This document shows positions 1-64,000 of a DNA stretch of 64,000 nt, in pieces; positions within the stretch are counted from its first letter, which is position 1, and each line of letters starts with the position of its first letter. The DNA is from Clavelina lepadiformis (Eukaryota; Chordata; Ascidiacea; Aplousobranchia; Clavelinidae). The notes below the pieces were generated by a model that saw nothing but the letters and a program-made list of their open reading frames with translations, made no database searches and was not told the DNA's origin. The stretch is from assembly GCF_947623445.1 (NCBI RefSeq), contig NC_135243.1, forward strand, positions 16,996,479-17,060,478, read 5' to 3'. The position numbers were made by a program, and so were the translations under genes.

Positions 1-5
1 GATCA

Positions 6-543
6 CAATAACATCCTTCTATGTGACGTGTCGGCGTTGCGGCTTTTTGTAGAACGGTGAAGGTTGATGACGTATACGGCTATTCATCGATACTGACGAA
101 CCTCAACTCGAGACTTGATTATTGTTGATTAATACTTGTCCTAAGAATGACTTGAATACGTCAGATCAACACATATTAATTTTCCAGTTGTTTTTTGAGT
201 TCCACAGTCTGAGCTAAAAATAGCCCGACATGTAAAACTGGTCGGTTATTGTAAAACATCTTGAAGACAGGGCGTTTATAGCAAAAAAGACAAGCAAAAG
301 TAAAACCGTTTTAAACTCTAACTGCGAGATAAATAAAACTAACATTCGCAATGCGACGAAATGCGCGAAATTTGACTGTTAGTAGGTAGGTTAAACTGCT
401 AATCATCGTATTGTAAGTCAAGTAATCACTGTAACGGTATAATATCACAATTAAATAACAATAACTATTTTGTATGTCCCGTTTGTGATTTCTATGACTC
501 TACTGGTAATCTGGTTCACGCATAGACATAGGAAATATAAACA
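6..543. repeat. Left copy of a ~540-bp direct duplication
   Basis: This segment recurs in the same orientation at 1131-1673 with substitutions and small indels, so the duplication is not very recent. Both copies share a start (caataacatcc), a middle with gttgattaatacttgtccta, and an end with ggttcacgcatagacat. The ends are not TG...CA and I see no coding content. It may be a duplicated promoter-type region, since a short ATG-started reading frame follows at 757. Confidence 0.8.
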
Positions 544-756
544 GTACAGTACCCTATTGTTAGATCGCAATCCTTTATCTTTGTTTCACAAACACTCCAC
601 ACTTGTGGATGCAACTAACTTTATTCCTTAGCTTGCAAAAGATATTTATTTTTCAGTTTCGACTCCGAAGACCGGTTTTATTATTTACAGTAATTAGATT
701 TTCTAAACTGAGCGAATAATTATCCAAGTTAAATACAGTACAGACCTACCAGTGAG

Positions 757-888
757 ATGTCTATTCAAGGAAACGAAGCTAAAAAAAGGAAGACTAAATT
801 TAGAGAGGAATGGTTAAATACAGCAGTAGAGTATGTGACACTAAATTACAATGATGATACCGGAAATCAAGTTGGTAATTCATTTTAA
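757..888 (+). CDS. Possible first coding exon, unknown gene
   Basis: A 43-codon frame begins MSIQGNEAKKRKTKFREEW and is rich in Lys/Arg near the start. A splice-donor-like TTG|GTAATT lies at 873/874, so the true exon might end there. It sits between the two copies of the 540-bp duplication. I recognise no family; a basic N-terminus followed by an acidic stretch is all that can be seen. Chance is a real alternative at this length. Confidence 0.2.
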   Translation: MSIQGNEAKKRKTKFREEWLNTAVEYVTLNYNDDTGNQVGNSF

Positions 889-1130
889 CTCAGCATTAAA
901 ATGCTCATGCTCACTAAATCAAATATTTGCTCAGCGTAAAATTTTCTTAGAGGGAACACTGGGTTCGACTTTTTTACCGATGGTGAGAAATGATAGCGGC
1001 ACATTCATTAAAATAATAACAAAGTCAAGTAAAAATTGAAAACAAACTTCGCATAAAAAACCATTTTTTGTTATATAGGGGTTTTCATTTGTAACATTTT
1101 GGGATGTGTTCTGCACTTTTGAACGTATTC

Positions 1131-1673
1131 CAATAACATCCTTTTATGTCACGTGCCGGCGTTGCGGATTCCGTAGAACGATGAAAGTTGATGGCGTGTA
1201 CGGCTATTCATCGATACTGACGAACCTCAACTCAAAGCCTGATAATTGTTGATTAATACTTGTCCTAAGAATGACTTGTATACGTCATATCAACACAGAT
1301 TAAATTTCCAGTTGTTTTATGAGTTCCACAGTTTGGGCTAAAAATAGTCCGACATGTAAAACTGATCAATATCAGCATTACATCCTGAGTTAACTGTTAA
1401 AGATTGGTCTGGAGACAGAGGTGCGGATCCTTTTAAACATCTCGAAGACAGAGCGTTTATAGCAAAAACATGGTTTAATAGAACTAACATTCGCAATGCG
1501 ACGAAATGCGCAAAATTTGAGTGTAAGTAAGTAAAGTGTTAACAATCGTATTGTAAGTAAAGTAATAACTGTAACGGTAACGTCACAATTAAATAATAAT
1601 AACTATTTTGTGTGCCCCGTTTGTGATTTCTACTAGTTTTCTGGTTCACGCATAGACATCGGAAATATAAACA
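1131..1673. repeat. Right copy of the ~540-bp direct duplication
   Basis: Partner of 6-543 in direct orientation, offset about 1125 bp. It contains an extra stretch near 1365-1435 that the left copy lacks. The copies differ at many positions across their length. Confidence 0.8.
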
Positions 1674-3065
1674 CATGTGTTCATGTTTGTGACGTCTCTA
1701 GGACCTCGTGGTTAACAACATTTTTTAAAGGATAATTAAGCTTATGGAAATTAATAATTAATAATACATTGTACATAGATTAATCAAATAATTTTACTTA
1801 CAAAAAACATCAAATGTGAGAAAGAATATTGGCTGGAAATATTCAAAATGATGTTAATATCTTTCAGTCAATGTAGAAAGTTGACAGACTGCGCAACAGC
1901 ATTATTGTCTTGTGTCTATGCGGACTGTGTAGAATTAAGAATTTAAACCGTTCACAAAAATTCAAAAATATTTTATCTGTGTGCTGGCATTTCTTATCGT
2001 AGTTTCTCACAGAATAATTTGTAATGTTTAATCTTTTGTTTTGAAAATTGCCAGGTGATTAATTAGATTTGTGAGATAATTTTGGTTTCTTACTTTGTTT
2101 TCTTTCTTTAGCATTTGTTGTTTGGCAACACTGTTCTTATCACGAATTTAGGCTCAACCCATCGTCGTTCTTTAGCGCGTTCACTTATGAAGATGGTGGT
2201 TTTTGACCTGCTGGGCTGTTGTGTCCAGTTTAAAGGCAAAGTTTGCGGTTAGTGACTTTCAACTTTTATTTTGTTTAAAATTAGGTTAACCCAACTGTTT
2301 CTTAAACTGTTCCTGGTACAAAATGTGGCAGCCTTTTTTGACTTTCTTCGACAAAGGTGGCAAAAAATCTAAGAGTGCACTGCAAGTATCGTTGCTGCAC
2401 ACCTAGGTGTTTGGTCTTGCACACCGGAGATCTCGTCGAAAAGTGACACTTTCTGCGCTTTGGTTTAAAAAACCTTAATTTGGTGAACGGTTTCTGTGAC
2501 GTAGCCTACCGATTTTTCCCAAGTGTTAGTTTTTCTAAAACTAATCACTCTGTCCCAAACTCTCCTCATGATTAAATTGCCGAACTAGCTCGATGCGAAT
2601 TAAAGTCAAAGCTGTTATACAGCGTCCAATGACACTTTGACAATGTTTAAATTTATTGAAAACTAGGTCCATGTGCCCAAAACCTTTTTATAATTAAATT
2701 GAATGAATTTAGCCCTAAATAGTTAAGCAATAACAGGATTCAAACTTGAAACCTCCAGCGTTTTCCCTATGCTTAACCACTCTGCTTTCTTCTCCCAGTT
2801 TAAAACGAGAGCAGTAAACCCATCACTGAGAATCTGCTGGTCACCGTGATTCAACAACTTCGATAAATCGAGGCTGATTAAATAGGCTAGGCCTAGTCAC
2901 TATGAAAAAAATTTGCCATAAAACATGTAAAATTGCACGGTAACTGTCTCTACAACCCAAAATAGAAGTGACATTTCTTTGTGTGCTGAAGATGTAGATT
3001 TTGCCAGCAGTCAAAATAGTTATCGCCAACAATCATTAGGTCCTTGTTTAATTTTTTGGATACAT
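1674..3065. other. No recognisable gene
   Basis: AT-rich sequence with only short, uninformative frames. I see no RNA gene, transposon terminus or tandem repeat here. Confidence 0.6.
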
Positions 3066-3456
3066 TAGGCAGTAAAAGTTTTCCATGCAGTTCGGTTCAA
3101 TGCGACATCTTTCGCTTTTCAGCAGGTCTTGTAGAGCTGTAAATCGTTATGGAAAGTGGTCTGCCAGGTCGTCTTTGATCTTCGTTTTCCATGTGTTTGG
3201 AGCCAGTCTAGTGCAATTTGAGTGATGATAGTCTGGCTTATGAACACGGGTCCCACAAAGCACATTTTGTACGTTATGTGGTTTTTAAAGGTAAATAAGT
3301 GACTTTTGCGTAAAGCTTTATTGAATGTGACGTGCTCTTGGTAGCTGATACTAAGAATCCTGCAAAGGAAACGTGATTGAACTCAATCAGTTGTTTTGTT
3401 TTGGTTATTCTTGTTATTCCAGTTATTGTCCACATTTCACTGGCATATGTCAACAT
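3066..3456 (-). mobile_element. Decayed non-LTR (LINE) RT C-terminal fragment
   Basis: On the minus strand a frame contains TYASEMWTIT, resembling the Y(G/A)SE-W block that follows the catalytic RT region in RTE/CR1-type LINEs. About 300 bp downstream, after frame changes, KDVALNRTAWKTFTA matches the usual A-x-DR-x-W tail of such proteins. The frame changes and lost N-terminal RT mark an old, dead copy. The exact clade cannot be set from this tail. Confidence 0.6.
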
Positions 3457-3470
3457 TGATAGAATGAGCT

Positions 3471-5756
3471 ATGTAGTTGTAGTTTCCAATACCAAATCAT
3501 CTTATCATAACTTAAAAAATATGTTAGTACGTTGGAAATGTTCATATGCCAAAATTCGTCGTGTAAGAATTGTTGCGTACTAAACGATGTCTTGAGCAAA
3601 ACACCCCAGATTGTAGACACCAGCATAGGCCTAATTGATTAAATGCAATTTTGATTAATTGATTTTTTATTTTATTTTTATTTTTGTCTTTCTGCTTCCT
3701 GAACTCTTGTTAAAAGTGACTTAGCTTCCAGTCTAGTCAATGTAAAAATTAGTAATGCGTTGAGCGTTAAACAAGTGCACACTCAACTGCATTACCGAGA
3801 TCTCATCAAGTCCTGCCATTTAACTTGGGATATAACTCTTTAAGCAGTATATTTAAGTATTTGTAGAATAAGCAGTAATTAATTGTTATTATACAGGGTT
3901 GCTAGCACTAAACACAGCATTCACTCGCTGTCAGCTTGCAAAATGAATATCCACCCATTCTGTCAGATTACTGTTAGGCCCATTTATGTGTTGTGTATGT
4001 TCAAAGAAATTAGGCTAACTTAAGGTAGAAAGTTGGATTGTAGATGGTTTGATTTTAGGGGCTGTCTGAGTGCCATGGCAACCAAATTTTGCATTGGTCA
4101 TCAAAAATTTAGGTTGGCCTCCACCACAATGTGGTTGGTCATGTGACTGATGTTTGGATGATTCTATTGTGTAAGGCGTGATCTATGTCAGGCTATGCTC
4201 TGCGCACTGCATAATTAACTGGTTCTAATTGTGTATTTGTAAGAAATGACTTTGGCAATTGTGAGTAGGAAGAACTTTCATTAAACCTTAAACCTAGCAA
4301 ATGATGCATTGTTTGTGTCTGTCAGACATCTAAGCTTTTCTACGAGCACCAATTCTTCCAGAGCCAGGATGCCCTGGGACGTTATTCAACATCTATGTAA
4401 AGTTGTGTTTATAGTTGTATAGGTAGCAAGCATAAATAAATCCCATTTCTTGGTTAAAAGTTTCGTACGGAAATGCAATGTATAAGAACAGGATGTATAT
4501 CAAGTAACTTTATGTTGCATTGCAGTTTGCTCACTCAGTAACACTTAATTTAACACTTGTTGGCTGTAGGCAAAAAATTAAGAAAATGTTGATTTAATCC
4601 ATATCAAAGCCTGTCTTTCTATGGAGAGGGAAGTGCGAAGCTTATCAGACAACAAAAGCTCCAATTCATAACATTAGAGGATGATCCAGGTAATGTGTCA
4701 ATCTGCTGAGCTAAACAAGTTAATATATTTGCATGTATAATCTCAGTGTGTTGTGGTTAGATATGTTCTGGTGTTGATTATTTATTGCTAATCGGCATAA
4801 CTTAATGTAATACAGTTACTTGTGTAGTCGAGTGTCTCTGTGCACCATCCTTGTGGTAGAAATTTTGATTTCCAATGATATGTGATCAAGATAATCATGT
4901 GCTCAATCCAATTATCGAAATTATAATTTTAAATAGATTAGAAAATAATGTGTCTGTCGCTGAGCCACTTAAAGTATATATTGCTACTGTTTATTTTAAA
5001 AGTAGTATCTGCTTTTTGCCTTTTAACTCTCATAAAATGTTGAGCTCCACATTGGCATCCAAAGCTGTGCAATTTAAAGCAGCTTTGTTACGACACTTGT
5101 TAAAGGTGAGTTTGTTCTTTTGATATTTTGTTATGTAACTTTGTTATTTTAACGACGACTGCTAGATGAAAGCAACTGTCTATTATCTGCTATAACTTGA
5201 ATCCTTAAGGTATTCTTGGAGCTAAGCACAGTAGCTGTTGTCTGTTTCAAGGTGTTTGTGAGTTAATCTCAATGTATTTACTCTAGTTTAAGGATATGCA
5301 TGTCCTTAGCATGTAACTGTTGTTGTTGAGTTATTTTTGTAGTAAACTGTATATAGCTATACTTATTATTAGGGCCATTTTTATTTTGACCTAACAAAAT
5401 TGCTTATTTGTAGAGGCCACAGTTCTTCCTCTAGTTACCCAAACATAATATTTTGTCGATTTCAGAACCAAACGTAATATTTTGTCGAAAAGTCAAGGTA
5501 TTTTATGTATTATAAAAAGTGTGTCGTGTTTTTTGGCGATAGATTTAGGTATAGCTTGTGTTATTTTGTCCTTGTGAAAAGGGCACTTTGCCTCGATTTT
5601 CTCCGCATGGTAAATTTTAATAAACCGCAAATTAAACAGGGAAGAAGTAATGTAACCCCCTTCACGCGGCATAAAGATTACTTAAATACGTAACAATAAC
5701 CCACAGTAATCCAGGGCTTTGTTTTACCAAACCAAAAGTAATATAATAAACATAAT
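3471..5756. other. No recognisable gene
   Basis: Only short frames (82 aa or less) without family resemblance. I see no terminal repeats or RNA genes. Confidence 0.55.
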
Positions 5757-5888
5757 AAATTAAACATTTTTAGTCACGGAAATCTTCTTTCCAGGTTGTT
5801 TTGCTAGGAAGCACTACAGCAAGGCTCTGTAAGCTAGACTAGCAGTATGAAAGAGTTTAACATTTCGCCTTGCGACTTGCTATTCCTC
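5757..5888. repeat. Dispersed duplicate, copy 1
   Basis: Matches 9955-10088 in direct orientation, including ccaggttgttttgctag and gaaagagtttaacatttcgc. The two are diverged by substitutions and small indels. They flank the region with tyrosine-recombinase-like pieces, so a large local duplication is possible. Confidence 0.75.
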
Positions 5889-6169
5889 GATCTTCACGAT
5901 TTTTTTCTCATCTCCTCGTTGTTGACCTGGAGATAAGCATGGTGGATAATCCGTATGAAAATTTGTAGCCCGTTCCATTTTCCTTGTATTTAATTTTGCC
6001 TAAAAAGTGAACATCGATAAGGTGCATTGGCTGATATATATCAATAGGCCTACATTAAGGATTGTATTGAAATGGAATGTATGATGTGTTTAAGTTAAGA
6101 AAGTTTTCCTACAATTTTCTACAGGTTGTATGTTAGTAACAACATAACGACGTTGCATTGAAAATGCGC

Positions 6170-6276
6170 ATATCTACATTTTTCGCTTCTGTCTTTGATA
6201 AGGAACTTTACTTTCTAACCCTGAAAAGATTAATTACAAACAGCATTAAAACATGCCAACCAACACGTACATAGTC
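6170..6276 (-). repeat. Repeated exon-intron-exon module, copy a
   Basis: One of three copies (also 6408-6568 and 7419-7578). On the minus strand it reads as exon end, a 50-nt intron-like stretch (6270 to 6221) and the next exon start. Here the donor is GTACGT and the acceptor TTTTCAG. The downstream exon-like frame resembles LECKVPYQLQKRK of copy c. Confidence 0.6.
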
Positions 6277-6407
6277 GAGTTCTAGAGGAGCACACTCTGC
6301 ACAACTATGTCGGAGGTTCCTTGTCTTCTTCTCGTTTTGACATTTTTTTTGTATAGGCCTTAGTAGTTACTACCCACAGTAGTTATATAAAAAAACGATA
6401 TGTCTGT

Positions 6408-6568
6408 ATTTTACGCTTCTGTAATTGATGAGGGCATTTACATTCTAACCCTGAAATGATTAATTACAAACAGCATTAAAACATGCCAACCAACACTTAC
6501 ATAGTCAGCTTGATACATCGGACGTGTTGGGCGGGCGGCTGTTCTGCTTCATCGCTTAATGGTGATTG
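6408..6568 (-). repeat. Repeated exon-intron-exon module, copy b
   Basis: Second copy, with donor GTAAGT and a 50-nt intron-like stretch at 6451-6500. The upstream coding-like part matches copy c over NSRPPNTSD but carries in-frame stops, so this copy does not look functional. Confidence 0.6.
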
Positions 6569-7418
6569 CCGTTTCCTTATTTGTGACATTATCACAGTAG
6601 CTAGATAAAAGCTATTTCATACGCGCCAACCAACACTTACATAATCTAGTTGTAGAGGCAATGGAGTGTGATAGCTTTGTAGAAGGCAGCTGGCAGTCTT
6701 CATCTAATTTCTAATTCATCATCAACCAAATTTAAATTGATTTGAACAACTTACCCTTTTTTTATTCATAACTTCATAGGCTTTCTTAGCCTCTACATTT
6801 TGTAGCTTGTTCACATAAAAGCTTTTTTGTGTGCTCGAGCTATGGGCCATATGCTTGGCCACCAAAAGGCGGCTGTCTGGTTTCCTAGATCTAACCTAAT
6901 AAGAAATTTTATTTAATAACTGCTTCGTTGGTTGACTTTTATGAAAATGTTGCTGCAGTATATTTTCATTAATAGCGATATTTTGTTATTTATCTTGCTC
7001 GGTCTAATTACAGTGAACATGAATTACTTGTGTGGCCGAATGTTTCCGGTTTGAGGCCGCTGTAAATTTTCCAACTTTCATACCCGCTGTATTGCTTTTG
7101 CTGCATCGGAACTTGTAAGACTTTTTCCTTTATGTGTAACCTGTTTGAGCATGTTTTCGCGGAATGGCCATTTTCCATACCACTCATTTCCAACAAAACC
7201 GAAAAACGTTTTTTCATCGTCTTCATTAAAGCTATCACATTTTGTCACAACTTATCTAGAGGTTTTTAGTTTGTTCACTAATGAAACAAAAACAACAAAA
7301 GTTACATTGGAAAAAGAGAAGGTGACAGATGACGTAAACTCAATAATAAAGCTTTAAAGAATTTTTTTTTATGAAAACCAAGTTTGGGTACATGCAAAGA
7401 TTTAAATCAAAAGCCAAA

Positions 7419-7578
7419 ATTTTTCGCTTCTGTAATTGATAAGGAACTTTACATTCTAACCCTGAAAAGATTAATTGCAAACACCATTAAAACATGCTAA
7501 ACGACACTTACATAGTCTGCTTGATGCATCGGACGTGTTGGGCGGGCGGCTGTTCCGGTTTATCGCTTGATGGTGATT
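7419..7578 (-). repeat. Repeated exon-intron-exon module, copy c
   Basis: Third copy; donor GTAAGT at 7511-7506, acceptor CTTTTCAG ending at 7462, intron-like stretch exactly 50 nt. The exon upstream is continuous with the frame at 7600-7791. The downstream exon begins GLECKVPYQLQKRKILAFD. Same-length introns in three diverged copies support a real spliced module. Confidence 0.6.
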
Positions 7579-7599
7579 ATCAAATCTGCTCGTGATACC

Positions 7600-7791
7600 A
7601 CGAGACAAGCATGCCTTGTTTTTTTCTTTCTGGTCAGCTACCAAAATGGAATAAAAACCAGAATCCATGAACTTCCGATCCTCCAGGTCTTTTCGTTGTA
7701 TTCCAGTTATTGTGGAAGGTCTACAACCAAGCCTACAAATTATTCTTGCAAAGATATCGCCACAAACGAAATCTATTTCTTGATTGGTCAA
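7600..7791 (-). pseudogene. Tyrosine-recombinase-like coding piece
   Basis: The frame includes IICRLGCRPSTITGIQ and then YSILVADQKEKNKA. This resembles the block of tyrosine recombinases that carries the first catalytic Arg (GxRPSxxxG) and the following beta-hairpin with a Lys. Related pieces lie at 8599-9268 and 10425-11000, all minus strand. It may derive from a Crypton-type mobile element or a host family expanded in marine invertebrates. Treated as a broken remnant. Confidence 0.45.
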
Positions 7792-8184
7792 TGATTCCAG
7801 TGTCTTATATTGACGGCTGCTTCTTTTTCTATTTCGTATGCTTTAAATTTTTTACCAGGGAAAGAATGTTTTTTTAGTTTTTTCATTGATTTGTCCTTAT
7901 CAAAATGTTCTTTCTTCCCTTCAACGAAACAAACCGAACAAGTGACCACTACTTCCTCTCAAGAGATTTTGGCCTGTAAGAGAATCTTTCTTTGCTGATC
8001 TGCAATTATTTTTTAAAACAAATTTTAAATCGAACGCTTTGAAAGTGTACTTGTTAATGATGATTTTCACAAAAGCTTTACCTACCTAGAAGGAATAATG
8101 GCCTCGTTTGCCATATCCTGTACAAACGATCTGAATAAGTACAAGCGTTAGTAATTCCTGTTATAATTTGCTATATACAGCTTG

Positions 8185-8262
8185 GCATACCTGGTACCCG
8201 TTTGAACCGCAAGCCTTTTGGCTTCGATTAAGTCACTTATTGGTGGGATGTCTTCCAAGTTT
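8185..8262 (-). other. Candidate small exon
   Basis: A minus-strand frame reads VENLEDIPPISDLIEAKRLA and is followed by a donor-like CAG|GTATGC. It sits among the tyrosine-recombinase-like pieces and may belong to the same gene type. I do not recognise the peptide. Confidence 0.3.
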
Positions 8263-8598
8263 TCAACTTGGAAGTCGTATGGGATACATAAAGGGATTGA
8301 ATCGCTTCGAAAGCGACAATAGATTCTTCGCTTTGCAGCGCATTTATATAATGTGTAATGATTAATGCAACGCCCCGCGCAGTCATCAATCAACGCCCCT
8401 TGTAGCTTTGTCGCATATCTCGTAACCACGCCATTTATGTTCTCAGTTCAGTCCCTCAGTTCTTTTCAGTTGCGTGATTACGATTCACCATTTTAAGACT
8501 ACCAGTTTTCCTTTTATGCTTTTGTTTAACTTTACCTTTTTGTGTTGCAGCTTAGTTTAGTTTTTGTCTCTTAAAGCAGTGCAATTAAATACGAGTAT

Positions 8599-9268
8599 TT
8601 ACAACTGTCTGTTCAGTTCATAATGCGCCTCCTGCGTCGAAGGCAGGAGCTCCATATGCCCAGCCACCATTTCCCGTTGTTGTGTGTTTTTAGCGCGGAT
8701 CTGCAAAATAGTATGTGCATTGTCATACTGCAAAGAACCAACAGGGTGTAAGAAATAGTTGCACGCACTACAGTAGATGAGGAAAGCAAACCTGAGTGGC
8801 TGTGCATTTGCGAACCATGGCCGCTGTAATTTTCCAGCCCTTCGGCACTGCATCTTTGCACACGTGCTGCATCACCTTCGCATCGTGGGAACTGGAAAAT
8901 TGATCACCACGCCACTCAAAAACATGCTTTTGTTCTTCGCTCACGCGGATGAAGGATAACAGGGCATCCATGACCGGTGGTTTTACTATAATTTGAGCCG
9001 GCCCGCCAGGTCAGGCCGGTCTTATGATGCAACACCTGTCAAAACTTTGAGTAGTTATCAATCACTTACAAACTTGACAGTAAACACAATGACCAGCAAT
9101 ACGTACTCGAGTCACAGAAAGTCCTTTCTGTCCTTTTTCGTCCGCCTTGGCTTCATTGACCATCATGCCTCTGACCGCACTTGGTCTCTGGACATTTTCA
9201 AACGCTAAAATTGTGAAAAGGACTTCCCCGTATGTTGGCATCCGCAAAAGTCCTGGATGATCAGCCAT
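8599..9268 (-). pseudogene. Tyrosine-recombinase-like catalytic region remnant
   Basis: Three coding-looking pieces lie in recombinase order. Around 9200-9100 is FENVQRPSAVRGMMVNEA, like the first catalytic Arg block. Around 8950-8780 is PKGWKITAAMVRKCTATQ, like the second Arg box. Around 8690-8600 is GHMELLPSTQEAHYELNRQ, like the GH...Y box with the nucleophilic Tyr. Order and spacing fit a tyrosine recombinase C-terminal domain. The copy is broken and likely old. Family (Crypton-like or host-derived) is inferred only. Confidence 0.55.
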
Positions 9269-9954
9269 GACTGTAGATAATGGAAAAGGCTTTACTGTAA
9301 ACCTGCTTTACAGGTTTTGCATCACACTAGTTAAGTTGCATGTCTTGAATGCATCTCATAACTTATCCTGAATTAAGTGAACTGCTGAAGAAAATAACTT
9401 CATGGACATCTTCTGTCCGAACTGCATTTCTTATGTCGCTCTCCCTGATTTCGTGGCGTCTACAAATATTTTCGGCAACATCAAAGTTTGAACAAAACTT
9501 TAAACAAACCAATAACATACCACTCCTGGAGACATCTCTGGTAAAACTCATTCCATTGCTTTATTTTGATCATACTTGGTTGAAATTGAAAGCTGCACTG
9601 TGCCGCATGCCTCATAGTTAGGAATTTTATGAAGGCAACTAGTGCCCAACTGTGAGATATGAAGGTGGAAGGCTTGCACTTGCTTTCCCCGAGAAACTGC
9701 CAATGTAGTCTGTATTAAACGTTACAAACCACAAATGAAGCAAATTCTACGCATTTACTTTAATGTGCTTTTCTTGGTATGTGTCCACGGTGAAAGCTTT
9801 CAAATCTTCAAAATCGCAGATGGAAACTATTCTTTGCAGGATAGATTTTTGCTTTTCTGCCTCGACCTCCCGTTTTCCTCTTCTGTCGACGGATTGCAGA
9901 TAACTCGAAAATTTTTGCAGGCAGACAGTCCAGGAAAAAATGTTAAATAAAATT

Positions 9955-10088
9955 AAATTAAACATTTCTAGTAACTTCTTTCCAGGTTGTTTTGCTAGAA
10001 AGTACTACAGCAAAACTGTGTAAACTAGGCTAAAAGCAGACAAGCAATATGAAAGAGTTTAACATTTCGCCTTGCAATTGAGCATCCT
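9955..10088. repeat. Dispersed duplicate, copy 2
   Basis: Partner of 5757-5888 in direct orientation, about 4.2 kb away. It ends just before the hAT-like terminus at 10096. Confidence 0.75.
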
Positions 10089-10095
10089 TTAGAGC

Positions 10096-10165
10096 AGGGG
10101 TTCTTAAACTTTTTGGCACATGCCCCCCTTGACGGTACCTAAAAATTTCGCGCCCCCCCCCCCCC
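10096..10165 (+). mobile_element. Solo hAT-like transposon terminus
   Basis: The sequence caggggttcttaaacttttt resembles the terminal inverted repeats of many hAT/Charlie-type non-autonomous elements (CAGxGGTTCTxAAxxTTTTT). A C-homopolymer follows at about 10144. I did not find the inverted partner nearby, so this is a terminus or truncated copy. Chance resemblance is possible but the match is long. Confidence 0.45.
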
Positions 10166-10424
10166 TCATTGCAAAATAAAAAAGCATTAAACAAAACAAC
10201 AATTTATTTTCAATTAACTTTCATTAATGAGAAGGATGTAGTTGTTTTTGGGAAACAAAACGATTAATTCGAGGCTTTGTGGAAGATAATGCACATCTTA
10301 GGTCGGCTGCACAGTCAAGTTTAAATTATAATCAAGTCGTTGAAAATAAACTACCGTATACACAGCTACACAAGGCACATGTTTGTGAACTGCAGCGGAA
10401 CTAGTAACAATTTTTTCCTTACGG

Positions 10425-11000
10425 GGAAACACAATCTTACACCTGTCGCCGTTAAACCGAACAAGGTTGTCCAGCCCTTTCAACCAGCCGGGCATAACGA
10501 TTGTAGCGTACCCATACTTGGCAAAGGTTTTGCGATCGTGCATCTGCATTAAAATCATCCCTTTTTTAATAGTTTTCTACATGAAAGGAGAATGTGGTGA
10601 CTTAACCCGAATAATCCAACGTACTTGCCTGGTCCGGCATCCATGGTTAAGTTCTTCAACCAGCATAATACGGACCGCGCTAGTCCGCTGCGAGTTCTCT
10701 ATGATAAGGAAGGCCATAAGGATTTCCCAAAGGCATAACGATTGTGGCGTCCCCATATTTTGCGAACAATCATTGCGTCTCCATACTTGGCGTAAGTTTT
10801 CTGATCTCGCACCAGCATTAAAATCACCCCTTTAATAGTTTTTTATATGAAAGGAGAGTGTGGTGATTAAACGAATAGTCCAACGTCCTTGCCTGGTCCG
10901 GCAGCCATGGTTAAGTTCTTCCGCGAGCATATTGCCGACCACATTTGTCTGCTGCGAGTTTTCGATTATCAGATAGACTATGTGGATTTTCCCATGCAAC
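10425..11000 (-). pseudogene. Duplicated tyrosine-recombinase-like exon pieces
   Basis: Two direct repeats of about 200 bp (10531-10735 and 10798-11000, offset about 267 bp) each carry minus-strand blocks of the same type. One block reads IENSQRTSAVRIM (the other copy IENSQQTNVVGNM), like the first catalytic Arg block. Another reads RKTFAKYGYATIVMPGWLKG, like the beta-hairpin Lys block. The second type starts after an acceptor-like ttttaatgCAG and ends at a donor-like GTAAGG. Broken, locally duplicated remnant of the family at 7600-9268. Confidence 0.5.
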
Positions 11001-11109
11001 ATCCACCAAGCGTTTCCACAAAAGACTGAAATTTTAAACCATCCCTTAAATTCTTCGCTATTCTGAAAAGGTGGTATTGTATTATCTCTAAATATCTTAA
11101 TCGACAATT

Positions 11110-12912
11110 AAACAAGACATTCATACATTTCTAAAACTCCAACCCTTAATTACAAAGCGCATTCCTTATTTCTAGTTGTAGATTCATACTAAGTGCGATC
11201 TTTGCTTTTTTATAGTTTGATAAAAGGTTTTGTACGTTGACTCTTTTATAAAAAAACAATGTTTGGAATAACTAAATAATTGTGATGACGAGAACTGATC
11301 TCCCCAACCTGTATGGGTCAAAATCCACCCCATTGAGATGGATGACACTGATAAATGCTTTAAAAAATTGAATGTGTTTATACTAGAAATACCTGTTTAT
11401 AGGCAACATTTTGCAGTTGTCTACGTTGTTAGGAGATGAAGTTGCCCAAAATTACAGAAACTATATCTGACTCCACTTGCAATATAAGGTTGCAAATACA
11501 TCTCGGTAGACAAGCAAATAAATAATTTCACGTGCTGACAAATGTGATGTAACATAAGGTACTCGGTAGTTAACAACGTTGGACACGCAAGTGTATATAA
11601 AGAAAAATAATAATCAATGCAAAATCGTGAGTTAATGAGGATAATGTCCAAACCACTTTATCAAAGAAATGTTTAATCCGTATTCATGAAATCCTTGTCA
11701 AAATTTCTAATAACTGCACAACTTACAACTTTTAGGTTAAATTTAATCGCCAATGTGTGTTTGCAAACGCATCGGATGATACAACAAATCTTATTCATAA
11801 GTTTATGTGTGAATTGAGGACATTAAAACATAAGTTAAATGTCTTGATAAATAAAACTTTGCATACGACGTGATTTAGTTTCAAGTTTGTCTCTGCTCTA
11901 ATTATTTTCATTTGAATCATGATTTTCATCTTTTGAAATATTTTGTACATAAGACCTGTGGTTAAATTCTTAAGCACAATTATTTGTGCTCTTTGTGTAT
12001 GAATGAAAGAGATCATGAAAATGTAAACTTAAGACAAATTTTTTTATGAAATAGCAAGAGTTATTGCATTTTACTAAAGATGTAAAGGGCAACACATCAC
12101 CGTTGAAAAATATTAACTTCTAAGAGTGAATTCAGACCTATTTAACTTCATCGATTTATCAGGAAATAACTTAAGTAAATAGAAAGTATATTCAGCATAG
12201 GTGAGTAAGAAGCCAATAAAAAATTTGATTTTATTTCTATTAACATAGGAATTATAACAAAAGCATTCATCGTTGTAGGTAAATAAATCAAAAAGGTTTT
12301 AAAGTTTATTAAGGCACAAAATTATTTTGTGGTGGAACACATAACTTTAAATTTTCATGTTCTTTATATTGTTTAGTTTTGCATGTTTCATTGCTAGTTT
12401 TATGTCATCTATATGTGTTTATTTTCCTCTTATTTTGATTCAATGCTCATTATGTGCCACTTTAACTCTCTGCATTTTCTCTTTTGCTGCAATTAGCTAA
12501 ATTTTAGTGAGTTTTTTAATTACTTTCTCCGCTGCTTCATCTTTCTATTTTGTCTCTGATTCTTTTAATCTTAGTTTTGTGACAACTGCACTGGCAAATT
12601 TTTCTGCCATATGTCAGACTTATCTTAGGTCGTCATTATCACAATCTGCTGCTGCAAACATTCTGTTCTGCCAATGGCAGAATTCTGAGGTGAATGAAAG
12701 TTTCAAGTGAAGAAAGTCAGTTAAATAAACACTTATGCTCCTGCTTCTACAAACTTCTCATGTAATCCAAAACGCTGTGTAAAAATTACACCAAATCACT
12801 GGCTTGACATGACTGAACGTTCTACCGTACAATGCCATTATAACTCCTTTGGGAAAGTTTGACAGAAGTTTTTGTGGTCAATATCTGTCAGATATTTCCC
12901 ATTTTCCCCTCT
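11110..12912. other. No recognisable gene
   Basis: AT-rich sequence with short frames only; no element termini or RNA gene seen. Confidence 0.6.
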
Positions 12913-13372
12913 CAACCAACTCTCAACACTTTTGTTTCGGTTGACTGCAGATTTCTCAGCTTTGTGGAAAAATTACATCTGGATGATTGCTCGATGACGA
13001 CTAACTTGCTTGCCATGTCTGCTCATTTAACCACCTGGTGCCACTTTAACTCATTAAGGATAGTTCGACAACGTTAACCAACTCTCATCACTGTTCTGTT
13101 TCGGTCGAAAACTGCAGATTCCTCATCCTGTGGAAAAAAGTAAATCTGGATGATTGCTCGATGATGACTAAGTTGCTTGCTTGCCTTGGTTGAGATTAAT
13201 GAATTTGTGTGTTTCTGTTGCAAATATAAGTATTTTGGTGACTACTTTAACATCGTTTAAAATCAGCTGGACTCATACCGGAGGAGTTGCTATCTCCCAA
13301 CCAACTCTCATCACTGTTCTGTTTCGGTCGAAAACTTCAGATTCTTCATGATTGTGCCTTCGATGATGTGAT
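12913..13372. repeat. Diverged imperfect repeat, three copies
   Basis: A unit beginning ccaactctca(t/a)cac and containing gtttcggt...gactgcag/aactgcag and gatgattgctcgatgacgac occurs near 12913-13015, 13076-13175 and 13298-13370. Copies 1 and 2 match over about 100 bp; the third is shorter and more diverged. Spacing is irregular (about 163 and 222 bp). Confidence 0.7.
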
Positions 13373-15205
13373 GAAAGAAACAACATCTCAAAACAACATT
13401 TAACTCGGTCAATCTTCATTTGTGTTAAAGTCAATGAAGTTTTGGAGATTGAAGTTTTGGAGATTTAATGAAAAATATTTATGTGCTTGAAAAAGACGGA
13501 CATTACAGACTTCACACATTTCCATCAAAATTGAAGCTTCCTGCTTTTTGGAGTTTGTTGGAACATTCATTCTGTGTTTTTGATCCTATTCCTCGTCGAT
13601 CTTACAAGTTTAGCAGATACTTCATACCAATAGTTGTCGGTGTAAACATATTTCAAGACATGAATCTAAAGTTGACTTTGCATTGCTGACCAAGGTACAG
13701 TAAAGATTTCTTAGATCTCGTCCAGTGCAGTTGTCTGTTGATATTTCAAAATTGTTGTTGATTTGTAGTGTTAGTTAATTGTGCTTCAATTGGATGAATG
13801 ATAAATTTATGTGATTCATTAAAAAAGATTGGAAATAAAAAATTACAGTTAAAAAAGAGCGAAAAAAAGTGAAAAAAAAACATACGAAAGAAAAGAAAAT
13901 ATTTTTGCCTTATTACATGTGTTAATTTGTTGGTCTTTGTGTAGAAAACTATTAATTGTCTGTTGTGCTTGTGTGTGTGTTCCACCATATATCAGTTGAT
14001 TTTTACTCTGTGAAAAACCAATCCAACCAAATCAAACCAAAACAAAATTGTTTTCGAAGCATTGCAAAACTTAAGTTTAATCTGGTTTATCTTAAAGTTT
14101 AACGAACTGCAGCATTTAAGCAAACTTATTGTAGAATAGGATTAAGTGCAATACATTTGTGAACTTCATTTTGCAGAAGTTTTACTCAAATTAATTAAAA
14201 TGATTAAAAATTCAACTTTATTTTCCGACTTCGAATCACTTGGCCGTAAATTTACATAAAACCATTAATATCCTCCTTTTGTTTCAATGGCTTCAGAGTC
14301 TAGCATTATATTTTCCTAATCTCCGATCATACACAGTATTCAACCTTTAATATAGTTGGGCAATTCATGATTGAAACTCTAAGATTAAAACATTAAAAGT
14401 TTGAAAAATGTAAATGCAATGATTTTGAGCATTTCTTTTTCAAACCTTGCTGTGTAATTTACTGAAAATATTTAGCGCAGACATAACCAACCTCTTAAAC
14501 TTGCAAGTTGCAAATTAAATAGTTAATGAATAGGAGGTCGTCTTCCTTAAAAGGTCTTTTAAAACGCATGAGTAAGTGTGTTCAATGCAAGTTTTTACCG
14601 CGTCTAAGATGCGAGCTAACGGTAGCGATAGGGCATAGGGTATTAAATTAACACTAAATGAAAGCTTTTGTCTTGTTACAGAGTTGTCAAAATACATACT
14701 GACACTAGATAAACTAATCATTTGGTTGGAAATCACTAAATACCATAGGAACTGTTGCGTAACATGTGGCATTGTGATGGAATTTATAGGCCACAGGTTG
14801 GGGATTTCTGTCAGTTGTCAAATAAGTGAAGTCTTCCATCTTGCGCAAAGTGTTAAGATTGTTTCCCAATTTTGATTTCAACTTCCCTTTGTCATGGTTG
14901 GATGATTTTGGTACAAATTTCACAAAACCTGAGATGACTTTTTGTCACAAAACTTGTCTGATAAAATTTTTGCTTCTAAATTCCAGCATCAAGTCCAAAT
15001 CTTTTTTAGGAAATTAAATATCTCAAGATTATCAGTTTTGTTTTACAACAATGGAAAGTCCAGGAAAGAATGGTACCTTTTGGTTCAGGCGACTGAACAG
15101 ACAATAAGTGTTATAACAATACACATACAACTAAAAGCGCAGCATGTTCTTGAAGCACTTCTTCTCTTTAAATATTGCTACATACATATCTAGACAAGCA
15201 ATTAC
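13373..15205. other. No recognisable gene
   Basis: Contains an A-rich stretch near 13820-13900 and several short frames on both strands (14515-14923). None matches a family I can name. Confidence 0.5.
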
Positions 15206-15429
15206 CTTTGCCGTATTATCACGTCGCCGTTTATCGAGCGACATTACCAGCTCCTTGGCTCGTGCCTCATCCTTATGTTTCGCACCTTTCAGGTGTTTTA
15301 CCAAAAACTTTACATATTTATCGCATAAGGGACATTTGTCCTTGCTTTCACGAGCGAGCTCATTGTATGATATTTTATGAACCTCGCTGCAATGGCGACC
15401 AACATTCACCAACATCCTTTCGCATATGC
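15206..15429 (-). CDS. Candidate internal exon with zinc-finger motif
   Basis: An open minus-strand frame is bounded by an acceptor-like tttatgtttctag at 15430 and a donor-like AAAG|GTAATT at 15206/15205. The peptide holds CPLCDKYVKFLVKHLKGAKH, a C-x2-C-x11-H-x5-H zinc finger, followed by a basic helix-like region. An H-x4-H (HCSEVH) precedes it and could be the second half of another finger. No flanking exons were identified. It could be a host gene exon or part of a transposon-encoded DNA-binding protein. Confidence 0.45.
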
Positions 15430-15826
15430 CTAGAAACATAAAAGTCACAAAATAAACTAGGAAATAATGTTTTCAGGGCAGCTAAATAACAACCATTCTT
15501 GCAGTATTTTGCCTTTCTTCTGTAGTGACGCTTCTTCCGTTGCACCTCCTCTGCAGATCAACTTTTTGGTCGTTAGGATATTGTCACAGCAGTTTACTGC
15601 AGCACTCTTTGCCCTTAAACCATCCCAATCTCCGACTCCACTAAATACAAACTGGTGTTAAACATTGACATTAGGTTTAACATAGACTAAAAAATTATAC
15701 ATTTTCAAACATTTACAATAAACACACACGAACCAAGAATGAATGCCAGCGATTTTCAGCATTGATAACAGTAAATGGAAGAGTACAAGACTTGATCTTG
15801 CATTTTGGTTACATTCCACATCTGGC

Positions 15827-16230
15827 TCACTGGTTGAGATTCAGAGATGGTCTACCACGTTTCTTTATCTTATGCTTTCCTGCCAAAGTTAGAGCAGAAG
15901 CGATACTGCTGCGGAAATCTTTTAATGGAAAATGCTTTGGCTGGTTGTTCTGAGACAAATGTCTACGATATAACAGCCACACATTTAGCACTGCTACATC
16001 TAAACAATAATACACAATGCGCATGTACCATTTTTTGCTCCAGATGTCTGTGCATATAATTCTAGCATCATGTCGCACAGGTCTACTCCTCCCATGTGTT
16101 GGTTATATTCTTTCACAACGTTTGGCCTCTCCACATTGATCCTTTTCTTCTCAGCAACACTCCAGCGCTTGCACTTGTCTGCTGGATCAATGCTGCAGTA
16201 CATCGAAATCAAGTGGACAGCTTTGTTGCT
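15827..16230 (-). mobile_element. piggyBac transposase C-terminal fragment
   Basis: Two overlapping frames carry NKAVHLISMYCSIDPADK, KEYNQHMGGVDLCDMMLELY and then YCLDVAVLNVWLLYRR, ending with a basic KKRGRPS. These are hallmark blocks of piggyBac/PGBD transposases; the D in HMGGVDL is a conserved catalytic Asp. One frameshift lies between GGVDL...LELY and the CLDVAV block. The N-terminal half is absent: at 16230/16231 the frame runs straight into RLE-class LINE sequence. A dead DNA-transposon fragment. Confidence 0.85.
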
Positions 16231-16333
16231 ACTCTGTGTAGCCGTCCAGCACTCCAAATCGCCAAATAACTTTGCTAGGTCAGACGATCCCTGATGGTAA
16301 CCGTTCACTATTTTACGGAGCGAGTAAACCGGT
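16231..16333 (-). mobile_element. RLE-class LINE fragment fused to piggyBac
   Basis: Near-identical to the RLE-class LINE at about 23215-23303 (shared tcactattttacggagcgag). The translated GYHQGSSDLAKLFGDLECW matches NGYHQGLSDLAKDLECW there and CYHQGWSDLAKLFADLELW at about 27780. This is the linker just upstream of RT. The piece is only about 100 bp and is cut at both ends. Confidence 0.8.
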
Positions 16334-16658
16334 AGGATAGTCTCAGATAGGTGTTGTCATAGGCGCCGAAGTTTACAAAATGTAGGGCGGAAAAGTTAAT
16401 GGGTTCATATGTTTGGGAATTCCCCGTGTCAAGGATTGTTGTAAAAACACAATATAAGATAAAATATACTTGTAATCAACGTTATTTGCGACAACAGCCA
16501 TGCTACAAGTTTTTGCTTTTTATAAAAATTCTAGACTTGTTGGTTATGCTAACCTAACACTTATAGCTCAATGGTATTAATCGTCCGTGATTTTCTGCAC
16601 CTCTTCTAGTTTTGCTCTCCCTATTCTCTTTAAATTCTCCTCATGTGTCGTCCCAAGG
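16334..16658. other. Unassigned 325-bp spacer between element fragments
   Basis: No frame of note except a short minus-strand MTKNNLGTTHEENLKRIGRA near 16675-16585, just downstream of the zinc-knuckle ORF1 fragment; it may be more of that element. No termini or duplications seen. Confidence 0.4.
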
Positions 16659-17320
16659 TTATTTTTGGTCATTATGTTTATCTGTACAGACGTAACACGG
16701 CTTGAGTCTGTCCTTTAAACGTATAATGGAGAATTTGCTGCATTTACATCGTATATAGACTGCTGTACAACCTGCACAGTAGCTTGGGTGTTCAAAGTCT
16801 GGAGTTGAAGCTCGTGAGTCCTTGTTCTTTTTGATTTGGATGGCGTCTCCACAGAAGCATCCGAGGAGGCCTCCTGATCCGGGTCTCCAGCTGGAAAAAT
16901 CGTATATGCGGTCACAGTCTCCACCTCGCTGTACTTCTGTTTTTCCTTGATCTTCATTTGATTCTCCACTGATGTTCTTTCGCTTGCTCCCTCTGCTCTC
17001 ACTCTCCTCCTGCTCCGAGGGTTGCTCATGAGAGTCAGGCTCCTGGCTCTTCTCTGATGACAGCTCCGTTTTTGCTCGGCTCTTCCTTGCAGCCCGTCCG
17101 CTCTTTCCTCCTCGTCGTGACTCTTCTTTTTCTGCATGATCAGGGGCCACTTTATGGTTTTCGTTGGGGGAAGGTGATGGCTCCTCCTCATCCGATTTCA
17201 AATTTCGAGCGGTCGTCATCGGGACATCTTGTCCAACCGGGTTGTTCGTATTTTCCTGGCATCTCTTCGGGCACTCTTTAAATTTGTGTCCCTGTTCTGT
17301 GCAGTAAGAACAGGTTTGAA
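16659..17320 (-). mobile_element. ORF1 C-terminal fragment of a third LINE (LINE-C)
   Basis: The frame carries a CCHC zinc knuckle, CSYCTEQGHKFKEC (C-x2-C-x4-H-x4-C), followed by a long Glu/Ser/Lys-rich tail, as in Tx1/L1-type ORF1 proteins. It differs in sequence from the knuckles of LINE-A and LINE-B. It is joined in frame, after a QTC boundary, to the endonuclease part of LINE-B ORF2. The last part looks better in another frame (SSDASVETPSKSKRTRTHEL), suggesting one frameshift within the tail. Confidence 0.65.
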
Positions 17321-17987
17321 TTTGTCCTTTTGGGATGTAGATTCGGTCTATTCTTGTAGCTGATTTTTTTGTGATATTTGAGAAGACATTCTTTTGGGGA
17401 TGGAAGCTTCGGTAGGAATCGCATTCTTGAGTTTTGGTGATAAGGCTTCTTAGAGTTTCTTGATCTGGTCTTGCTTGGGTTGGATTTATGGTATCTTCAG
17501 AATCAATTATCATATTGAAGTCACCTGCCATGATGATTTCATTGGATGTATTCGATTCTATATGTTGTGCCAGTTGTAGAATTTGTTGTTTCCTGCAGAG
17601 TATGTTTTGGTATGCTCCTCCTGATTTTAGATATACGTTTATGATTGAGATTTCCTTGTCTGCAATGCTTATATTAAGTTGCTGGATTCTATTTTTGATG
17701 ATAATGTGTTGGTCTTTAAGAAGAAGTCTTTCTCTATTTTTCCGGGTGATGATACAAGTACCATTTTTGAAGTGTCTTGTGGTTGTTCTTTTTTCTACTG
17801 TATTTAGATATACTTCTAGGTTGACGTTTTGTGTCCACATTCGAATGGCTTCCTTGTCGATGAGGTGGGTTTCTTGAAGGCAGAGGATGTCTATCTCATT
17901 ATTAACTATGTATTGTTCTATGTCTTGTAGAGAAGGCATGATGCTGTTACAGTTGATTGATGCTATTACTATGCTAATGCCCTCCAT
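17321..17987 (-). CDS. LINE-B ORF2 fragment, APE-type endonuclease
   Basis: The fragment encodes residues 1 to about 222 of an ORF2 with exonuclease-endonuclease-phosphatase motifs: ASINCNS (Asn), ILCLQETH (Glu), MAGDFNMII (Asp/Asn) and RIDRIYIP (Asp). The final SDH motif is missing because the sequence switches to LINE-C ORF1 at about 17320, and RT is absent. ORF2 starts 14 bp after the ORF1 stop, the usual compact two-ORF LINE layout. It resembles LINE-A in design but only weakly in sequence. A closer copy lies at 26340-26858. Confidence 0.85.
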
Positions 17988-18000
17988 CGGAAAGATTTCT

Positions 18001-19140
18001 TCATCTGCTTGGTGTTTGGTGTTGTTTTAGTGAGGGGATGTTGATTTGCCTCTGTTTTTTTGATATGGGAGTGTCACTGCCAGATGTATTTCTTCCTCGT
18101 TTTTCTGTACCTTGGAATTTTTTGAGTGGGATAATAGTGTTGGCATCTTCCGCTTGCAGTATCTGGTCGAGAAGAATTACTGCTTCAGCGGTAGAGGTGT
18201 CTGTATCGGTTTCCATAGTTGTATTATTTGGGTTGACGTTGTTATCAGACCGTTCTTCTTCTTGGGAACTGTCTGTTTCCATATCAAGGCCTGTTTTGCC
18301 GGGTTTCTCGGTTTCTGTTGGGTTGTTGATGGTTTTAGAATTGCCTGCTTGGTTATCTGATTTTTGTGGAGCCTCTTGTTGTGGGGGAGTTTTGTTGAGT
18401 TTTGTTGTTTCATCTTGTGGGTTTGTTGATTTGGTTGCTGGTTTGTATTGTATGATTTTGTTGGAGGATGTGCCAACGAGGGCATTTCTATAGGAATTTC
18501 CTGGTCCCATCTGTGTGGATTGTGATGGTTGGGCGTTTCGTTTGGTACATTGTTGGATGGTGTGTCCAATCGCTTTGCAATAATTACATTTATTTCGTTC
18601 TCTTCTTGGTACTATGACTACTATGGGTTTTTCATTAATGGTTAGTTGTTCTGGAATGTTTTCCTCTTGGATGTCTTCAATGAGGAGATGGAGATAGGAG
18701 TTGCGAAACTCCGGGAATTTTTGGTAGTGGCCAAAACGTTGACGAAGGAGCTTGCCCCATTGTTGATTTGTAACGATGTTTGCGATTTCATTTAGGGGGG
18801 TTTCAAATGGGATGGGGTGTAAGGTGACGGTTGTTGCTGGAGGTCTTGGTTCCTGCACTGTAATGCCAATTTGTGTTCCATCAGGTAGATGGATTAGTTG
18901 TCTGTCGGTATATTTTTTCTTGAAGTAATTCATTTGTTCCGCACTATTTTCTTGTTTAAATATGACGGAGTATATTTTATTTAAGTGGTTTACTTGTGTG
19001 ATTCCAAATATTTCTTTTTTGGTGAAAGAGAAGGGTCCTCCTGTATGAAAAAGAGACATGAAGTCGCTGTTATTGAATGGGTATTCGTTAGAGATTTGTA
19101 CCTCGAATTGAAGGGTACGCACCTGTTTGAAAAAAACCAT
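18001..19140 (-). CDS. LINE-B ORF1 (nucleic-acid-binding protein)
   Basis: An open 379-codon frame begins MVFFKQVRTL, sharing MVFFKQ-RTL with the ORF1 of LINE-A, which fixes the start. Residues about 100-170 (ending KFPEFRNSYLHLLIEDI) resemble the RRM-like region before the knuckle in Tx1-type ORF1. A CCHC knuckle C185-C198 (CNYCKAIGHTIQQC) follows, then a Ser/Thr/Asn-rich acidic tail ending in basic KKQRQ. ORF1 would coat LINE RNA in the retrotransposition particle. Only about 70 bp of 5' UTR survive before foreign sequence at about 19215. Confidence 0.85.
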   Translation of the reverse strand: MVFFKQVRTLQFEVQISNEYPFNNSDFMSLFHTGGPFSFTKKEIFGITQVNHLNKIYSVIFKQENSAEQMNYFKKKYTDRQLIHLPDGTQIGITVQEPRPPATTVTLHPIPFETPLNEIANIVTNQQWGKLLRQRFGHYQKFPEFRNSYLHLLIEDIQEENIPEQLTINEKPIVVIVPRRERNKCNYCKAIGHTIQQCTKRNAQPSQSTQMGPGNSYRNALVGTSSNKIIQYKPATKSTNPQDETTKLNKTPPQQEAPQKSDNQAGNSKTINNPTETEKPGKTGLDMETDSSQEEERSDNNVNPNNTTMETDTDTSTAEAVILLDQILQAEDANTIIPLKKFQGTEKRGRNTSGSDTPISKKQRQINIPSLKQHQTPSR

Positions 19141-19217
19141 TTTTGAAGAATGGTATTGGTTAGGGAGATTTCCGAAAAAAAAAGGCGGGAAAACGAAAGC
19201 GTGGTTTTAGGCTAGGC

Positions 19218-19900
19218 CTAGTTAGAAAGCCTTCTAAAGGCAGGTGTTATTGCCCTCCGCTTGGCTTCCAAGGTCTGAGAGCTCCGCCGCCAGCTTGGGA
19301 ATGCTCCCGAACGGTCCGATCGATACTCAACCCGGAATGCCACCATGCTGGAACATGTTTCAGGACCTCCTCCATGAACGAATCGTGTCTCGCCTTGATC
19401 TCTGCCCAAACAGCTGGCCAGTGATTCAGAACATGAAGGAGGGTTTCATCACCGTAACCACATCTGCGACACGTGCTAGGATGGTTTCCCCCTGAAAACC
19501 AAAGAAATAGACCGCCCGAGTTGGGAGGAGGTTGAGGCGCGCCTTCAGTACAAAGAAGTACGCCGGAGTGGCCAGAGTCGACGGGCGTTTTATCCATGCA
19601 TTGGATGCTTCGTACATGGAGTGGGACGCCACAGTCTTCCCCTGGTCGGGGTGCGACGCCCACTGCGCCCTCCACCAACGAGCCGTCCGATGGTGGAGTT
19701 GACGGATAAGTTGCCGACGAGTCTGGGGGAGCACTCTGAAACCCCCGTCATCAGTCAATTGCAATTGACCTGTTGGGAGTGCGACCCAACGTATGCCGAG
19801 CCGGGAGCTCGCTGAGCGGACCTGGGCCCACACAGTCTGCGCCACCCGACAACCCGGAGAGCGAACTTCAGAGCTTCCAACTTTTTGACCACTCAGTCAT
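19218..19900 (-). mobile_element. RLE-class LINE C-terminal fragment (thumb, CCHC-like, RLE start)
   Basis: Two overlapping frames show RTARWWRAQWASHPDQ and VLKARLNLLPTRAVYFFG, then CRRCGYGDETLLHVLNHW, the C-x2-C-x8-H-x4-C region before the restriction-like endonuclease in R2-superfamily LINEs. Here the last Cys is Trp. KARHDSFMEEVLKHV and IDRTVREHSQ follow, as at the start of the RLE domain, and the copy breaks after GGALRP before the catalytic core. It complements the N-terminal halves at 22,092-25,036 and 26,959-29,644 and may be the same family. Confidence 0.75.
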
Positions 19901-20245
19901 TTTGTTGTCTAATTTTAATTTGATCAGTTTCGAACGGTATTCCGAAATAATTGCGTGGTGTTTGATCTGTGGAGCTAAATTATTAGGTATTATAAAGACC
20001 GTTCCAGCTTTGAAATATTTATTTTTCTCTTTCATGTCTGGGGCGTTGGTGAGAACTGTCAGGTTATTTCTTCTTTGCCAGATCTGGAGTTGTTTTGTGT
20101 CGATTCTGTGAGCTTCTTGAATTGCTAAAATGTCAATGTGGTATTTTTGAATGAGAAAGGGGATATGCTGAAGGGATTTGGTAAGACCATTACAGTTTAT
20201 GGTAGCTAGGGTTAAAGAGTTGTCTATGTTTTGGATTGTAGTCAT
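19901..20245 (-). CDS. LINE-A0 ORF2 start, truncated endonuclease
   Basis: About 115 residues align with the start of the intact LINE-A2 ORF2 at 33,783-37,259: TINCNGLTKSLQHIP, ILAIQEAHRID and YFKAGTVFIIPN. The catalytic Asn and Glu are present. The copy is cut at about 19900 by RLE-LINE sequence before the DFN, DR and SDH motifs. It starts about 40 bp after the decayed end of ORF1. Confidence 0.85.
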
Positions 20246-20287
20246 CGGATTTAATAGTCTGATACAGATTGTTCTTGGTATGAGTGT

Positions 20288-21320
20288 TTAAACTCGCTTG
20301 CCTTTGGGTTTACTCCCATGTTTGGTTTTCTTTGAAGTTGCTGGATGGTGTATGGGGGAGCGTTACCCTTGAGATCCTTTCAGCTGCGTCTCGGCCTCGG
20401 AGGTGTCTAGTGGAGAGACAGTCTGAAAGTCAGATGAGCTGCAGGATTCCTCCGACGTTGACGGGTCTTGGGATTGAGACTACGACAGAAGTGGTGTCCT
20501 GATCTTTGTCTGCCATAGAGTTGGCCTTGGTTTGTTTCGGAGAGGGGGCATCAGATTCTTAAATCATTGGAGGGTATGCAGGAGGGTTGGGTTGCTCCGT
20601 GGGAACGGTGGATGGTAGAGAGGTTTCATTTGGTGTTAGTTGTTGACGACCCCACGTTGAATTTGCAGGGAGGGCAGATTTTTTGTGGGAAGGAGGTGGT
20701 TTTTTCTTTTTTCTTTTGTTACAATTTTGAATGAGGTGGCCGAAATTCCTACAATAGGCACATTTACGAATAGGTAATCCCGGGAGGGACACTGATACAG
20801 GTTGGCTATTAATGATAATTTGCTTAGGGAGCAAATCCTCGTTGCGTTGATCGATCTGAAGGTGCAGAAACTCGTTATGAAACTGTGGGAATCCTTTATG
20901 GGAGCCGAATTTGAAGCGACGCAGAATGCCCCAACGTTGGGAACTTACCAGTTGTACAATTTCCTCATCGGGGATGTCGAGCGGGACTGGGTAGCGGGTG
21001 ATGGTAGTTGGTGTGGGAGCTGGTTCGTCAACCCACATGCGAATAGGTGTACCATTTTTAGGTACAATCAGTTGCCTTTGCGAGTATGTACTTAGCATTT
21101 TCTTGATAGCGCCTTTAGAGGCGTCATCTGGTTTGAAAGTAATTGAGAAAATTTTTTCTTTATGATCTGTTTGTGCCATTCCGAATATGTTATTGGAAAT
21201 TGATGTAAATGGACCGTCGTCAATAAATAACTCCATAAAGGAGGAGATATCAAAAGTTTCAATAACTTCGTTGGTGTCGAAGTGACACAGCAAGGTGCGG
21301 GTTTGTTTGAAAAAAACCAT
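20288..21320 (-). CDS. LINE-A0 ORF1, interrupted by a stop
   Basis: Start MVFFKQTRTLLCHFD at 21320. The RRM-like part (WGILRRFKFGSHKGFPQFHN) and CCHC knuckle (CAYCRNFGHLIQNC) are intact. The frame stops at 20559 where LINE-A2 has Glu (PPMI-stop versus LVIEESDA). The tail is still recognisable down to a KGKR-stop at about 20288. It is closer to LINE-A2 than to LINE-A1, so this older copy belongs to the A2 lineage. Confidence 0.85.
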
Positions 21321-21853
21321 TGCCGTTACAAGGACGTAGTAATAACACGTTAAAGTAGGTAGGACAAATTAATGTGGTAAATAGTGAGGATCCCGACAAA
21401 ATTTTAGAAAAATAAAGGCCGGTTACCATAAAATACAATGGGGGAATCCCAAAATCGGGTTAAAACGCGTGGTTGGCTGAAGATAGCCTAGAAATGCGCT
21501 AAAAATAGTAAAAAACACAATACAACAATAATATTCAGTACTTTTGACCACGGAATTAAGTTCCGTGACCTAAACACTATAAAAAACAATAAAAAGTAGC
21601 GCTGAAAAGCGCTGTTTAAGAGCGTAGATAGGGGTGCCACTCAGGCTTAGCCTACTGAGCAGGAAAAATCAGATAAAATACAAATATCAGCAGTTATGTT
21701 AAAAATTAAACAAAATGTAAATATAAAATTTACAGAAAATTACTTTATGAACAATTTAAAACACTCACCGACCCTTTAAACCGGCTAAAACCGGAGAAAA
21801 TGCCAAAAAAAGATCAAGGACCTGCAGAGCTCAAAAATGACGTCCGAGCACGT
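21321..21853 (-). other. LINE-A0 5' UTR with paired hairpins
   Basis: The 5' UTR runs from the U2 junction to the ORF1 ATG. It contains a perfect hairpin, CACGGAA-TTAA-TTCCGTG in either strand (about 21550-21572), and an agcgctgaaaagcgct hairpin (about 21598-21613). Both recur at the same relative place in LINE-A2. The 5' boundary lies directly against U2 nucleotide 44. Confidence 0.75.
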
Positions 21854-21877
21854 CAGATACTACACTTGAGAAGCGAT
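21854..21877 (-). pseudogene. RNU2: U2 snRNA 5' stub lacking 20 nt of stem I
   Basis: The minus strand reads ATCGCTTCTC followed directly by AAGTGTAGTATCTG. Relative to intact units, nucleotides 11-30 are gone, which removes most of stem I. The stub is abutted by LINE-A0 at the same place (nt 44/45) as in the other LINE-A copies. It is the oldest-looking LINE-A target junction in the window. Confidence 0.9.
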
Positions 21878-22091
21878 ACCTCCACATCTTCCCGGACTCT
21901 TTTTATTCTATTCAAAATCCTCCTCGACCTCCAAACGTTCCTATATCGCCCGCCACAAGACGCCAAACTGACAAACTCAACCAGCAAGCAAACAGACGAC
22001 AATCTTCTGGCCGCCGCCCAGTTACATGATTTGCTGCTTGATGGTTATTGGACCGTGACAGTGGAGATATTTTGTGTCTATCCCGTGGAGG
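21878..22091 (-). promoter_or_regulatory. U2 upstream flank (promoter region), old copy
   Basis: Near-identical to the flank of functional units (for example 39702-39920) although the gene it served is wrecked. It includes the AATAAAAAG-like box about 25 bp upstream of +1 and the CCAAT-type ggttattgg motif. It breaks at about 22091, where RLE-LINE RT sequence begins. Confidence 0.75.
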
Positions 22092-23574
22092 CCAGGACCT
22101 GTATGAGCCAGCCGTTGGCTGTAGGCATCCTGTATCCGTCCGTCGACTCTTTGACACCCCTCACGAGGACTTCCATCACCAAGTCGAAGATGATGCCCGA
22201 CATGGGGCAGCCTTGGTGAACCCCCCGTTCGACGGGTATATGCCCGTTAAGGCCGCGTTTGGTTCTCACCGCACCCGACCCCCTTGCATACATGTCAGAC
22301 ACTACCCCGACCAGGTAGTCCGGCGCGTCAAAGTGCTTCAGAACATCTACAATGCATTCATGACGAACACTGCCGAAAGCGTTGCGGATGTCTAGGTACG
22401 ACACGACCAGAGGTCGACGCCGCATCTGCGCATCAGCAACAACAGAGTCGAGCAAAAACACATGCTCGTAGACACCTTCTGTGGGTACAAAACCTTTCTG
22501 CTCGGGTGAGGCCAATCCGCCGTCGAACGCCCAACGCTGAATTCGGCAGGCAATTACTGACGCATAGATCTTGTACAACGTGCAGCAGATGGAGATCGGT
22601 CTCCAGTTTCCCATATCGTTCATGTCACCCTCAACGTTTTTAGGGATGAGGGTGACGCGGCTCCTGCGCCACAAATCGGGTACGGTACGGCACGACCTAC
22701 AGATCTCGAACAGATCTGCAAGGAGCTTCCCCCTGGGGTCAAGATCTTTCCAAAAGCCGTACGTCAACCCATCTGGGCCAGGAGCCGAGCCTACATTGAG
22801 AGACCGGAGAACCGCTTCCACCTCTTGCGCAGTGATCGGTGCTTCATCATTCAGCGTGGTCGTATCAACCACTTCGTCTCTCACCTTATACTTCTGGGAT
22901 TGCATCCACTCCGGCATCGACGGGCGAACGCTTTCCTCCAACGTACGTAAATCCGTGCGGAATTTCTCCCCAATCACTTGAGGGTCTATCTCACAGCGGA
23001 GCTCACTATCGCAACCTTCAGTAATTTTCCGAACGGTGCCTTTCATGTCCTTCCAGAAAGCCGTGCGAAGGGCCGCACCTTTTCTATACCGGGCACTAGA
23101 CCAGGTCTCAGTCTGGTCACCGTCCCGACGACGGCGACCACGTCTTCTGAGACCTGGCTTTCGCACCACGGGTAAAGTGACGGACGTCTTTGCTACTTTC
23201 CTTCCGGACACTCTGTGCAGCCGTCCAGCACTCCAAATCCTTTGCTAGGTCAGACAATCCCTGATGGTATCCGTTCACTATTTTACGGAGCGAGTAAACC
23301 GGACTCGCCCCGGGCGACCGACTGACGCGATTCGAAGCGGTGCTATACTGATCCGACCTAGTTTCCTGGGTTACCAATTTATCCGGAGACAATAGGCGGG
23401 GGGTCGCACGGGCTCATCATTACTAGACGCAACCGCGACCGCAATTCCGGGTGTTCCGCCGACCGGGGCAGAATTACTAATATTAAAAACTATAGGAGTA
23501 TTATTATTATTGCTATTATTATGAGAAGAAGAGGACCCATCGCCTCCCTGTGGGACGTGCTCAACAGACTGCAT
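22092..23574 (-). CDS. RLE-class LINE copy 1: linker and RT N-terminal half
   Basis: Frames at 23574-23371, 23392-23117 and 23211-22092 together cover the linker and first half of a reverse transcriptase, with two or three frameshifts. RT landmarks are GSAPGPDGLTYGFWKDL, WRRSRVTLIPK, NWRPISICCTLYKIYASVI, QKGFVPTEGVYEHVF, LVVSYLDIRNAFGSVRH (first catalytic Asp in SYLD) and VERGVHQGCPMSGIIF. The YADD box and everything after is missing because U2 upstream flank begins at 22091. The RT block style fits R2-superfamily elements (Utopia/NeSL/R2). Confidence 0.85.
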
Positions 23575-23595
23575 CGCACGTTCCCGCGCTTCGAT

Positions 23596-25036
23596 TTATT
23601 GGGTGACCAGCGTCTCGACGATCTCAGTCAGGTTCAGCAGATCCGAACTGGTTGATGATGTTTCCGACTTCGCAGACGAGGACTGGGTGGTGGAGAAACA
23701 CGATATCTCTGGCGACGATAGAGTGGTCGAGCCAGAAGACAACTGGCTTGCTGGGATAAACGTGAACTCCGGCGACGATGGGAGAGTCGCACCCAACGAG
23801 GACTCGCTCGGAGACCGGACCGACATCTCGGGCGAGGGTGGAGGAGTCGCCTCAGAGGGTGGTCCACTCGGCGCCAGGAGCTTCACCTCGGTCGTGGATG
23901 GCAGAGTGTGCCCGAGTGAGTCGTCAGTGGAGCTGCCACTAACTGATTCCTGCTGTGGCGTCGGTTGCACACCATACAACGCCAGCTGTTGTGGCGTCAG
24001 CCGTTGCAGCCGGAGAAAGGTCTGGACTGCTGTCAGGGGCGACACTTGGATCGATGTTGCTGATCTTGATGTCGAATCTCCCTCTGGCATGTTTATTGGC
24101 GAGATGGCTGGTGGCGGGGCCTGGCTCTTTGGCTGGAGACATTGCTGCGGGGTGCTCTCTGCATAGTTGGTAGCTGCTTGCGGCGGAGAGCCCTTCACCT
24201 TCCTGCATGTTGCAAAGTGGGACCTTGCCCCTATCAACGTAGGGGCGACTGGCAGGATCGTAGCGCAGTTGCCACACGACGGGGCGTAGGTCAGTGTCAT
24301 GCCATGGGTGTTGAGGACATGCCGCTTTAACAACTGCGGACTTGGGAACGCCGCGGCGTGGCGGAAGCATCGGGTCTTGGGGCATGTTAGTTGGGAATTT
24401 ATAGACTCCGGTCCATTATAAGTTATGTTTATTTTTATACTATTGGTGGGCTGATCTACACTTACAACCGTGCTGTTAAGACCGGAGTTGGTCGGCATTG
24501 ACATTCCGGGATGTGCGGCGCGAAAGTGTGCACGTGCCGATGAGGCGTGCGCCCATCGTGTGTCGAAAATGGGGCAGAAGAATCCACACCTGACATCCTC
24601 TTTTGTCACGTCGGGGTGATCACAATTTTTAAAATGAAAAGAAACTATATGTTGGGTTTTCCCAGAAATTATCTTATTGCACTTGCTACACTCAAAATCA
24701 AATATTATCAACGGGGCAGAAATTCTAGTATGTCCATGTATTTTACTCAAGTGTTTATATAGGGGTGCAGAAGTTGCATAAGTGTGATCACACCCTTTGA
24801 TCAGGCAGAAATGACAAGTTCCCTACACCAAAGTACCGCGCAAAGATATTCAATGACTCACCTCTGGCTGGAATTGGGACAGGGGAGGGGCGCACACTTG
24901 CGGTGCTTGAGGGAGACGTGGTTACATCTGTGACTGTATTACTCTCGCCCGTACGCATCTCCATTTGTGAATATAAAAGGTATAAAAGTATAAAAGGTGT
25001 AAAAAAACAATAAAGTTCCAAAAGTTCACTATTCAA
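23596..25036 (-). CDS. RLE-class LINE copy 1: N-terminal C2H2 zinc-finger region
   Basis: The 384-codon frame 24750-23596 holds several zinc fingers: FECSKCNKIISGKTQHIVSF, FFCPIFDTRWAHASSARAHF (second Cys replaced by Phe) and TCPKTRCFRHAAAFPSPQLL...H, then a Pro/Ser-rich linker. The upstream frame 25036-24788 carries the start (MEMRTGES) and FARYFGVGNLSF, and a frameshift near 24800 separates the two. The fingers probably bind target DNA, as in R2 and NeSL. The second finger is weakened relative to copy 2 (CPIC). Confidence 0.8.
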
Positions 25037-25780
25037 AATTTTGGCCTAACCACCGTTTAGGATGTATGAACACAAAGCACAGGTTTCAAATAAGTACAAC
25101 TGTGTAATGGGGTGGACAAAAGTAATTTTAAAATTTAGGCCTAAATATTAAATTCAATATAAAGATATATATAATATATTCAGACCACTTTTAACTGCTG
25201 CGTTGGCTACGTTTAACAGTTTGTGCCTAAAATACTGATATTTTAAACGCCGGCAACGAATAAGGGTTTAGTCGGGAATATATATATATAAAATTAAAAA
25301 GTCCAATGTCTATTTAACGGTTCCAACGGCTATTGAGGGGCGGCCTTCTGCTTCTCTCTTCTTGTTTCTTTCTTCGCACTGATGATTGTGTGCTCAGGTC
25401 ACGAAGCAAGATTATTAAAAAGTAGTATAGTTTATAATATTAAATATGGTCGCTGTCAGGGGACATTCAGCAAAATTTGGCCGAATTTCAATTCTTATTC
25501 TCCGGGGAGTTATTAATGTGTAGTCGGGGTGGGAAATGAAACTTAAAGTATACAGGATTATCAGGGTTTATGAGTCCGAGAATGTCCCCGACACAAGCGG
25601 GCGACTCGGTATAATAGTAAAAGCGGTATAAAAATTATATATAAAAGACAGCGGCGTATAAAATGTATAAAAGTTAGCAACGTATAAAAGGCGAGACAGT
25701 ATTTATAAAAATGGTTTTAACGACTATGTATAGATATAAAAGTGGGCTAAAATAGTATATATAAAAAAGTGCAGGGAAGA
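25037..25780 (-). other. RLE-class LINE copy 1: probable 5' UTR
   Basis: Shares ggggacat/ggggaca, aatttggccg and similar phrases with the 5' region of copy 2 (30,696-30,958). Eight TATAAAA motifs on the plus strand lie within about 170 bp at 25,618-25,770; three more lie at 24,970-25,005. The outer limit is not sharp. Confidence 0.5.
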
Positions 25781-26024
25781 GTACGCAATTATTTTTTGAT
25801 TAGTTATACAAATACTCCAAACCTGCGGCCCAATATAGTCCAGGGAATGACCAGCAGCACAGACACCAAGCGTCGGTACAGGAGCGGGCTAGCCTACTTG
25901 GGTCTTAACTGGGCAGAGCTTCTTCTTGCTGACTGTACCGTACACCTGGCTAGGCTAGGGGAGGCTGGCTGCTGGTAGAACTGACTAACCCTTTACTGTC
26001 TCTAGCACTAAAACAACGTAAACG
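25781..26024. other. Unassigned boundary sequence
   Basis: More GC-rich than its neighbours. No coding frame resembles a family, and U2 flank sequence is not visible here. Confidence 0.4.
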
Positions 26025-26118
26025 CACACTACCGCTAGATGGCCGGTTTAAGCGAGCCAAAAAAAAGTTAACAAAACACACTACCGCTAGGTGGCCTCTT
26101 TAAGCGCCAAAAGTTTTT
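26025..26118 (+). promoter_or_regulatory. Two CTCF-like core motifs in a 52-bp tandem
   Basis: The sequence cacactaccgctag(a/g)tggcc recurs with a 52-bp offset. CCGCTAGATGGCCG at 26032-26045 and CCGCTAGGTGGCCT at 26084-26097 fit the core of the bilaterian CTCF consensus (CCRSTAGRKGGCRS) at all but one or two positions. They lie near the edge of the U2 array. Similar motifs also occur inside transposons, so function is unproven. Confidence 0.35.
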
Positions 26119-26255
26119 AAAAACGAGTACCACAAATAAGAAATTTAAAACATCAAGAGCTAAGTTTGATTTTAACAGATGAGCAGGCGCAAGCTCTAAC
26201 AAGTGCAGACGTTAAATATTAAAATTTTCTAAATCAGCTATTGTTTAGGTTTTTT

Positions 26256-26278
26256 AAACTGAGAAGAACAGATACTAC
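26256..26278 (-). pseudogene. RNU2: U2 fragment (nt 35-57) at the LINE-B 3' end
   Basis: The minus strand reads GTAGTATCTGTTCTTCTCAG then TTT, an exact match to U2 from the GUAGUA sequence onward. It follows the A-rich 3' tail of LINE-B' directly, so it is the downstream target flank. Beyond nt 57 the similarity fades apart from agcttgcgcctgctc near 26183, which resembles U2 stem III. Confidence 0.85.
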
Positions 26279-26958
26279 CTTTTTTTTTCTTTTTTCTATC
26301 GATATTAAAAGTTGAAAGTTTTGGGTGTTTAAAAGTGGGGGGAAGTTGGGGATGGAAGCTTCGGTAGGAGTCGCATTCTTGAGTTTTGGTGATAAGGCTT
26401 CTTAGAGTTTCTTGATCTGGTCTTGCTTGGGTTGGATTTATGGTATCTTCAGAATCAATTATCATATTGAAGTCACCTGCCATGATGATTTCATTGGATG
26501 TATTCGATTCTATATGTTGCGCCAGTTGTAGAATTTGTTGTTTCCTGCAGAGTATGTTTTGGTAAGCTCCACCTGACTTTAGATATACATTTATGATTGA
26601 GATTTCCTTGTCTGCAATGCTTATATTAAGTTGCTGGATTCTATTTTTGATGATAATGTGTTGGTCTTTAGGAAGAAGTCTTTCTCTATTTTTCCGGGTA
26701 TATTTTCTATTTTCAATAGTTTCCTTGTCGATCAGGTGAGTTTCTTGAAGGCAGAGAATGTCTATTTCGTTGTGAACTATGTATTGTTCTATGTCTGGTA
26801 GAGAAGGCATGATGCTGTTACAGTTTATTGACGCTATTACTATGCTGATGCCCTCCATCGAAAAGATTTCTTCGTTTGCTTGGTGTTTGTTGTTGATTTA
26901 GTGAGGGGATGTTGATTTGCCTCTATGTTTTTTTGGTATGGGAGTGTCACTGCCGGAC
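26279..26958 (-). mobile_element. LINE-B' internally deleted copy with genuine U2 3' junction
   Basis: From 26958 to 26880 lies the end of LINE-B ORF1 (SGSDTPIPKKHRGK). From 26858 an ORF2 start (MEGISIVIASINCNS) runs through EN motifs QETH and AGDFN to SFHPQ, then jumps into a short 3' UTR and an AAAAAAGAAAAAAAAAG tail abutting U2 GTAGTATCTG. RT is deleted, as is a segment between Glu-Thr-Ile and TRKNRERL within EN. It shows where LINE-B 3' ends enter U2. The 5' side is fused to RLE-LINE RT sequence at about 26958. Confidence 0.8.
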
Positions 26959-27963
26959 GTGCCGCTCGAGCGAGTCGAGCATAAATACATGCTCGTAGAC
27001 GCCTTCTGTGGGCACAAAACCCTGCTGTTCCGGTGAGACCACTCCGCCGTCGACGGCCCAACGCTGAATTCTGCGGGCGATCACAGACGCATACACCTTA
27101 TAAAGAGTGCAACAGATCGAAATCGGTCTCCAGTTACTCAAATCGTTCATGTCACCCTCAGAGCTTTTAGGAATGAGAGTGACGCGGCTTCTGCGCCACG
27201 ACTCGGTTACGGTACGGCGCGACCTACAGATCTCGAACAGATCTGCAAGTAGCTTCCTCCTGGGGTCGAGATCCTTCCAAAAGCCGTACGTCAACCCATC
27301 CGGGCCAGGTGCCGAGCCTACATTGAGTGTCCGAAGAACCGCCTCTACCTGCTGCACAGTGATCGGTGCTTCATCATTCAGCGTTGGTATGTCCACCACT
27401 TCGTCTCTCACACGGTACTTCTGGGATTGCATCCACTCGGGCATCGCCGGGCGAATGCTTCCTTCCAACGAACGCAAGTCCGAGCGAAACTTCCTCTCAA
27501 TCGCTTGAGGATCGATTTCGCAACGGCGCTCACTAGCGCAACCTTCAGTAATTGTACGAACGGTACCTTTCATGTCCTTCCAGAACCTTGAGCGAAGGGC
27601 CGCACCTCTTCGGTACCGAGCGCTAGGCAGGGTCTCAGATCGGCCATCGTCTCCGCGACGTTGACCCCTTCTGCGCTTCCTCTGAGATCTTGCCATCGCG
27701 CCACGGTTGAATCGGGGTACAGACACTAGTTGTTCCTTCTGGGCACTCGTCCACAGCTCCAGATCTGCAAAGAGTTTTGCAAGGTCCGACCATCCCTGAT
27801 GGTAGCAATTTAAAATTGTACGGAGCGAGTCGGAAGGGCCCACTCCGGGTGATAGTCTGACGGCATCCGGGGCGTTATACTGAACCGTGTCTGTTTCCTG
27901 GTTTACCGATTGGTCGCGAGATAATCGGCGGGGTGAGCGCGTGACCTCATCATTGTTATGCAC
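26959..27963 (-). CDS. RLE-class LINE copy 2: linker and RT start
   Basis: An open frame with a basic linker (SQRKRRRGQRRGDDG) followed by RT landmarks SAPGPDGLTYGFWKDLDP, RRSRVTLIPKSSEGDMND, NWRPISICCTLYKVYASVI and QQGFVPTEGVYEHVF. It ends in LINE-B ORF1 sequence at 26958, before the first catalytic Asp. Closely related to copy 1 but clearly a separate insertion. As a member of the R2 superfamily it should have had a C-terminal RLE, lost here. Confidence 0.85.
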
Positions 27964-28045
27964 ATCCGCGACCGCAATTCCGTGTGTTCCGCCGACCGGG
28001 GCAGAAGAACTATCCGTAAGTTTATTAGTAAGTCTATCAGTAGAA

Positions 28046-28681
28046 CTATCGGGGGGGGGGGCTATTATTAACGTCTAAACTATTTGGTGAGGACCCAGTG
28101 CCGGTGGGGGGGACGTGCTCGACAGACCGCTCCACTCGATCCCGTTCGGCGAGGTAACTAGATACCGTTTCCCAAACAATAGCAGAAAGGTCAGTCCCGC
28201 TGCTCGATCCCCACGAAGGTGGATACATCACCCCGGAGGACGACTCGCTAGACGAGGGGTCCGACGTCGCTGGCGAAGATGGAGTTGTCGACTCGGACGA
28301 CGATCTGTCTGGAGAGAGGTACGTCACTTCGGGCGAGGATGGAATTGTCGGCCCTGACGACGATCCGTCTGGTGAGAGGTACGTCACTTCAGGCGAGGAT
28401 GGAATTGTCGGCCCGGACGACGATCCGTCGGGTGAGAGGTACGACACTTTAGGCGAAGATGGAATTGTCGCCGTTGGAGAGGGGCTGCTGGATGAGAGGT
28501 ACGTCACCTCGGCTGACGGTGGTAAGGTGTGCACGAGGGAGTTGCTGGTAGAATTGCAACTCGACCTGCTCGACGCTTCCTCCGGGTCCGCTGATGTTGA
28601 TTGCACTCCATACAAGGCCAACTGTTGAGGAGTTAGCCTTTGCAGCCGTAGAAACGGTTGCACTGCGGTCAGAGGTGACAC
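28046..28681 (-). CDS. RLE-class LINE copy 2: Pro/Ser linker with 20-aa repeats
   Basis: In the same frame as the zinc-finger part upstream, separated from it by a stop near 28780. It contains about three 60-bp tandem units (28,316-28,495) encoding SPEVTYLSPDGSSSGPTIPS-type repeats. A run of 11 G at 28051-28061 lies where the frame shifts relative to the RT part. Replication slippage, or sequencing error in the homopolymer, may explain the shift. Confidence 0.7.
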   Translation of the reverse strand: MSPLTAVQPFLRLQRLTPQQLALYGVQSTSADPEEASSRSSCNSTSNSLVHTLPPSAEVTYLSSSSPSPTATIPSSPKVSYLSPDGSSSGPTIPSSPEVTYLSPDGSSSGPTIPSSPEVTYLSPDRSSSESTTPSSPATSDPSSSESSSGVMYPPSWGSSSGTDLSAIVWETVSSYLAERDRVERSVEHVPPTGTGSSPNSLDVNNSPPPR

Positions 28682-28783
28682 GCGGATCGATGGAGGAGAC
28701 GATGTTGAATTTGCCTCGGACTCGGGCTTATTGATGGGCGAGATTGCCGGGGGCAGGGTCTGTGTCTGCGGCTGGAGACGTGT

Positions 28784-29644
28784 TCACGGGGTGCTCTCTG
28801 CAAAATTGATGGTCGAACTAGGCGGAGAGCCCATCGTCTTCCTGCAAGTTGCGAAATGCGATCTGATCCCTAGCAATGTCGGGGAAACTGGCAGGCTCAT
28901 AGCATAGTTACCACACGACGGGGAAAAGACGAGCGACATGTTTTTCATATGTCGTTTCAGCAGCTGAGGGCTGGGGAACGCCGCGGCGTGGCGCTGGCAC
29001 GTGGTCTTTGGGCAGAATAATTGTGAACTGATTGACTCCGGTCCATTGTAAATTACATTTATCACTATTTTACCGTCAGGCTGGCCTATGTTTAGAATTG
29101 AGTCGTTACTATTTAACGAACTGTTAAAGCTGAGACCGGAGTTGGTCGGCATCGACGACTCGGGATGTGCGTTACGGAAATGTGCTCGCGCCGATGAGGC
29201 GTGCGCCCATCGTGTGTCACAGATGGGGCAGATAAATCGACACCTGACGTCCTCGTTCGTTACGTCGGGGCGATCACAAGTTTTAAAGTGGTGTGAGATT
29301 AGGTGGAGAGTTTTACCAGTTAAGACTTGTTTACATTTATTACATTCATAATCAAACATTACTGCTGAAGAGGAAAAACCAATAAAGCCGTGAGATTTTA
29401 TCAAATGTTTATATAGCGGAAGAGAGGTTGCAAACGAGTGATCACACCCTTCGCTCGGGCAGAAAAACGAAAGGTTCCCTACACCGTAGTACCGCGCAAA
29501 AATGGAAATGCACTTACCTTCAACACCTGAGGGAGCAGGGGAGAGGCATGCGCGCGCGGTCCGGGGCAGAGAGGTGGAGGTTGGGACAGTAAAAATGTTT
29601 GCGGCTGTACCAGTATCCATTTTGTTTATGGGGCCAGGGGACAA
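28784..29644 (-). CDS. RLE-class LINE copy 2: N-terminal zinc-finger region
   Basis: A 286-codon frame beginning MSPGPINKMDTGTAANIF. Fingers in order: CPSEGCDHSFATSLPLYKHL...H (C2H2), CNKCKQVLTGKTLHLISHHF..C, ICPICDTRWAHASSARAHFR..H (C2H2) and CPKTTCQRHAAAFPSPQLLK-type. Four finger-like units is more than R2 (one to three). The DNA-binding N-terminus would select the insertion site. The start could be the internal Met of MDTGTA, which matches the MEMRTG start of copy 1. Confidence 0.8.
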   Translation of the reverse strand: MSPGPINKMDTGTAANIFTVPTSTSLPRTARACLSPAPSGVEGKCISIFARYYGVGNLSFFCPSEGCDHSFATSLPLYKHLIKSHGFIGFSSSAVMFDYECNKCKQVLTGKTLHLISHHFKTCDRPDVTNEDVRCRFICPICDTRWAHASSARAHFRNAHPESSMPTNSGLSFNSSLNSNDSILNIGQPDGKIVINVIYNGPESISSQLFCPKTTCQRHAAAFPSPQLLKRHMKNMSLVFSPSCGNYAMSLPVSPTLLGIRSHFATCRKTMGSPPSSTINFAESTP

Positions 29645-29754
29645 ACGGATATAAAACTAATTCTACAACTATATATACTAAGGATAAATTAAAAATTAAG
29701 TAAAAGGCTTAAATTAAAATTATAAAACTAGACTATTTTAATTAATATGAGGTT

Positions 29755-30670
29755 GTGGCGTCGGTCGAGGATGGTTGCGCGCCGGGGATCTGGTCTTCTT
29801 GTTTGTCGCGTTCGTTCCTTGATTTCTTCTTCTTACGTCTGCTTACTGTCTTCTTTTCTCGTATTGGTTGACGTCGACGACTACAGTATGCAGGAAGAAC
29901 AGAAAAAAGTGACGCTAGGTAATGAACCCGTAAGATAAGTTTGTTACCGGGGACAGTCACTAAGTCCGGCCGGGTTTCTATTACCAATCTCCCGGGTATA
30001 AATGAAAATTAAGTCGATATGTGGCCTAGGTTACAAAGAATACAACTAGGCTATCTAGGTTTATCTTGAGTTTGGTGTTGATCGAAGGCGGTTGACTGCC
30101 GGGAAGCTGTTCTTCTTCTTCGGTGCGTTTGTTATTGTTTCTTTTTCCTCACGTCTGCTTACCGTCTTGTATTCTCGTATTGATTTGACGTTCTCGACTA
30201 AAGTAGGCAGGAAGAACAGAAAAATAAGTAACGCTATGTACGGGCGAGTAACCTTTGCCGTTAATATGTGGGTCTCTGTCGTGTTACGGTACTATACTAG
30301 TATAGAGGGGCAGGGAAGAACAAGTGCTAAGTGATGATAGCAGTTATAATATTCTAGACCTGCGGCTCAAAGGGCGCGAGTAACCGTTAATGGGAATATA
30401 TATAACTATATATACAACGAATATAACTAGGCTATCTAGGTTTATCTGCAATGTCAGAGGCGGTTGATTGCTGGGAAGATGTTCTGCTTCTTCGATGCCT
30501 TTGTTAGTGTTTCCTTCTCCTCACGTCTGCTTACCGTCTTCTATTCTCGTAGTGATTCAACGTTGTCGACTAGTAGGCATGAAGAACAGAAAAATAAGTA
30601 ACGCTATGTACGGGCGAGTAACCTTTGCCGTTTATGTGTGGGTCTCTGACGTGTTACGGTATTCTTAATG
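29755..30670 (-). repeat. RLE-class LINE copy 2: 5' UTR repeats, three diverged units
   Basis: Units near 29755-29935, 30060-30300 and 30420-30670 share acgtctgcttac(c/t)gtcttc, a pyrimidine-rich run and gaagaacagaaaaa. The second and third also share tacgggcgagtaacctttgc. Tandem 5' repeats are common in LINEs and can act as promoter units. Confidence 0.75.
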
Positions 30671-30695
30671 GGAATATATATAAAGTTGATTGCTG

Positions 30696-30958
30696 TCGGG
30701 GACAACACTAAGAATTTGGCCGGGATTAGATTGCTAATTTGCCGTGTATGAGTATAAATTGAGTCGGGGTCTAACACTAAAACTTTGGCCGGGGGTTTAT
30801 TCCCAGTTTACTGTAATTGAATCTAAATTAAGGGGCGGCAAGGCAGCAAAAGTTTGTCCGGGAGCTGACTCCTAGTCTAACGGGTATGAATCTAAATTAG
30901 GGCGCGGTCAAGCACCAAAAGTTTGTCCGGGAGCTAAACACCTATCTACCGGGTATGA
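30696..30958 (-). repeat. RLE-class LINE copy 2: four ~65-bp tandem units at the 5' end
   Basis: Each unit contains a version of caccaaaagtttgtccggga or actaagaatttggccgggat followed by gggtatgaatctaaatta. The element side ends at about 30965, where U2 downstream spacer (tcggtgacgcaggtgtacaa) begins, so this junction lies in the spacer and not within U2. Confidence 0.75.
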
Positions 30959-31123
30959 ACGACATTTTATTTTATCGGTGACGCAGGTGTACAACATTTA
31001 TCGATTGATCGATCGTATCACATCGACCATCCATCCGCCCATCGTCTTTTTTTTTTTTTTCTCCTCTTTTTCTTTTCCTCAAACTACTTCAATACAAACA
31101 AGAGTATCCCACCAGGGTGGGAG

Positions 31124-31142
31124 ATGGGCCGAAGCAGCAGGT
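31124..31142 (-). pseudogene. RNU2: U2 3' remnant (nt 170-188) beside LINE-A1
   Basis: Reads ACCTGCTGCTTCGGCCCAT. The LINE side ends CGGTCTCACC, so ACC is shared by both and the junction is a 3-bp microhomology. Nucleotides 46-169 of U2 are missing. The spacer beyond (30,976-31,123) is a variant form with cgattgatcgatcg and a shorter T tract. Confidence 0.9.
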
Positions 31143-32908
31143 GAGACCGTTGCAGTAGATTGTGGCGAAGGTCAGCAGATTAGTTTAATATTTGCACGAT
31201 TCCATGAGGGAGGGTAGGTTTTGATGTAATATGGCCAGTTATTGTTCAAAAATAGAAAGTTTTCAAGAGCGGTCAGCTTTGGACTTTTTCCCCTTTCGAG
31301 AGCTGGTTCTCGCTTTCCTGGGGGTCTGTGTCACATTGATGGTGAGTTGACGTCCCTGTAGCCCCAGTGTGCGTTTTTCTGCTTCTGAGGTTTCTAAGGA
31401 GGAGATAGTTTGAAATTCCGTTGAGCTTTCCGCTTCGGATGAATCGGATTGTTGTCTCTCAGGCTCTGACAGGTCTGTATTATTGGTATTTGTTTCGTTA
31501 TTGTTTTGATTTCCTTGCAGGTTGTTCGAGTCGTCCTGACTTGATTGAGAGGTGTGGTTCTCGTTTTGGGATGGGGTTATGTTTGTATCTGATTTTGATG
31601 GCGCTGGGTGCTCAGTCGAATCAGGTTGAGAAGGCGGGTCCTCGACAGGTCCTTGTAGGGGGGGTGATGACGATTTTAGGCTGGAATTCTGTTGCGATGA
31701 GTGTTGTTGACCCCACGTAGCGTTTGCAGGAAGGGCTGATTGGTTGAGGGAGGAGGGTGGGTTTTTACTTCGTAGTTTTTTACATTCTTGCAATTTGTGC
31801 CCATAGTTTCTGCAGTAGGCACACTTAATAATGGGGGTGCCCGGAAGGGTAACGGATACGGGTAGACTATTTATGGATATTTGTTTCGGTAGTAGTTCCT
31901 GTTTTAATTGATCGATTTGTAGGTGAAGGTATTCACTGTGGAATTGCGGGAAGGCCTTGTGTGCTCCAAACTTAAAGCGTCGAAGGATGCCCCATCCCCG
32001 GGAGTGTCCCAGATGTACGATATCTTCATCTGGGATGTCCAGTGGTACTGGGTAAAGGGTAATTGTGGTGGGCGGTGGAGATGGCTCAGTAACCCACATA
32101 TGCAGCGATGCACCATTTTTGGTTTCCAGAATTCTTGGTGAGGAATAGGTTTTTAACATGTGCTTGATGGCTTTTTTGGAGTCATCATTTGCCTTGAAGG
32201 TGGTGGAGAATATTTTATTTTTGTGATCTGCCTGTGCCATACCAAAGATGTTCTCGGCGAGATAAAAAAGGGGTCCGTCTTCGATGAATAAATCCATGAA
32301 GGAAGTGATGTCAAAAGTCTCGGCCACTTCGTTGACGTTGAAATGGCATAGTAAGGTGCGAGTTTGTTTAAAAAAAACCATTGTGGTACAATATCCGTAA
32401 TAATAACTTGCCGGAGTTGGCTGAGTTAATAAATTCGGAAATTTAACAATTCCCGACAAAAATCAAAAAAATTAGTGTCAGGATACCACAAACTATCTTG
32501 GGGAAATCCCTGGTTCTTGTAAACCGCGTGGTTGGCTGAAATAGCCTAGAAATCGCGGAAATAAACGAAAAAAACACACAAAGGGGTGATAAGCACAAAG
32601 AATAATATGAAATTCGGGTTTAGAACCCAAAAATCTACTTAAAACAAAGGTTTTAGCGCTGAAAAGCGCTGTTTGAGTACGTAACTAGCAGTCACAGTTT
32701 TGAGAGTGACAGGATTTAGGCCTATCACTAGAATACGCGAAAATACACATATAAACAACAAAAACTACTGCATGTAAGAGTAAAAAAGCTAGCAAAAGTA
32801 TTTAAAAGTATTTTAAAACACTCAACAACCCCTTACACTGAATAAATCCAGAGTAATTGCCAAAAATCGATCAAGACCTGCGGAGCTCGAAAAACACGTC
32901 CGAACCCG
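31143..32908 (-). mobile_element. LINE-A1, 5' portion, copy 1
   Basis: Tx1-clade-like LINE inserted after U2 nt 45. It holds a 527-bp 5' UTR (32382-32908), an intact ORF1, about 70 bp of spacer, and ORF2 only as far as FATIYCNGLT at 31143-31175. ORF2 then joins U2 nt 170-172, so a deletion removed the rest of ORF2, the 3' UTR and most of U2. The 5' UTR has hairpins (about 32600-32625 and 32653-32668). Confidence 0.9.
31263..32381 (-). CDS. LINE-A1 ORF1 protein, intact, copy 1
   Basis: Encodes 372 aa from MVFFKQTRTLLCHF; the frame is open for 26 codons further upstream, but MVFFKQ is shared with all related ORF1 copies and marks the start. Residues about 98-165 (TLYPVPLDIPDEDIV, WGILRRFKFGAHKAFPQFHS) resemble the RRM-like region of Tx1/L1 ORF1. 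A CCHC knuckle C187-C200 (CAYCRNYGHKLQEC) follows, then a Ser/Asn/Glu-rich tail and a basic end (RKARTSSRKGKKSK). Such proteins bind LINE RNA. It differs from the LINE-A2 ORF1 at roughly a third of positions, so A1 and A2 are distinct subfamilies. Confidence 0.9.
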   Translation of the reverse strand: MVFFKQTRTLLCHFNVNEVAETFDITSFMDLFIEDGPLFYLAENIFGMAQADHKNKIFSTTFKANDDSKKAIKHMLKTYSSPRILETKNGASLHMWVTEPSPPPTTITLYPVPLDIPDEDIVHLGHSRGWGILRRFKFGAHKAFPQFHSEYLHLQIDQLKQELLPKQISINSLPVSVTLPGTPIIKCAYCRNYGHKLQECKKLRSKNPPSSLNQSALPANATWGQQHSSQQNSSLKSSSPPLQGPVEDPPSQPDSTEHPAPSKSDTNITPSQNENHTSQSSQDDSNNLQGNQNNNETNTNNTDLSEPERQQSDSSEAESSTEFQTISSLETSEAEKRTLGLQGRQLTINVTQTPRKARTSSRKGKKSKADRS

Positions 32909-33248
32909 ACAGATACTACACTTGATCTTAGCTCTTGAGAGCCGAGAAGCGATACCTCCACATCTTCCCAGACTCTTTTTATTCTTCTCAAAATCCTCCT
33001 TGACCTCCAAACGTTCCTATATCGCCCGCCCGTCACAAGACGCCAAACTGACGAACTCAACCAGCCAGCAGACAGACGACAATGTTCTGGCCGCCCAGTC
33101 ACATGATTTGCTGCTTGATGGTTATTGGACCGTGACAGTGGAGATATTTTGTGTCTATCCCGTGGAGGCCATTTCTTGCATTTTCAGCTTTTTGCTATCA
33201 AACTGGGAAATACCCTAAAACGATCGCTTTCATTAGTACTCACAACAA
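32909..33248 (-). pseudogene. RNU2: U2 5' stub (nt 1-45) with its promoter flank, upstream of LINE-A1, copy 1
   Basis: U2 nt 1-45 (stem I through GTAGTATCTGT) occupy 32909-32953 and the upstream flank runs to 33248. The promoter appears intact, so a transcript starting at U2 +1 would read into LINE-A1. The flank breaks at cacaacaa, where LINE-A2 3' sequence begins. Confidence 0.9.
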
Positions 33249-33782
33249 TTTCAAGCATGGTGTTGTTTCAGTAAAATGGATAAAAACAGCATTGGAGATG
33301 GATATTATTATCATGGATTATTTCAGGATGAGCAGAGCAATGTTGATTTGTTGTAAAGTCCATGAAGACGATTGAGAAGTTGTTGAAACAGGATGATTTC
33401 CAGGTTTCAGATGTTGACAGTAAGTATTTGTATTAATTTAAGTTTCATCATTTTGATGAAGGTATAAATAAAAAGAAGGGGTTATGTAGTTATGGTACAT
33501 AATTGAGTATATAGGGTACATTGACAATAAGGTAGGACATATAGTACATATTAACTGATATAAAACAGATGATAACACATAAGAGTTCGTGTAGAGATAA
33601 GGTATCGTAACAATATGTGTGGGTCATTATAGGTAATGAGAGAAAACGATTAAATTTGGTGGGCCGGTGAGTGACACAAAAACGGTTGAGCTATATTAGA
33701 AAACATTCACAGTAATTAAAGTTAAATGGATGAGAAAAACAATTGTACAATCTTCTGGTGTAGAGTTGTAGCTTCGATCTTT
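33249..33782 (-). other. LINE-A2 3' region, copy 1
   Basis: Non-coding sequence between the ORF2 stop and U2 upstream flank. There is no poly-A end and no U2 target sequence at 33249, so the natural 3' end of LINE-A2 is not present. The part near 33249-33430 has plus-strand features like splice sites (gttgtttcag, gacaGTAAGT) but no long frame. It may be 3' UTR or captured DNA. Confidence 0.6.
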
Positions 33783-36700
33783 TCATTCGTAGATTCTTTT
33801 GAATTTTGTTCTGGTTTTCCAAATGATGCTATTTGTTGTGAGGGTTTTGTCCGTACAGTAGGAATTCTTTTCATCGAGTGTCTCTTTGTATGAGATTAGA
33901 TTTGACTTAAAAATGTTGAGGTAATGTAGAATTTTGACTCTTTCAGCAATTTCTCGTTGGAATTTGTTGTATAATAGTAAGTCTCGGTCAAAGGTGATAT
34001 TTGTTGAGAACCAACGTAGAATGTCGGATTCAATTTGCTTGAGGATTTCTTGAGTTATTGGACAGTCCAGCATCAGGTGGTTAATGTCATCACGAGTTGA
34101 TCTACAGAATTTACAGTTTGTTATTCTGATCTGTTGTTGGGGGGTAGTGAAGAGTCGTTGTTTTTTGTAAAAGGAGCCCCATAGGAAACCTTGATGGGCA
34201 ATCAAATATGAATGGCTTCTTATTTGGAGAGAGGGTGACCATCCAGTCATATTTTTTAGAGTGGTGAGTTTCCAAGAAATCATCTCTTGTTGATGATTTT
34301 GGATAATTGACGGTGATGAGTGTTTGTTGAGATATAGAAGGTATAGGGTCTTTTGAGTTTGCTCTGCCAGAAGGAAATTTTTGTTGTTGTTATTGATCAG
34401 GTCGTAAGTTTTTAGTGTCTTTTCCCAGGTGCGATTTGGGGTGGGCCGGTATCTAATTGAATTTGAGTATAGGTTTGGGGATATTTTCATTAATTTTGTA
34501 CCAATGTTATACTTGGCCCAACATGAGAAGAAACTATTTTCGGTGTTTTCCAATAATATTCTTTTCATTTTGTAGAGGAATGTGGAGTGTATCCGGGATG
34601 CGACATGGAGAATTTCCAGCCCTCCTTCATTAAAGGGGGCGATGAGCTTATTTCTTGCCACGGGTTCCAATTTTCTGGGATACCAGAGAAACTTGAAGAT
34701 GAGGTTGGTGAGTTGATTGCAAATTTTTATTGGCGGTAGGAAGAGGGTCGCGGTTCTGATAATGTGGGGTAGAAATAGGGCGTTTATTAAATACTTTCTT
34801 CCCAGAATGGACAAACGTCTCATTTTGTGCAGATTGTTGAGTTTTTTTATTGTAAGTATTGCTTTTTCCCAGTTTACGGTAGCATCGTCATCGGAGTGTG
34901 AGAATGTCGTTCCAAGTATTTTCATGTTAGTTGTGATCGGGATATTGGGAAAATGCTGATTTATCTGGTTTTGTAGAAGAGGTGTTGAGACGAAAAATGC
35001 AGATTTAGCTTCGTTTAATTTGAGTCCGGAAAAATTGCTGAATTCATTTATGATTAGGAGAGCGTTGGATATGGTTGGTATGTCCTTAGCCAGGAGAATG
35101 GTGTCGTCGGCGTACTGCTGCAGACTGAGGGAAGTAGATCTGATCTTCGGGCAATTGTGGTAAGAGCTATTTGAGATTTTGTGTGCTAAAACATTTGTTA
35201 CTATGGTAAAAATAAGCATACTCAGGGGGCATCCCTGTCGGACGCCGCAGGAGATTGGAATCTCTTGAGAAAGGCCTCGAGTAGTTTGGATGTAAGCAAG
35301 CGGCTGGTCATAAATTATTTTAATCCAGTTGACTATGGAGCTAGGTAAATTTAATTTACTGAGAAGTCGAATAATAAAGTTGTGATTCACTTTATCGAAG
35401 GCTTTGGTGAAATCTAATTTTAAAATTGCCAGTCGGTCTTGATTGTCATTTTCTTGTTGCAGGGCCGCCTGGATGTTGAGAAGGATGGTTTCCAGGGATC
35501 TTCCAGGAATTCCGCATTGCTGAGAGGAGGAAATGAGGTGGGTGACGATTGGTGTTATTCTATTTTTGAGAATGATGCTGAGGATTTTATAGTCCATATT
35601 TAAGATCGAAATAGGTCTCCAATTTTTAATTAAAAGTTTATTGCCTGATTTTGGGATAAGTCTAATGAATGCAGATCTCTGAGAGTGGGTGAGCTGGGAT
35701 TGGAAATAACAATTGTTGAAGACTTCTTGGAGCAGTGGCGAAAGGAGGTGGGAGAATCTCTGATAAAAACTGGCTGTAAGACCGTCCAGACCAGGTGCGG
35801 AATGTTTATTAAGTTGTTGTATAGCTGCTTTTATTTCAGCTATGTCGATGAAAGGCGAGAGATTATTTTGAGGATTGGATTCAATTGCAGGAAGGTTGTT
35901 CAGGTATTGAGAAAGTTCTTCATCTGTTTTATTTGTTTCGGTGGGGTCGGTTTTCCAGAGTTGGGAATAGAATTTGTGAATGGTTTGCTGAATGGTGATG
36001 GGATTATTTGTTATTGTGCTGTCCTTTTCTTCATCCAGTTGCAATTTGTTTATGTTGAGTTTTTTTTGGTGTTTACCTTCGAATATTTTAAAAATTCTTG
36101 ATGGATCTTCTTTGTCCGTGACTGTTTTCATTCTTGATCGTATTCTTTCACCTTGTTGCTGTTGCTCTTGAATGTTTTGAACTTTCTTTTTTAAATTGAG
36201 AATTTCCAGATTTTTGTCCGGGGTGAGGTGTTCATTGAGAGATTCTAATTGGTACTGATAGTTTTGCAATAGATTTTGGGTTTTGCGTTTTTTCTTACTT
36301 GCTAAATGAATAACAGATCTTCTGAGGCTTGTTTTGAATTGTTCCCACCATTTCAGTGGATCGAGAGAGCGGAGAGGCTTTTGGGACAAGGCTCGTATGG
36401 TATTGTCGATTTGATTGCCGAATTGTGTGTCTTGAAGAAGGGAGTCGTTGAGTTTCCAGTATGTTCTGCCGTGTTGATGGTCGGGTCGTGGAAGAGTAGT
36501 CTGAAGAGATATTAAATTTCTGAATGAATGGTCAGAGAAGTGTGCGGTTGAAATGTAAGTGGATTTTGTTATTTTGGTTGTCAGAGCACTATTGGAATAT
36601 ATTCTATCAATTCTTGTACTGGCTTTAGCTGTGATGTAAGAGAAGCTTCTTTGGTTTGGGTGCAGATATCGGAAGGCGTCGTTGAGGTCAAAGAATTTGA

Positions 36701-37259
36701 GATATTCAATCATTTTTTTATGGTCATTTCTTATTTGAATTTTATTGATTGAATCTTTGCTGTCTAGAACTAGATTGAAATCTCCCAGCCATAAGGTGTC
36801 GTCATGGGGAGTGGTGGTGAGGTGTTGATAGATATGTTCAAGTTGAAGAATTCTTGCAGAGGATGAGGAGGAGGAGGTTCCGGAGGTTAGATACGAGTTG
36901 ATAATAATGACCGTTCTACTGTTGATTACTAATTTTATAAGATGAGATCGATGTTCGGTGATGATGGTGTGGGTTTTGACAAAAGGTAGGATATAGTTCG
37001 ATATGATGAGAACTGTTCCAGATTTGAAGTATTTGTCTTTGGAGTTGGTACTTGGTGCGTTGGTGAAGGATGTCAAGTTGTTTTCTTTTTGCCAGTAGAG
37101 AAATTGTTTCGGGTTGATTCGATGGGCTTCTTGGATTGCCAGAATGTCAATTTTATGATCACGCATAAAGGAGGGGATATGTCGGAGAGATTTGGTGAGG
37201 CCGTTGCAGTTTATGGTTGCTATAGTTAAAGCTTTGTTTTTTCTTTGAATAGTATCCAT
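33783..37259 (-). CDS. LINE-A2 ORF2: endonuclease-reverse transcriptase, intact, copy 1
   Basis: An uninterrupted 1158-aa protein. APE/EEP endonuclease: N18 (TINCNG), E44 (IQEAH), D160 and N162 (LGDFN), D218 (RIDRI), SDH 242-244, a complete catalytic set. Coiled-coil-like stretch about 320-375. RT about 470-780: SAPGLDG 487-493, IPKSG 535-539, NWRPISIL 546-553, LDFTKAFDKVNH 615-626, GVRQGCPLS 672-680, YADD 716-719. C-terminal CCHC-like C1049-x2-C1052-x8-H1061-x4-C1066. EN type, domain order and U2 target fit the Tx1 clade, in which Keno families are known to target U2 genes. The start codon lies 38 bp after the ORF1 stop. It looks able to encode active enzyme. Confidence 0.93.
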   Translation of the reverse strand: MDTIQRKNKALTIATINCNGLTKSLRHIPSFMRDHKIDILAIQEAHRINPKQFLYWQKENNLTSFTNAPSTNSKDKYFKSGTVLIISNYILPFVKTHTIITEHRSHLIKLVINSRTVIIINSYLTSGTSSSSSSARILQLEHIYQHLTTTPHDDTLWLGDFNLVLDSKDSINKIQIRNDHKKMIEYLKFFDLNDAFRYLHPNQRSFSYITAKASTRIDRIYSNSALTTKITKSTYISTAHFSDHSFRNLISLQTTLPRPDHQHGRTYWKLNDSLLQDTQFGNQIDNTIRALSQKPLRSLDPLKWWEQFKTSLRRSVIHLASKKKRKTQNLLQNYQYQLESLNEHLTPDKNLEILNLKKKVQNIQEQQQQGERIRSRMKTVTDKEDPSRIFKIFEGKHQKKLNINKLQLDEEKDSTITNNPITIQQTIHKFYSQLWKTDPTETNKTDEELSQYLNNLPAIESNPQNNLSPFIDIAEIKAAIQQLNKHSAPGLDGLTASFYQRFSHLLSPLLQEVFNNCYFQSQLTHSQRSAFIRLIPKSGNKLLIKNWRPISILNMDYKILSIILKNRITPIVTHLISSSQQCGIPGRSLETILLNIQAALQQENDNQDRLAILKLDFTKAFDKVNHNFIIRLLSKLNLPSSIVNWIKIIYDQPLAYIQTTRGLSQEIPISCGVRQGCPLSMLIFTIVTNVLAHKISNSSYHNCPKIRSTSLSLQQYADDTILLAKDIPTISNALLIINEFSNFSGLKLNEAKSAFFVSTPLLQNQINQHFPNIPITTNMKILGTTFSHSDDDATVNWEKAILTIKKLNNLHKMRRLSILGRKYLINALFLPHIIRTATLFLPPIKICNQLTNLIFKFLWYPRKLEPVARNKLIAPFNEGGLEILHVASRIHSTFLYKMKRILLENTENSFFSCWAKYNIGTKLMKISPNLYSNSIRYRPTPNRTWEKTLKTYDLINNNNKNFLLAEQTQKTLYLLYLNKHSSPSIIQNHQQEMISWKLTTLKNMTGWSPSLQIRSHSYLIAHQGFLWGSFYKKQRLFTTPQQQIRITNCKFCRSTRDDINHLMLDCPITQEILKQIESDILRWFSTNITFDRDLLLYNKFQREIAERVKILHYLNIFKSNLISYKETLDEKNSYCTDKTLTTNSIIWKTRTKFKRIYE

Positions 37260-37297
37260 CAGATTACGTATAGTATAGCTTGTTTTGGCCGGAGCGT

Positions 37298-38351
37298 TTA
37301 ACAGCGTTTTCCTTTTTGTTTATTAGCTTGCTTGTTTCTCGCATTACCTTTTTTTGAAGTTGCAGGAGGAGGAGTAGTGAAGCAAAGTTTCTCTTGAAGT
37401 CCTTTAAGTCGCTTTTCAGCATCGGAAGTGTCTAGTGACGAGACAGTCACTAAATCAGATGAGCCGGAGGATTCCTCCGAGGTTGACGGGTCTTGGGATT
37501 CTGAAACAACAACGGGAGTGGTGTCCTGATCTTTGTCTGCTGTAGAGTTGGTCTTGGTTTGTTTCGGAGAGAGGGCATCAGATTCTTCAATCACCAGAGG
37601 GTCTGCAGGAGGGTTGGGTTGCTCCGTGGGAACGGTGGATGGTAGCGCGGTTTCACTTGGAGTTGGTTGTTGACGACCCCACGTTGAGTTTGCAGGGAGG
37701 GCAGATTTGTTGTTGGAAGGAGGTGGGTTTTTATTTTTTCTTTTGTTACAATTTTGAATGAGGTGGCCGAAATTCCTGCAATAGGCACATTTACGGATAG
37801 GTGATCCCGGGAGGGTAACTGATACAGGTTGGCTATTAATTATGATTTGTTTAGGGATCAAATTCTCGTTGAGCTGATCAATCTGGAGATGTAAATAGTC
37901 GTTATGAAATTGCGGGAATCCTTTATGGGAGCCGAACTTGAACCGACGCAGAATGCCCCAATGCTGGGAACGTACCAGGTGTACGATTTCCTCATCAGGG
38001 ATATCCATCGGGACTGGGTAGAGGGTGATCGTAGCTGGTGGAGGAGCTGGTTCGTCAACCCACATGTGCATAGGTGTACCATTTTTAGGTACAATCAGTT
38101 AGTTGTCTTTGCGAATATGTATTTATCATTTTTTTGATGGCGCTTGTAGAGGCGTCATCTGGTTTGAAAGTAATAGAGAAAATTTTTTCTCTATAATCGG
38201 GTTGTGTCATTCCGAAAATGTTGTCGGAGATTGATACAAATGGTCCTTCGTGAATAAATAATTCCATAAATGAGGAGATGTCAAAACTTTCAGAAATTTC
38301 GTTGGAGTCGAAGTGACATAGCAAGGTTCGGGTTTGTTTAAAGAAAACCAT
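37298..38351 (-). CDS. LINE-A2 ORF1, frameshifted, copy 1
   Basis: Start MVFFKQTRTLLCHFD at 38351. The frame breaks after TYSQRQL because a 4-bp duplication at about 38098-38104 turns CAACTGATTG into CAACTAACTGATTG; LINE-A0 lacks it. The rest (MHMWVDEPAPPPATITLYPV, knuckle CAYCRNFGHLIQNC, Ser-rich tail ending KQKGKRC) is open from 38071. The whole protein cannot be made by ordinary translation. The same break is in all three copies, so it predates the amplification. Confidence 0.9.
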
Positions 38352-38880
38352 AGTAGTTACACGGACGTATTCGTAACACGTCAAGGTAGGCAGAACAGAG
38401 TAAAACGGTAAATAATGAGGACCCCAACACAATTTTAGAAAATTAAAGGCCGGTTACCATAAAATATAACAGGGGAATCCCAAAATCGGGTGAAAACGCG
38501 TGGTTGGCTGAAATAGCCTAGAAATGAGCTAAAAGTAGTTAAAAACACAATAAAACGAAACTATTCAGTAATTTTGACCACGGAATTAAGTTCCGTGACC
38601 TAAAAACTATAGGAAACAATAAAAAGTAGCGCTGAAAAGCGCTGTTTAAGAGCGTAAATAGGGTTGCCACTCGGGCTTAGCCTACTGAGCATGAAAATTC
38701 AGACAAATACAAATATCAGCAGTTATGTAACAAATTAAGCAAAGTGTAAGTGTAAAAGTTATATATAATTAGTTTATAAACAATTTAAAACACTCACCAA
38801 CCCTTTACACTGAATAAATTCAGAGTAATTGCCAAAAATCGATCAAGACCTGCGGAGCTCGAAAAATACGTCCGAACCCG
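38352..38880 (-). other. LINE-A2 5' UTR, copy 1
   Basis: Runs 529 bp from U2 nt 45 to the ORF1 ATG. Contains the hairpins CACGGAACTTAATTCCGTG (about 38579-38597) and AGCGCTTTTCAGCGCT (about 38629-38644). The first 60 nt, beginning CGGGTTCGGACGT, are nearly identical to LINE-A1. Confidence 0.85.
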
Positions 38881-38925
38881 ACAGATACTACACTTGATCT
38901 TAGCTCTTGAGAGCCGAGAAGCGAT
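38881..38925 (-). pseudogene. RNU2: U2 5' stub (nt 1-45) upstream of LINE-A2, copy 1
   Basis: Exact U2 nt 1-45, ending TATCTGT, then LINE 5' end CGGGTTCGG. The upstream flank (38926 onward) is a normal unit flank, so the promoter is intact. Confidence 0.93.
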
Positions 38926-39418
38926 ACCTCTAAATCTTCCCGGACTCTTTTTATTCTTCTCAAAATCCTCCTCGACCTCCAAACGTTCCTATATCGCCCG
39001 CCACAAGACGCCAAACTGACGAACTCAACCAGCCAGCAGACAGACGACAATCTTCTGGCCGCCGCCCAGTCACATGATTTGCTGCTTGATGGTTATTGGA
39101 CCGTGACAGTGGAGATATTTTGTGTCTATCCCGTGGAGGCCATTTCTTGCATTTTTCAGCTTTTTGCTATCAAACTGGGAAATACCCTAAAACGATCGCT
39201 TTCATTAGTACTCACAACAAATGTAGTAACAGCAGCAGCAGCACAGTTGACTTGAAGAAACTTTCACAAGATAAATCGGGGATTTATCCATTTTATCAAA
39301 CCATTCCTGCTGTCACACAGGGCCGACAGTCAATTTCTCATTTTACCGGTGACGCAGGTGTACAACATTTATCCCATAGACATTAGTCGATCATCGATCA
39401 ATCCATCCGCCCATCGTC

Positions 39419-39470
39419 TTTTTTTTTTTTTTTTTTTTTTCCTCCTCCTCCTCTTCTTCTTCTTTTCTTC
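39419..39470. repeat. T22 and CCT/CTT-rich tract downstream of U2 (representative)
   Basis: A run of 22 T followed by CCTCCTCCTCCTCTTCTTC. In U2 sense it is a polypurine tract starting about 45 bp past the gene's 3' end. Each plain unit has it, with near-constant length. The LINE-A1 units have a shorter, more irregular version (for example 31,047-31,080). Confidence 0.95.
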
Positions 39471-39489
39471 AGACTACTTTAATACAAAC
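39471..39489 (-). terminator. snRNA 3'-box-like element (representative)
   Basis: U2-sense GTTTGTATTAAAGTAGTCT, about 25 nt after the gene end, resembles the metazoan snRNA 3' box (GTTT-N-AAARNNAGA) that directs 3'-end formation by the Integrator complex. The variant units keep it as GTTTGTATTGAAGTAGTTT. Confidence 0.65.
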
Positions 39490-39513
39490 AAGAGTATCCC
39501 ACCAGGGTGGGAG

Positions 39514-39701
39514 ATGGGCCGAAGCAGCAGGTACTGCAATAGCTGCACAACCCTCAAACGAGCAGGCGCAAGCGCCTAGCGTCGTTCACCGTTCAAAAAT
39601 CCGTTTAATCGAAGAGCAGTTCAATGAACTGCGTCCCAGGGATTAAACTGAGAAGAACAGATACTACACTTGATCTTAGCTCTTGAGAGCCGAGAAGCGA
39701 T
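39514..39701 (-). ncRNA. RNU2: U2 snRNA gene 1 (uninterrupted)
   Basis: Starts ATCGCTTCTCGGCTCTCAAG. Stem I GCTCT/AGAGC; branch-point recognition GTGTAGTA (GUAGUA at nt 35-40); stem IIa CTCAG/CTGGG; stem IIb GCAGTTC-ATT-GAACTGC; Sm site GGATTTTTGA; stem III AGGCGC-TT-GCGCCT; stem IV GCAGC...GCTGC with the conserved loop TATTGCAGTACCT. U2 pairs with the intron branch site in the spliceosome. About 188 nt, like human U2; the exact 3' end is set by length and is uncertain by a few nt. Confidence 0.95.
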
Positions 39702-39722
39702 ACCTCTAAATCTTCCCGGACT

Positions 39723-39731
39723 CTTTTTATT
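39723..39731 (-). promoter_or_regulatory. TATA-like box at about -30 to -22 of U2 (representative)
   Basis: U2-sense AATAAAAAG, kept in every unit and in the old flank at 21,898. It could be part of the snRNA core promoter (PSE region), whose consensus in this organism is unknown. Confidence 0.4.
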
Positions 39732-40289
39732 CTTCTCAAAATCCTCCTCGACCTCCAAACGTTCCTATATCGCCCGCCACAAGACGCCAAACTGACGAAC
39801 TCAACCAGCCAGCAGACAGACGACAATCTTCTGGCCGCCGCCCAGTCACATGATTTGCTGCTTGATGGTTATTGGACCGTGACAGTGGAGATATTTTGTG
39901 TCTATCCCGTGGAGGCCATTTCTTGCATTTTTCAGCTTTTTGCTATCAAACTGGGAAATACCCTAAAACGATCGCTTTCATTAGTACTCACAACAAATGT
40001 AGTAACAGCAGCAGCAGCACAGTTGACTTGAAGAAACTTTCACAAGATAAATCGGGGATTTATCCATTTTATCAAACCATTCCTGCTGTCACACAGGGCC
40101 GACAGTCAATTTCTCATTTTACCGGTGACGCAGGTGTACAACATTTATCCCATAGACATTAGTCGATCATCGATCAATCCATCCGCCCATCGTCTTTTTT
40201 TTTTTTTTTTTTTTTTCCTCCTCCTCCTCTTCTTCTTCTTTTCTTCAGACTACTTTAATACAAACAAGAGTATCCCACCAGGGTGGGAG

Positions 40290-40477
40290 ATGGGCCGAAG
40301 CAGCAGGTACTGCAATAGCTGCACAACCCTCAAACGAGCAGGCGCAAGCGCCTAGCGTCGTTCACCGTTCAAAAATCCGTTTAATCGAAGAGCAGTTCAA
40401 TGAACTGCGTCCCAGGGATTAAACTGAGAAGAACAGATACTACACTTGATCTTAGCTCTTGAGAGCCGAGAAGCGAT
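40290..40477 (-). ncRNA. RNU2: U2 snRNA gene 2 (uninterrupted)
   Basis: Same sequence as gene 1, 776 bp away. The next unit leftward in U2-sense order (higher coordinates) is the LINE-A1 unit of repeat copy 2. Confidence 0.95.
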
Positions 40478-41046
40478 ACCTCTAAATCTTCCCGGACTCT
40501 TTTTATTCTTCTCAAAATCCTCCTCGACCTCCAAACGTTCCTATATCGCCCGCCACAAGACGCCAAACTGACGAACTCAACCAGCCAGCAGACAGACGAC
40601 AATCTTCTGGCCGCCGCCCAGTCACATGATTTGCTGCTTGATGGTTATTGGACCGTGACAGTGGAGATATTTTGTGTCTATCCCGTGGAGGCCATTTCTT
40701 GCATTTTTCAGCTTTTTGCTATCAAACTGGGAAATACCCTAAAACGATCGCTTTCATTAGTACTCACAACAAATGTAGTAACAGCAGCAGCAGCACAGTT
40801 GACTTGAAGAAACTTTCACAAGATAAATCGGGGATTTATCCATTTTATCAAACCATTCCTGCTGTCACACAGGGCCGACAGTCAATTTCTCATTTTACCG
40901 GTGACGCAGGTGTACAACATTTATCGATTGATCGATCGTATCACATCGACCATCCATCCGCCCATCGTCTTTTTTTTTTTTTTCTCCTCTTTTTCTTTTC
41001 CTCAAACTACTTCAATACAAACAAGAGTATCCCACCAGGGTGGGAG

Positions 41047-41065
41047 ATGGGCCGAAGCAGCAGGT
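41047..41065 (-). pseudogene. RNU2: U2 3' remnant beside LINE-A1, copy 2
   Basis: Same ACC microhomology junction as at 31124-31142, offset 9,923 bp. Confidence 0.9.
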
Positions 41066-42831
41066 GAGACCGTTGCAGTAGATTGTGGCGAAGGTCAGCA
41101 GATTAGTTTAATATTTGCACGATTCCATGAGGGAGGGTAGGTTTTGATGTAATATGGCCAGTTATTGTTCAAAAATAGAAAGTTTTCAAGAGCGGTCAGC
41201 TTTGGACTTTTTCCCCTTTCGAGAGCTGGTTCTCGCTTTCCTGGGGGTCTGTGTCACATTGATGGTGAGTTGACGTCCCTGTAGCCCCAGTGTGCGTTTT
41301 TCTGCTTCTGAGGTTTCTAAGGAGGAGATAGTTTGAAATTCCGTTGAGCTTTCCGCTTCGGATGAATCGGATTGTTGTCTCTCAGGCTCTGACAGGTCTG
41401 TATTATTGGTATTTGTTTCGTTATTGTTTTGATTTCCTTGCAGGTTGTTCGAGTCGTCCTGACTTGATTGAGAGGTGTGGTTCTCGTTTTGGGATGGGGT
41501 TATGTTTGTATCTGATTTTGATGGCGCTGGGTGCTCAGTCGAATCAGGTTGAGAAGGCGGGTCCTCGACAGGTCCTTGTAGGGGGGGTGATGACGATTTT
41601 AGGCTGGAATTCTGTTGCGATGAGTGTTGTTGACCCCACGTAGCGTTTGCAGGAAGGGCTGATTGGTTGAGGGAGGAGGGTGGGTTTTTACTTCGTAGTT
41701 TTTTACATTCTTGCAATTTGTGCCCATAGTTTCTGCAGTAGGCACACTTAATAATGGGGGTGCCCGGAAGGGTAACGGATACGGGTAGACTATTTATGGA
41801 TATTTGTTTCGGTAGTAGTTCCTGTTTTAATTGATCGATTTGTAGGTGAAGGTATTCACTGTGGAATTGCGGGAAGGCCTTGTGTGCTCCAAACTTAAAG
41901 CGTCGAAGGATGCCCCATCCCCGGGAGTGTCCCAGATGTACGATATCTTCATCTGGGATGTCCAGTGGTACTGGGTAAAGGGTAATTGTGGTGGGCGGTG
42001 GAGATGGCTCAGTAACCCACATATGCAGCGATGCACCATTTTTGGTTTCCAGAATTCTTGGTGAGGAATAGGTTTTTAACATGTGCTTGATGGCTTTTTT
42101 GGAGTCATCATTTGCCTTGAAGGTGGTGGAGAATATTTTATTTTTGTGATCTGCCTGTGCCATACCAAAGATGTTCTCGGCGAGATAAAAAAGGGGTCCG
42201 TCTTCGATGAATAAATCCATGAAGGAAGTGATGTCAAAAGTCTCGGCCACTTCGTTGACGTTGAAATGGCATAGTAAGGTGCGAGTTTGTTTAAAAAAAA
42301 CCATTGTGGTACAATATCCGTAATAATAACTTGCCGGAGTTGGCTGAGTTAATAAATTCGGAAATTTAACAATTCCCGACAAAAATCAAAAAAATTAGTG
42401 TCAGGATACCACAAACTATCTTGGGGAAATCCCTGGTTCTTGTAAACCGCGTGGTTGGCTGAAATAGCCTAGAAATCGCGGAAATAAACGAAAAAAACAC
42501 ACAAAGGGGTGATAAGCACAAAGAATAATATGAAATTCGGGTTTAGAACCCAAAAATCTACTTAAAACAAAGGTTTTAGCGCTGAAAAGCGCTGTTTGAG
42601 TACGTAACTAGCAGTCACAGTTTTGAGAGTGACAGGATTTAGGCCTATCACTAGAATACGCGAAAATACACATATAAACAACAAAAACTACTGCATGTAA
42701 GAGTAAAAAAGCTAGCAAAAGTATTTAAAAGTATTTTAAAACACTCAACAACCCCTTACACTGAATAAATCCAGAGTAATTGCCAAAAATCGATCAAGAC
42801 CTGCGGAGCTCGAAAAACACGTCCGAACCCG
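41066..42831 (-). mobile_element. LINE-A1, 5' portion, copy 2
   Basis: Same structure and end points as 31143-32908, offset 9,923 bp; I saw no differences by eye. Confidence 0.9.
41186..42304 (-). CDS. LINE-A1 ORF1 protein, intact, copy 2
   Basis: Protein identical to that at 31263-32381: 372 aa with the CCHC knuckle and basic tail. Confidence 0.9.
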   Translation of the reverse strand: MVFFKQTRTLLCHFNVNEVAETFDITSFMDLFIEDGPLFYLAENIFGMAQADHKNKIFSTTFKANDDSKKAIKHMLKTYSSPRILETKNGASLHMWVTEPSPPPTTITLYPVPLDIPDEDIVHLGHSRGWGILRRFKFGAHKAFPQFHSEYLHLQIDQLKQELLPKQISINSLPVSVTLPGTPIIKCAYCRNYGHKLQECKKLRSKNPPSSLNQSALPANATWGQQHSSQQNSSLKSSSPPLQGPVEDPPSQPDSTEHPAPSKSDTNITPSQNENHTSQSSQDDSNNLQGNQNNNETNTNNTDLSEPERQQSDSSEAESSTEFQTISSLETSEAEKRTLGLQGRQLTINVTQTPRKARTSSRKGKKSKADRS

Positions 42832-43171
42832 ACAGATACTACACTTGATCTTAGCTCTTGAGAGCCGAGAAGCGATACCTCCACATCTTCCCAGACTCTT
42901 TTTATTCTTCTCAAAATCCTCCTTGACCTCCAAACGTTCCTATATCGCCCGCCCGTCACAAGACGCCAAACTGACGAACTCAACCAGCCAGCAGACAGAC
43001 GACAATGTTCTGGCCGCCCAGTCACATGATTTGCTGCTTGATGGTTATTGGACCGTGACAGTGGAGATATTTTGTGTCTATCCCGTGGAGGCCATTTCTT
43101 GCATTTTCAGCTTTTTGCTATCAAACTGGGAAATACCCTAAAACGATCGCTTTCATTAGTACTCACAACAA
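42832..43171 (-). pseudogene. RNU2: U2 5' stub with promoter flank upstream of LINE-A1, copy 2
   Basis: U2 nt 1-45 at 42832-42876 and flank to 43171, as at 32909-33248. Confidence 0.9.
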
Positions 43172-43705
43172 TTTCAAGCATGGTGTTGTTTCAGTAAAAT
43201 GGATAAAAACAGCATTGGAGATGGATATTATTATCATGGATTATTTCAGGATGAGCAGAGCAATGTTGATTTGTTGTAAAGTCCATGAAGACGATTGAGA
43301 AGTTGTTGAAACAGGATGATTTCCAGGTTTCAGATGTTGACAGTAAGTATTTGTATTAATTTAAGTTTCATCATTTTGATGAAGGTATAAATAAAAAGAA
43401 GGGGTTATGTAGTTATGGTACATAATTGAGTATATAGGGTACATTGACAATAAGGTAGGACATATAGTACATATTAACTGATATAAAACAGATGATAACA
43501 CATAAGAGTTCGTGTAGAGATAAGGTATCGTAACAATATGTGTGGGTCATTATAGGTAATGAGAGAAAACGATTAAATTTGGTGGGCCGGTGAGTGACAC
43601 AAAAACGGTTGAGCTATATTAGAAAACATTCACAGTAATTAAAGTTAAATGGATGAGAAAAACAATTGTACAATCTTCTGGTGTAGAGTTGTAGCTTCGA
43701 TCTTT
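43172..43705 (-). other. LINE-A2 3' region, copy 2
   Basis: Same as 33249-33782, again without a natural 3' end. Confidence 0.6.
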
Positions 43706-46700
43706 TCATTCGTAGATTCTTTTGAATTTTGTTCTGGTTTTCCAAATGATGCTATTTGTTGTGAGGGTTTTGTCCGTACAGTAGGAATTCTTTTCATCGA
43801 GTGTCTCTTTGTATGAGATTAGATTTGACTTAAAAATGTTGAGGTAATGTAGAATTTTGACTCTTTCAGCAATTTCTCGTTGGAATTTGTTGTATAATAG
43901 TAAGTCTCGGTCAAAGGTGATATTTGTTGAGAACCAACGTAGAATGTCGGATTCAATTTGCTTGAGGATTTCTTGAGTTATTGGACAGTCCAGCATCAGG
44001 TGGTTAATGTCATCACGAGTTGATCTACAGAATTTACAGTTTGTTATTCTGATCTGTTGTTGGGGGGTAGTGAAGAGTCGTTGTTTTTTGTAAAAGGAGC
44101 CCCATAGGAAACCTTGATGGGCAATCAAATATGAATGGCTTCTTATTTGGAGAGAGGGTGACCATCCAGTCATATTTTTTAGAGTGGTGAGTTTCCAAGA
44201 AATCATCTCTTGTTGATGATTTTGGATAATTGACGGTGATGAGTGTTTGTTGAGATATAGAAGGTATAGGGTCTTTTGAGTTTGCTCTGCCAGAAGGAAA
44301 TTTTTGTTGTTGTTATTGATCAGGTCGTAAGTTTTTAGTGTCTTTTCCCAGGTGCGATTTGGGGTGGGCCGGTATCTAATTGAATTTGAGTATAGGTTTG
44401 GGGATATTTTCATTAATTTTGTACCAATGTTATACTTGGCCCAACATGAGAAGAAACTATTTTCGGTGTTTTCCAATAATATTCTTTTCATTTTGTAGAG
44501 GAATGTGGAGTGTATCCGGGATGCGACATGGAGAATTTCCAGCCCTCCTTCATTAAAGGGGGCGATGAGCTTATTTCTTGCCACGGGTTCCAATTTTCTG
44601 GGATACCAGAGAAACTTGAAGATGAGGTTGGTGAGTTGATTGCAAATTTTTATTGGCGGTAGGAAGAGGGTCGCGGTTCTGATAATGTGGGGTAGAAATA
44701 GGGCGTTTATTAAATACTTTCTTCCCAGAATGGACAAACGTCTCATTTTGTGCAGATTGTTGAGTTTTTTTATTGTAAGTATTGCTTTTTCCCAGTTTAC
44801 GGTAGCATCGTCATCGGAGTGTGAGAATGTCGTTCCAAGTATTTTCATGTTAGTTGTGATCGGGATATTGGGAAAATGCTGATTTATCTGGTTTTGTAGA
44901 AGAGGTGTTGAGACGAAAAATGCAGATTTAGCTTCGTTTAATTTGAGTCCGGAAAAATTGCTGAATTCATTTATGATTAGGAGAGCGTTGGATATGGTTG
45001 GTATGTCCTTAGCCAGGAGAATGGTGTCGTCGGCGTACTGCTGCAGACTGAGGGAAGTAGATCTGATCTTCGGGCAATTGTGGTAAGAGCTATTTGAGAT
45101 TTTGTGTGCTAAAACATTTGTTACTATGGTAAAAATAAGCATACTCAGGGGGCATCCCTGTCGGACGCCGCAGGAGATTGGAATCTCTTGAGAAAGGCCT
45201 CGAGTAGTTTGGATGTAAGCAAGCGGCTGGTCATAAATTATTTTAATCCAGTTGACTATGGAGCTAGGTAAATTTAATTTACTGAGAAGTCGAATAATAA
45301 AGTTGTGATTCACTTTATCGAAGGCTTTGGTGAAATCTAATTTTAAAATTGCCAGTCGGTCTTGATTGTCATTTTCTTGTTGCAGGGCCGCCTGGATGTT
45401 GAGAAGGATGGTTTCCAGGGATCTTCCAGGAATTCCGCATTGCTGAGAGGAGGAAATGAGGTGGGTGACGATTGGTGTTATTCTATTTTTGAGAATGATG
45501 CTGAGGATTTTATAGTCCATATTTAAGATCGAAATAGGTCTCCAATTTTTAATTAAAAGTTTATTGCCTGATTTTGGGATAAGTCTAATGAATGCAGATC
45601 TCTGAGAGTGGGTGAGCTGGGATTGGAAATAACAATTGTTGAAGACTTCTTGGAGCAGTGGCGAAAGGAGGTGGGAGAATCTCTGATAAAAACTGGCTGT
45701 AAGACCGTCCAGACCAGGTGCGGAATGTTTATTAAGTTGTTGTATAGCTGCTTTTATTTCAGCTATGTCGATGAAAGGCGAGAGATTATTTTGAGGATTG
45801 GATTCAATTGCAGGAAGGTTGTTCAGGTATTGAGAAAGTTCTTCATCTGTTTTATTTGTTTCGGTGGGGTCGGTTTTCCAGAGTTGGGAATAGAATTTGT
45901 GAATGGTTTGCTGAATGGTGATGGGATTATTTGTTATTGTGCTGTCCTTTTCTTCATCCAGTTGCAATTTGTTTATGTTGAGTTTTTTTTGGTGTTTACC
46001 TTCGAATATTTTAAAAATTCTTGATGGATCTTCTTTGTCCGTGACTGTTTTCATTCTTGATCGTATTCTTTCACCTTGTTGCTGTTGCTCTTGAATGTTT
46101 TGAACTTTCTTTTTTAAATTGAGAATTTCCAGATTTTTGTCCGGGGTGAGGTGTTCATTGAGAGATTCTAATTGGTACTGATAGTTTTGCAATAGATTTT
46201 GGGTTTTGCGTTTTTTCTTACTTGCTAAATGAATAACAGATCTTCTGAGGCTTGTTTTGAATTGTTCCCACCATTTCAGTGGATCGAGAGAGCGGAGAGG
46301 CTTTTGGGACAAGGCTCGTATGGTATTGTCGATTTGATTGCCGAATTGTGTGTCTTGAAGAAGGGAGTCGTTGAGTTTCCAGTATGTTCTGCCGTGTTGA
46401 TGGTCGGGTCGTGGAAGAGTAGTCTGAAGAGATATTAAATTTCTGAATGAATGGTCAGAGAAGTGTGCGGTTGAAATGTAAGTGGATTTTGTTATTTTGG
46501 TTGTCAGAGCACTATTGGAATATATTCTATCAATTCTTGTACTGGCTTTAGCTGTGATGTAAGAGAAGCTTCTTTGGTTTGGGTGCAGATATCGGAAGGC
46601 GTCGTTGAGGTCAAAGAATTTGAGATATTCAATCATTTTTTTATGGTCATTTCTTATTTGAATTTTATTGATTGAATCTTTGCTGTCTAGAACTAGATTG

Positions 46701-47182
46701 AAATCTCCCAGCCATAAGGTGTCGTCATGGGGAGTGGTGGTGAGGTGTTGATAGATATGTTCAAGTTGAAGAATTCTTGCAGAGGATGAGGAGGAGGAGG
46801 TTCCGGAGGTTAGATACGAGTTGATAATAATGACCGTTCTACTGTTGATTACTAATTTTATAAGATGAGATCGATGTTCGGTGATGATGGTGTGGGTTTT
46901 GACAAAAGGTAGGATATAGTTCGATATGATGAGAACTGTTCCAGATTTGAAGTATTTGTCTTTGGAGTTGGTACTTGGTGCGTTGGTGAAGGATGTCAAG
47001 TTGTTTTCTTTTTGCCAGTAGAGAAATTGTTTCGGGTTGATTCGATGGGCTTCTTGGATTGCCAGAATGTCAATTTTATGATCACGCATAAAGGAGGGGA
47101 TATGTCGGAGAGATTTGGTGAGGCCGTTGCAGTTTATGGTTGCTATAGTTAAAGCTTTGTTTTTTCTTTGAATAGTATCCAT
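43706..47182 (-). CDS. LINE-A2 ORF2: endonuclease-reverse transcriptase, intact, copy 2
   Basis: 1158-aa protein identical to the copy at 33783-37259, with all EN and RT catalytic residues. Confidence 0.93.
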   Translation of the reverse strand: MDTIQRKNKALTIATINCNGLTKSLRHIPSFMRDHKIDILAIQEAHRINPKQFLYWQKENNLTSFTNAPSTNSKDKYFKSGTVLIISNYILPFVKTHTIITEHRSHLIKLVINSRTVIIINSYLTSGTSSSSSSARILQLEHIYQHLTTTPHDDTLWLGDFNLVLDSKDSINKIQIRNDHKKMIEYLKFFDLNDAFRYLHPNQRSFSYITAKASTRIDRIYSNSALTTKITKSTYISTAHFSDHSFRNLISLQTTLPRPDHQHGRTYWKLNDSLLQDTQFGNQIDNTIRALSQKPLRSLDPLKWWEQFKTSLRRSVIHLASKKKRKTQNLLQNYQYQLESLNEHLTPDKNLEILNLKKKVQNIQEQQQQGERIRSRMKTVTDKEDPSRIFKIFEGKHQKKLNINKLQLDEEKDSTITNNPITIQQTIHKFYSQLWKTDPTETNKTDEELSQYLNNLPAIESNPQNNLSPFIDIAEIKAAIQQLNKHSAPGLDGLTASFYQRFSHLLSPLLQEVFNNCYFQSQLTHSQRSAFIRLIPKSGNKLLIKNWRPISILNMDYKILSIILKNRITPIVTHLISSSQQCGIPGRSLETILLNIQAALQQENDNQDRLAILKLDFTKAFDKVNHNFIIRLLSKLNLPSSIVNWIKIIYDQPLAYIQTTRGLSQEIPISCGVRQGCPLSMLIFTIVTNVLAHKISNSSYHNCPKIRSTSLSLQQYADDTILLAKDIPTISNALLIINEFSNFSGLKLNEAKSAFFVSTPLLQNQINQHFPNIPITTNMKILGTTFSHSDDDATVNWEKAILTIKKLNNLHKMRRLSILGRKYLINALFLPHIIRTATLFLPPIKICNQLTNLIFKFLWYPRKLEPVARNKLIAPFNEGGLEILHVASRIHSTFLYKMKRILLENTENSFFSCWAKYNIGTKLMKISPNLYSNSIRYRPTPNRTWEKTLKTYDLINNNNKNFLLAEQTQKTLYLLYLNKHSSPSIIQNHQQEMISWKLTTLKNMTGWSPSLQIRSHSYLIAHQGFLWGSFYKKQRLFTTPQQQIRITNCKFCRSTRDDINHLMLDCPITQEILKQIESDILRWFSTNITFDRDLLLYNKFQREIAERVKILHYLNIFKSNLISYKETLDEKNSYCTDKTLTTNSIIWKTRTKFKRIYE

Positions 47183-47220
47183 CAGATTACGTATAGTATA
47201 GCTTGTTTTGGCCGGAGCGT

Positions 47221-48274
47221 TTAACAGCGTTTTCCTTTTTGTTTATTAGCTTGCTTGTTTCTCGCATTACCTTTTTTTGAAGTTGCAGGAGGAGGAGTAG
47301 TGAAGCAAAGTTTCTCTTGAAGTCCTTTAAGTCGCTTTTCAGCATCGGAAGTGTCTAGTGACGAGACAGTCACTAAATCAGATGAGCCGGAGGATTCCTC
47401 CGAGGTTGACGGGTCTTGGGATTCTGAAACAACAACGGGAGTGGTGTCCTGATCTTTGTCTGCTGTAGAGTTGGTCTTGGTTTGTTTCGGAGAGAGGGCA
47501 TCAGATTCTTCAATCACCAGAGGGTCTGCAGGAGGGTTGGGTTGCTCCGTGGGAACGGTGGATGGTAGCGCGGTTTCACTTGGAGTTGGTTGTTGACGAC
47601 CCCACGTTGAGTTTGCAGGGAGGGCAGATTTGTTGTTGGAAGGAGGTGGGTTTTTATTTTTTCTTTTGTTACAATTTTGAATGAGGTGGCCGAAATTCCT
47701 GCAATAGGCACATTTACGGATAGGTGATCCCGGGAGGGTAACTGATACAGGTTGGCTATTAATTATGATTTGTTTAGGGATCAAATTCTCGTTGAGCTGA
47801 TCAATCTGGAGATGTAAATAGTCGTTATGAAATTGCGGGAATCCTTTATGGGAGCCGAACTTGAACCGACGCAGAATGCCCCAATGCTGGGAACGTACCA
47901 GGTGTACGATTTCCTCATCAGGGATATCCATCGGGACTGGGTAGAGGGTGATCGTAGCTGGTGGAGGAGCTGGTTCGTCAACCCACATGTGCATAGGTGT
48001 ACCATTTTTAGGTACAATCAGTTAGTTGTCTTTGCGAATATGTATTTATCATTTTTTTGATGGCGCTTGTAGAGGCGTCATCTGGTTTGAAAGTAATAGA
48101 GAAAATTTTTTCTCTATAATCGGGTTGTGTCATTCCGAAAATGTTGTCGGAGATTGATACAAATGGTCCTTCGTGAATAAATAATTCCATAAATGAGGAG
48201 ATGTCAAAACTTTCAGAAATTTCGTTGGAGTCGAAGTGACATAGCAAGGTTCGGGTTTGTTTAAAGAAAACCAT
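47221..48274 (-). CDS. LINE-A2 ORF1, frameshifted, copy 2
   Basis: Carries the same 4-bp duplication after TYSQRQL as copy 1 (start at 48274, open again from 47994). Confidence 0.9.
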
Positions 48275-48803
48275 AGTAGTTACACGGACGTATTCGTAAC
48301 ACGTCAAGGTAGGCAGAACAGAGTAAAACGGTAAATAATGAGGACCCCAACACAATTTTAGAAAATTAAAGGCCGGTTACCATAAAATATAACAGGGGAA
48401 TCCCAAAATCGGGTGAAAACGCGTGGTTGGCTGAAATAGCCTAGAAATGAGCTAAAAGTAGTTAAAAACACAATAAAACGAAACTATTCAGTAATTTTGA
48501 CCACGGAATTAAGTTCCGTGACCTAAAAACTATAGGAAACAATAAAAAGTAGCGCTGAAAAGCGCTGTTTAAGAGCGTAAATAGGGTTGCCACTCGGGCT
48601 TAGCCTACTGAGCATGAAAATTCAGACAAATACAAATATCAGCAGTTATGTAACAAATTAAGCAAAGTGTAAGTGTAAAAGTTATATATAATTAGTTTAT
48701 AAACAATTTAAAACACTCACCAACCCTTTACACTGAATAAATTCAGAGTAATTGCCAAAAATCGATCAAGACCTGCGGAGCTCGAAAAATACGTCCGAAC
48801 CCG
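48275..48803 (-). other. LINE-A2 5' UTR, copy 2
   Basis: Same length and hairpins as 38352-38880. Confidence 0.85.
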
Positions 48804-48848
48804 ACAGATACTACACTTGATCTTAGCTCTTGAGAGCCGAGAAGCGAT
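48804..48848 (-). pseudogene. RNU2: U2 5' stub upstream of LINE-A2, copy 2
   Basis: U2 nt 1-45, same junction as 38881-38925. Confidence 0.93.
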
Positions 48849-49436
48849 ACCTCTAAATCTTCCCGGACTCTTTTTATTCTTCTCAAAATCCTCCTCGACC
48901 TCCAAACGTTCCTATATCGCCCGCCACAAGACGCCAAACTGACGAACTCAACCAGCCAGCAGACAGACGACAATCTTCTGGCCGCCGCCCAGTCACATGA
49001 TTTGCTGCTTGATGGTTATTGGACCGTGACAGTGGAGATATTTTGTGTCTATCCCGTGGAGGCCATTTCTTGCATTTTTCAGCTTTTTGCTATCAAACTG
49101 GGAAATACCCTAAAACGATCGCTTTCATTAGTACTCACAACAAATGTAGTAACAGCAGCAGCAGCACAGTTGACTTGAAGAAACTTTCACAAGATAAATC
49201 GGGGATTTATCCATTTTATCAAACCATTCCTGCTGTCACACAGGGCCGACAGTCAATTTCTCATTTTACCGGTGACGCAGGTGTACAACATTTATCCCAT
49301 AGACATTAGTCGATCATCGATCAATCCATCCGCCCATCGTCTTTTTTTTTTTTTTTTTTTTTTCCTCCTCCTCCTCTTCTTCTTCTTTTCTTCAGACTAC
49401 TTTAATACAAACAAGAGTATCCCACCAGGGTGGGAG

Positions 49437-49624
49437 ATGGGCCGAAGCAGCAGGTACTGCAATAGCTGCACAACCCTCAAACGAGCAGGCGCAAGCGCCT
49501 AGCGTCGTTCACCGTTCAAAAATCCGTTTAATCGAAGAGCAGTTCAATGAACTGCGTCCCAGGGATTAAACTGAGAAGAACAGATACTACACTTGATCTT
49601 AGCTCTTGAGAGCCGAGAAGCGAT
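49437..49624 (-). ncRNA. RNU2: U2 snRNA gene 3 (uninterrupted)
   Basis: Same sequence as gene 1. It lies between the LINE-A2 unit and the first insert-bearing unit of repeat copy 2. Confidence 0.95.
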
Positions 49625-50212
49625 ACCTCTAAATCTTCCCGGACTCTTTTTATTCTTCTCAAAATCCTCCTCGACCTCCAAACGTTCCTATATCGCCCGC
49701 CACAAGACGCCAAACTGACGAACTCAACCAGCCAGCAGACAGACGACAATCTTCTGGCCGCCGCCCAGTCACATGATTTGCTGCTTGATGGTTATTGGAC
49801 CGTGACAGTGGAGATATTTTGTGTCTATCCCGTGGAGGCCATTTCTTGCATTTTTCAGCTTTTTGCTATCAAACTGGGAAATACCCTAAAACGATCGCTT
49901 TCATTAGTACTCACAACAAATGTAGTAACAGCAGCAGCAGCACAGTTGACTTGAAGAAACTTTCACAAGATAAATCGGGGATTTATCCATTTTATCAAAC
50001 CATTCCTGCTGTCACACAGGGCCGACAGTCAATTTCTCATTTTACCGGTGACGCAGGTGTACAACATTTATCCCATAGACATTAGTCGATCATCGATCAA
50101 TCCATCCGCCCATCGTCTTTTTTTTTTTTTTTTTTTTTTCCTCCTCCTCCTCTTCTTCTTCTTTTCTTCAGACTACTTTAATACAAACAAGAGTATCCCA
50201 CCAGGGTGGGAG

Positions 50213-50687
50213 ATGGGCCGAAGCAGCAGGTACTGCAATAGCTGCACAACCCTCAAACGAGCAGGCGCAAGCGCCTAGCGTCGTTCACCGTTCAAAAATC
50301 CGTTTAATCGAAGAGCAGTTCAATGAACTGCGTCCCAGGGATTAAACTGAGAAGAACAGATACTACACTTTTTTTTTTCTTTTATTTCAAAGATATTACA
50401 AGGTAAAGTAAAAAAAGTTTTGAGTGTGTTGAGTGGGGGTTGTAAAAGAGTCAGGGGTCTCTTTTGCCTACCTTCCGATAGGACAAAAAATTTCCCAACC
50501 TTGATTTGACTTGCATTTTGCTCACAAGTGCTACGAGCAGGGGCAAGCCTAAAACCTGGTGAGAGGTGGAAGGTGGTATGTTCGGGAAAGGGCACCAAAC
50601 TCGGCGGCATCAACCGAGACCCTTTCTACATCAGTAAACTGATGGACCACTACACTTGATCTTAGCTCTTGAGAGCCGAGAAGCGAT
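50213..50687 (-). pseudogene. RNU2: U2 snRNA gene interrupted by the 278-bp insert, unit 1
   Basis: U2 nt 1-39 lie at 50649-50687 and nt 31-188 at 50213-50370; AAGTGTAGT (nt 31-39) is present on both sides. GUAGUA is separated from stem I by the insert, so a functional U2 is not expected unless the insert is removed. Confidence 0.93.
50371..50648 (-). mobile_element. 278-bp A-tailed insert in U2, copy 1
   Basis: Flanked by the 9-bp duplication AAGTGTAGT, in U2 sense. It begins GGTCCATCAGTTTACTGATG (perfect 6-bp hairpin CATCAG/CTGATG), then a second hairpin (AAAGGG, CTCGG/CCGAG, CCCTTT), and ends with AATATCTTTGAAATAAAAG and A10. The last ~80 nt resemble the LINE-B' 3' tail (CCCCCACT, CAAAACTTT, TAATATC, AAAGAAAAAAAAA). 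So it is either a SINE sharing a LINE 3' end or a 5'-truncated LINE-B relative. Confidence 0.8.
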
Positions 50688-51275
50688 ACCTCTAAATCTT
50701 CCCGGACTCTTTTTATTCTTCTCAAAATCCTCCTCGACCTCCAAACGTTCCTATATCGCCCGCCACAAGACGCCAAACTGACGAACTCAACCAGCCAGCA
50801 GACAGACGACAATCTTCTGGCCGCCGCCCAGTCACATGATTTGCTGCTTGATGGTTATTGGACCGTGACAGTGGAGATATTTTGTGTCTATCCCGTGGAG
50901 GCCATTTCTTGCATTTTTCAGCTTTTTGCTATCAAACTGGGAAATACCCTAAAACGATCGCTTTCATTAGTACTCACAACAAATGTAGTAACAGCAGCAG
51001 CAGCACAGTTGACTTGAAGAAACTTTCACAAGATAAATCGGGGATTTATCCATTTTATCAAACCATTCCTGCTGTCACACAGGGCCGACAGTCAATTTCT
51101 CATTTTACCGGTGACGCAGGTGTACAACATTTATCCCATAGACATTAGTCGATCATCGATCAATCCATCCGCCCATCGTCTTTTTTTTTTTTTTTTTTTT
51201 TTCCTCCTCCTCCTCTTCTTCTTCTTTTCTTCAGACTACTTTAATACAAACAAGAGTATCCCACCAGGGTGGGAG

Positions 51276-51750
51276 ATGGGCCGAAGCAGCAGGTACTGCA
51301 ATAGCTGCACAACCCTCAAACGAGCAGGCGCAAGCGCCTAGCGTCGTTCACCGTTCAAAAATCCGTTTAATCGAAGAGCAGTTCAATGAACTGCGTCCCA
51401 GGGATTAAACTGAGAAGAACAGATACTACACTTTTTTTTTTCTTTTATTTCAAAGATATTACAAGGTAAAGTAAAAAAAGTTTTGAGTGTGTTGAGTGGG
51501 GGTTGTAAAAGAGTCAGGGGTCTCTTTTGCCTACCTTCCGATAGGACAAAAAATTTCCCAACCTTGATTTGACTTGCATTTTGCTCACAAGTGCTACGAG
51601 CAGGGGCAAGCCTAAAACCTGGTGAGAGGTGGAAGGTGGTATGTTCGGGAAAGGGCACCAAACTCGGCGGCATCAACCGAGACCCTTTCTACATCAGTAA
51701 ACTGATGGACCACTACACTTGATCTTAGCTCTTGAGAGCCGAGAAGCGAT
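51276..51750 (-). pseudogene. RNU2: U2 snRNA gene interrupted by the 278-bp insert, unit 2
   Basis: Same insert and end points as unit 1, offset 1,063 bp, so the occupied unit itself was duplicated. Confidence 0.93.
51434..51711 (-). mobile_element. 278-bp A-tailed insert in U2, copy 2
   Basis: Same sequence and duplication as 50371-50648. Confidence 0.8.
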
Positions 51751-52338
51751 ACCTCTAAATCTTCCCGGACTCTTTTTATTCTTCTCAAAATCCTCCTCGA
51801 CCTCCAAACGTTCCTATATCGCCCGCCACAAGACGCCAAACTGACGAACTCAACCAGCCAGCAGACAGACGACAATCTTCTGGCCGCCGCCCAGTCACAT
51901 GATTTGCTGCTTGATGGTTATTGGACCGTGACAGTGGAGATATTTTGTGTCTATCCCGTGGAGGCCATTTCTTGCATTTTTCAGCTTTTTGCTATCAAAC
52001 TGGGAAATACCCTAAAACGATCGCTTTCATTAGTACTCACAACAAATGTAGTAACAGCAGCAGCAGCACAGTTGACTTGAAGAAACTTTCACAAGATAAA
52101 TCGGGGATTTATCCATTTTATCAAACCATTCCTGCTGTCACACAGGGCCGACAGTCAATTTCTCATTTTACCGGTGACGCAGGTGTACAACATTTATCCC
52201 ATAGACATTAGTCGATCATCGATCAATCCATCCGCCCATCGTCTTTTTTTTTTTTTTTTTTTTTTCCTCCTCCTCCTCTTCTTCTTCTTTTCTTCAGACT
52301 ACTTTAATACAAACAAGAGTATCCCACCAGGGTGGGAG

Positions 52339-52526
52339 ATGGGCCGAAGCAGCAGGTACTGCAATAGCTGCACAACCCTCAAACGAGCAGGCGCAAGCGC
52401 CTAGCGTCGTTCACCGTTCAAAAATCCGTTTAATCGAAGAGCAGTTCAATGAACTGCGTCCCAGGGATTAAACTGAGAAGAACAGATACTACACTTGATC
52501 TTAGCTCTTGAGAGCCGAGAAGCGAT
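52339..52526 (-). ncRNA. RNU2: U2 snRNA gene 4 (uninterrupted)
   Basis: Same sequence as gene 1; flank carries A at the sixth base upstream of +1. Confidence 0.95.
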
Positions 52527-53114
52527 ACCTCTAAATCTTCCCGGACTCTTTTTATTCTTCTCAAAATCCTCCTCGACCTCCAAACGTTCCTATATCGCCC
52601 GCCACAAGACGCCAAACTGACGAACTCAACCAGCCAGCAGACAGACGACAATCTTCTGGCCGCCGCCCAGTCACATGATTTGCTGCTTGATGGTTATTGG
52701 ACCGTGACAGTGGAGATATTTTGTGTCTATCCCGTGGAGGCCATTTCTTGCATTTTTCAGCTTTTTGCTATCAAACTGGGAAATACCCTAAAACGATCGC
52801 TTTCATTAGTACTCACAACAAATGTAGTAACAGCAGCAGCAGCACAGTTGACTTGAAGAAACTTTCACAAGATAAATCGGGGATTTATCCATTTTATCAA
52901 ACCATTCCTGCTGTCACACAGGGCCGACAGTCAATTTCTCATTTTACCGGTGACGCAGGTGTACAACATTTATCCCATAGACATTAGTCGATCATCGATC
53001 AATCCATCCGCCCATCGTCTTTTTTTTTTTTTTTTTTTTTTCCTCCTCCTCCTCTTCTTCTTCTTTTCTTCAGACTACTTTAATACAAACAAGAGTATCC
53101 CACCAGGGTGGGAG

Positions 53115-53302
53115 ATGGGCCGAAGCAGCAGGTACTGCAATAGCTGCACAACCCTCAAACGAGCAGGCGCAAGCGCCTAGCGTCGTTCACCGTTCAAAAA
53201 TCCGTTTAATCGAAGAGCAGTTCAATGAACTGCGTCCCAGGGATTAAACTGAGAAGAACAGATACTACACTTGATCTTAGCTCTTGAGAGCCGAGAAGCG
53301 AT
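53115..53302 (-). ncRNA. RNU2: U2 snRNA gene 5 (uninterrupted)
   Basis: Coding part as gene 1; flank carries the C variant (ctctacatc versus ctctaaatc). Confidence 0.95.
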
Positions 53303-53890
53303 ACCTCTACATCTTCCCGGACTCTTTTTATTCTTCTCAAAATCCTCCTCGACCTCCAAACGTTCCTATATCGCCCGCCACAAGACGCCAAACTGACGAA
53401 CTCAACCAGCCAGCAGACAGACGACAATCTTCTGGCCGCCGCCCAGTCACATGATTTGCTGCTTGATGGTTATTGGACCGTGACAGTGGAGATATTTTGT
53501 GTCTATCCCGTGGAGGCCATTTCTTGCATTTTTCAGCTTTTTGCTATCAAACTGGGAAATACCCTAAAACGATCGCTTTCATTAGTACTCACAACAAATG
53601 TAGTAACAGCAGCAGCAGCACAGTTGACTTGAAGAAACTTTCACAAGATAAATCGGGGATTTATCCATTTTATCAAACCATTCCTGCTGTCACACAGGGC
53701 CGACAGTCAATTTCTCATTTTACCGGTGACGCAGGTGTACAACATTTATCCCATAGACATTAGTCGATCATCGATCAATCCATCCGCCCATCGTCTTTTT
53801 TTTTTTTTTTTTTTTTTCCTCCTCCTCCTCTTCTTCTTCTTTTCTTCAGACTACTTTAATACAAACAAGAGTATCCCACCAGGGTGGGAG

Positions 53891-54078
53891 ATGGGCCGAA
53901 GCAGCAGGTACTGCAATAGCTGCACAACCCTCAAACGAGCAGGCGCAAGCGCCTAGCGTCGTTCACCGTTCAAAAATCCGTTTAATCGAAGAGCAGTTCA
54001 ATGAACTGCGTCCCAGGGATTAAACTGAGAAGAACAGATACTACACTTGATCTTAGCTCTTGAGAGCCGAGAAGCGAT
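53891..54078 (-). ncRNA. RNU2: U2 snRNA gene 6 (uninterrupted)
   Basis: Coding part as gene 1; same C variant as gene 5. Next comes the LINE-A1 unit of repeat copy 3. Confidence 0.95.
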
Positions 54079-54647
54079 ACCTCTACATCTTCCCGGACTC
54101 TTTTTATTCTTCTCAAAATCCTCCTCGACCTCCAAACGTTCCTATATCGCCCGCCACAAGACGCCAAACTGACGAACTCAACCAGCCAGCAGACAGACGA
54201 CAATCTTCTGGCCGCCGCCCAGTCACATGATTTGCTGCTTGATGGTTATTGGACCGTGACAGTGGAGATATTTTGTGTCTATCCCGTGGAGGCCATTTCT
54301 TGCATTTTTCAGCTTTTTGCTATCAAACTGGGAAATACCCTAAAACGATCGCTTTCATTAGTACTCACAACAAATGTAGTAACAGCAGCAGCAGCACAGT
54401 TGACTTGAAGAAACTTTCACAAGATAAATCGGGGATTTATCCATTTTATCAAACCATTCCTGCTGTCACACAGGGCCGACAGTCAATTTCTCATTTTACC
54501 GGTGACGCAGGTGTACAACATTTATCGATTGATCGATCGTATCACATCGACCATCCATCCGCCCATCGTCTTTTTTTTTTTTTTCTCCTCTTTTTCTTTT
54601 CCTCAAACTACTTCAATACAAACAAGAGTATCCCACCAGGGTGGGAG

Positions 54648-54666
54648 ATGGGCCGAAGCAGCAGGT
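54648..54666 (-). pseudogene. RNU2: U2 3' remnant beside LINE-A1, copy 3
   Basis: Same microhomology junction as the two earlier copies. Confidence 0.9.
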
Positions 54667-56432
54667 GAGACCGTTGCAGTAGATTGTGGCGAAGGTCAGC
54701 AGATTAGTTTAATATTTGCACGATTCCATGAGGGAGGGTAGGTTTTGATGTAATATGGCCAGTTATTGTTCAAAAATAGAAAGTTTTCAAGAGCGGTCAG
54801 CTTTGGACTTTTTCCCCTTTCGAGAGCTGGTTCTCGCTTTCCTGGGGGTCTGTGTCACATTGATGGTGAGTTGACGTCCCTGTAGCCCCAGTGTGCGTTT
54901 TTCTGCTTCTGAGGTTTCTAAGGAGGAGATAGTTTGAAATTCCGTTGAGCTTTCCGCTTCGGATGAATCGGATTGTTGTCTCTCAGGCTCTGACAGGTCT
55001 GTATTATTGGTATTTGTTTCGTTATTGTTTTGATTTCCTTGCAGGTTGTTCGAGTCGTCCTGACTTGATTGAGAGGTGTGGTTCTCGTTTTGGGATGGGG
55101 TTATGTTTGTATCTGATTTTGATGGCGCTGGGTGCTCAGTCGAATCAGGTTGAGAAGGCGGGTCCTCGACAGGTCCTTGTAGGGGGGGTGATGACGATTT
55201 TAGGCTGGAATTCTGTTGCGATGAGTGTTGTTGACCCCACGTAGCGTTTGCAGGAAGGGCTGATTGGTTGAGGGAGGAGGGTGGGTTTTTACTTCGTAGT
55301 TTTTTACATTCTTGCAATTTGTGCCCATAGTTTCTGCAGTAGGCACACTTAATAATGGGGGTGCCCGGAAGGGTAACGGATACGGGTAGACTATTTATGG
55401 ATATTTGTTTCGGTAGTAGTTCCTGTTTTAATTGATCGATTTGTAGGTGAAGGTATTCACTGTGGAATTGCGGGAAGGCCTTGTGTGCTCCAAACTTAAA
55501 GCGTCGAAGGATGCCCCATCCCCGGGAGTGTCCCAGATGTACGATATCTTCATCTGGGATGTCCAGTGGTACTGGGTAAAGGGTAATTGTGGTGGGCGGT
55601 GGAGATGGCTCAGTAACCCACATATGCAGCGATGCACCATTTTTGGTTTCCAGAATTCTTGGTGAGGAATAGGTTTTTAACATGTGCTTGATGGCTTTTT
55701 TGGAGTCATCATTTGCCTTGAAGGTGGTGGAGAATATTTTATTTTTGTGATCTGCCTGTGCCATACCAAAGATGTTCTCGGCGAGATAAAAAAGGGGTCC
55801 GTCTTCGATGAATAAATCCATGAAGGAAGTGATGTCAAAAGTCTCGGCCACTTCGTTGACGTTGAAATGGCATAGTAAGGTGCGAGTTTGTTTAAAAAAA
55901 ACCATTGTGGTACAATATCCGTAATAATAACTTGCCGGAGTTGGCTGAGTTAATAAATTCGGAAATTTAACAATTCCCGACAAAAATCAAAAAAATTAGT
56001 GTCAGGATACCACAAACTATCTTGGGGAAATCCCTGGTTCTTGTAAACCGCGTGGTTGGCTGAAATAGCCTAGAAATCGCGGAAATAAACGAAAAAAACA
56101 CACAAAGGGGTGATAAGCACAAAGAATAATATGAAATTCGGGTTTAGAACCCAAAAATCTACTTAAAACAAAGGTTTTAGCGCTGAAAAGCGCTGTTTGA
56201 GTACGTAACTAGCAGTCACAGTTTTGAGAGTGACAGGATTTAGGCCTATCACTAGAATACGCGAAAATACACATATAAACAACAAAAACTACTGCATGTA
56301 AGAGTAAAAAAGCTAGCAAAAGTATTTAAAAGTATTTTAAAACACTCAACAACCCCTTACACTGAATAAATCCAGAGTAATTGCCAAAAATCGATCAAGA
56401 CCTGCGGAGCTCGAAAAACACGTCCGAACCCG
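54667..56432 (-). mobile_element. LINE-A1, 5' portion, copy 3
   Basis: Same end points as copies 1 and 2, offset 13,601 bp from copy 2. Confidence 0.9.
54787..55905 (-). CDS. LINE-A1 ORF1 protein, intact, copy 3
   Basis: 372-aa protein identical to copies 1 and 2. Confidence 0.9.
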   Translation of the reverse strand: MVFFKQTRTLLCHFNVNEVAETFDITSFMDLFIEDGPLFYLAENIFGMAQADHKNKIFSTTFKANDDSKKAIKHMLKTYSSPRILETKNGASLHMWVTEPSPPPTTITLYPVPLDIPDEDIVHLGHSRGWGILRRFKFGAHKAFPQFHSEYLHLQIDQLKQELLPKQISINSLPVSVTLPGTPIIKCAYCRNYGHKLQECKKLRSKNPPSSLNQSALPANATWGQQHSSQQNSSLKSSSPPLQGPVEDPPSQPDSTEHPAPSKSDTNITPSQNENHTSQSSQDDSNNLQGNQNNNETNTNNTDLSEPERQQSDSSEAESSTEFQTISSLETSEAEKRTLGLQGRQLTINVTQTPRKARTSSRKGKKSKADRS

Positions 56433-56772
56433 ACAGATACTACACTTGATCTTAGCTCTTGAGAGCCGAGAAGCGATACCTCCACATCTTCCCAGACTCT
56501 TTTTATTCTTCTCAAAATCCTCCTTGACCTCCAAACGTTCCTATATCGCCCGCCCGTCACAAGACGCCAAACTGACGAACTCAACCAGCCAGCAGACAGA
56601 CGACAATGTTCTGGCCGCCCAGTCACATGATTTGCTGCTTGATGGTTATTGGACCGTGACAGTGGAGATATTTTGTGTCTATCCCGTGGAGGCCATTTCT
56701 TGCATTTTCAGCTTTTTGCTATCAAACTGGGAAATACCCTAAAACGATCGCTTTCATTAGTACTCACAACAA
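56433..56772 (-). pseudogene. RNU2: U2 5' stub with promoter flank upstream of LINE-A1, copy 3
   Basis: U2 nt 1-45 at 56433-56477 and flank to 56772. Confidence 0.9.
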
Positions 56773-57306
56773 TTTCAAGCATGGTGTTGTTTCAGTAAAA
56801 TGGATAAAAACAGCATTGGAGATGGATATTATTATCATGGATTATTTCAGGATGAGCAGAGCAATGTTGATTTGTTGTAAAGTCCATGAAGACGATTGAG
56901 AAGTTGTTGAAACAGGATGATTTCCAGGTTTCAGATGTTGACAGTAAGTATTTGTATTAATTTAAGTTTCATCATTTTGATGAAGGTATAAATAAAAAGA
57001 AGGGGTTATGTAGTTATGGTACATAATTGAGTATATAGGGTACATTGACAATAAGGTAGGACATATAGTACATATTAACTGATATAAAACAGATGATAAC
57101 ACATAAGAGTTCGTGTAGAGATAAGGTATCGTAACAATATGTGTGGGTCATTATAGGTAATGAGAGAAAACGATTAAATTTGGTGGGCCGGTGAGTGACA
57201 CAAAAACGGTTGAGCTATATTAGAAAACATTCACAGTAATTAAAGTTAAATGGATGAGAAAAACAATTGTACAATCTTCTGGTGTAGAGTTGTAGCTTCG
57301 ATCTTT
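56773..57306 (-). other. LINE-A2 3' region, copy 3
   Basis: Same as copies 1 and 2. Confidence 0.6.
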
Positions 57307-60300
57307 TCATTCGTAGATTCTTTTGAATTTTGTTCTGGTTTTCCAAATGATGCTATTTGTTGTGAGGGTTTTGTCCGTACAGTAGGAATTCTTTTCATCG
57401 AGTGTCTCTTTGTATGAGATTAGATTTGACTTAAAAATGTTGAGGTAATGTAGAATTTTGACTCTTTCAGCAATTTCTCGTTGGAATTTGTTGTATAATA
57501 GTAAGTCTCGGTCAAAGGTGATATTTGTTGAGAACCAACGTAGAATGTCGGATTCAATTTGCTTGAGGATTTCTTGAGTTATTGGACAGTCCAGCATCAG
57601 GTGGTTAATGTCATCACGAGTTGATCTACAGAATTTACAGTTTGTTATTCTGATCTGTTGTTGGGGGGTAGTGAAGAGTCGTTGTTTTTTGTAAAAGGAG
57701 CCCCATAGGAAACCTTGATGGGCAATCAAATATGAATGGCTTCTTATTTGGAGAGAGGGTGACCATCCAGTCATATTTTTTAGAGTGGTGAGTTTCCAAG
57801 AAATCATCTCTTGTTGATGATTTTGGATAATTGACGGTGATGAGTGTTTGTTGAGATATAGAAGGTATAGGGTCTTTTGAGTTTGCTCTGCCAGAAGGAA
57901 ATTTTTGTTGTTGTTATTGATCAGGTCGTAAGTTTTTAGTGTCTTTTCCCAGGTGCGATTTGGGGTGGGCCGGTATCTAATTGAATTTGAGTATAGGTTT
58001 GGGGATATTTTCATTAATTTTGTACCAATGTTATACTTGGCCCAACATGAGAAGAAACTATTTTCGGTGTTTTCCAATAATATTCTTTTCATTTTGTAGA
58101 GGAATGTGGAGTGTATCCGGGATGCGACATGGAGAATTTCCAGCCCTCCTTCATTAAAGGGGGCGATGAGCTTATTTCTTGCCACGGGTTCCAATTTTCT
58201 GGGATACCAGAGAAACTTGAAGATGAGGTTGGTGAGTTGATTGCAAATTTTTATTGGCGGTAGGAAGAGGGTCGCGGTTCTGATAATGTGGGGTAGAAAT
58301 AGGGCGTTTATTAAATACTTTCTTCCCAGAATGGACAAACGTCTCATTTTGTGCAGATTGTTGAGTTTTTTTATTGTAAGTATTGCTTTTTCCCAGTTTA
58401 CGGTAGCATCGTCATCGGAGTGTGAGAATGTCGTTCCAAGTATTTTCATGTTAGTTGTGATCGGGATATTGGGAAAATGCTGATTTATCTGGTTTTGTAG
58501 AAGAGGTGTTGAGACGAAAAATGCAGATTTAGCTTCGTTTAATTTGAGTCCGGAAAAATTGCTGAATTCATTTATGATTAGGAGAGCGTTGGATATGGTT
58601 GGTATGTCCTTAGCCAGGAGAATGGTGTCGTCGGCGTACTGCTGCAGACTGAGGGAAGTAGATCTGATCTTCGGGCAATTGTGGTAAGAGCTATTTGAGA
58701 TTTTGTGTGCTAAAACATTTGTTACTATGGTAAAAATAAGCATACTCAGGGGGCATCCCTGTCGGACGCCGCAGGAGATTGGAATCTCTTGAGAAAGGCC
58801 TCGAGTAGTTTGGATGTAAGCAAGCGGCTGGTCATAAATTATTTTAATCCAGTTGACTATGGAGCTAGGTAAATTTAATTTACTGAGAAGTCGAATAATA
58901 AAGTTGTGATTCACTTTATCGAAGGCTTTGGTGAAATCTAATTTTAAAATTGCCAGTCGGTCTTGATTGTCATTTTCTTGTTGCAGGGCCGCCTGGATGT
59001 TGAGAAGGATGGTTTCCAGGGATCTTCCAGGAATTCCGCATTGCTGAGAGGAGGAAATGAGGTGGGTGACGATTGGTGTTATTCTATTTTTGAGAATGAT
59101 GCTGAGGATTTTATAGTCCATATTTAAGATCGAAATAGGTCTCCAATTTTTAATTAAAAGTTTATTGCCTGATTTTGGGATAAGTCTAATGAATGCAGAT
59201 CTCTGAGAGTGGGTGAGCTGGGATTGGAAATAACAATTGTTGAAGACTTCTTGGAGCAGTGGCGAAAGGAGGTGGGAGAATCTCTGATAAAAACTGGCTG
59301 TAAGACCGTCCAGACCAGGTGCGGAATGTTTATTAAGTTGTTGTATAGCTGCTTTTATTTCAGCTATGTCGATGAAAGGCGAGAGATTATTTTGAGGATT
59401 GGATTCAATTGCAGGAAGGTTGTTCAGGTATTGAGAAAGTTCTTCATCTGTTTTATTTGTTTCGGTGGGGTCGGTTTTCCAGAGTTGGGAATAGAATTTG
59501 TGAATGGTTTGCTGAATGGTGATGGGATTATTTGTTATTGTGCTGTCCTTTTCTTCATCCAGTTGCAATTTGTTTATGTTGAGTTTTTTTTGGTGTTTAC
59601 CTTCGAATATTTTAAAAATTCTTGATGGATCTTCTTTGTCCGTGACTGTTTTCATTCTTGATCGTATTCTTTCACCTTGTTGCTGTTGCTCTTGAATGTT
59701 TTGAACTTTCTTTTTTAAATTGAGAATTTCCAGATTTTTGTCCGGGGTGAGGTGTTCATTGAGAGATTCTAATTGGTACTGATAGTTTTGCAATAGATTT
59801 TGGGTTTTGCGTTTTTTCTTACTTGCTAAATGAATAACAGATCTTCTGAGGCTTGTTTTGAATTGTTCCCACCATTTCAGTGGATCGAGAGAGCGGAGAG
59901 GCTTTTGGGACAAGGCTCGTATGGTATTGTCGATTTGATTGCCGAATTGTGTGTCTTGAAGAAGGGAGTCGTTGAGTTTCCAGTATGTTCTGCCGTGTTG
60001 ATGGTCGGGTCGTGGAAGAGTAGTCTGAAGAGATATTAAATTTCTGAATGAATGGTCAGAGAAGTGTGCGGTTGAAATGTAAGTGGATTTTGTTATTTTG
60101 GTTGTCAGAGCACTATTGGAATATATTCTATCAATTCTTGTACTGGCTTTAGCTGTGATGTAAGAGAAGCTTCTTTGGTTTGGGTGCAGATATCGGAAGG
60201 CGTCGTTGAGGTCAAAGAATTTGAGATATTCAATCATTTTTTTATGGTCATTTCTTATTTGAATTTTATTGATTGAATCTTTGCTGTCTAGAACTAGATT

Positions 60301-60783
60301 GAAATCTCCCAGCCATAAGGTGTCGTCATGGGGAGTGGTGGTGAGGTGTTGATAGATATGTTCAAGTTGAAGAATTCTTGCAGAGGATGAGGAGGAGGAG
60401 GTTCCGGAGGTTAGATACGAGTTGATAATAATGACCGTTCTACTGTTGATTACTAATTTTATAAGATGAGATCGATGTTCGGTGATGATGGTGTGGGTTT
60501 TGACAAAAGGTAGGATATAGTTCGATATGATGAGAACTGTTCCAGATTTGAAGTATTTGTCTTTGGAGTTGGTACTTGGTGCGTTGGTGAAGGATGTCAA
60601 GTTGTTTTCTTTTTGCCAGTAGAGAAATTGTTTCGGGTTGATTCGATGGGCTTCTTGGATTGCCAGAATGTCAATTTTATGATCACGCATAAAGGAGGGG
60701 ATATGTCGGAGAGATTTGGTGAGGCCGTTGCAGTTTATGGTTGCTATAGTTAAAGCTTTGTTTTTTCTTTGAATAGTATCCAT
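57307..60783 (-). CDS. LINE-A2 ORF2: endonuclease-reverse transcriptase, intact, copy 3
   Basis: 1158-aa protein identical to copies 1 and 2. Confidence 0.93.
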   Translation of the reverse strand: MDTIQRKNKALTIATINCNGLTKSLRHIPSFMRDHKIDILAIQEAHRINPKQFLYWQKENNLTSFTNAPSTNSKDKYFKSGTVLIISNYILPFVKTHTIITEHRSHLIKLVINSRTVIIINSYLTSGTSSSSSSARILQLEHIYQHLTTTPHDDTLWLGDFNLVLDSKDSINKIQIRNDHKKMIEYLKFFDLNDAFRYLHPNQRSFSYITAKASTRIDRIYSNSALTTKITKSTYISTAHFSDHSFRNLISLQTTLPRPDHQHGRTYWKLNDSLLQDTQFGNQIDNTIRALSQKPLRSLDPLKWWEQFKTSLRRSVIHLASKKKRKTQNLLQNYQYQLESLNEHLTPDKNLEILNLKKKVQNIQEQQQQGERIRSRMKTVTDKEDPSRIFKIFEGKHQKKLNINKLQLDEEKDSTITNNPITIQQTIHKFYSQLWKTDPTETNKTDEELSQYLNNLPAIESNPQNNLSPFIDIAEIKAAIQQLNKHSAPGLDGLTASFYQRFSHLLSPLLQEVFNNCYFQSQLTHSQRSAFIRLIPKSGNKLLIKNWRPISILNMDYKILSIILKNRITPIVTHLISSSQQCGIPGRSLETILLNIQAALQQENDNQDRLAILKLDFTKAFDKVNHNFIIRLLSKLNLPSSIVNWIKIIYDQPLAYIQTTRGLSQEIPISCGVRQGCPLSMLIFTIVTNVLAHKISNSSYHNCPKIRSTSLSLQQYADDTILLAKDIPTISNALLIINEFSNFSGLKLNEAKSAFFVSTPLLQNQINQHFPNIPITTNMKILGTTFSHSDDDATVNWEKAILTIKKLNNLHKMRRLSILGRKYLINALFLPHIIRTATLFLPPIKICNQLTNLIFKFLWYPRKLEPVARNKLIAPFNEGGLEILHVASRIHSTFLYKMKRILLENTENSFFSCWAKYNIGTKLMKISPNLYSNSIRYRPTPNRTWEKTLKTYDLINNNNKNFLLAEQTQKTLYLLYLNKHSSPSIIQNHQQEMISWKLTTLKNMTGWSPSLQIRSHSYLIAHQGFLWGSFYKKQRLFTTPQQQIRITNCKFCRSTRDDINHLMLDCPITQEILKQIESDILRWFSTNITFDRDLLLYNKFQREIAERVKILHYLNIFKSNLISYKETLDEKNSYCTDKTLTTNSIIWKTRTKFKRIYE

Positions 60784-60821
60784 CAGATTACGTATAGTAT
60801 AGCTTGTTTTGGCCGGAGCGT

Positions 60822-61875
60822 TTAACAGCGTTTTCCTTTTTGTTTATTAGCTTGCTTGTTTCTCGCATTACCTTTTTTTGAAGTTGCAGGAGGAGGAGTA
60901 GTGAAGCAAAGTTTCTCTTGAAGTCCTTTAAGTCGCTTTTCAGCATCGGAAGTGTCTAGTGACGAGACAGTCACTAAATCAGATGAGCCGGAGGATTCCT
61001 CCGAGGTTGACGGGTCTTGGGATTCTGAAACAACAACGGGAGTGGTGTCCTGATCTTTGTCTGCTGTAGAGTTGGTCTTGGTTTGTTTCGGAGAGAGGGC
61101 ATCAGATTCTTCAATCACCAGAGGGTCTGCAGGAGGGTTGGGTTGCTCCGTGGGAACGGTGGATGGTAGCGCGGTTTCACTTGGAGTTGGTTGTTGACGA
61201 CCCCACGTTGAGTTTGCAGGGAGGGCAGATTTGTTGTTGGAAGGAGGTGGGTTTTTATTTTTTCTTTTGTTACAATTTTGAATGAGGTGGCCGAAATTCC
61301 TGCAATAGGCACATTTACGGATAGGTGATCCCGGGAGGGTAACTGATACAGGTTGGCTATTAATTATGATTTGTTTAGGGATCAAATTCTCGTTGAGCTG
61401 ATCAATCTGGAGATGTAAATAGTCGTTATGAAATTGCGGGAATCCTTTATGGGAGCCGAACTTGAACCGACGCAGAATGCCCCAATGCTGGGAACGTACC
61501 AGGTGTACGATTTCCTCATCAGGGATATCCATCGGGACTGGGTAGAGGGTGATCGTAGCTGGTGGAGGAGCTGGTTCGTCAACCCACATGTGCATAGGTG
61601 TACCATTTTTAGGTACAATCAGTTAGTTGTCTTTGCGAATATGTATTTATCATTTTTTTGATGGCGCTTGTAGAGGCGTCATCTGGTTTGAAAGTAATAG
61701 AGAAAATTTTTTCTCTATAATCGGGTTGTGTCATTCCGAAAATGTTGTCGGAGATTGATACAAATGGTCCTTCGTGAATAAATAATTCCATAAATGAGGA
61801 GATGTCAAAACTTTCAGAAATTTCGTTGGAGTCGAAGTGACATAGCAAGGTTCGGGTTTGTTTAAAGAAAACCAT
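60822..61875 (-). CDS. LINE-A2 ORF1, frameshifted, copy 3
   Basis: Same 4-bp duplication as copies 1 and 2 (start at 61875, open again from 61595). Confidence 0.9.
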
Positions 61876-62404
61876 AGTAGTTACACGGACGTATTCGTAA
61901 CACGTCAAGGTAGGCAGAACAGAGTAAAACGGTAAATAATGAGGACCCCAACACAATTTTAGAAAATTAAAGGCCGGTTACCATAAAATATAACAGGGGA
62001 ATCCCAAAATCGGGTGAAAACGCGTGGTTGGCTGAAATAGCCTAGAAATGAGCTAAAAGTAGTTAAAAACACAATAAAACGAAACTATTCAGTAATTTTG
62101 ACCACGGAATTAAGTTCCGTGACCTAAAAACTATAGGAAACAATAAAAAGTAGCGCTGAAAAGCGCTGTTTAAGAGCGTAAATAGGGTTGCCACTCGGGC
62201 TTAGCCTACTGAGCATGAAAATTCAGACAAATACAAATATCAGCAGTTATGTAACAAATTAAGCAAAGTGTAAGTGTAAAAGTTATATATAATTAGTTTA
62301 TAAACAATTTAAAACACTCACCAACCCTTTACACTGAATAAATTCAGAGTAATTGCCAAAAATCGATCAAGACCTGCGGAGCTCGAAAAATACGTCCGAA
62401 CCCG
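61876..62404 (-). other. LINE-A2 5' UTR, copy 3
   Basis: Same length and hairpins as copies 1 and 2. Confidence 0.85.
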
Positions 62405-62449
62405 ACAGATACTACACTTGATCTTAGCTCTTGAGAGCCGAGAAGCGAT
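62405..62449 (-). pseudogene. RNU2: U2 5' stub upstream of LINE-A2, copy 3
   Basis: U2 nt 1-45 with the same junction. Confidence 0.93.
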
Positions 62450-63037
62450 ACCTCTAAATCTTCCCGGACTCTTTTTATTCTTCTCAAAATCCTCCTCGAC
62501 CTCCAAACGTTCCTATATCGCCCGCCACAAGACGCCAAACTGACGAACTCAACCAGCCAGCAGACAGACGACAATCTTCTGGCCGCCGCCCAGTCACATG
62601 ATTTGCTGCTTGATGGTTATTGGACCGTGACAGTGGAGATATTTTGTGTCTATCCCGTGGAGGCCATTTCTTGCATTTTTCAGCTTTTTGCTATCAAACT
62701 GGGAAATACCCTAAAACGATCGCTTTCATTAGTACTCACAACAAATGTAGTAACAGCAGCAGCAGCACAGTTGACTTGAAGAAACTTTCACAAGATAAAT
62801 CGGGGATTTATCCATTTTATCAAACCATTCCTGCTGTCACACAGGGCCGACAGTCAATTTCTCATTTTACCGGTGACGCAGGTGTACAACATTTATCCCA
62901 TAGACATTAGTCGATCATCGATCAATCCATCCGCCCATCGTCTTTTTTTTTTTTTTTTTTTTTTCCTCCTCCTCCTCTTCTTCTTCTTTTCTTCAGACTA
63001 CTTTAATACAAACAAGAGTATCCCACCAGGGTGGGAG

Positions 63038-63225
63038 ATGGGCCGAAGCAGCAGGTACTGCAATAGCTGCACAACCCTCAAACGAGCAGGCGCAAGCGCC
63101 TAGCGTCGTTCACCGTTCAAAAATCCGTTTAATCGAAGAGCAGTTCAATGAACTGCGTCCCAGGGATTAAACTGAGAAGAACAGATACTACACTTGATCT
63201 TAGCTCTTGAGAGCCGAGAAGCGAT
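63038..63225 (-). ncRNA. RNU2: U2 snRNA gene 7 (uninterrupted)
   Basis: Same sequence as gene 1; equivalent in position to gene 3. Confidence 0.95.
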
Positions 63226-63813
63226 ACCTCTAAATCTTCCCGGACTCTTTTTATTCTTCTCAAAATCCTCCTCGACCTCCAAACGTTCCTATATCGCCCG
63301 CCACAAGACGCCAAACTGACGAACTCAACCAGCCAGCAGACAGACGACAATCTTCTGGCCGCCGCCCAGTCACATGATTTGCTGCTTGATGGTTATTGGA
63401 CCGTGACAGTGGAGATATTTTGTGTCTATCCCGTGGAGGCCATTTCTTGCATTTTTCAGCTTTTTGCTATCAAACTGGGAAATACCCTAAAACGATCGCT
63501 TTCATTAGTACTCACAACAAATGTAGTAACAGCAGCAGCAGCACAGTTGACTTGAAGAAACTTTCACAAGATAAATCGGGGATTTATCCATTTTATCAAA
63601 CCATTCCTGCTGTCACACAGGGCCGACAGTCAATTTCTCATTTTACCGGTGACGCAGGTGTACAACATTTATCCCATAGACATTAGTCGATCATCGATCA
63701 ATCCATCCGCCCATCGTCTTTTTTTTTTTTTTTTTTTTTTCCTCCTCCTCCTCTTCTTCTTCTTTTCTTCAGACTACTTTAATACAAACAAGAGTATCCC
63801 ACCAGGGTGGGAG

Positions 63814-64000
63814 ATGGGCCGAAGCAGCAGGTACTGCAATAGCTGCACAACCCTCAAACGAGCAGGCGCAAGCGCCTAGCGTCGTTCACCGTTCAAAAAT
63901 CCGTTTAATCGAAGAGCAGTTCAATGAACTGCGTCCCAGGGATTAAACTGAGAAGAACAGATACTACACTTTTTTTTTTCTTTTATTTCAAAGATATTAC
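63814..64000 (-). pseudogene. RNU2: Insert-bearing U2 unit cut by the window end
   Basis: U2 nt 31-188 at 63814-63971, then the A-rich end of the same 278-bp insert from 63972. This is the third insert-bearing unit and shows the pattern continues outside the window. Confidence 0.9.

What the first reader, a model, noticed from the sequence alone, without database searches (positions are those of the whole stretch)
32909..38925. LINEs enter U2 snRNA genes next to the branch-point-recognition sequence
LINE-A1, A2 and A0 all start at U2 nt 44-45, 4-5 nt past GUAGUA. The LINE-B' 3' end and the 278-bp insert both abut the GUAGUA side (nt 31-39). So several elements use one site of about 10-15 bp in the most conserved part of U2. 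U2-targeting Tx1-clade LINEs (Keno) are known from vertebrates; an invertebrate array with this density of occupied units is, as far as I know, unusual.
Basis: partly seen in the sequence, partly recalled or inferred. Interest (0 to 1): 0.85.

Follow-up and report, generated by a model that had tools for sequence, protein, structure and literature searches.

The report
U2-gene retrotransposons and their SINE parasites
In a genome that is very probably a sea squirt's, several families of self-copying DNA elements, some long and intact and some short and probably dependent on others, sit at the same spot inside a splicing-RNA gene (U2), and signs are that they copy part of that gene along with themselves.

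Summary
The genome is very probably that of the tunicate Clavelina lepadiformis; the window covers the edge of a large U2 snRNA array. In 334 kb read, 30 of 255 U2 3' halves carry an insert. All 30 resume at one base, U2 nt 31, after a poly-A tail. The 5' joint is fixed by family: nt 44/45 for three LINE families, nt 39 for SINE S, nt 33 for SINE T. LINE copies with open ORF1 and ORF2 (AP endonuclease + RT) exist; ORF2 evolves under purifying selection. Of 14 LINE 3' ends found genome-wide, all map to the U2 region and the 11 read abut U2. The nick lies 8-10 nt from the site reported for Keno and Utopia; Tx1 membership could not be tested. A SINE relative on chromosome 1 begins exactly at U2 nt 1, and U2-leader variants follow LINE families. 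I infer that template RNAs include host U2 leader, which guides the 5' joint. In passing: a LINE family in U5 snRNA genes (25 of 25 3' ends).

The parts
33249..38880 (-). LINE A1 (family A), 5,632 bp, 3' end deleted; same block again at 43172-48803 and 56773-62404
   Evidence: 5' joint after U2 nt 45, 3' side joins unit nt 482; three window copies identical
33783..37259 (-). ORF2 of A1, 1,158 aa: AP endonuclease + reverse transcriptase + C-terminal zinc-knuckle motif
   Evidence: Pfam Exo_endo_phos 1.3e-15, RVT_1 1.3e-36; best PDB match human L1 ORF2p, 257 bits vs R2 92 bits; motif columns
37298..38071 (-). 3' part of frame-broken ORF1 of A1 (257 aa, CCHC motif)
   Evidence: ORF1 split over two frames; aligned with open ORF1s
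38881..38925 (-). U2 nt 1-45, 5' remnant of the U2 gene entered by A1
   Evidence: 45/45 identity to unit
31143..32908 (-). LINE A2 (family A), 1,766 bp, 3' part lost; copies at 41066-42831 and 54667-56432; ORF1 at 31263-32459
   Evidence: 5' joint after U2 nt 45, 3' side joins unit nt 170
32909..32953 (-). U2 nt 1-45, 5' remnant entered by A2
20001..21853 (-). LINE A0 relic (family A, 80% to copy 143571), preceded by U2 nt 31-44
26346..26967 (-). LINE B' relic (family B sequence, nt 1441-2143 of the full element); an A-rich tail follows and abuts U2 nt 35-59 at 26254-26278
   Evidence: 90-93% to family B; U2 match
50371..50648 (-). SINE S, 278 bp, longest open frame about 85 codons, poly-A tail
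   Evidence: U2 nt 1-39 on its 5' side, nt 31 on its 3' side
51434..51711 (-). SINE S, second window copy (a third begins at 63972 and runs past the window end)
39509..40477 (-). two uninterrupted U2 genes (39509-39701, 40285-40477) in 776-bp units; further ones at 49432, 52334, 53110, 53886 and 63033
   Evidence: Rfam U2, 152.3 bits each; unit map
22081..24822 (-). broken pieces of an R2-type element (RT; finger-like N-terminal part) at the array edge; not shown to be U2-targeted
   Evidence: RVT_1 2.6e-21 in 22081-23244
26950..29656 (-). second broken copy of that R2-type element (RT start, C2H2-finger-like part); not shown to be U2-targeted
   Evidence: for 26950-28074 best PDB match R2, 62 bits vs L1 37; zf-C2H2 below Pfam's cut-off in 28787-29656

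Best explanation
This is a U2 snRNA gene-specific retrotransposon community. SHOWN: three autonomous-looking LINE families (A, B, C; ORF1 with a CCHC motif, ORF2 with AP endonuclease and RT) and two short non-coding groups (SINEs S and T) occupy the same site in a tandem U2 array, in sense, with the poly-A end at U2 nt 31. INFERRED: the LINE endonuclease nicks the bottom strand at about nt 30/31 (exact base blurred by the A-run) and reverse transcription of LINE or SINE RNA is primed there (target-primed reverse transcription). The template RNA also carries host U2 sequence at its 5' end, most simply because it starts at the U2 promoter (U2 nt 1). The cDNA end complementary to this U2 leader anneals to the U2 sequence left of the nick, so the 5' joint is precise and inherited. 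The apparent target-site duplications (15, 9 and 3 bp) are then the overlap of leader and target. This is the counterpart of what is proposed for R2 elements whose RNA keeps upstream 28S sequence.
For: Fixed 3' joint: 30 of 30 poly-A-tailed inserts resume at nt 31. Family-fixed 5' joint: 17 of 17 LINE joints at nt 44/45, 14 S at nt 39, 5 T at nt 33 (the S/T labels were set by the joint, and the 4 S and 3 T bodies then fell into two sequence groups). After merging copies alike except for poly-A length, 17 bodies, 15 of them with a nt-31 joint. None of the 17 LINE inserts is 5'-truncated; two decayed copies left of the window also join at U2 nt 45 (L031, L032). Locus specificity: 14 of 14 3'-end hits (6 A, 4 B, 4 C) at C4 16.96-17.38 Mb. 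Leader in the RNA: the chromosome 1 relative of T (74%) is preceded directly by U2 nt 1-33 (30/33) and starts at U2 nt 1, with no trace of U2 spacer upstream (p 0.83) or of U2 downstream (p 0.45). U2 T43A sits next to 4 of 4 B copies read, including one with its own 3' end (200597), and T45A next to A-143571 (3 identical copies) and A-263917; 0 of 225 empty units carry either. Coding function: endonuclease and RT motifs kept in 8 of 8 ORF2s (which residues are catalytic is recalled); ORF2 dN/dS 0.14-0.22 for six A pairs, 0.16 and 0.19 for two B pairs (0.35 for the third, dS 0.007). LINE/SINE link: S ends TGTAATATCTTTGAAATAAAAG(A)n, close to family A TTTTAATATCGTTGAAATAAAAG(A)n. The R2 precedent for leader annealing and uniform joints is in PMC3774820 (passages).
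Against: The full-length leader rests on one old chromosome 1 copy, which lacks poly-A, tail and a recognisable duplication and could instead be a stand-alone U2-related RNA gene. For the LINEs only nt 43-45 are shown to travel, and these could be the element's own first bases. No RNA data. S and T carry no leader-linked variants. snRNA promoters are not known to me to drive 6-kb transcripts (recalled). No ribozyme matched the two LINE 5' ends tested, which fits leader retention but removes the best-known release mechanism. By eye, two SINE tails (S', T) and the 3' end of B-200597 resemble no other LINE 3' end. One B-like fragment (L030, C4:17.80 Mb) lies outside the array without U2, but has no intact ends. 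A-C dN/dS (0.09-0.10 for three of four pairs) rests on dS above 2, near saturation. Many copies are array duplicates, so independent insertions are far fewer than copies. Genome searches score only the best candidates, and 3 of the 14 3' ends were not read.
Confidence: 0.7

Rival explanations
1. Classic target-primed reverse transcription with staggered cuts: the top strand is cut at family-specific places (nt 45, 39, 33), giving true 15-, 9- and 3-bp duplications; no U2 sequence is in the RNA.
For: Fixed 3' joint and direct repeats on both sides are what this predicts.
Against: SINEs that borrow a LINE enzyme should share its top-strand cut, yet S and T differ from the LINEs and from each other. 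Element-linked bases at nt 43/45 are absent from 225 of 225 empty units. U2 nt 1-33 accompanies the chromosome 1 copy.
Confidence: 0.22
2. The LINEs are simply tunicate members of Keno (Tx1 clade). This concerns identity and does not exclude the mechanism above.
For: U2-specific, AP endonuclease, L1-like ORF2. Keno is reported from frogs, fish, lancelet and hydra.
Against: The published Keno 3' flank starts at U2 nt 39; here it starts at nt 29-31 in the same numbering. No RT tree with Tx1 references could be made.
Confidence: 0.3
3. Copies spread only by unequal crossing-over and gene conversion in the array after a few ancient insertions; little or no retrotransposition today.
For: The 9.5-kb A1/A2 block occurs three times at 99.99%; A-143571 is 100% identical at three places.
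Against: 15 distinct bodies with nt-31 joints, families 39-40% identical in ORF2 all at one site, a copy with a different 3' end, open ORFs and low dN/dS. Nested insertions reuse the site.
Confidence: 0.1

Closest known systems
Keno (Tx1 clade, U2-targeting LINE)
   Same: AP-endonuclease LINE inserted in the conserved 5' region of U2 genes; animal hosts
   Different: Published 3' flank starts at U2 nt 39 (PMC4640811); here at nt 29-31 in the same numbering. Phylogeny not tested.
Utopia (NeSL clade, U2-targeting LINE)
   Same: Strict U2 specificity in some hosts, several families kept in one array, occasional tandem insertion (PMC4640811)
   Different: Utopia has a restriction-like endonuclease and the nt 39 joint; these LINEs have an AP endonuclease.
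R2 elements and R2/R1 SIDEs
   Same: Site-specific elements in a multicopy RNA gene with short non-autonomous partners; for R2, host leader in the RNA is linked to uniform 5' joints (PMC3774820 passages, PMC3414825 abstract)
   Different: U2, not 28S; no HDV-like ribozyme match; by sequence the SINE heads are not LINE 5' ends.
SINEU (snRNA-headed SINEs; recalled, paper not seen)
   Same: SINE RNA beginning with snRNA sequence
   Different: Recalled as dispersed in crocodilians; S and T sit in U2 genes themselves.

Membership tests
Keno / Tx1 clade | ORF2 with AP-like endonuclease and RT | tested here: met
   Pfam for A1, motifs in 8 ORF2s
Keno / Tx1 clade | 3' flank begins at U2 nt 39 | tested here: not met
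   30 of 30 joints at nt 31 here, Rfam position 29; published site
Keno / Tx1 clade | RT groups with Tx1/Keno in a tree | not testable with these tools
   No Tx1 reference met; best PDB match human L1 ORF2p at 257-259 bits vs R2 at 92 for A1 fits an L1-like LINE only
Keno / Tx1 clade | Copies confined to U2 genes | tested here: met
   14 of 14 3' ends in the U2 region, the 11 read all abut U2; one end-less fragment elsewhere; protein-level search not answered
Utopia (NeSL clade) | Restriction-like endonuclease, no AP endonuclease | tested here: not met
   N-terminal Exo_endo_phos domain
Utopia (NeSL clade) | 3' flank begins at U2 nt 39 | tested here: not met
SINE (for S and T) | Short, non-coding, A-tailed, moved by a LINE | tested here: inconclusive
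   267-294 nt bodies (plus one 572-nt composite), longest frame about 85 codons in those checked, poly-A, LINE 3' joint; mobilisation by the LINE is inferred
SINE (tRNA/7SL/5S-headed) | Internal Pol III promoter | tested here: not met
   Simple consensus scan: no B box in any of 7 bodies; A-box matches only in composite S_154815
snRNA-headed SINE (SINEU-like) | 5' end of the RNA is snRNA sequence from its nt 1 | tested here: inconclusive
   Chromosome 1 copy starts at U2 nt 1, one copy only; the S body alone has no Rfam U2 match
R2-like 5' processing | HDV-like ribozyme at the 5' end | tested here: not met
   No HDV-like Rfam match at E <= 10 for the A1 and B heads; C not tested

The most novel reading that the evidence does not exclude
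The U2 snRNA promoter acts as the transcription start for a whole guild of retrotransposons. LINE mRNAs and SINE RNAs begin at U2 nt 1, possibly with an snRNA-type cap, and use the U2 leader as a homology arm that writes the 5' joint. The SINEs are U2-headed parasites of the LINEs at the same nick. Together with the U5-specific LINE family entering at U5 loop 1, this genome would show repeated colonisation of spliceosomal RNA genes at their most invariant sites.
Probability: 0.4. Interest if true: 0.78.

Novelty: new variant of a known kind. Interest (0 to 1): 0.64.

Why it matters
U2-targeting LINEs are known, but a trio of LINE families with U2-site SINEs beside them, sharing one nick while differing by family at the 5' joint, is a natural experiment on how the 5' end of a LINE insertion is made; the second half of integration is called very poorly understood in the abstract of PMC6895275 (search listing). 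If the leader model is right, snRNA promoters join rRNA promoters as hosts for site-specific elements, and the direct test is simple 5'-end mapping. The U5-specific family suggests that spliceosomal RNA genes are broader targets than the U1, U2 and U6 listed in 2015 (PMC4640811).

Tried and rejected
U2-derived SINE body: Rfam scored S plus its leader as U2 (29.9 bits; T plus leader 17.1 bits, E 0.25), but the S body alone gave no U2 match, and LINE heads with a leader scored 34.6-44.6. One 16-nt motif matches U2 nt 129-144 (p about 0.001-0.003 for five related bodies). A U2 origin of the body is therefore not claimed. A hairpin pair in the SINE head shows 2 of 16 pairs with double changes over 7 rows; single folds of three heads had z-scores of -1.4 to -1.8: a weak sign of structure. 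The chromosome 1 copy itself gave no Rfam match at E <= 1.

Template jump onto U2 RNA as the source of the chromosome 1 leader: disfavoured, since the joint (nt 33 | CGGG) is the same as in the array. Duplication of an array segment to chromosome 1: disfavoured, no spacer or downstream U2 recognisable. Utopia-type joints (TCTGTTCTT directly after an element end) at the left edge: none recognised. COX1 search for the species: no match. DOI 10.1093/gbe/evv096, tried for the SINEU paper, was another paper. No tree was built.

Papers: PMC4640811 (abstract, sections 5, 6, 7, 11 and passages); PMC3774820 (passages); PMC3414825 (abstract/outline); PMC10884593 and PMC11109543 (passages); PMC4494063 (abstract, unrelated); other papers as search listings only.
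Full report
Setting. The window is contig C4:16,996,479-17,060,478 of a 209,060,895-base genome in 95 contigs. The genome paper of the sea squirt Clavelina lepadiformis gives 210.1 Mb in 102 scaffolds, with chromosomes of 28.79, 26.54, 25.74, 25.07, 24.62, 20.77 and 20.45 Mb for numbers 1-7. Contigs C1-C7 here are 28.78, 26.53, 25.73, 25.07, 24.62, 20.77 and 20.45 Mb. I take the species as very probable, not proven.

The array. In the window U2 genes lie on the minus strand in 776-bp units. A 29-nt piece of U2 (nt 33-61, up to 2 mismatches) occurs 192 times on one strand and 165 times on the other in the genome; the 100 places listed are all on C4, the other 257 were not listed. I read 'big' coordinates 1-334000, that is the window plus 27 stretches of 10 kb to its right; the array continues beyond. 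A second arm on the plus strand begins after an N gap at 167442-167641, and another N gap lies near 135566, so the relative orientation of the arms is an assembly statement. Left of the array (C4 16.95-17.02 Mb) lies a decayed edge with old copies.

Joints. There were 37 gaps between unit matches; one (22095-30968) is not an insert of this kind. The other 36 give 17 bodies when poly-A length is ignored. Thirty have a poly-A tail of 6-39 A and in 30 of 30 U2 resumes at nt 31. Six (three copies each of A1 and A2, the ones in the window) have lost their 3' ends and join unit nt 482 or 170. Among 261 U2 5' halves matched exactly, 225 are empty, 17 lead into a LINE at nt 44/45, 14 into S at nt 39 and 5 into T at nt 33. 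Because the tail merges with the A's at nt 31-32, the nick may be at 30/31, 31/32 or 32/33. In the Rfam alignment our nt 31 is position 29. The 3' flank of Utopia, said to be identical to Keno's, starts at nt 39 (PMC4640811). The sites differ by 8-10 nt.

The LINEs. Family A: 143571 = 187780 = 210651 (6,514 bp), 263917, 277376, and the window's A1 and A2. Family B: 80795 and 91454 (identical but for one A of the tail), 300789 (99.0%), 200597 (98.5%, with a different 3' end). Family C: 233981 and 316515 (99.98%). ORF2 identities: A-C 65-66%, A-B and B-C 39-40%. ORF2 has an AP endonuclease and an RT domain (A1), the motifs of L1 and a C-terminal zinc-knuckle motif. The best solved relative is human L1 ORF2p, 257 and 259 bits for A1 and C, against 92 for R2 with A1. 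dN/dS for ORF2 is 0.14-0.22 for six pairs within A; three of four A-C pairs give 0.09-0.10 but with dS above 2; A-B and B-C pairs were saturated and give no value. ORF1 of A-143571 is only 52% identical to that of A-263917 and A-277376 although their ORF2s are 93-95% identical, so 5' halves have probably been exchanged. In five pairs compared between families, the first 14 bases of the LINEs are 86-100% identical and bases 15-36 are 73-95%, while bases 37-140 are 34-57% identical between A and B or C.

Specificity. A 3'-end probe of A hit 6 places, and a joined B and C probe 8 places; 14 of 14 lie at C4 16.96-17.38 Mb. I had read the 3' flank of 11 of these 14, and all 11 abut U2 nt 31; the other 3 lie beyond the stretch read. 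5'-head probes gave 14 rows each, all on C4. One row, C4:17,801,851, is outside the array: a B-like fragment without its first 15 bases and without U2. Two decayed copies (L031, L032) again have U2 nt 1-45 directly upstream. These searches score only the best candidates. The protein-level search did not complete.

The SINEs. Nineteen short inserts give 7 distinct bodies, one of them a composite; labels S and T were set by the joint and agree with two sequence groups. S and T share about 190 nt of head (68-72%). S ends like LINE A; S' and T end differently. S_154815 is S' inserted upstream of S with U2 nt 31-39 between them, and in L029 a LINE C 3' end sits in the same way upstream of an S relic. 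This suggests that U2 nt 1-39 is enough for targeting. An S probe hit 18 places, all on C4 at 16.96-17.35 Mb. A T probe hit 22 places, 21 on C4 and one on C1.

The U2 leader. The C1 relative (L028 1034-1225, 74%) is directly preceded by U2 nt 1-33 (30 of 33) and nothing U2-like was recognised further up or down. It lacks the SINE tail, poly-A and a recognisable duplication. With it as probe, only the five T copies and itself were found. Leader-linked bases T43A (4 of 4 B copies read) and T45A (A-143571 and its two duplicates, A-263917; also the A0 relic) are absent from all 225 empty units. I read both facts as host U2 sequence being part of the RNA. For R2, uniform 5' joints go with host 28S sequence kept on the RNA, and joint variants can then be passed on (PMC3774820, passages). 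No HDV-like ribozyme matched the A1 or B heads.

In passing: U5. A gap in the U5 array on C2 holds a LINE between U5 nt 54 and nt 37 (18-bp duplication TCGCCTTTTACTAAAGAT), with an ORF1 frame of 460 codons and an ORF2 frame of 1,151 codons. Its 3' end occurs 25 times in the genome search. In 25 of 25 U5 TCGCCTTTT follows; in L054 and L058 the last one or two element bases differ, in L051, L054 and L058 the U5 sequence breaks off soon after, and L049, L056 and L060 carry small changes. How many of the 25 are independent insertions was not worked out. ORF2 is 22-23% identical to the U2 LINEs, and its best solved relative is again L1, 192 bits against 94 for R2. PMC4640811 (2015) lists only U1, U2 and U6 among targeted snRNA genes. 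My one search for U5 targeting found 2,078 papers with at least 3 of 5 terms; none of the 12 shown held 'U5 snRNA gene'. This is no proof that it is unpublished.

Verdict. The known-kind part is a U2-specific AP-endonuclease LINE. The parts that I have not seen described are the shifted nick, the family-fixed 5' joints, the U2-headed SINE copy and the U5 family. The leader mechanism is an inference that 5'-end mapping would settle.

Noticed in passing
L036 1-5901 (C2:7377500-7383400) and L037-L060: LINE family inserted in U5 snRNA genes just before the conserved loop 1; 25 of 25 genomic 3' ends found are followed by U5 TCGCCTTTT.
   Followed up: partly
window 22081-24822 and 26950-29656: Two broken copies of an R2-type element (RT plus finger-like parts) at the array edge; no U2 joint could be shown.
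   Followed up: partly
big 33249-284138 (window to L023), ORF1 of family A: Family A copies with near-identical ORF2 carry two very different ORF1s (52% identical), implying exchange of 5' halves between co-resident LINEs.
   Followed up: partly
L008 near big 135566 and L011 near big 167442: Two 200-N assembly gaps; the U2 array changes orientation at the second one.
   Followed up: no
L028 1001-1225 (C1:22742900-22743124): U2 nt 1-33 fused to a T-SINE-like body without tail: either an old retrocopy or a stand-alone U2-related RNA gene.
   Followed up: partly
SINE bodies S, T and L028 (body positions about 100-122): A 16-nt motif GCTTGCNCCTGCTCGT shared with U2 nt 129-144 (13 nt in the L028 copy; p about 0.001-0.003).
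   Followed up: partly
L004 4019-4063: Sub-threshold histone 3' stem-loop match (23.2 bits, cut-off 34) in the 5' UTR of LINE B.
   Followed up: no
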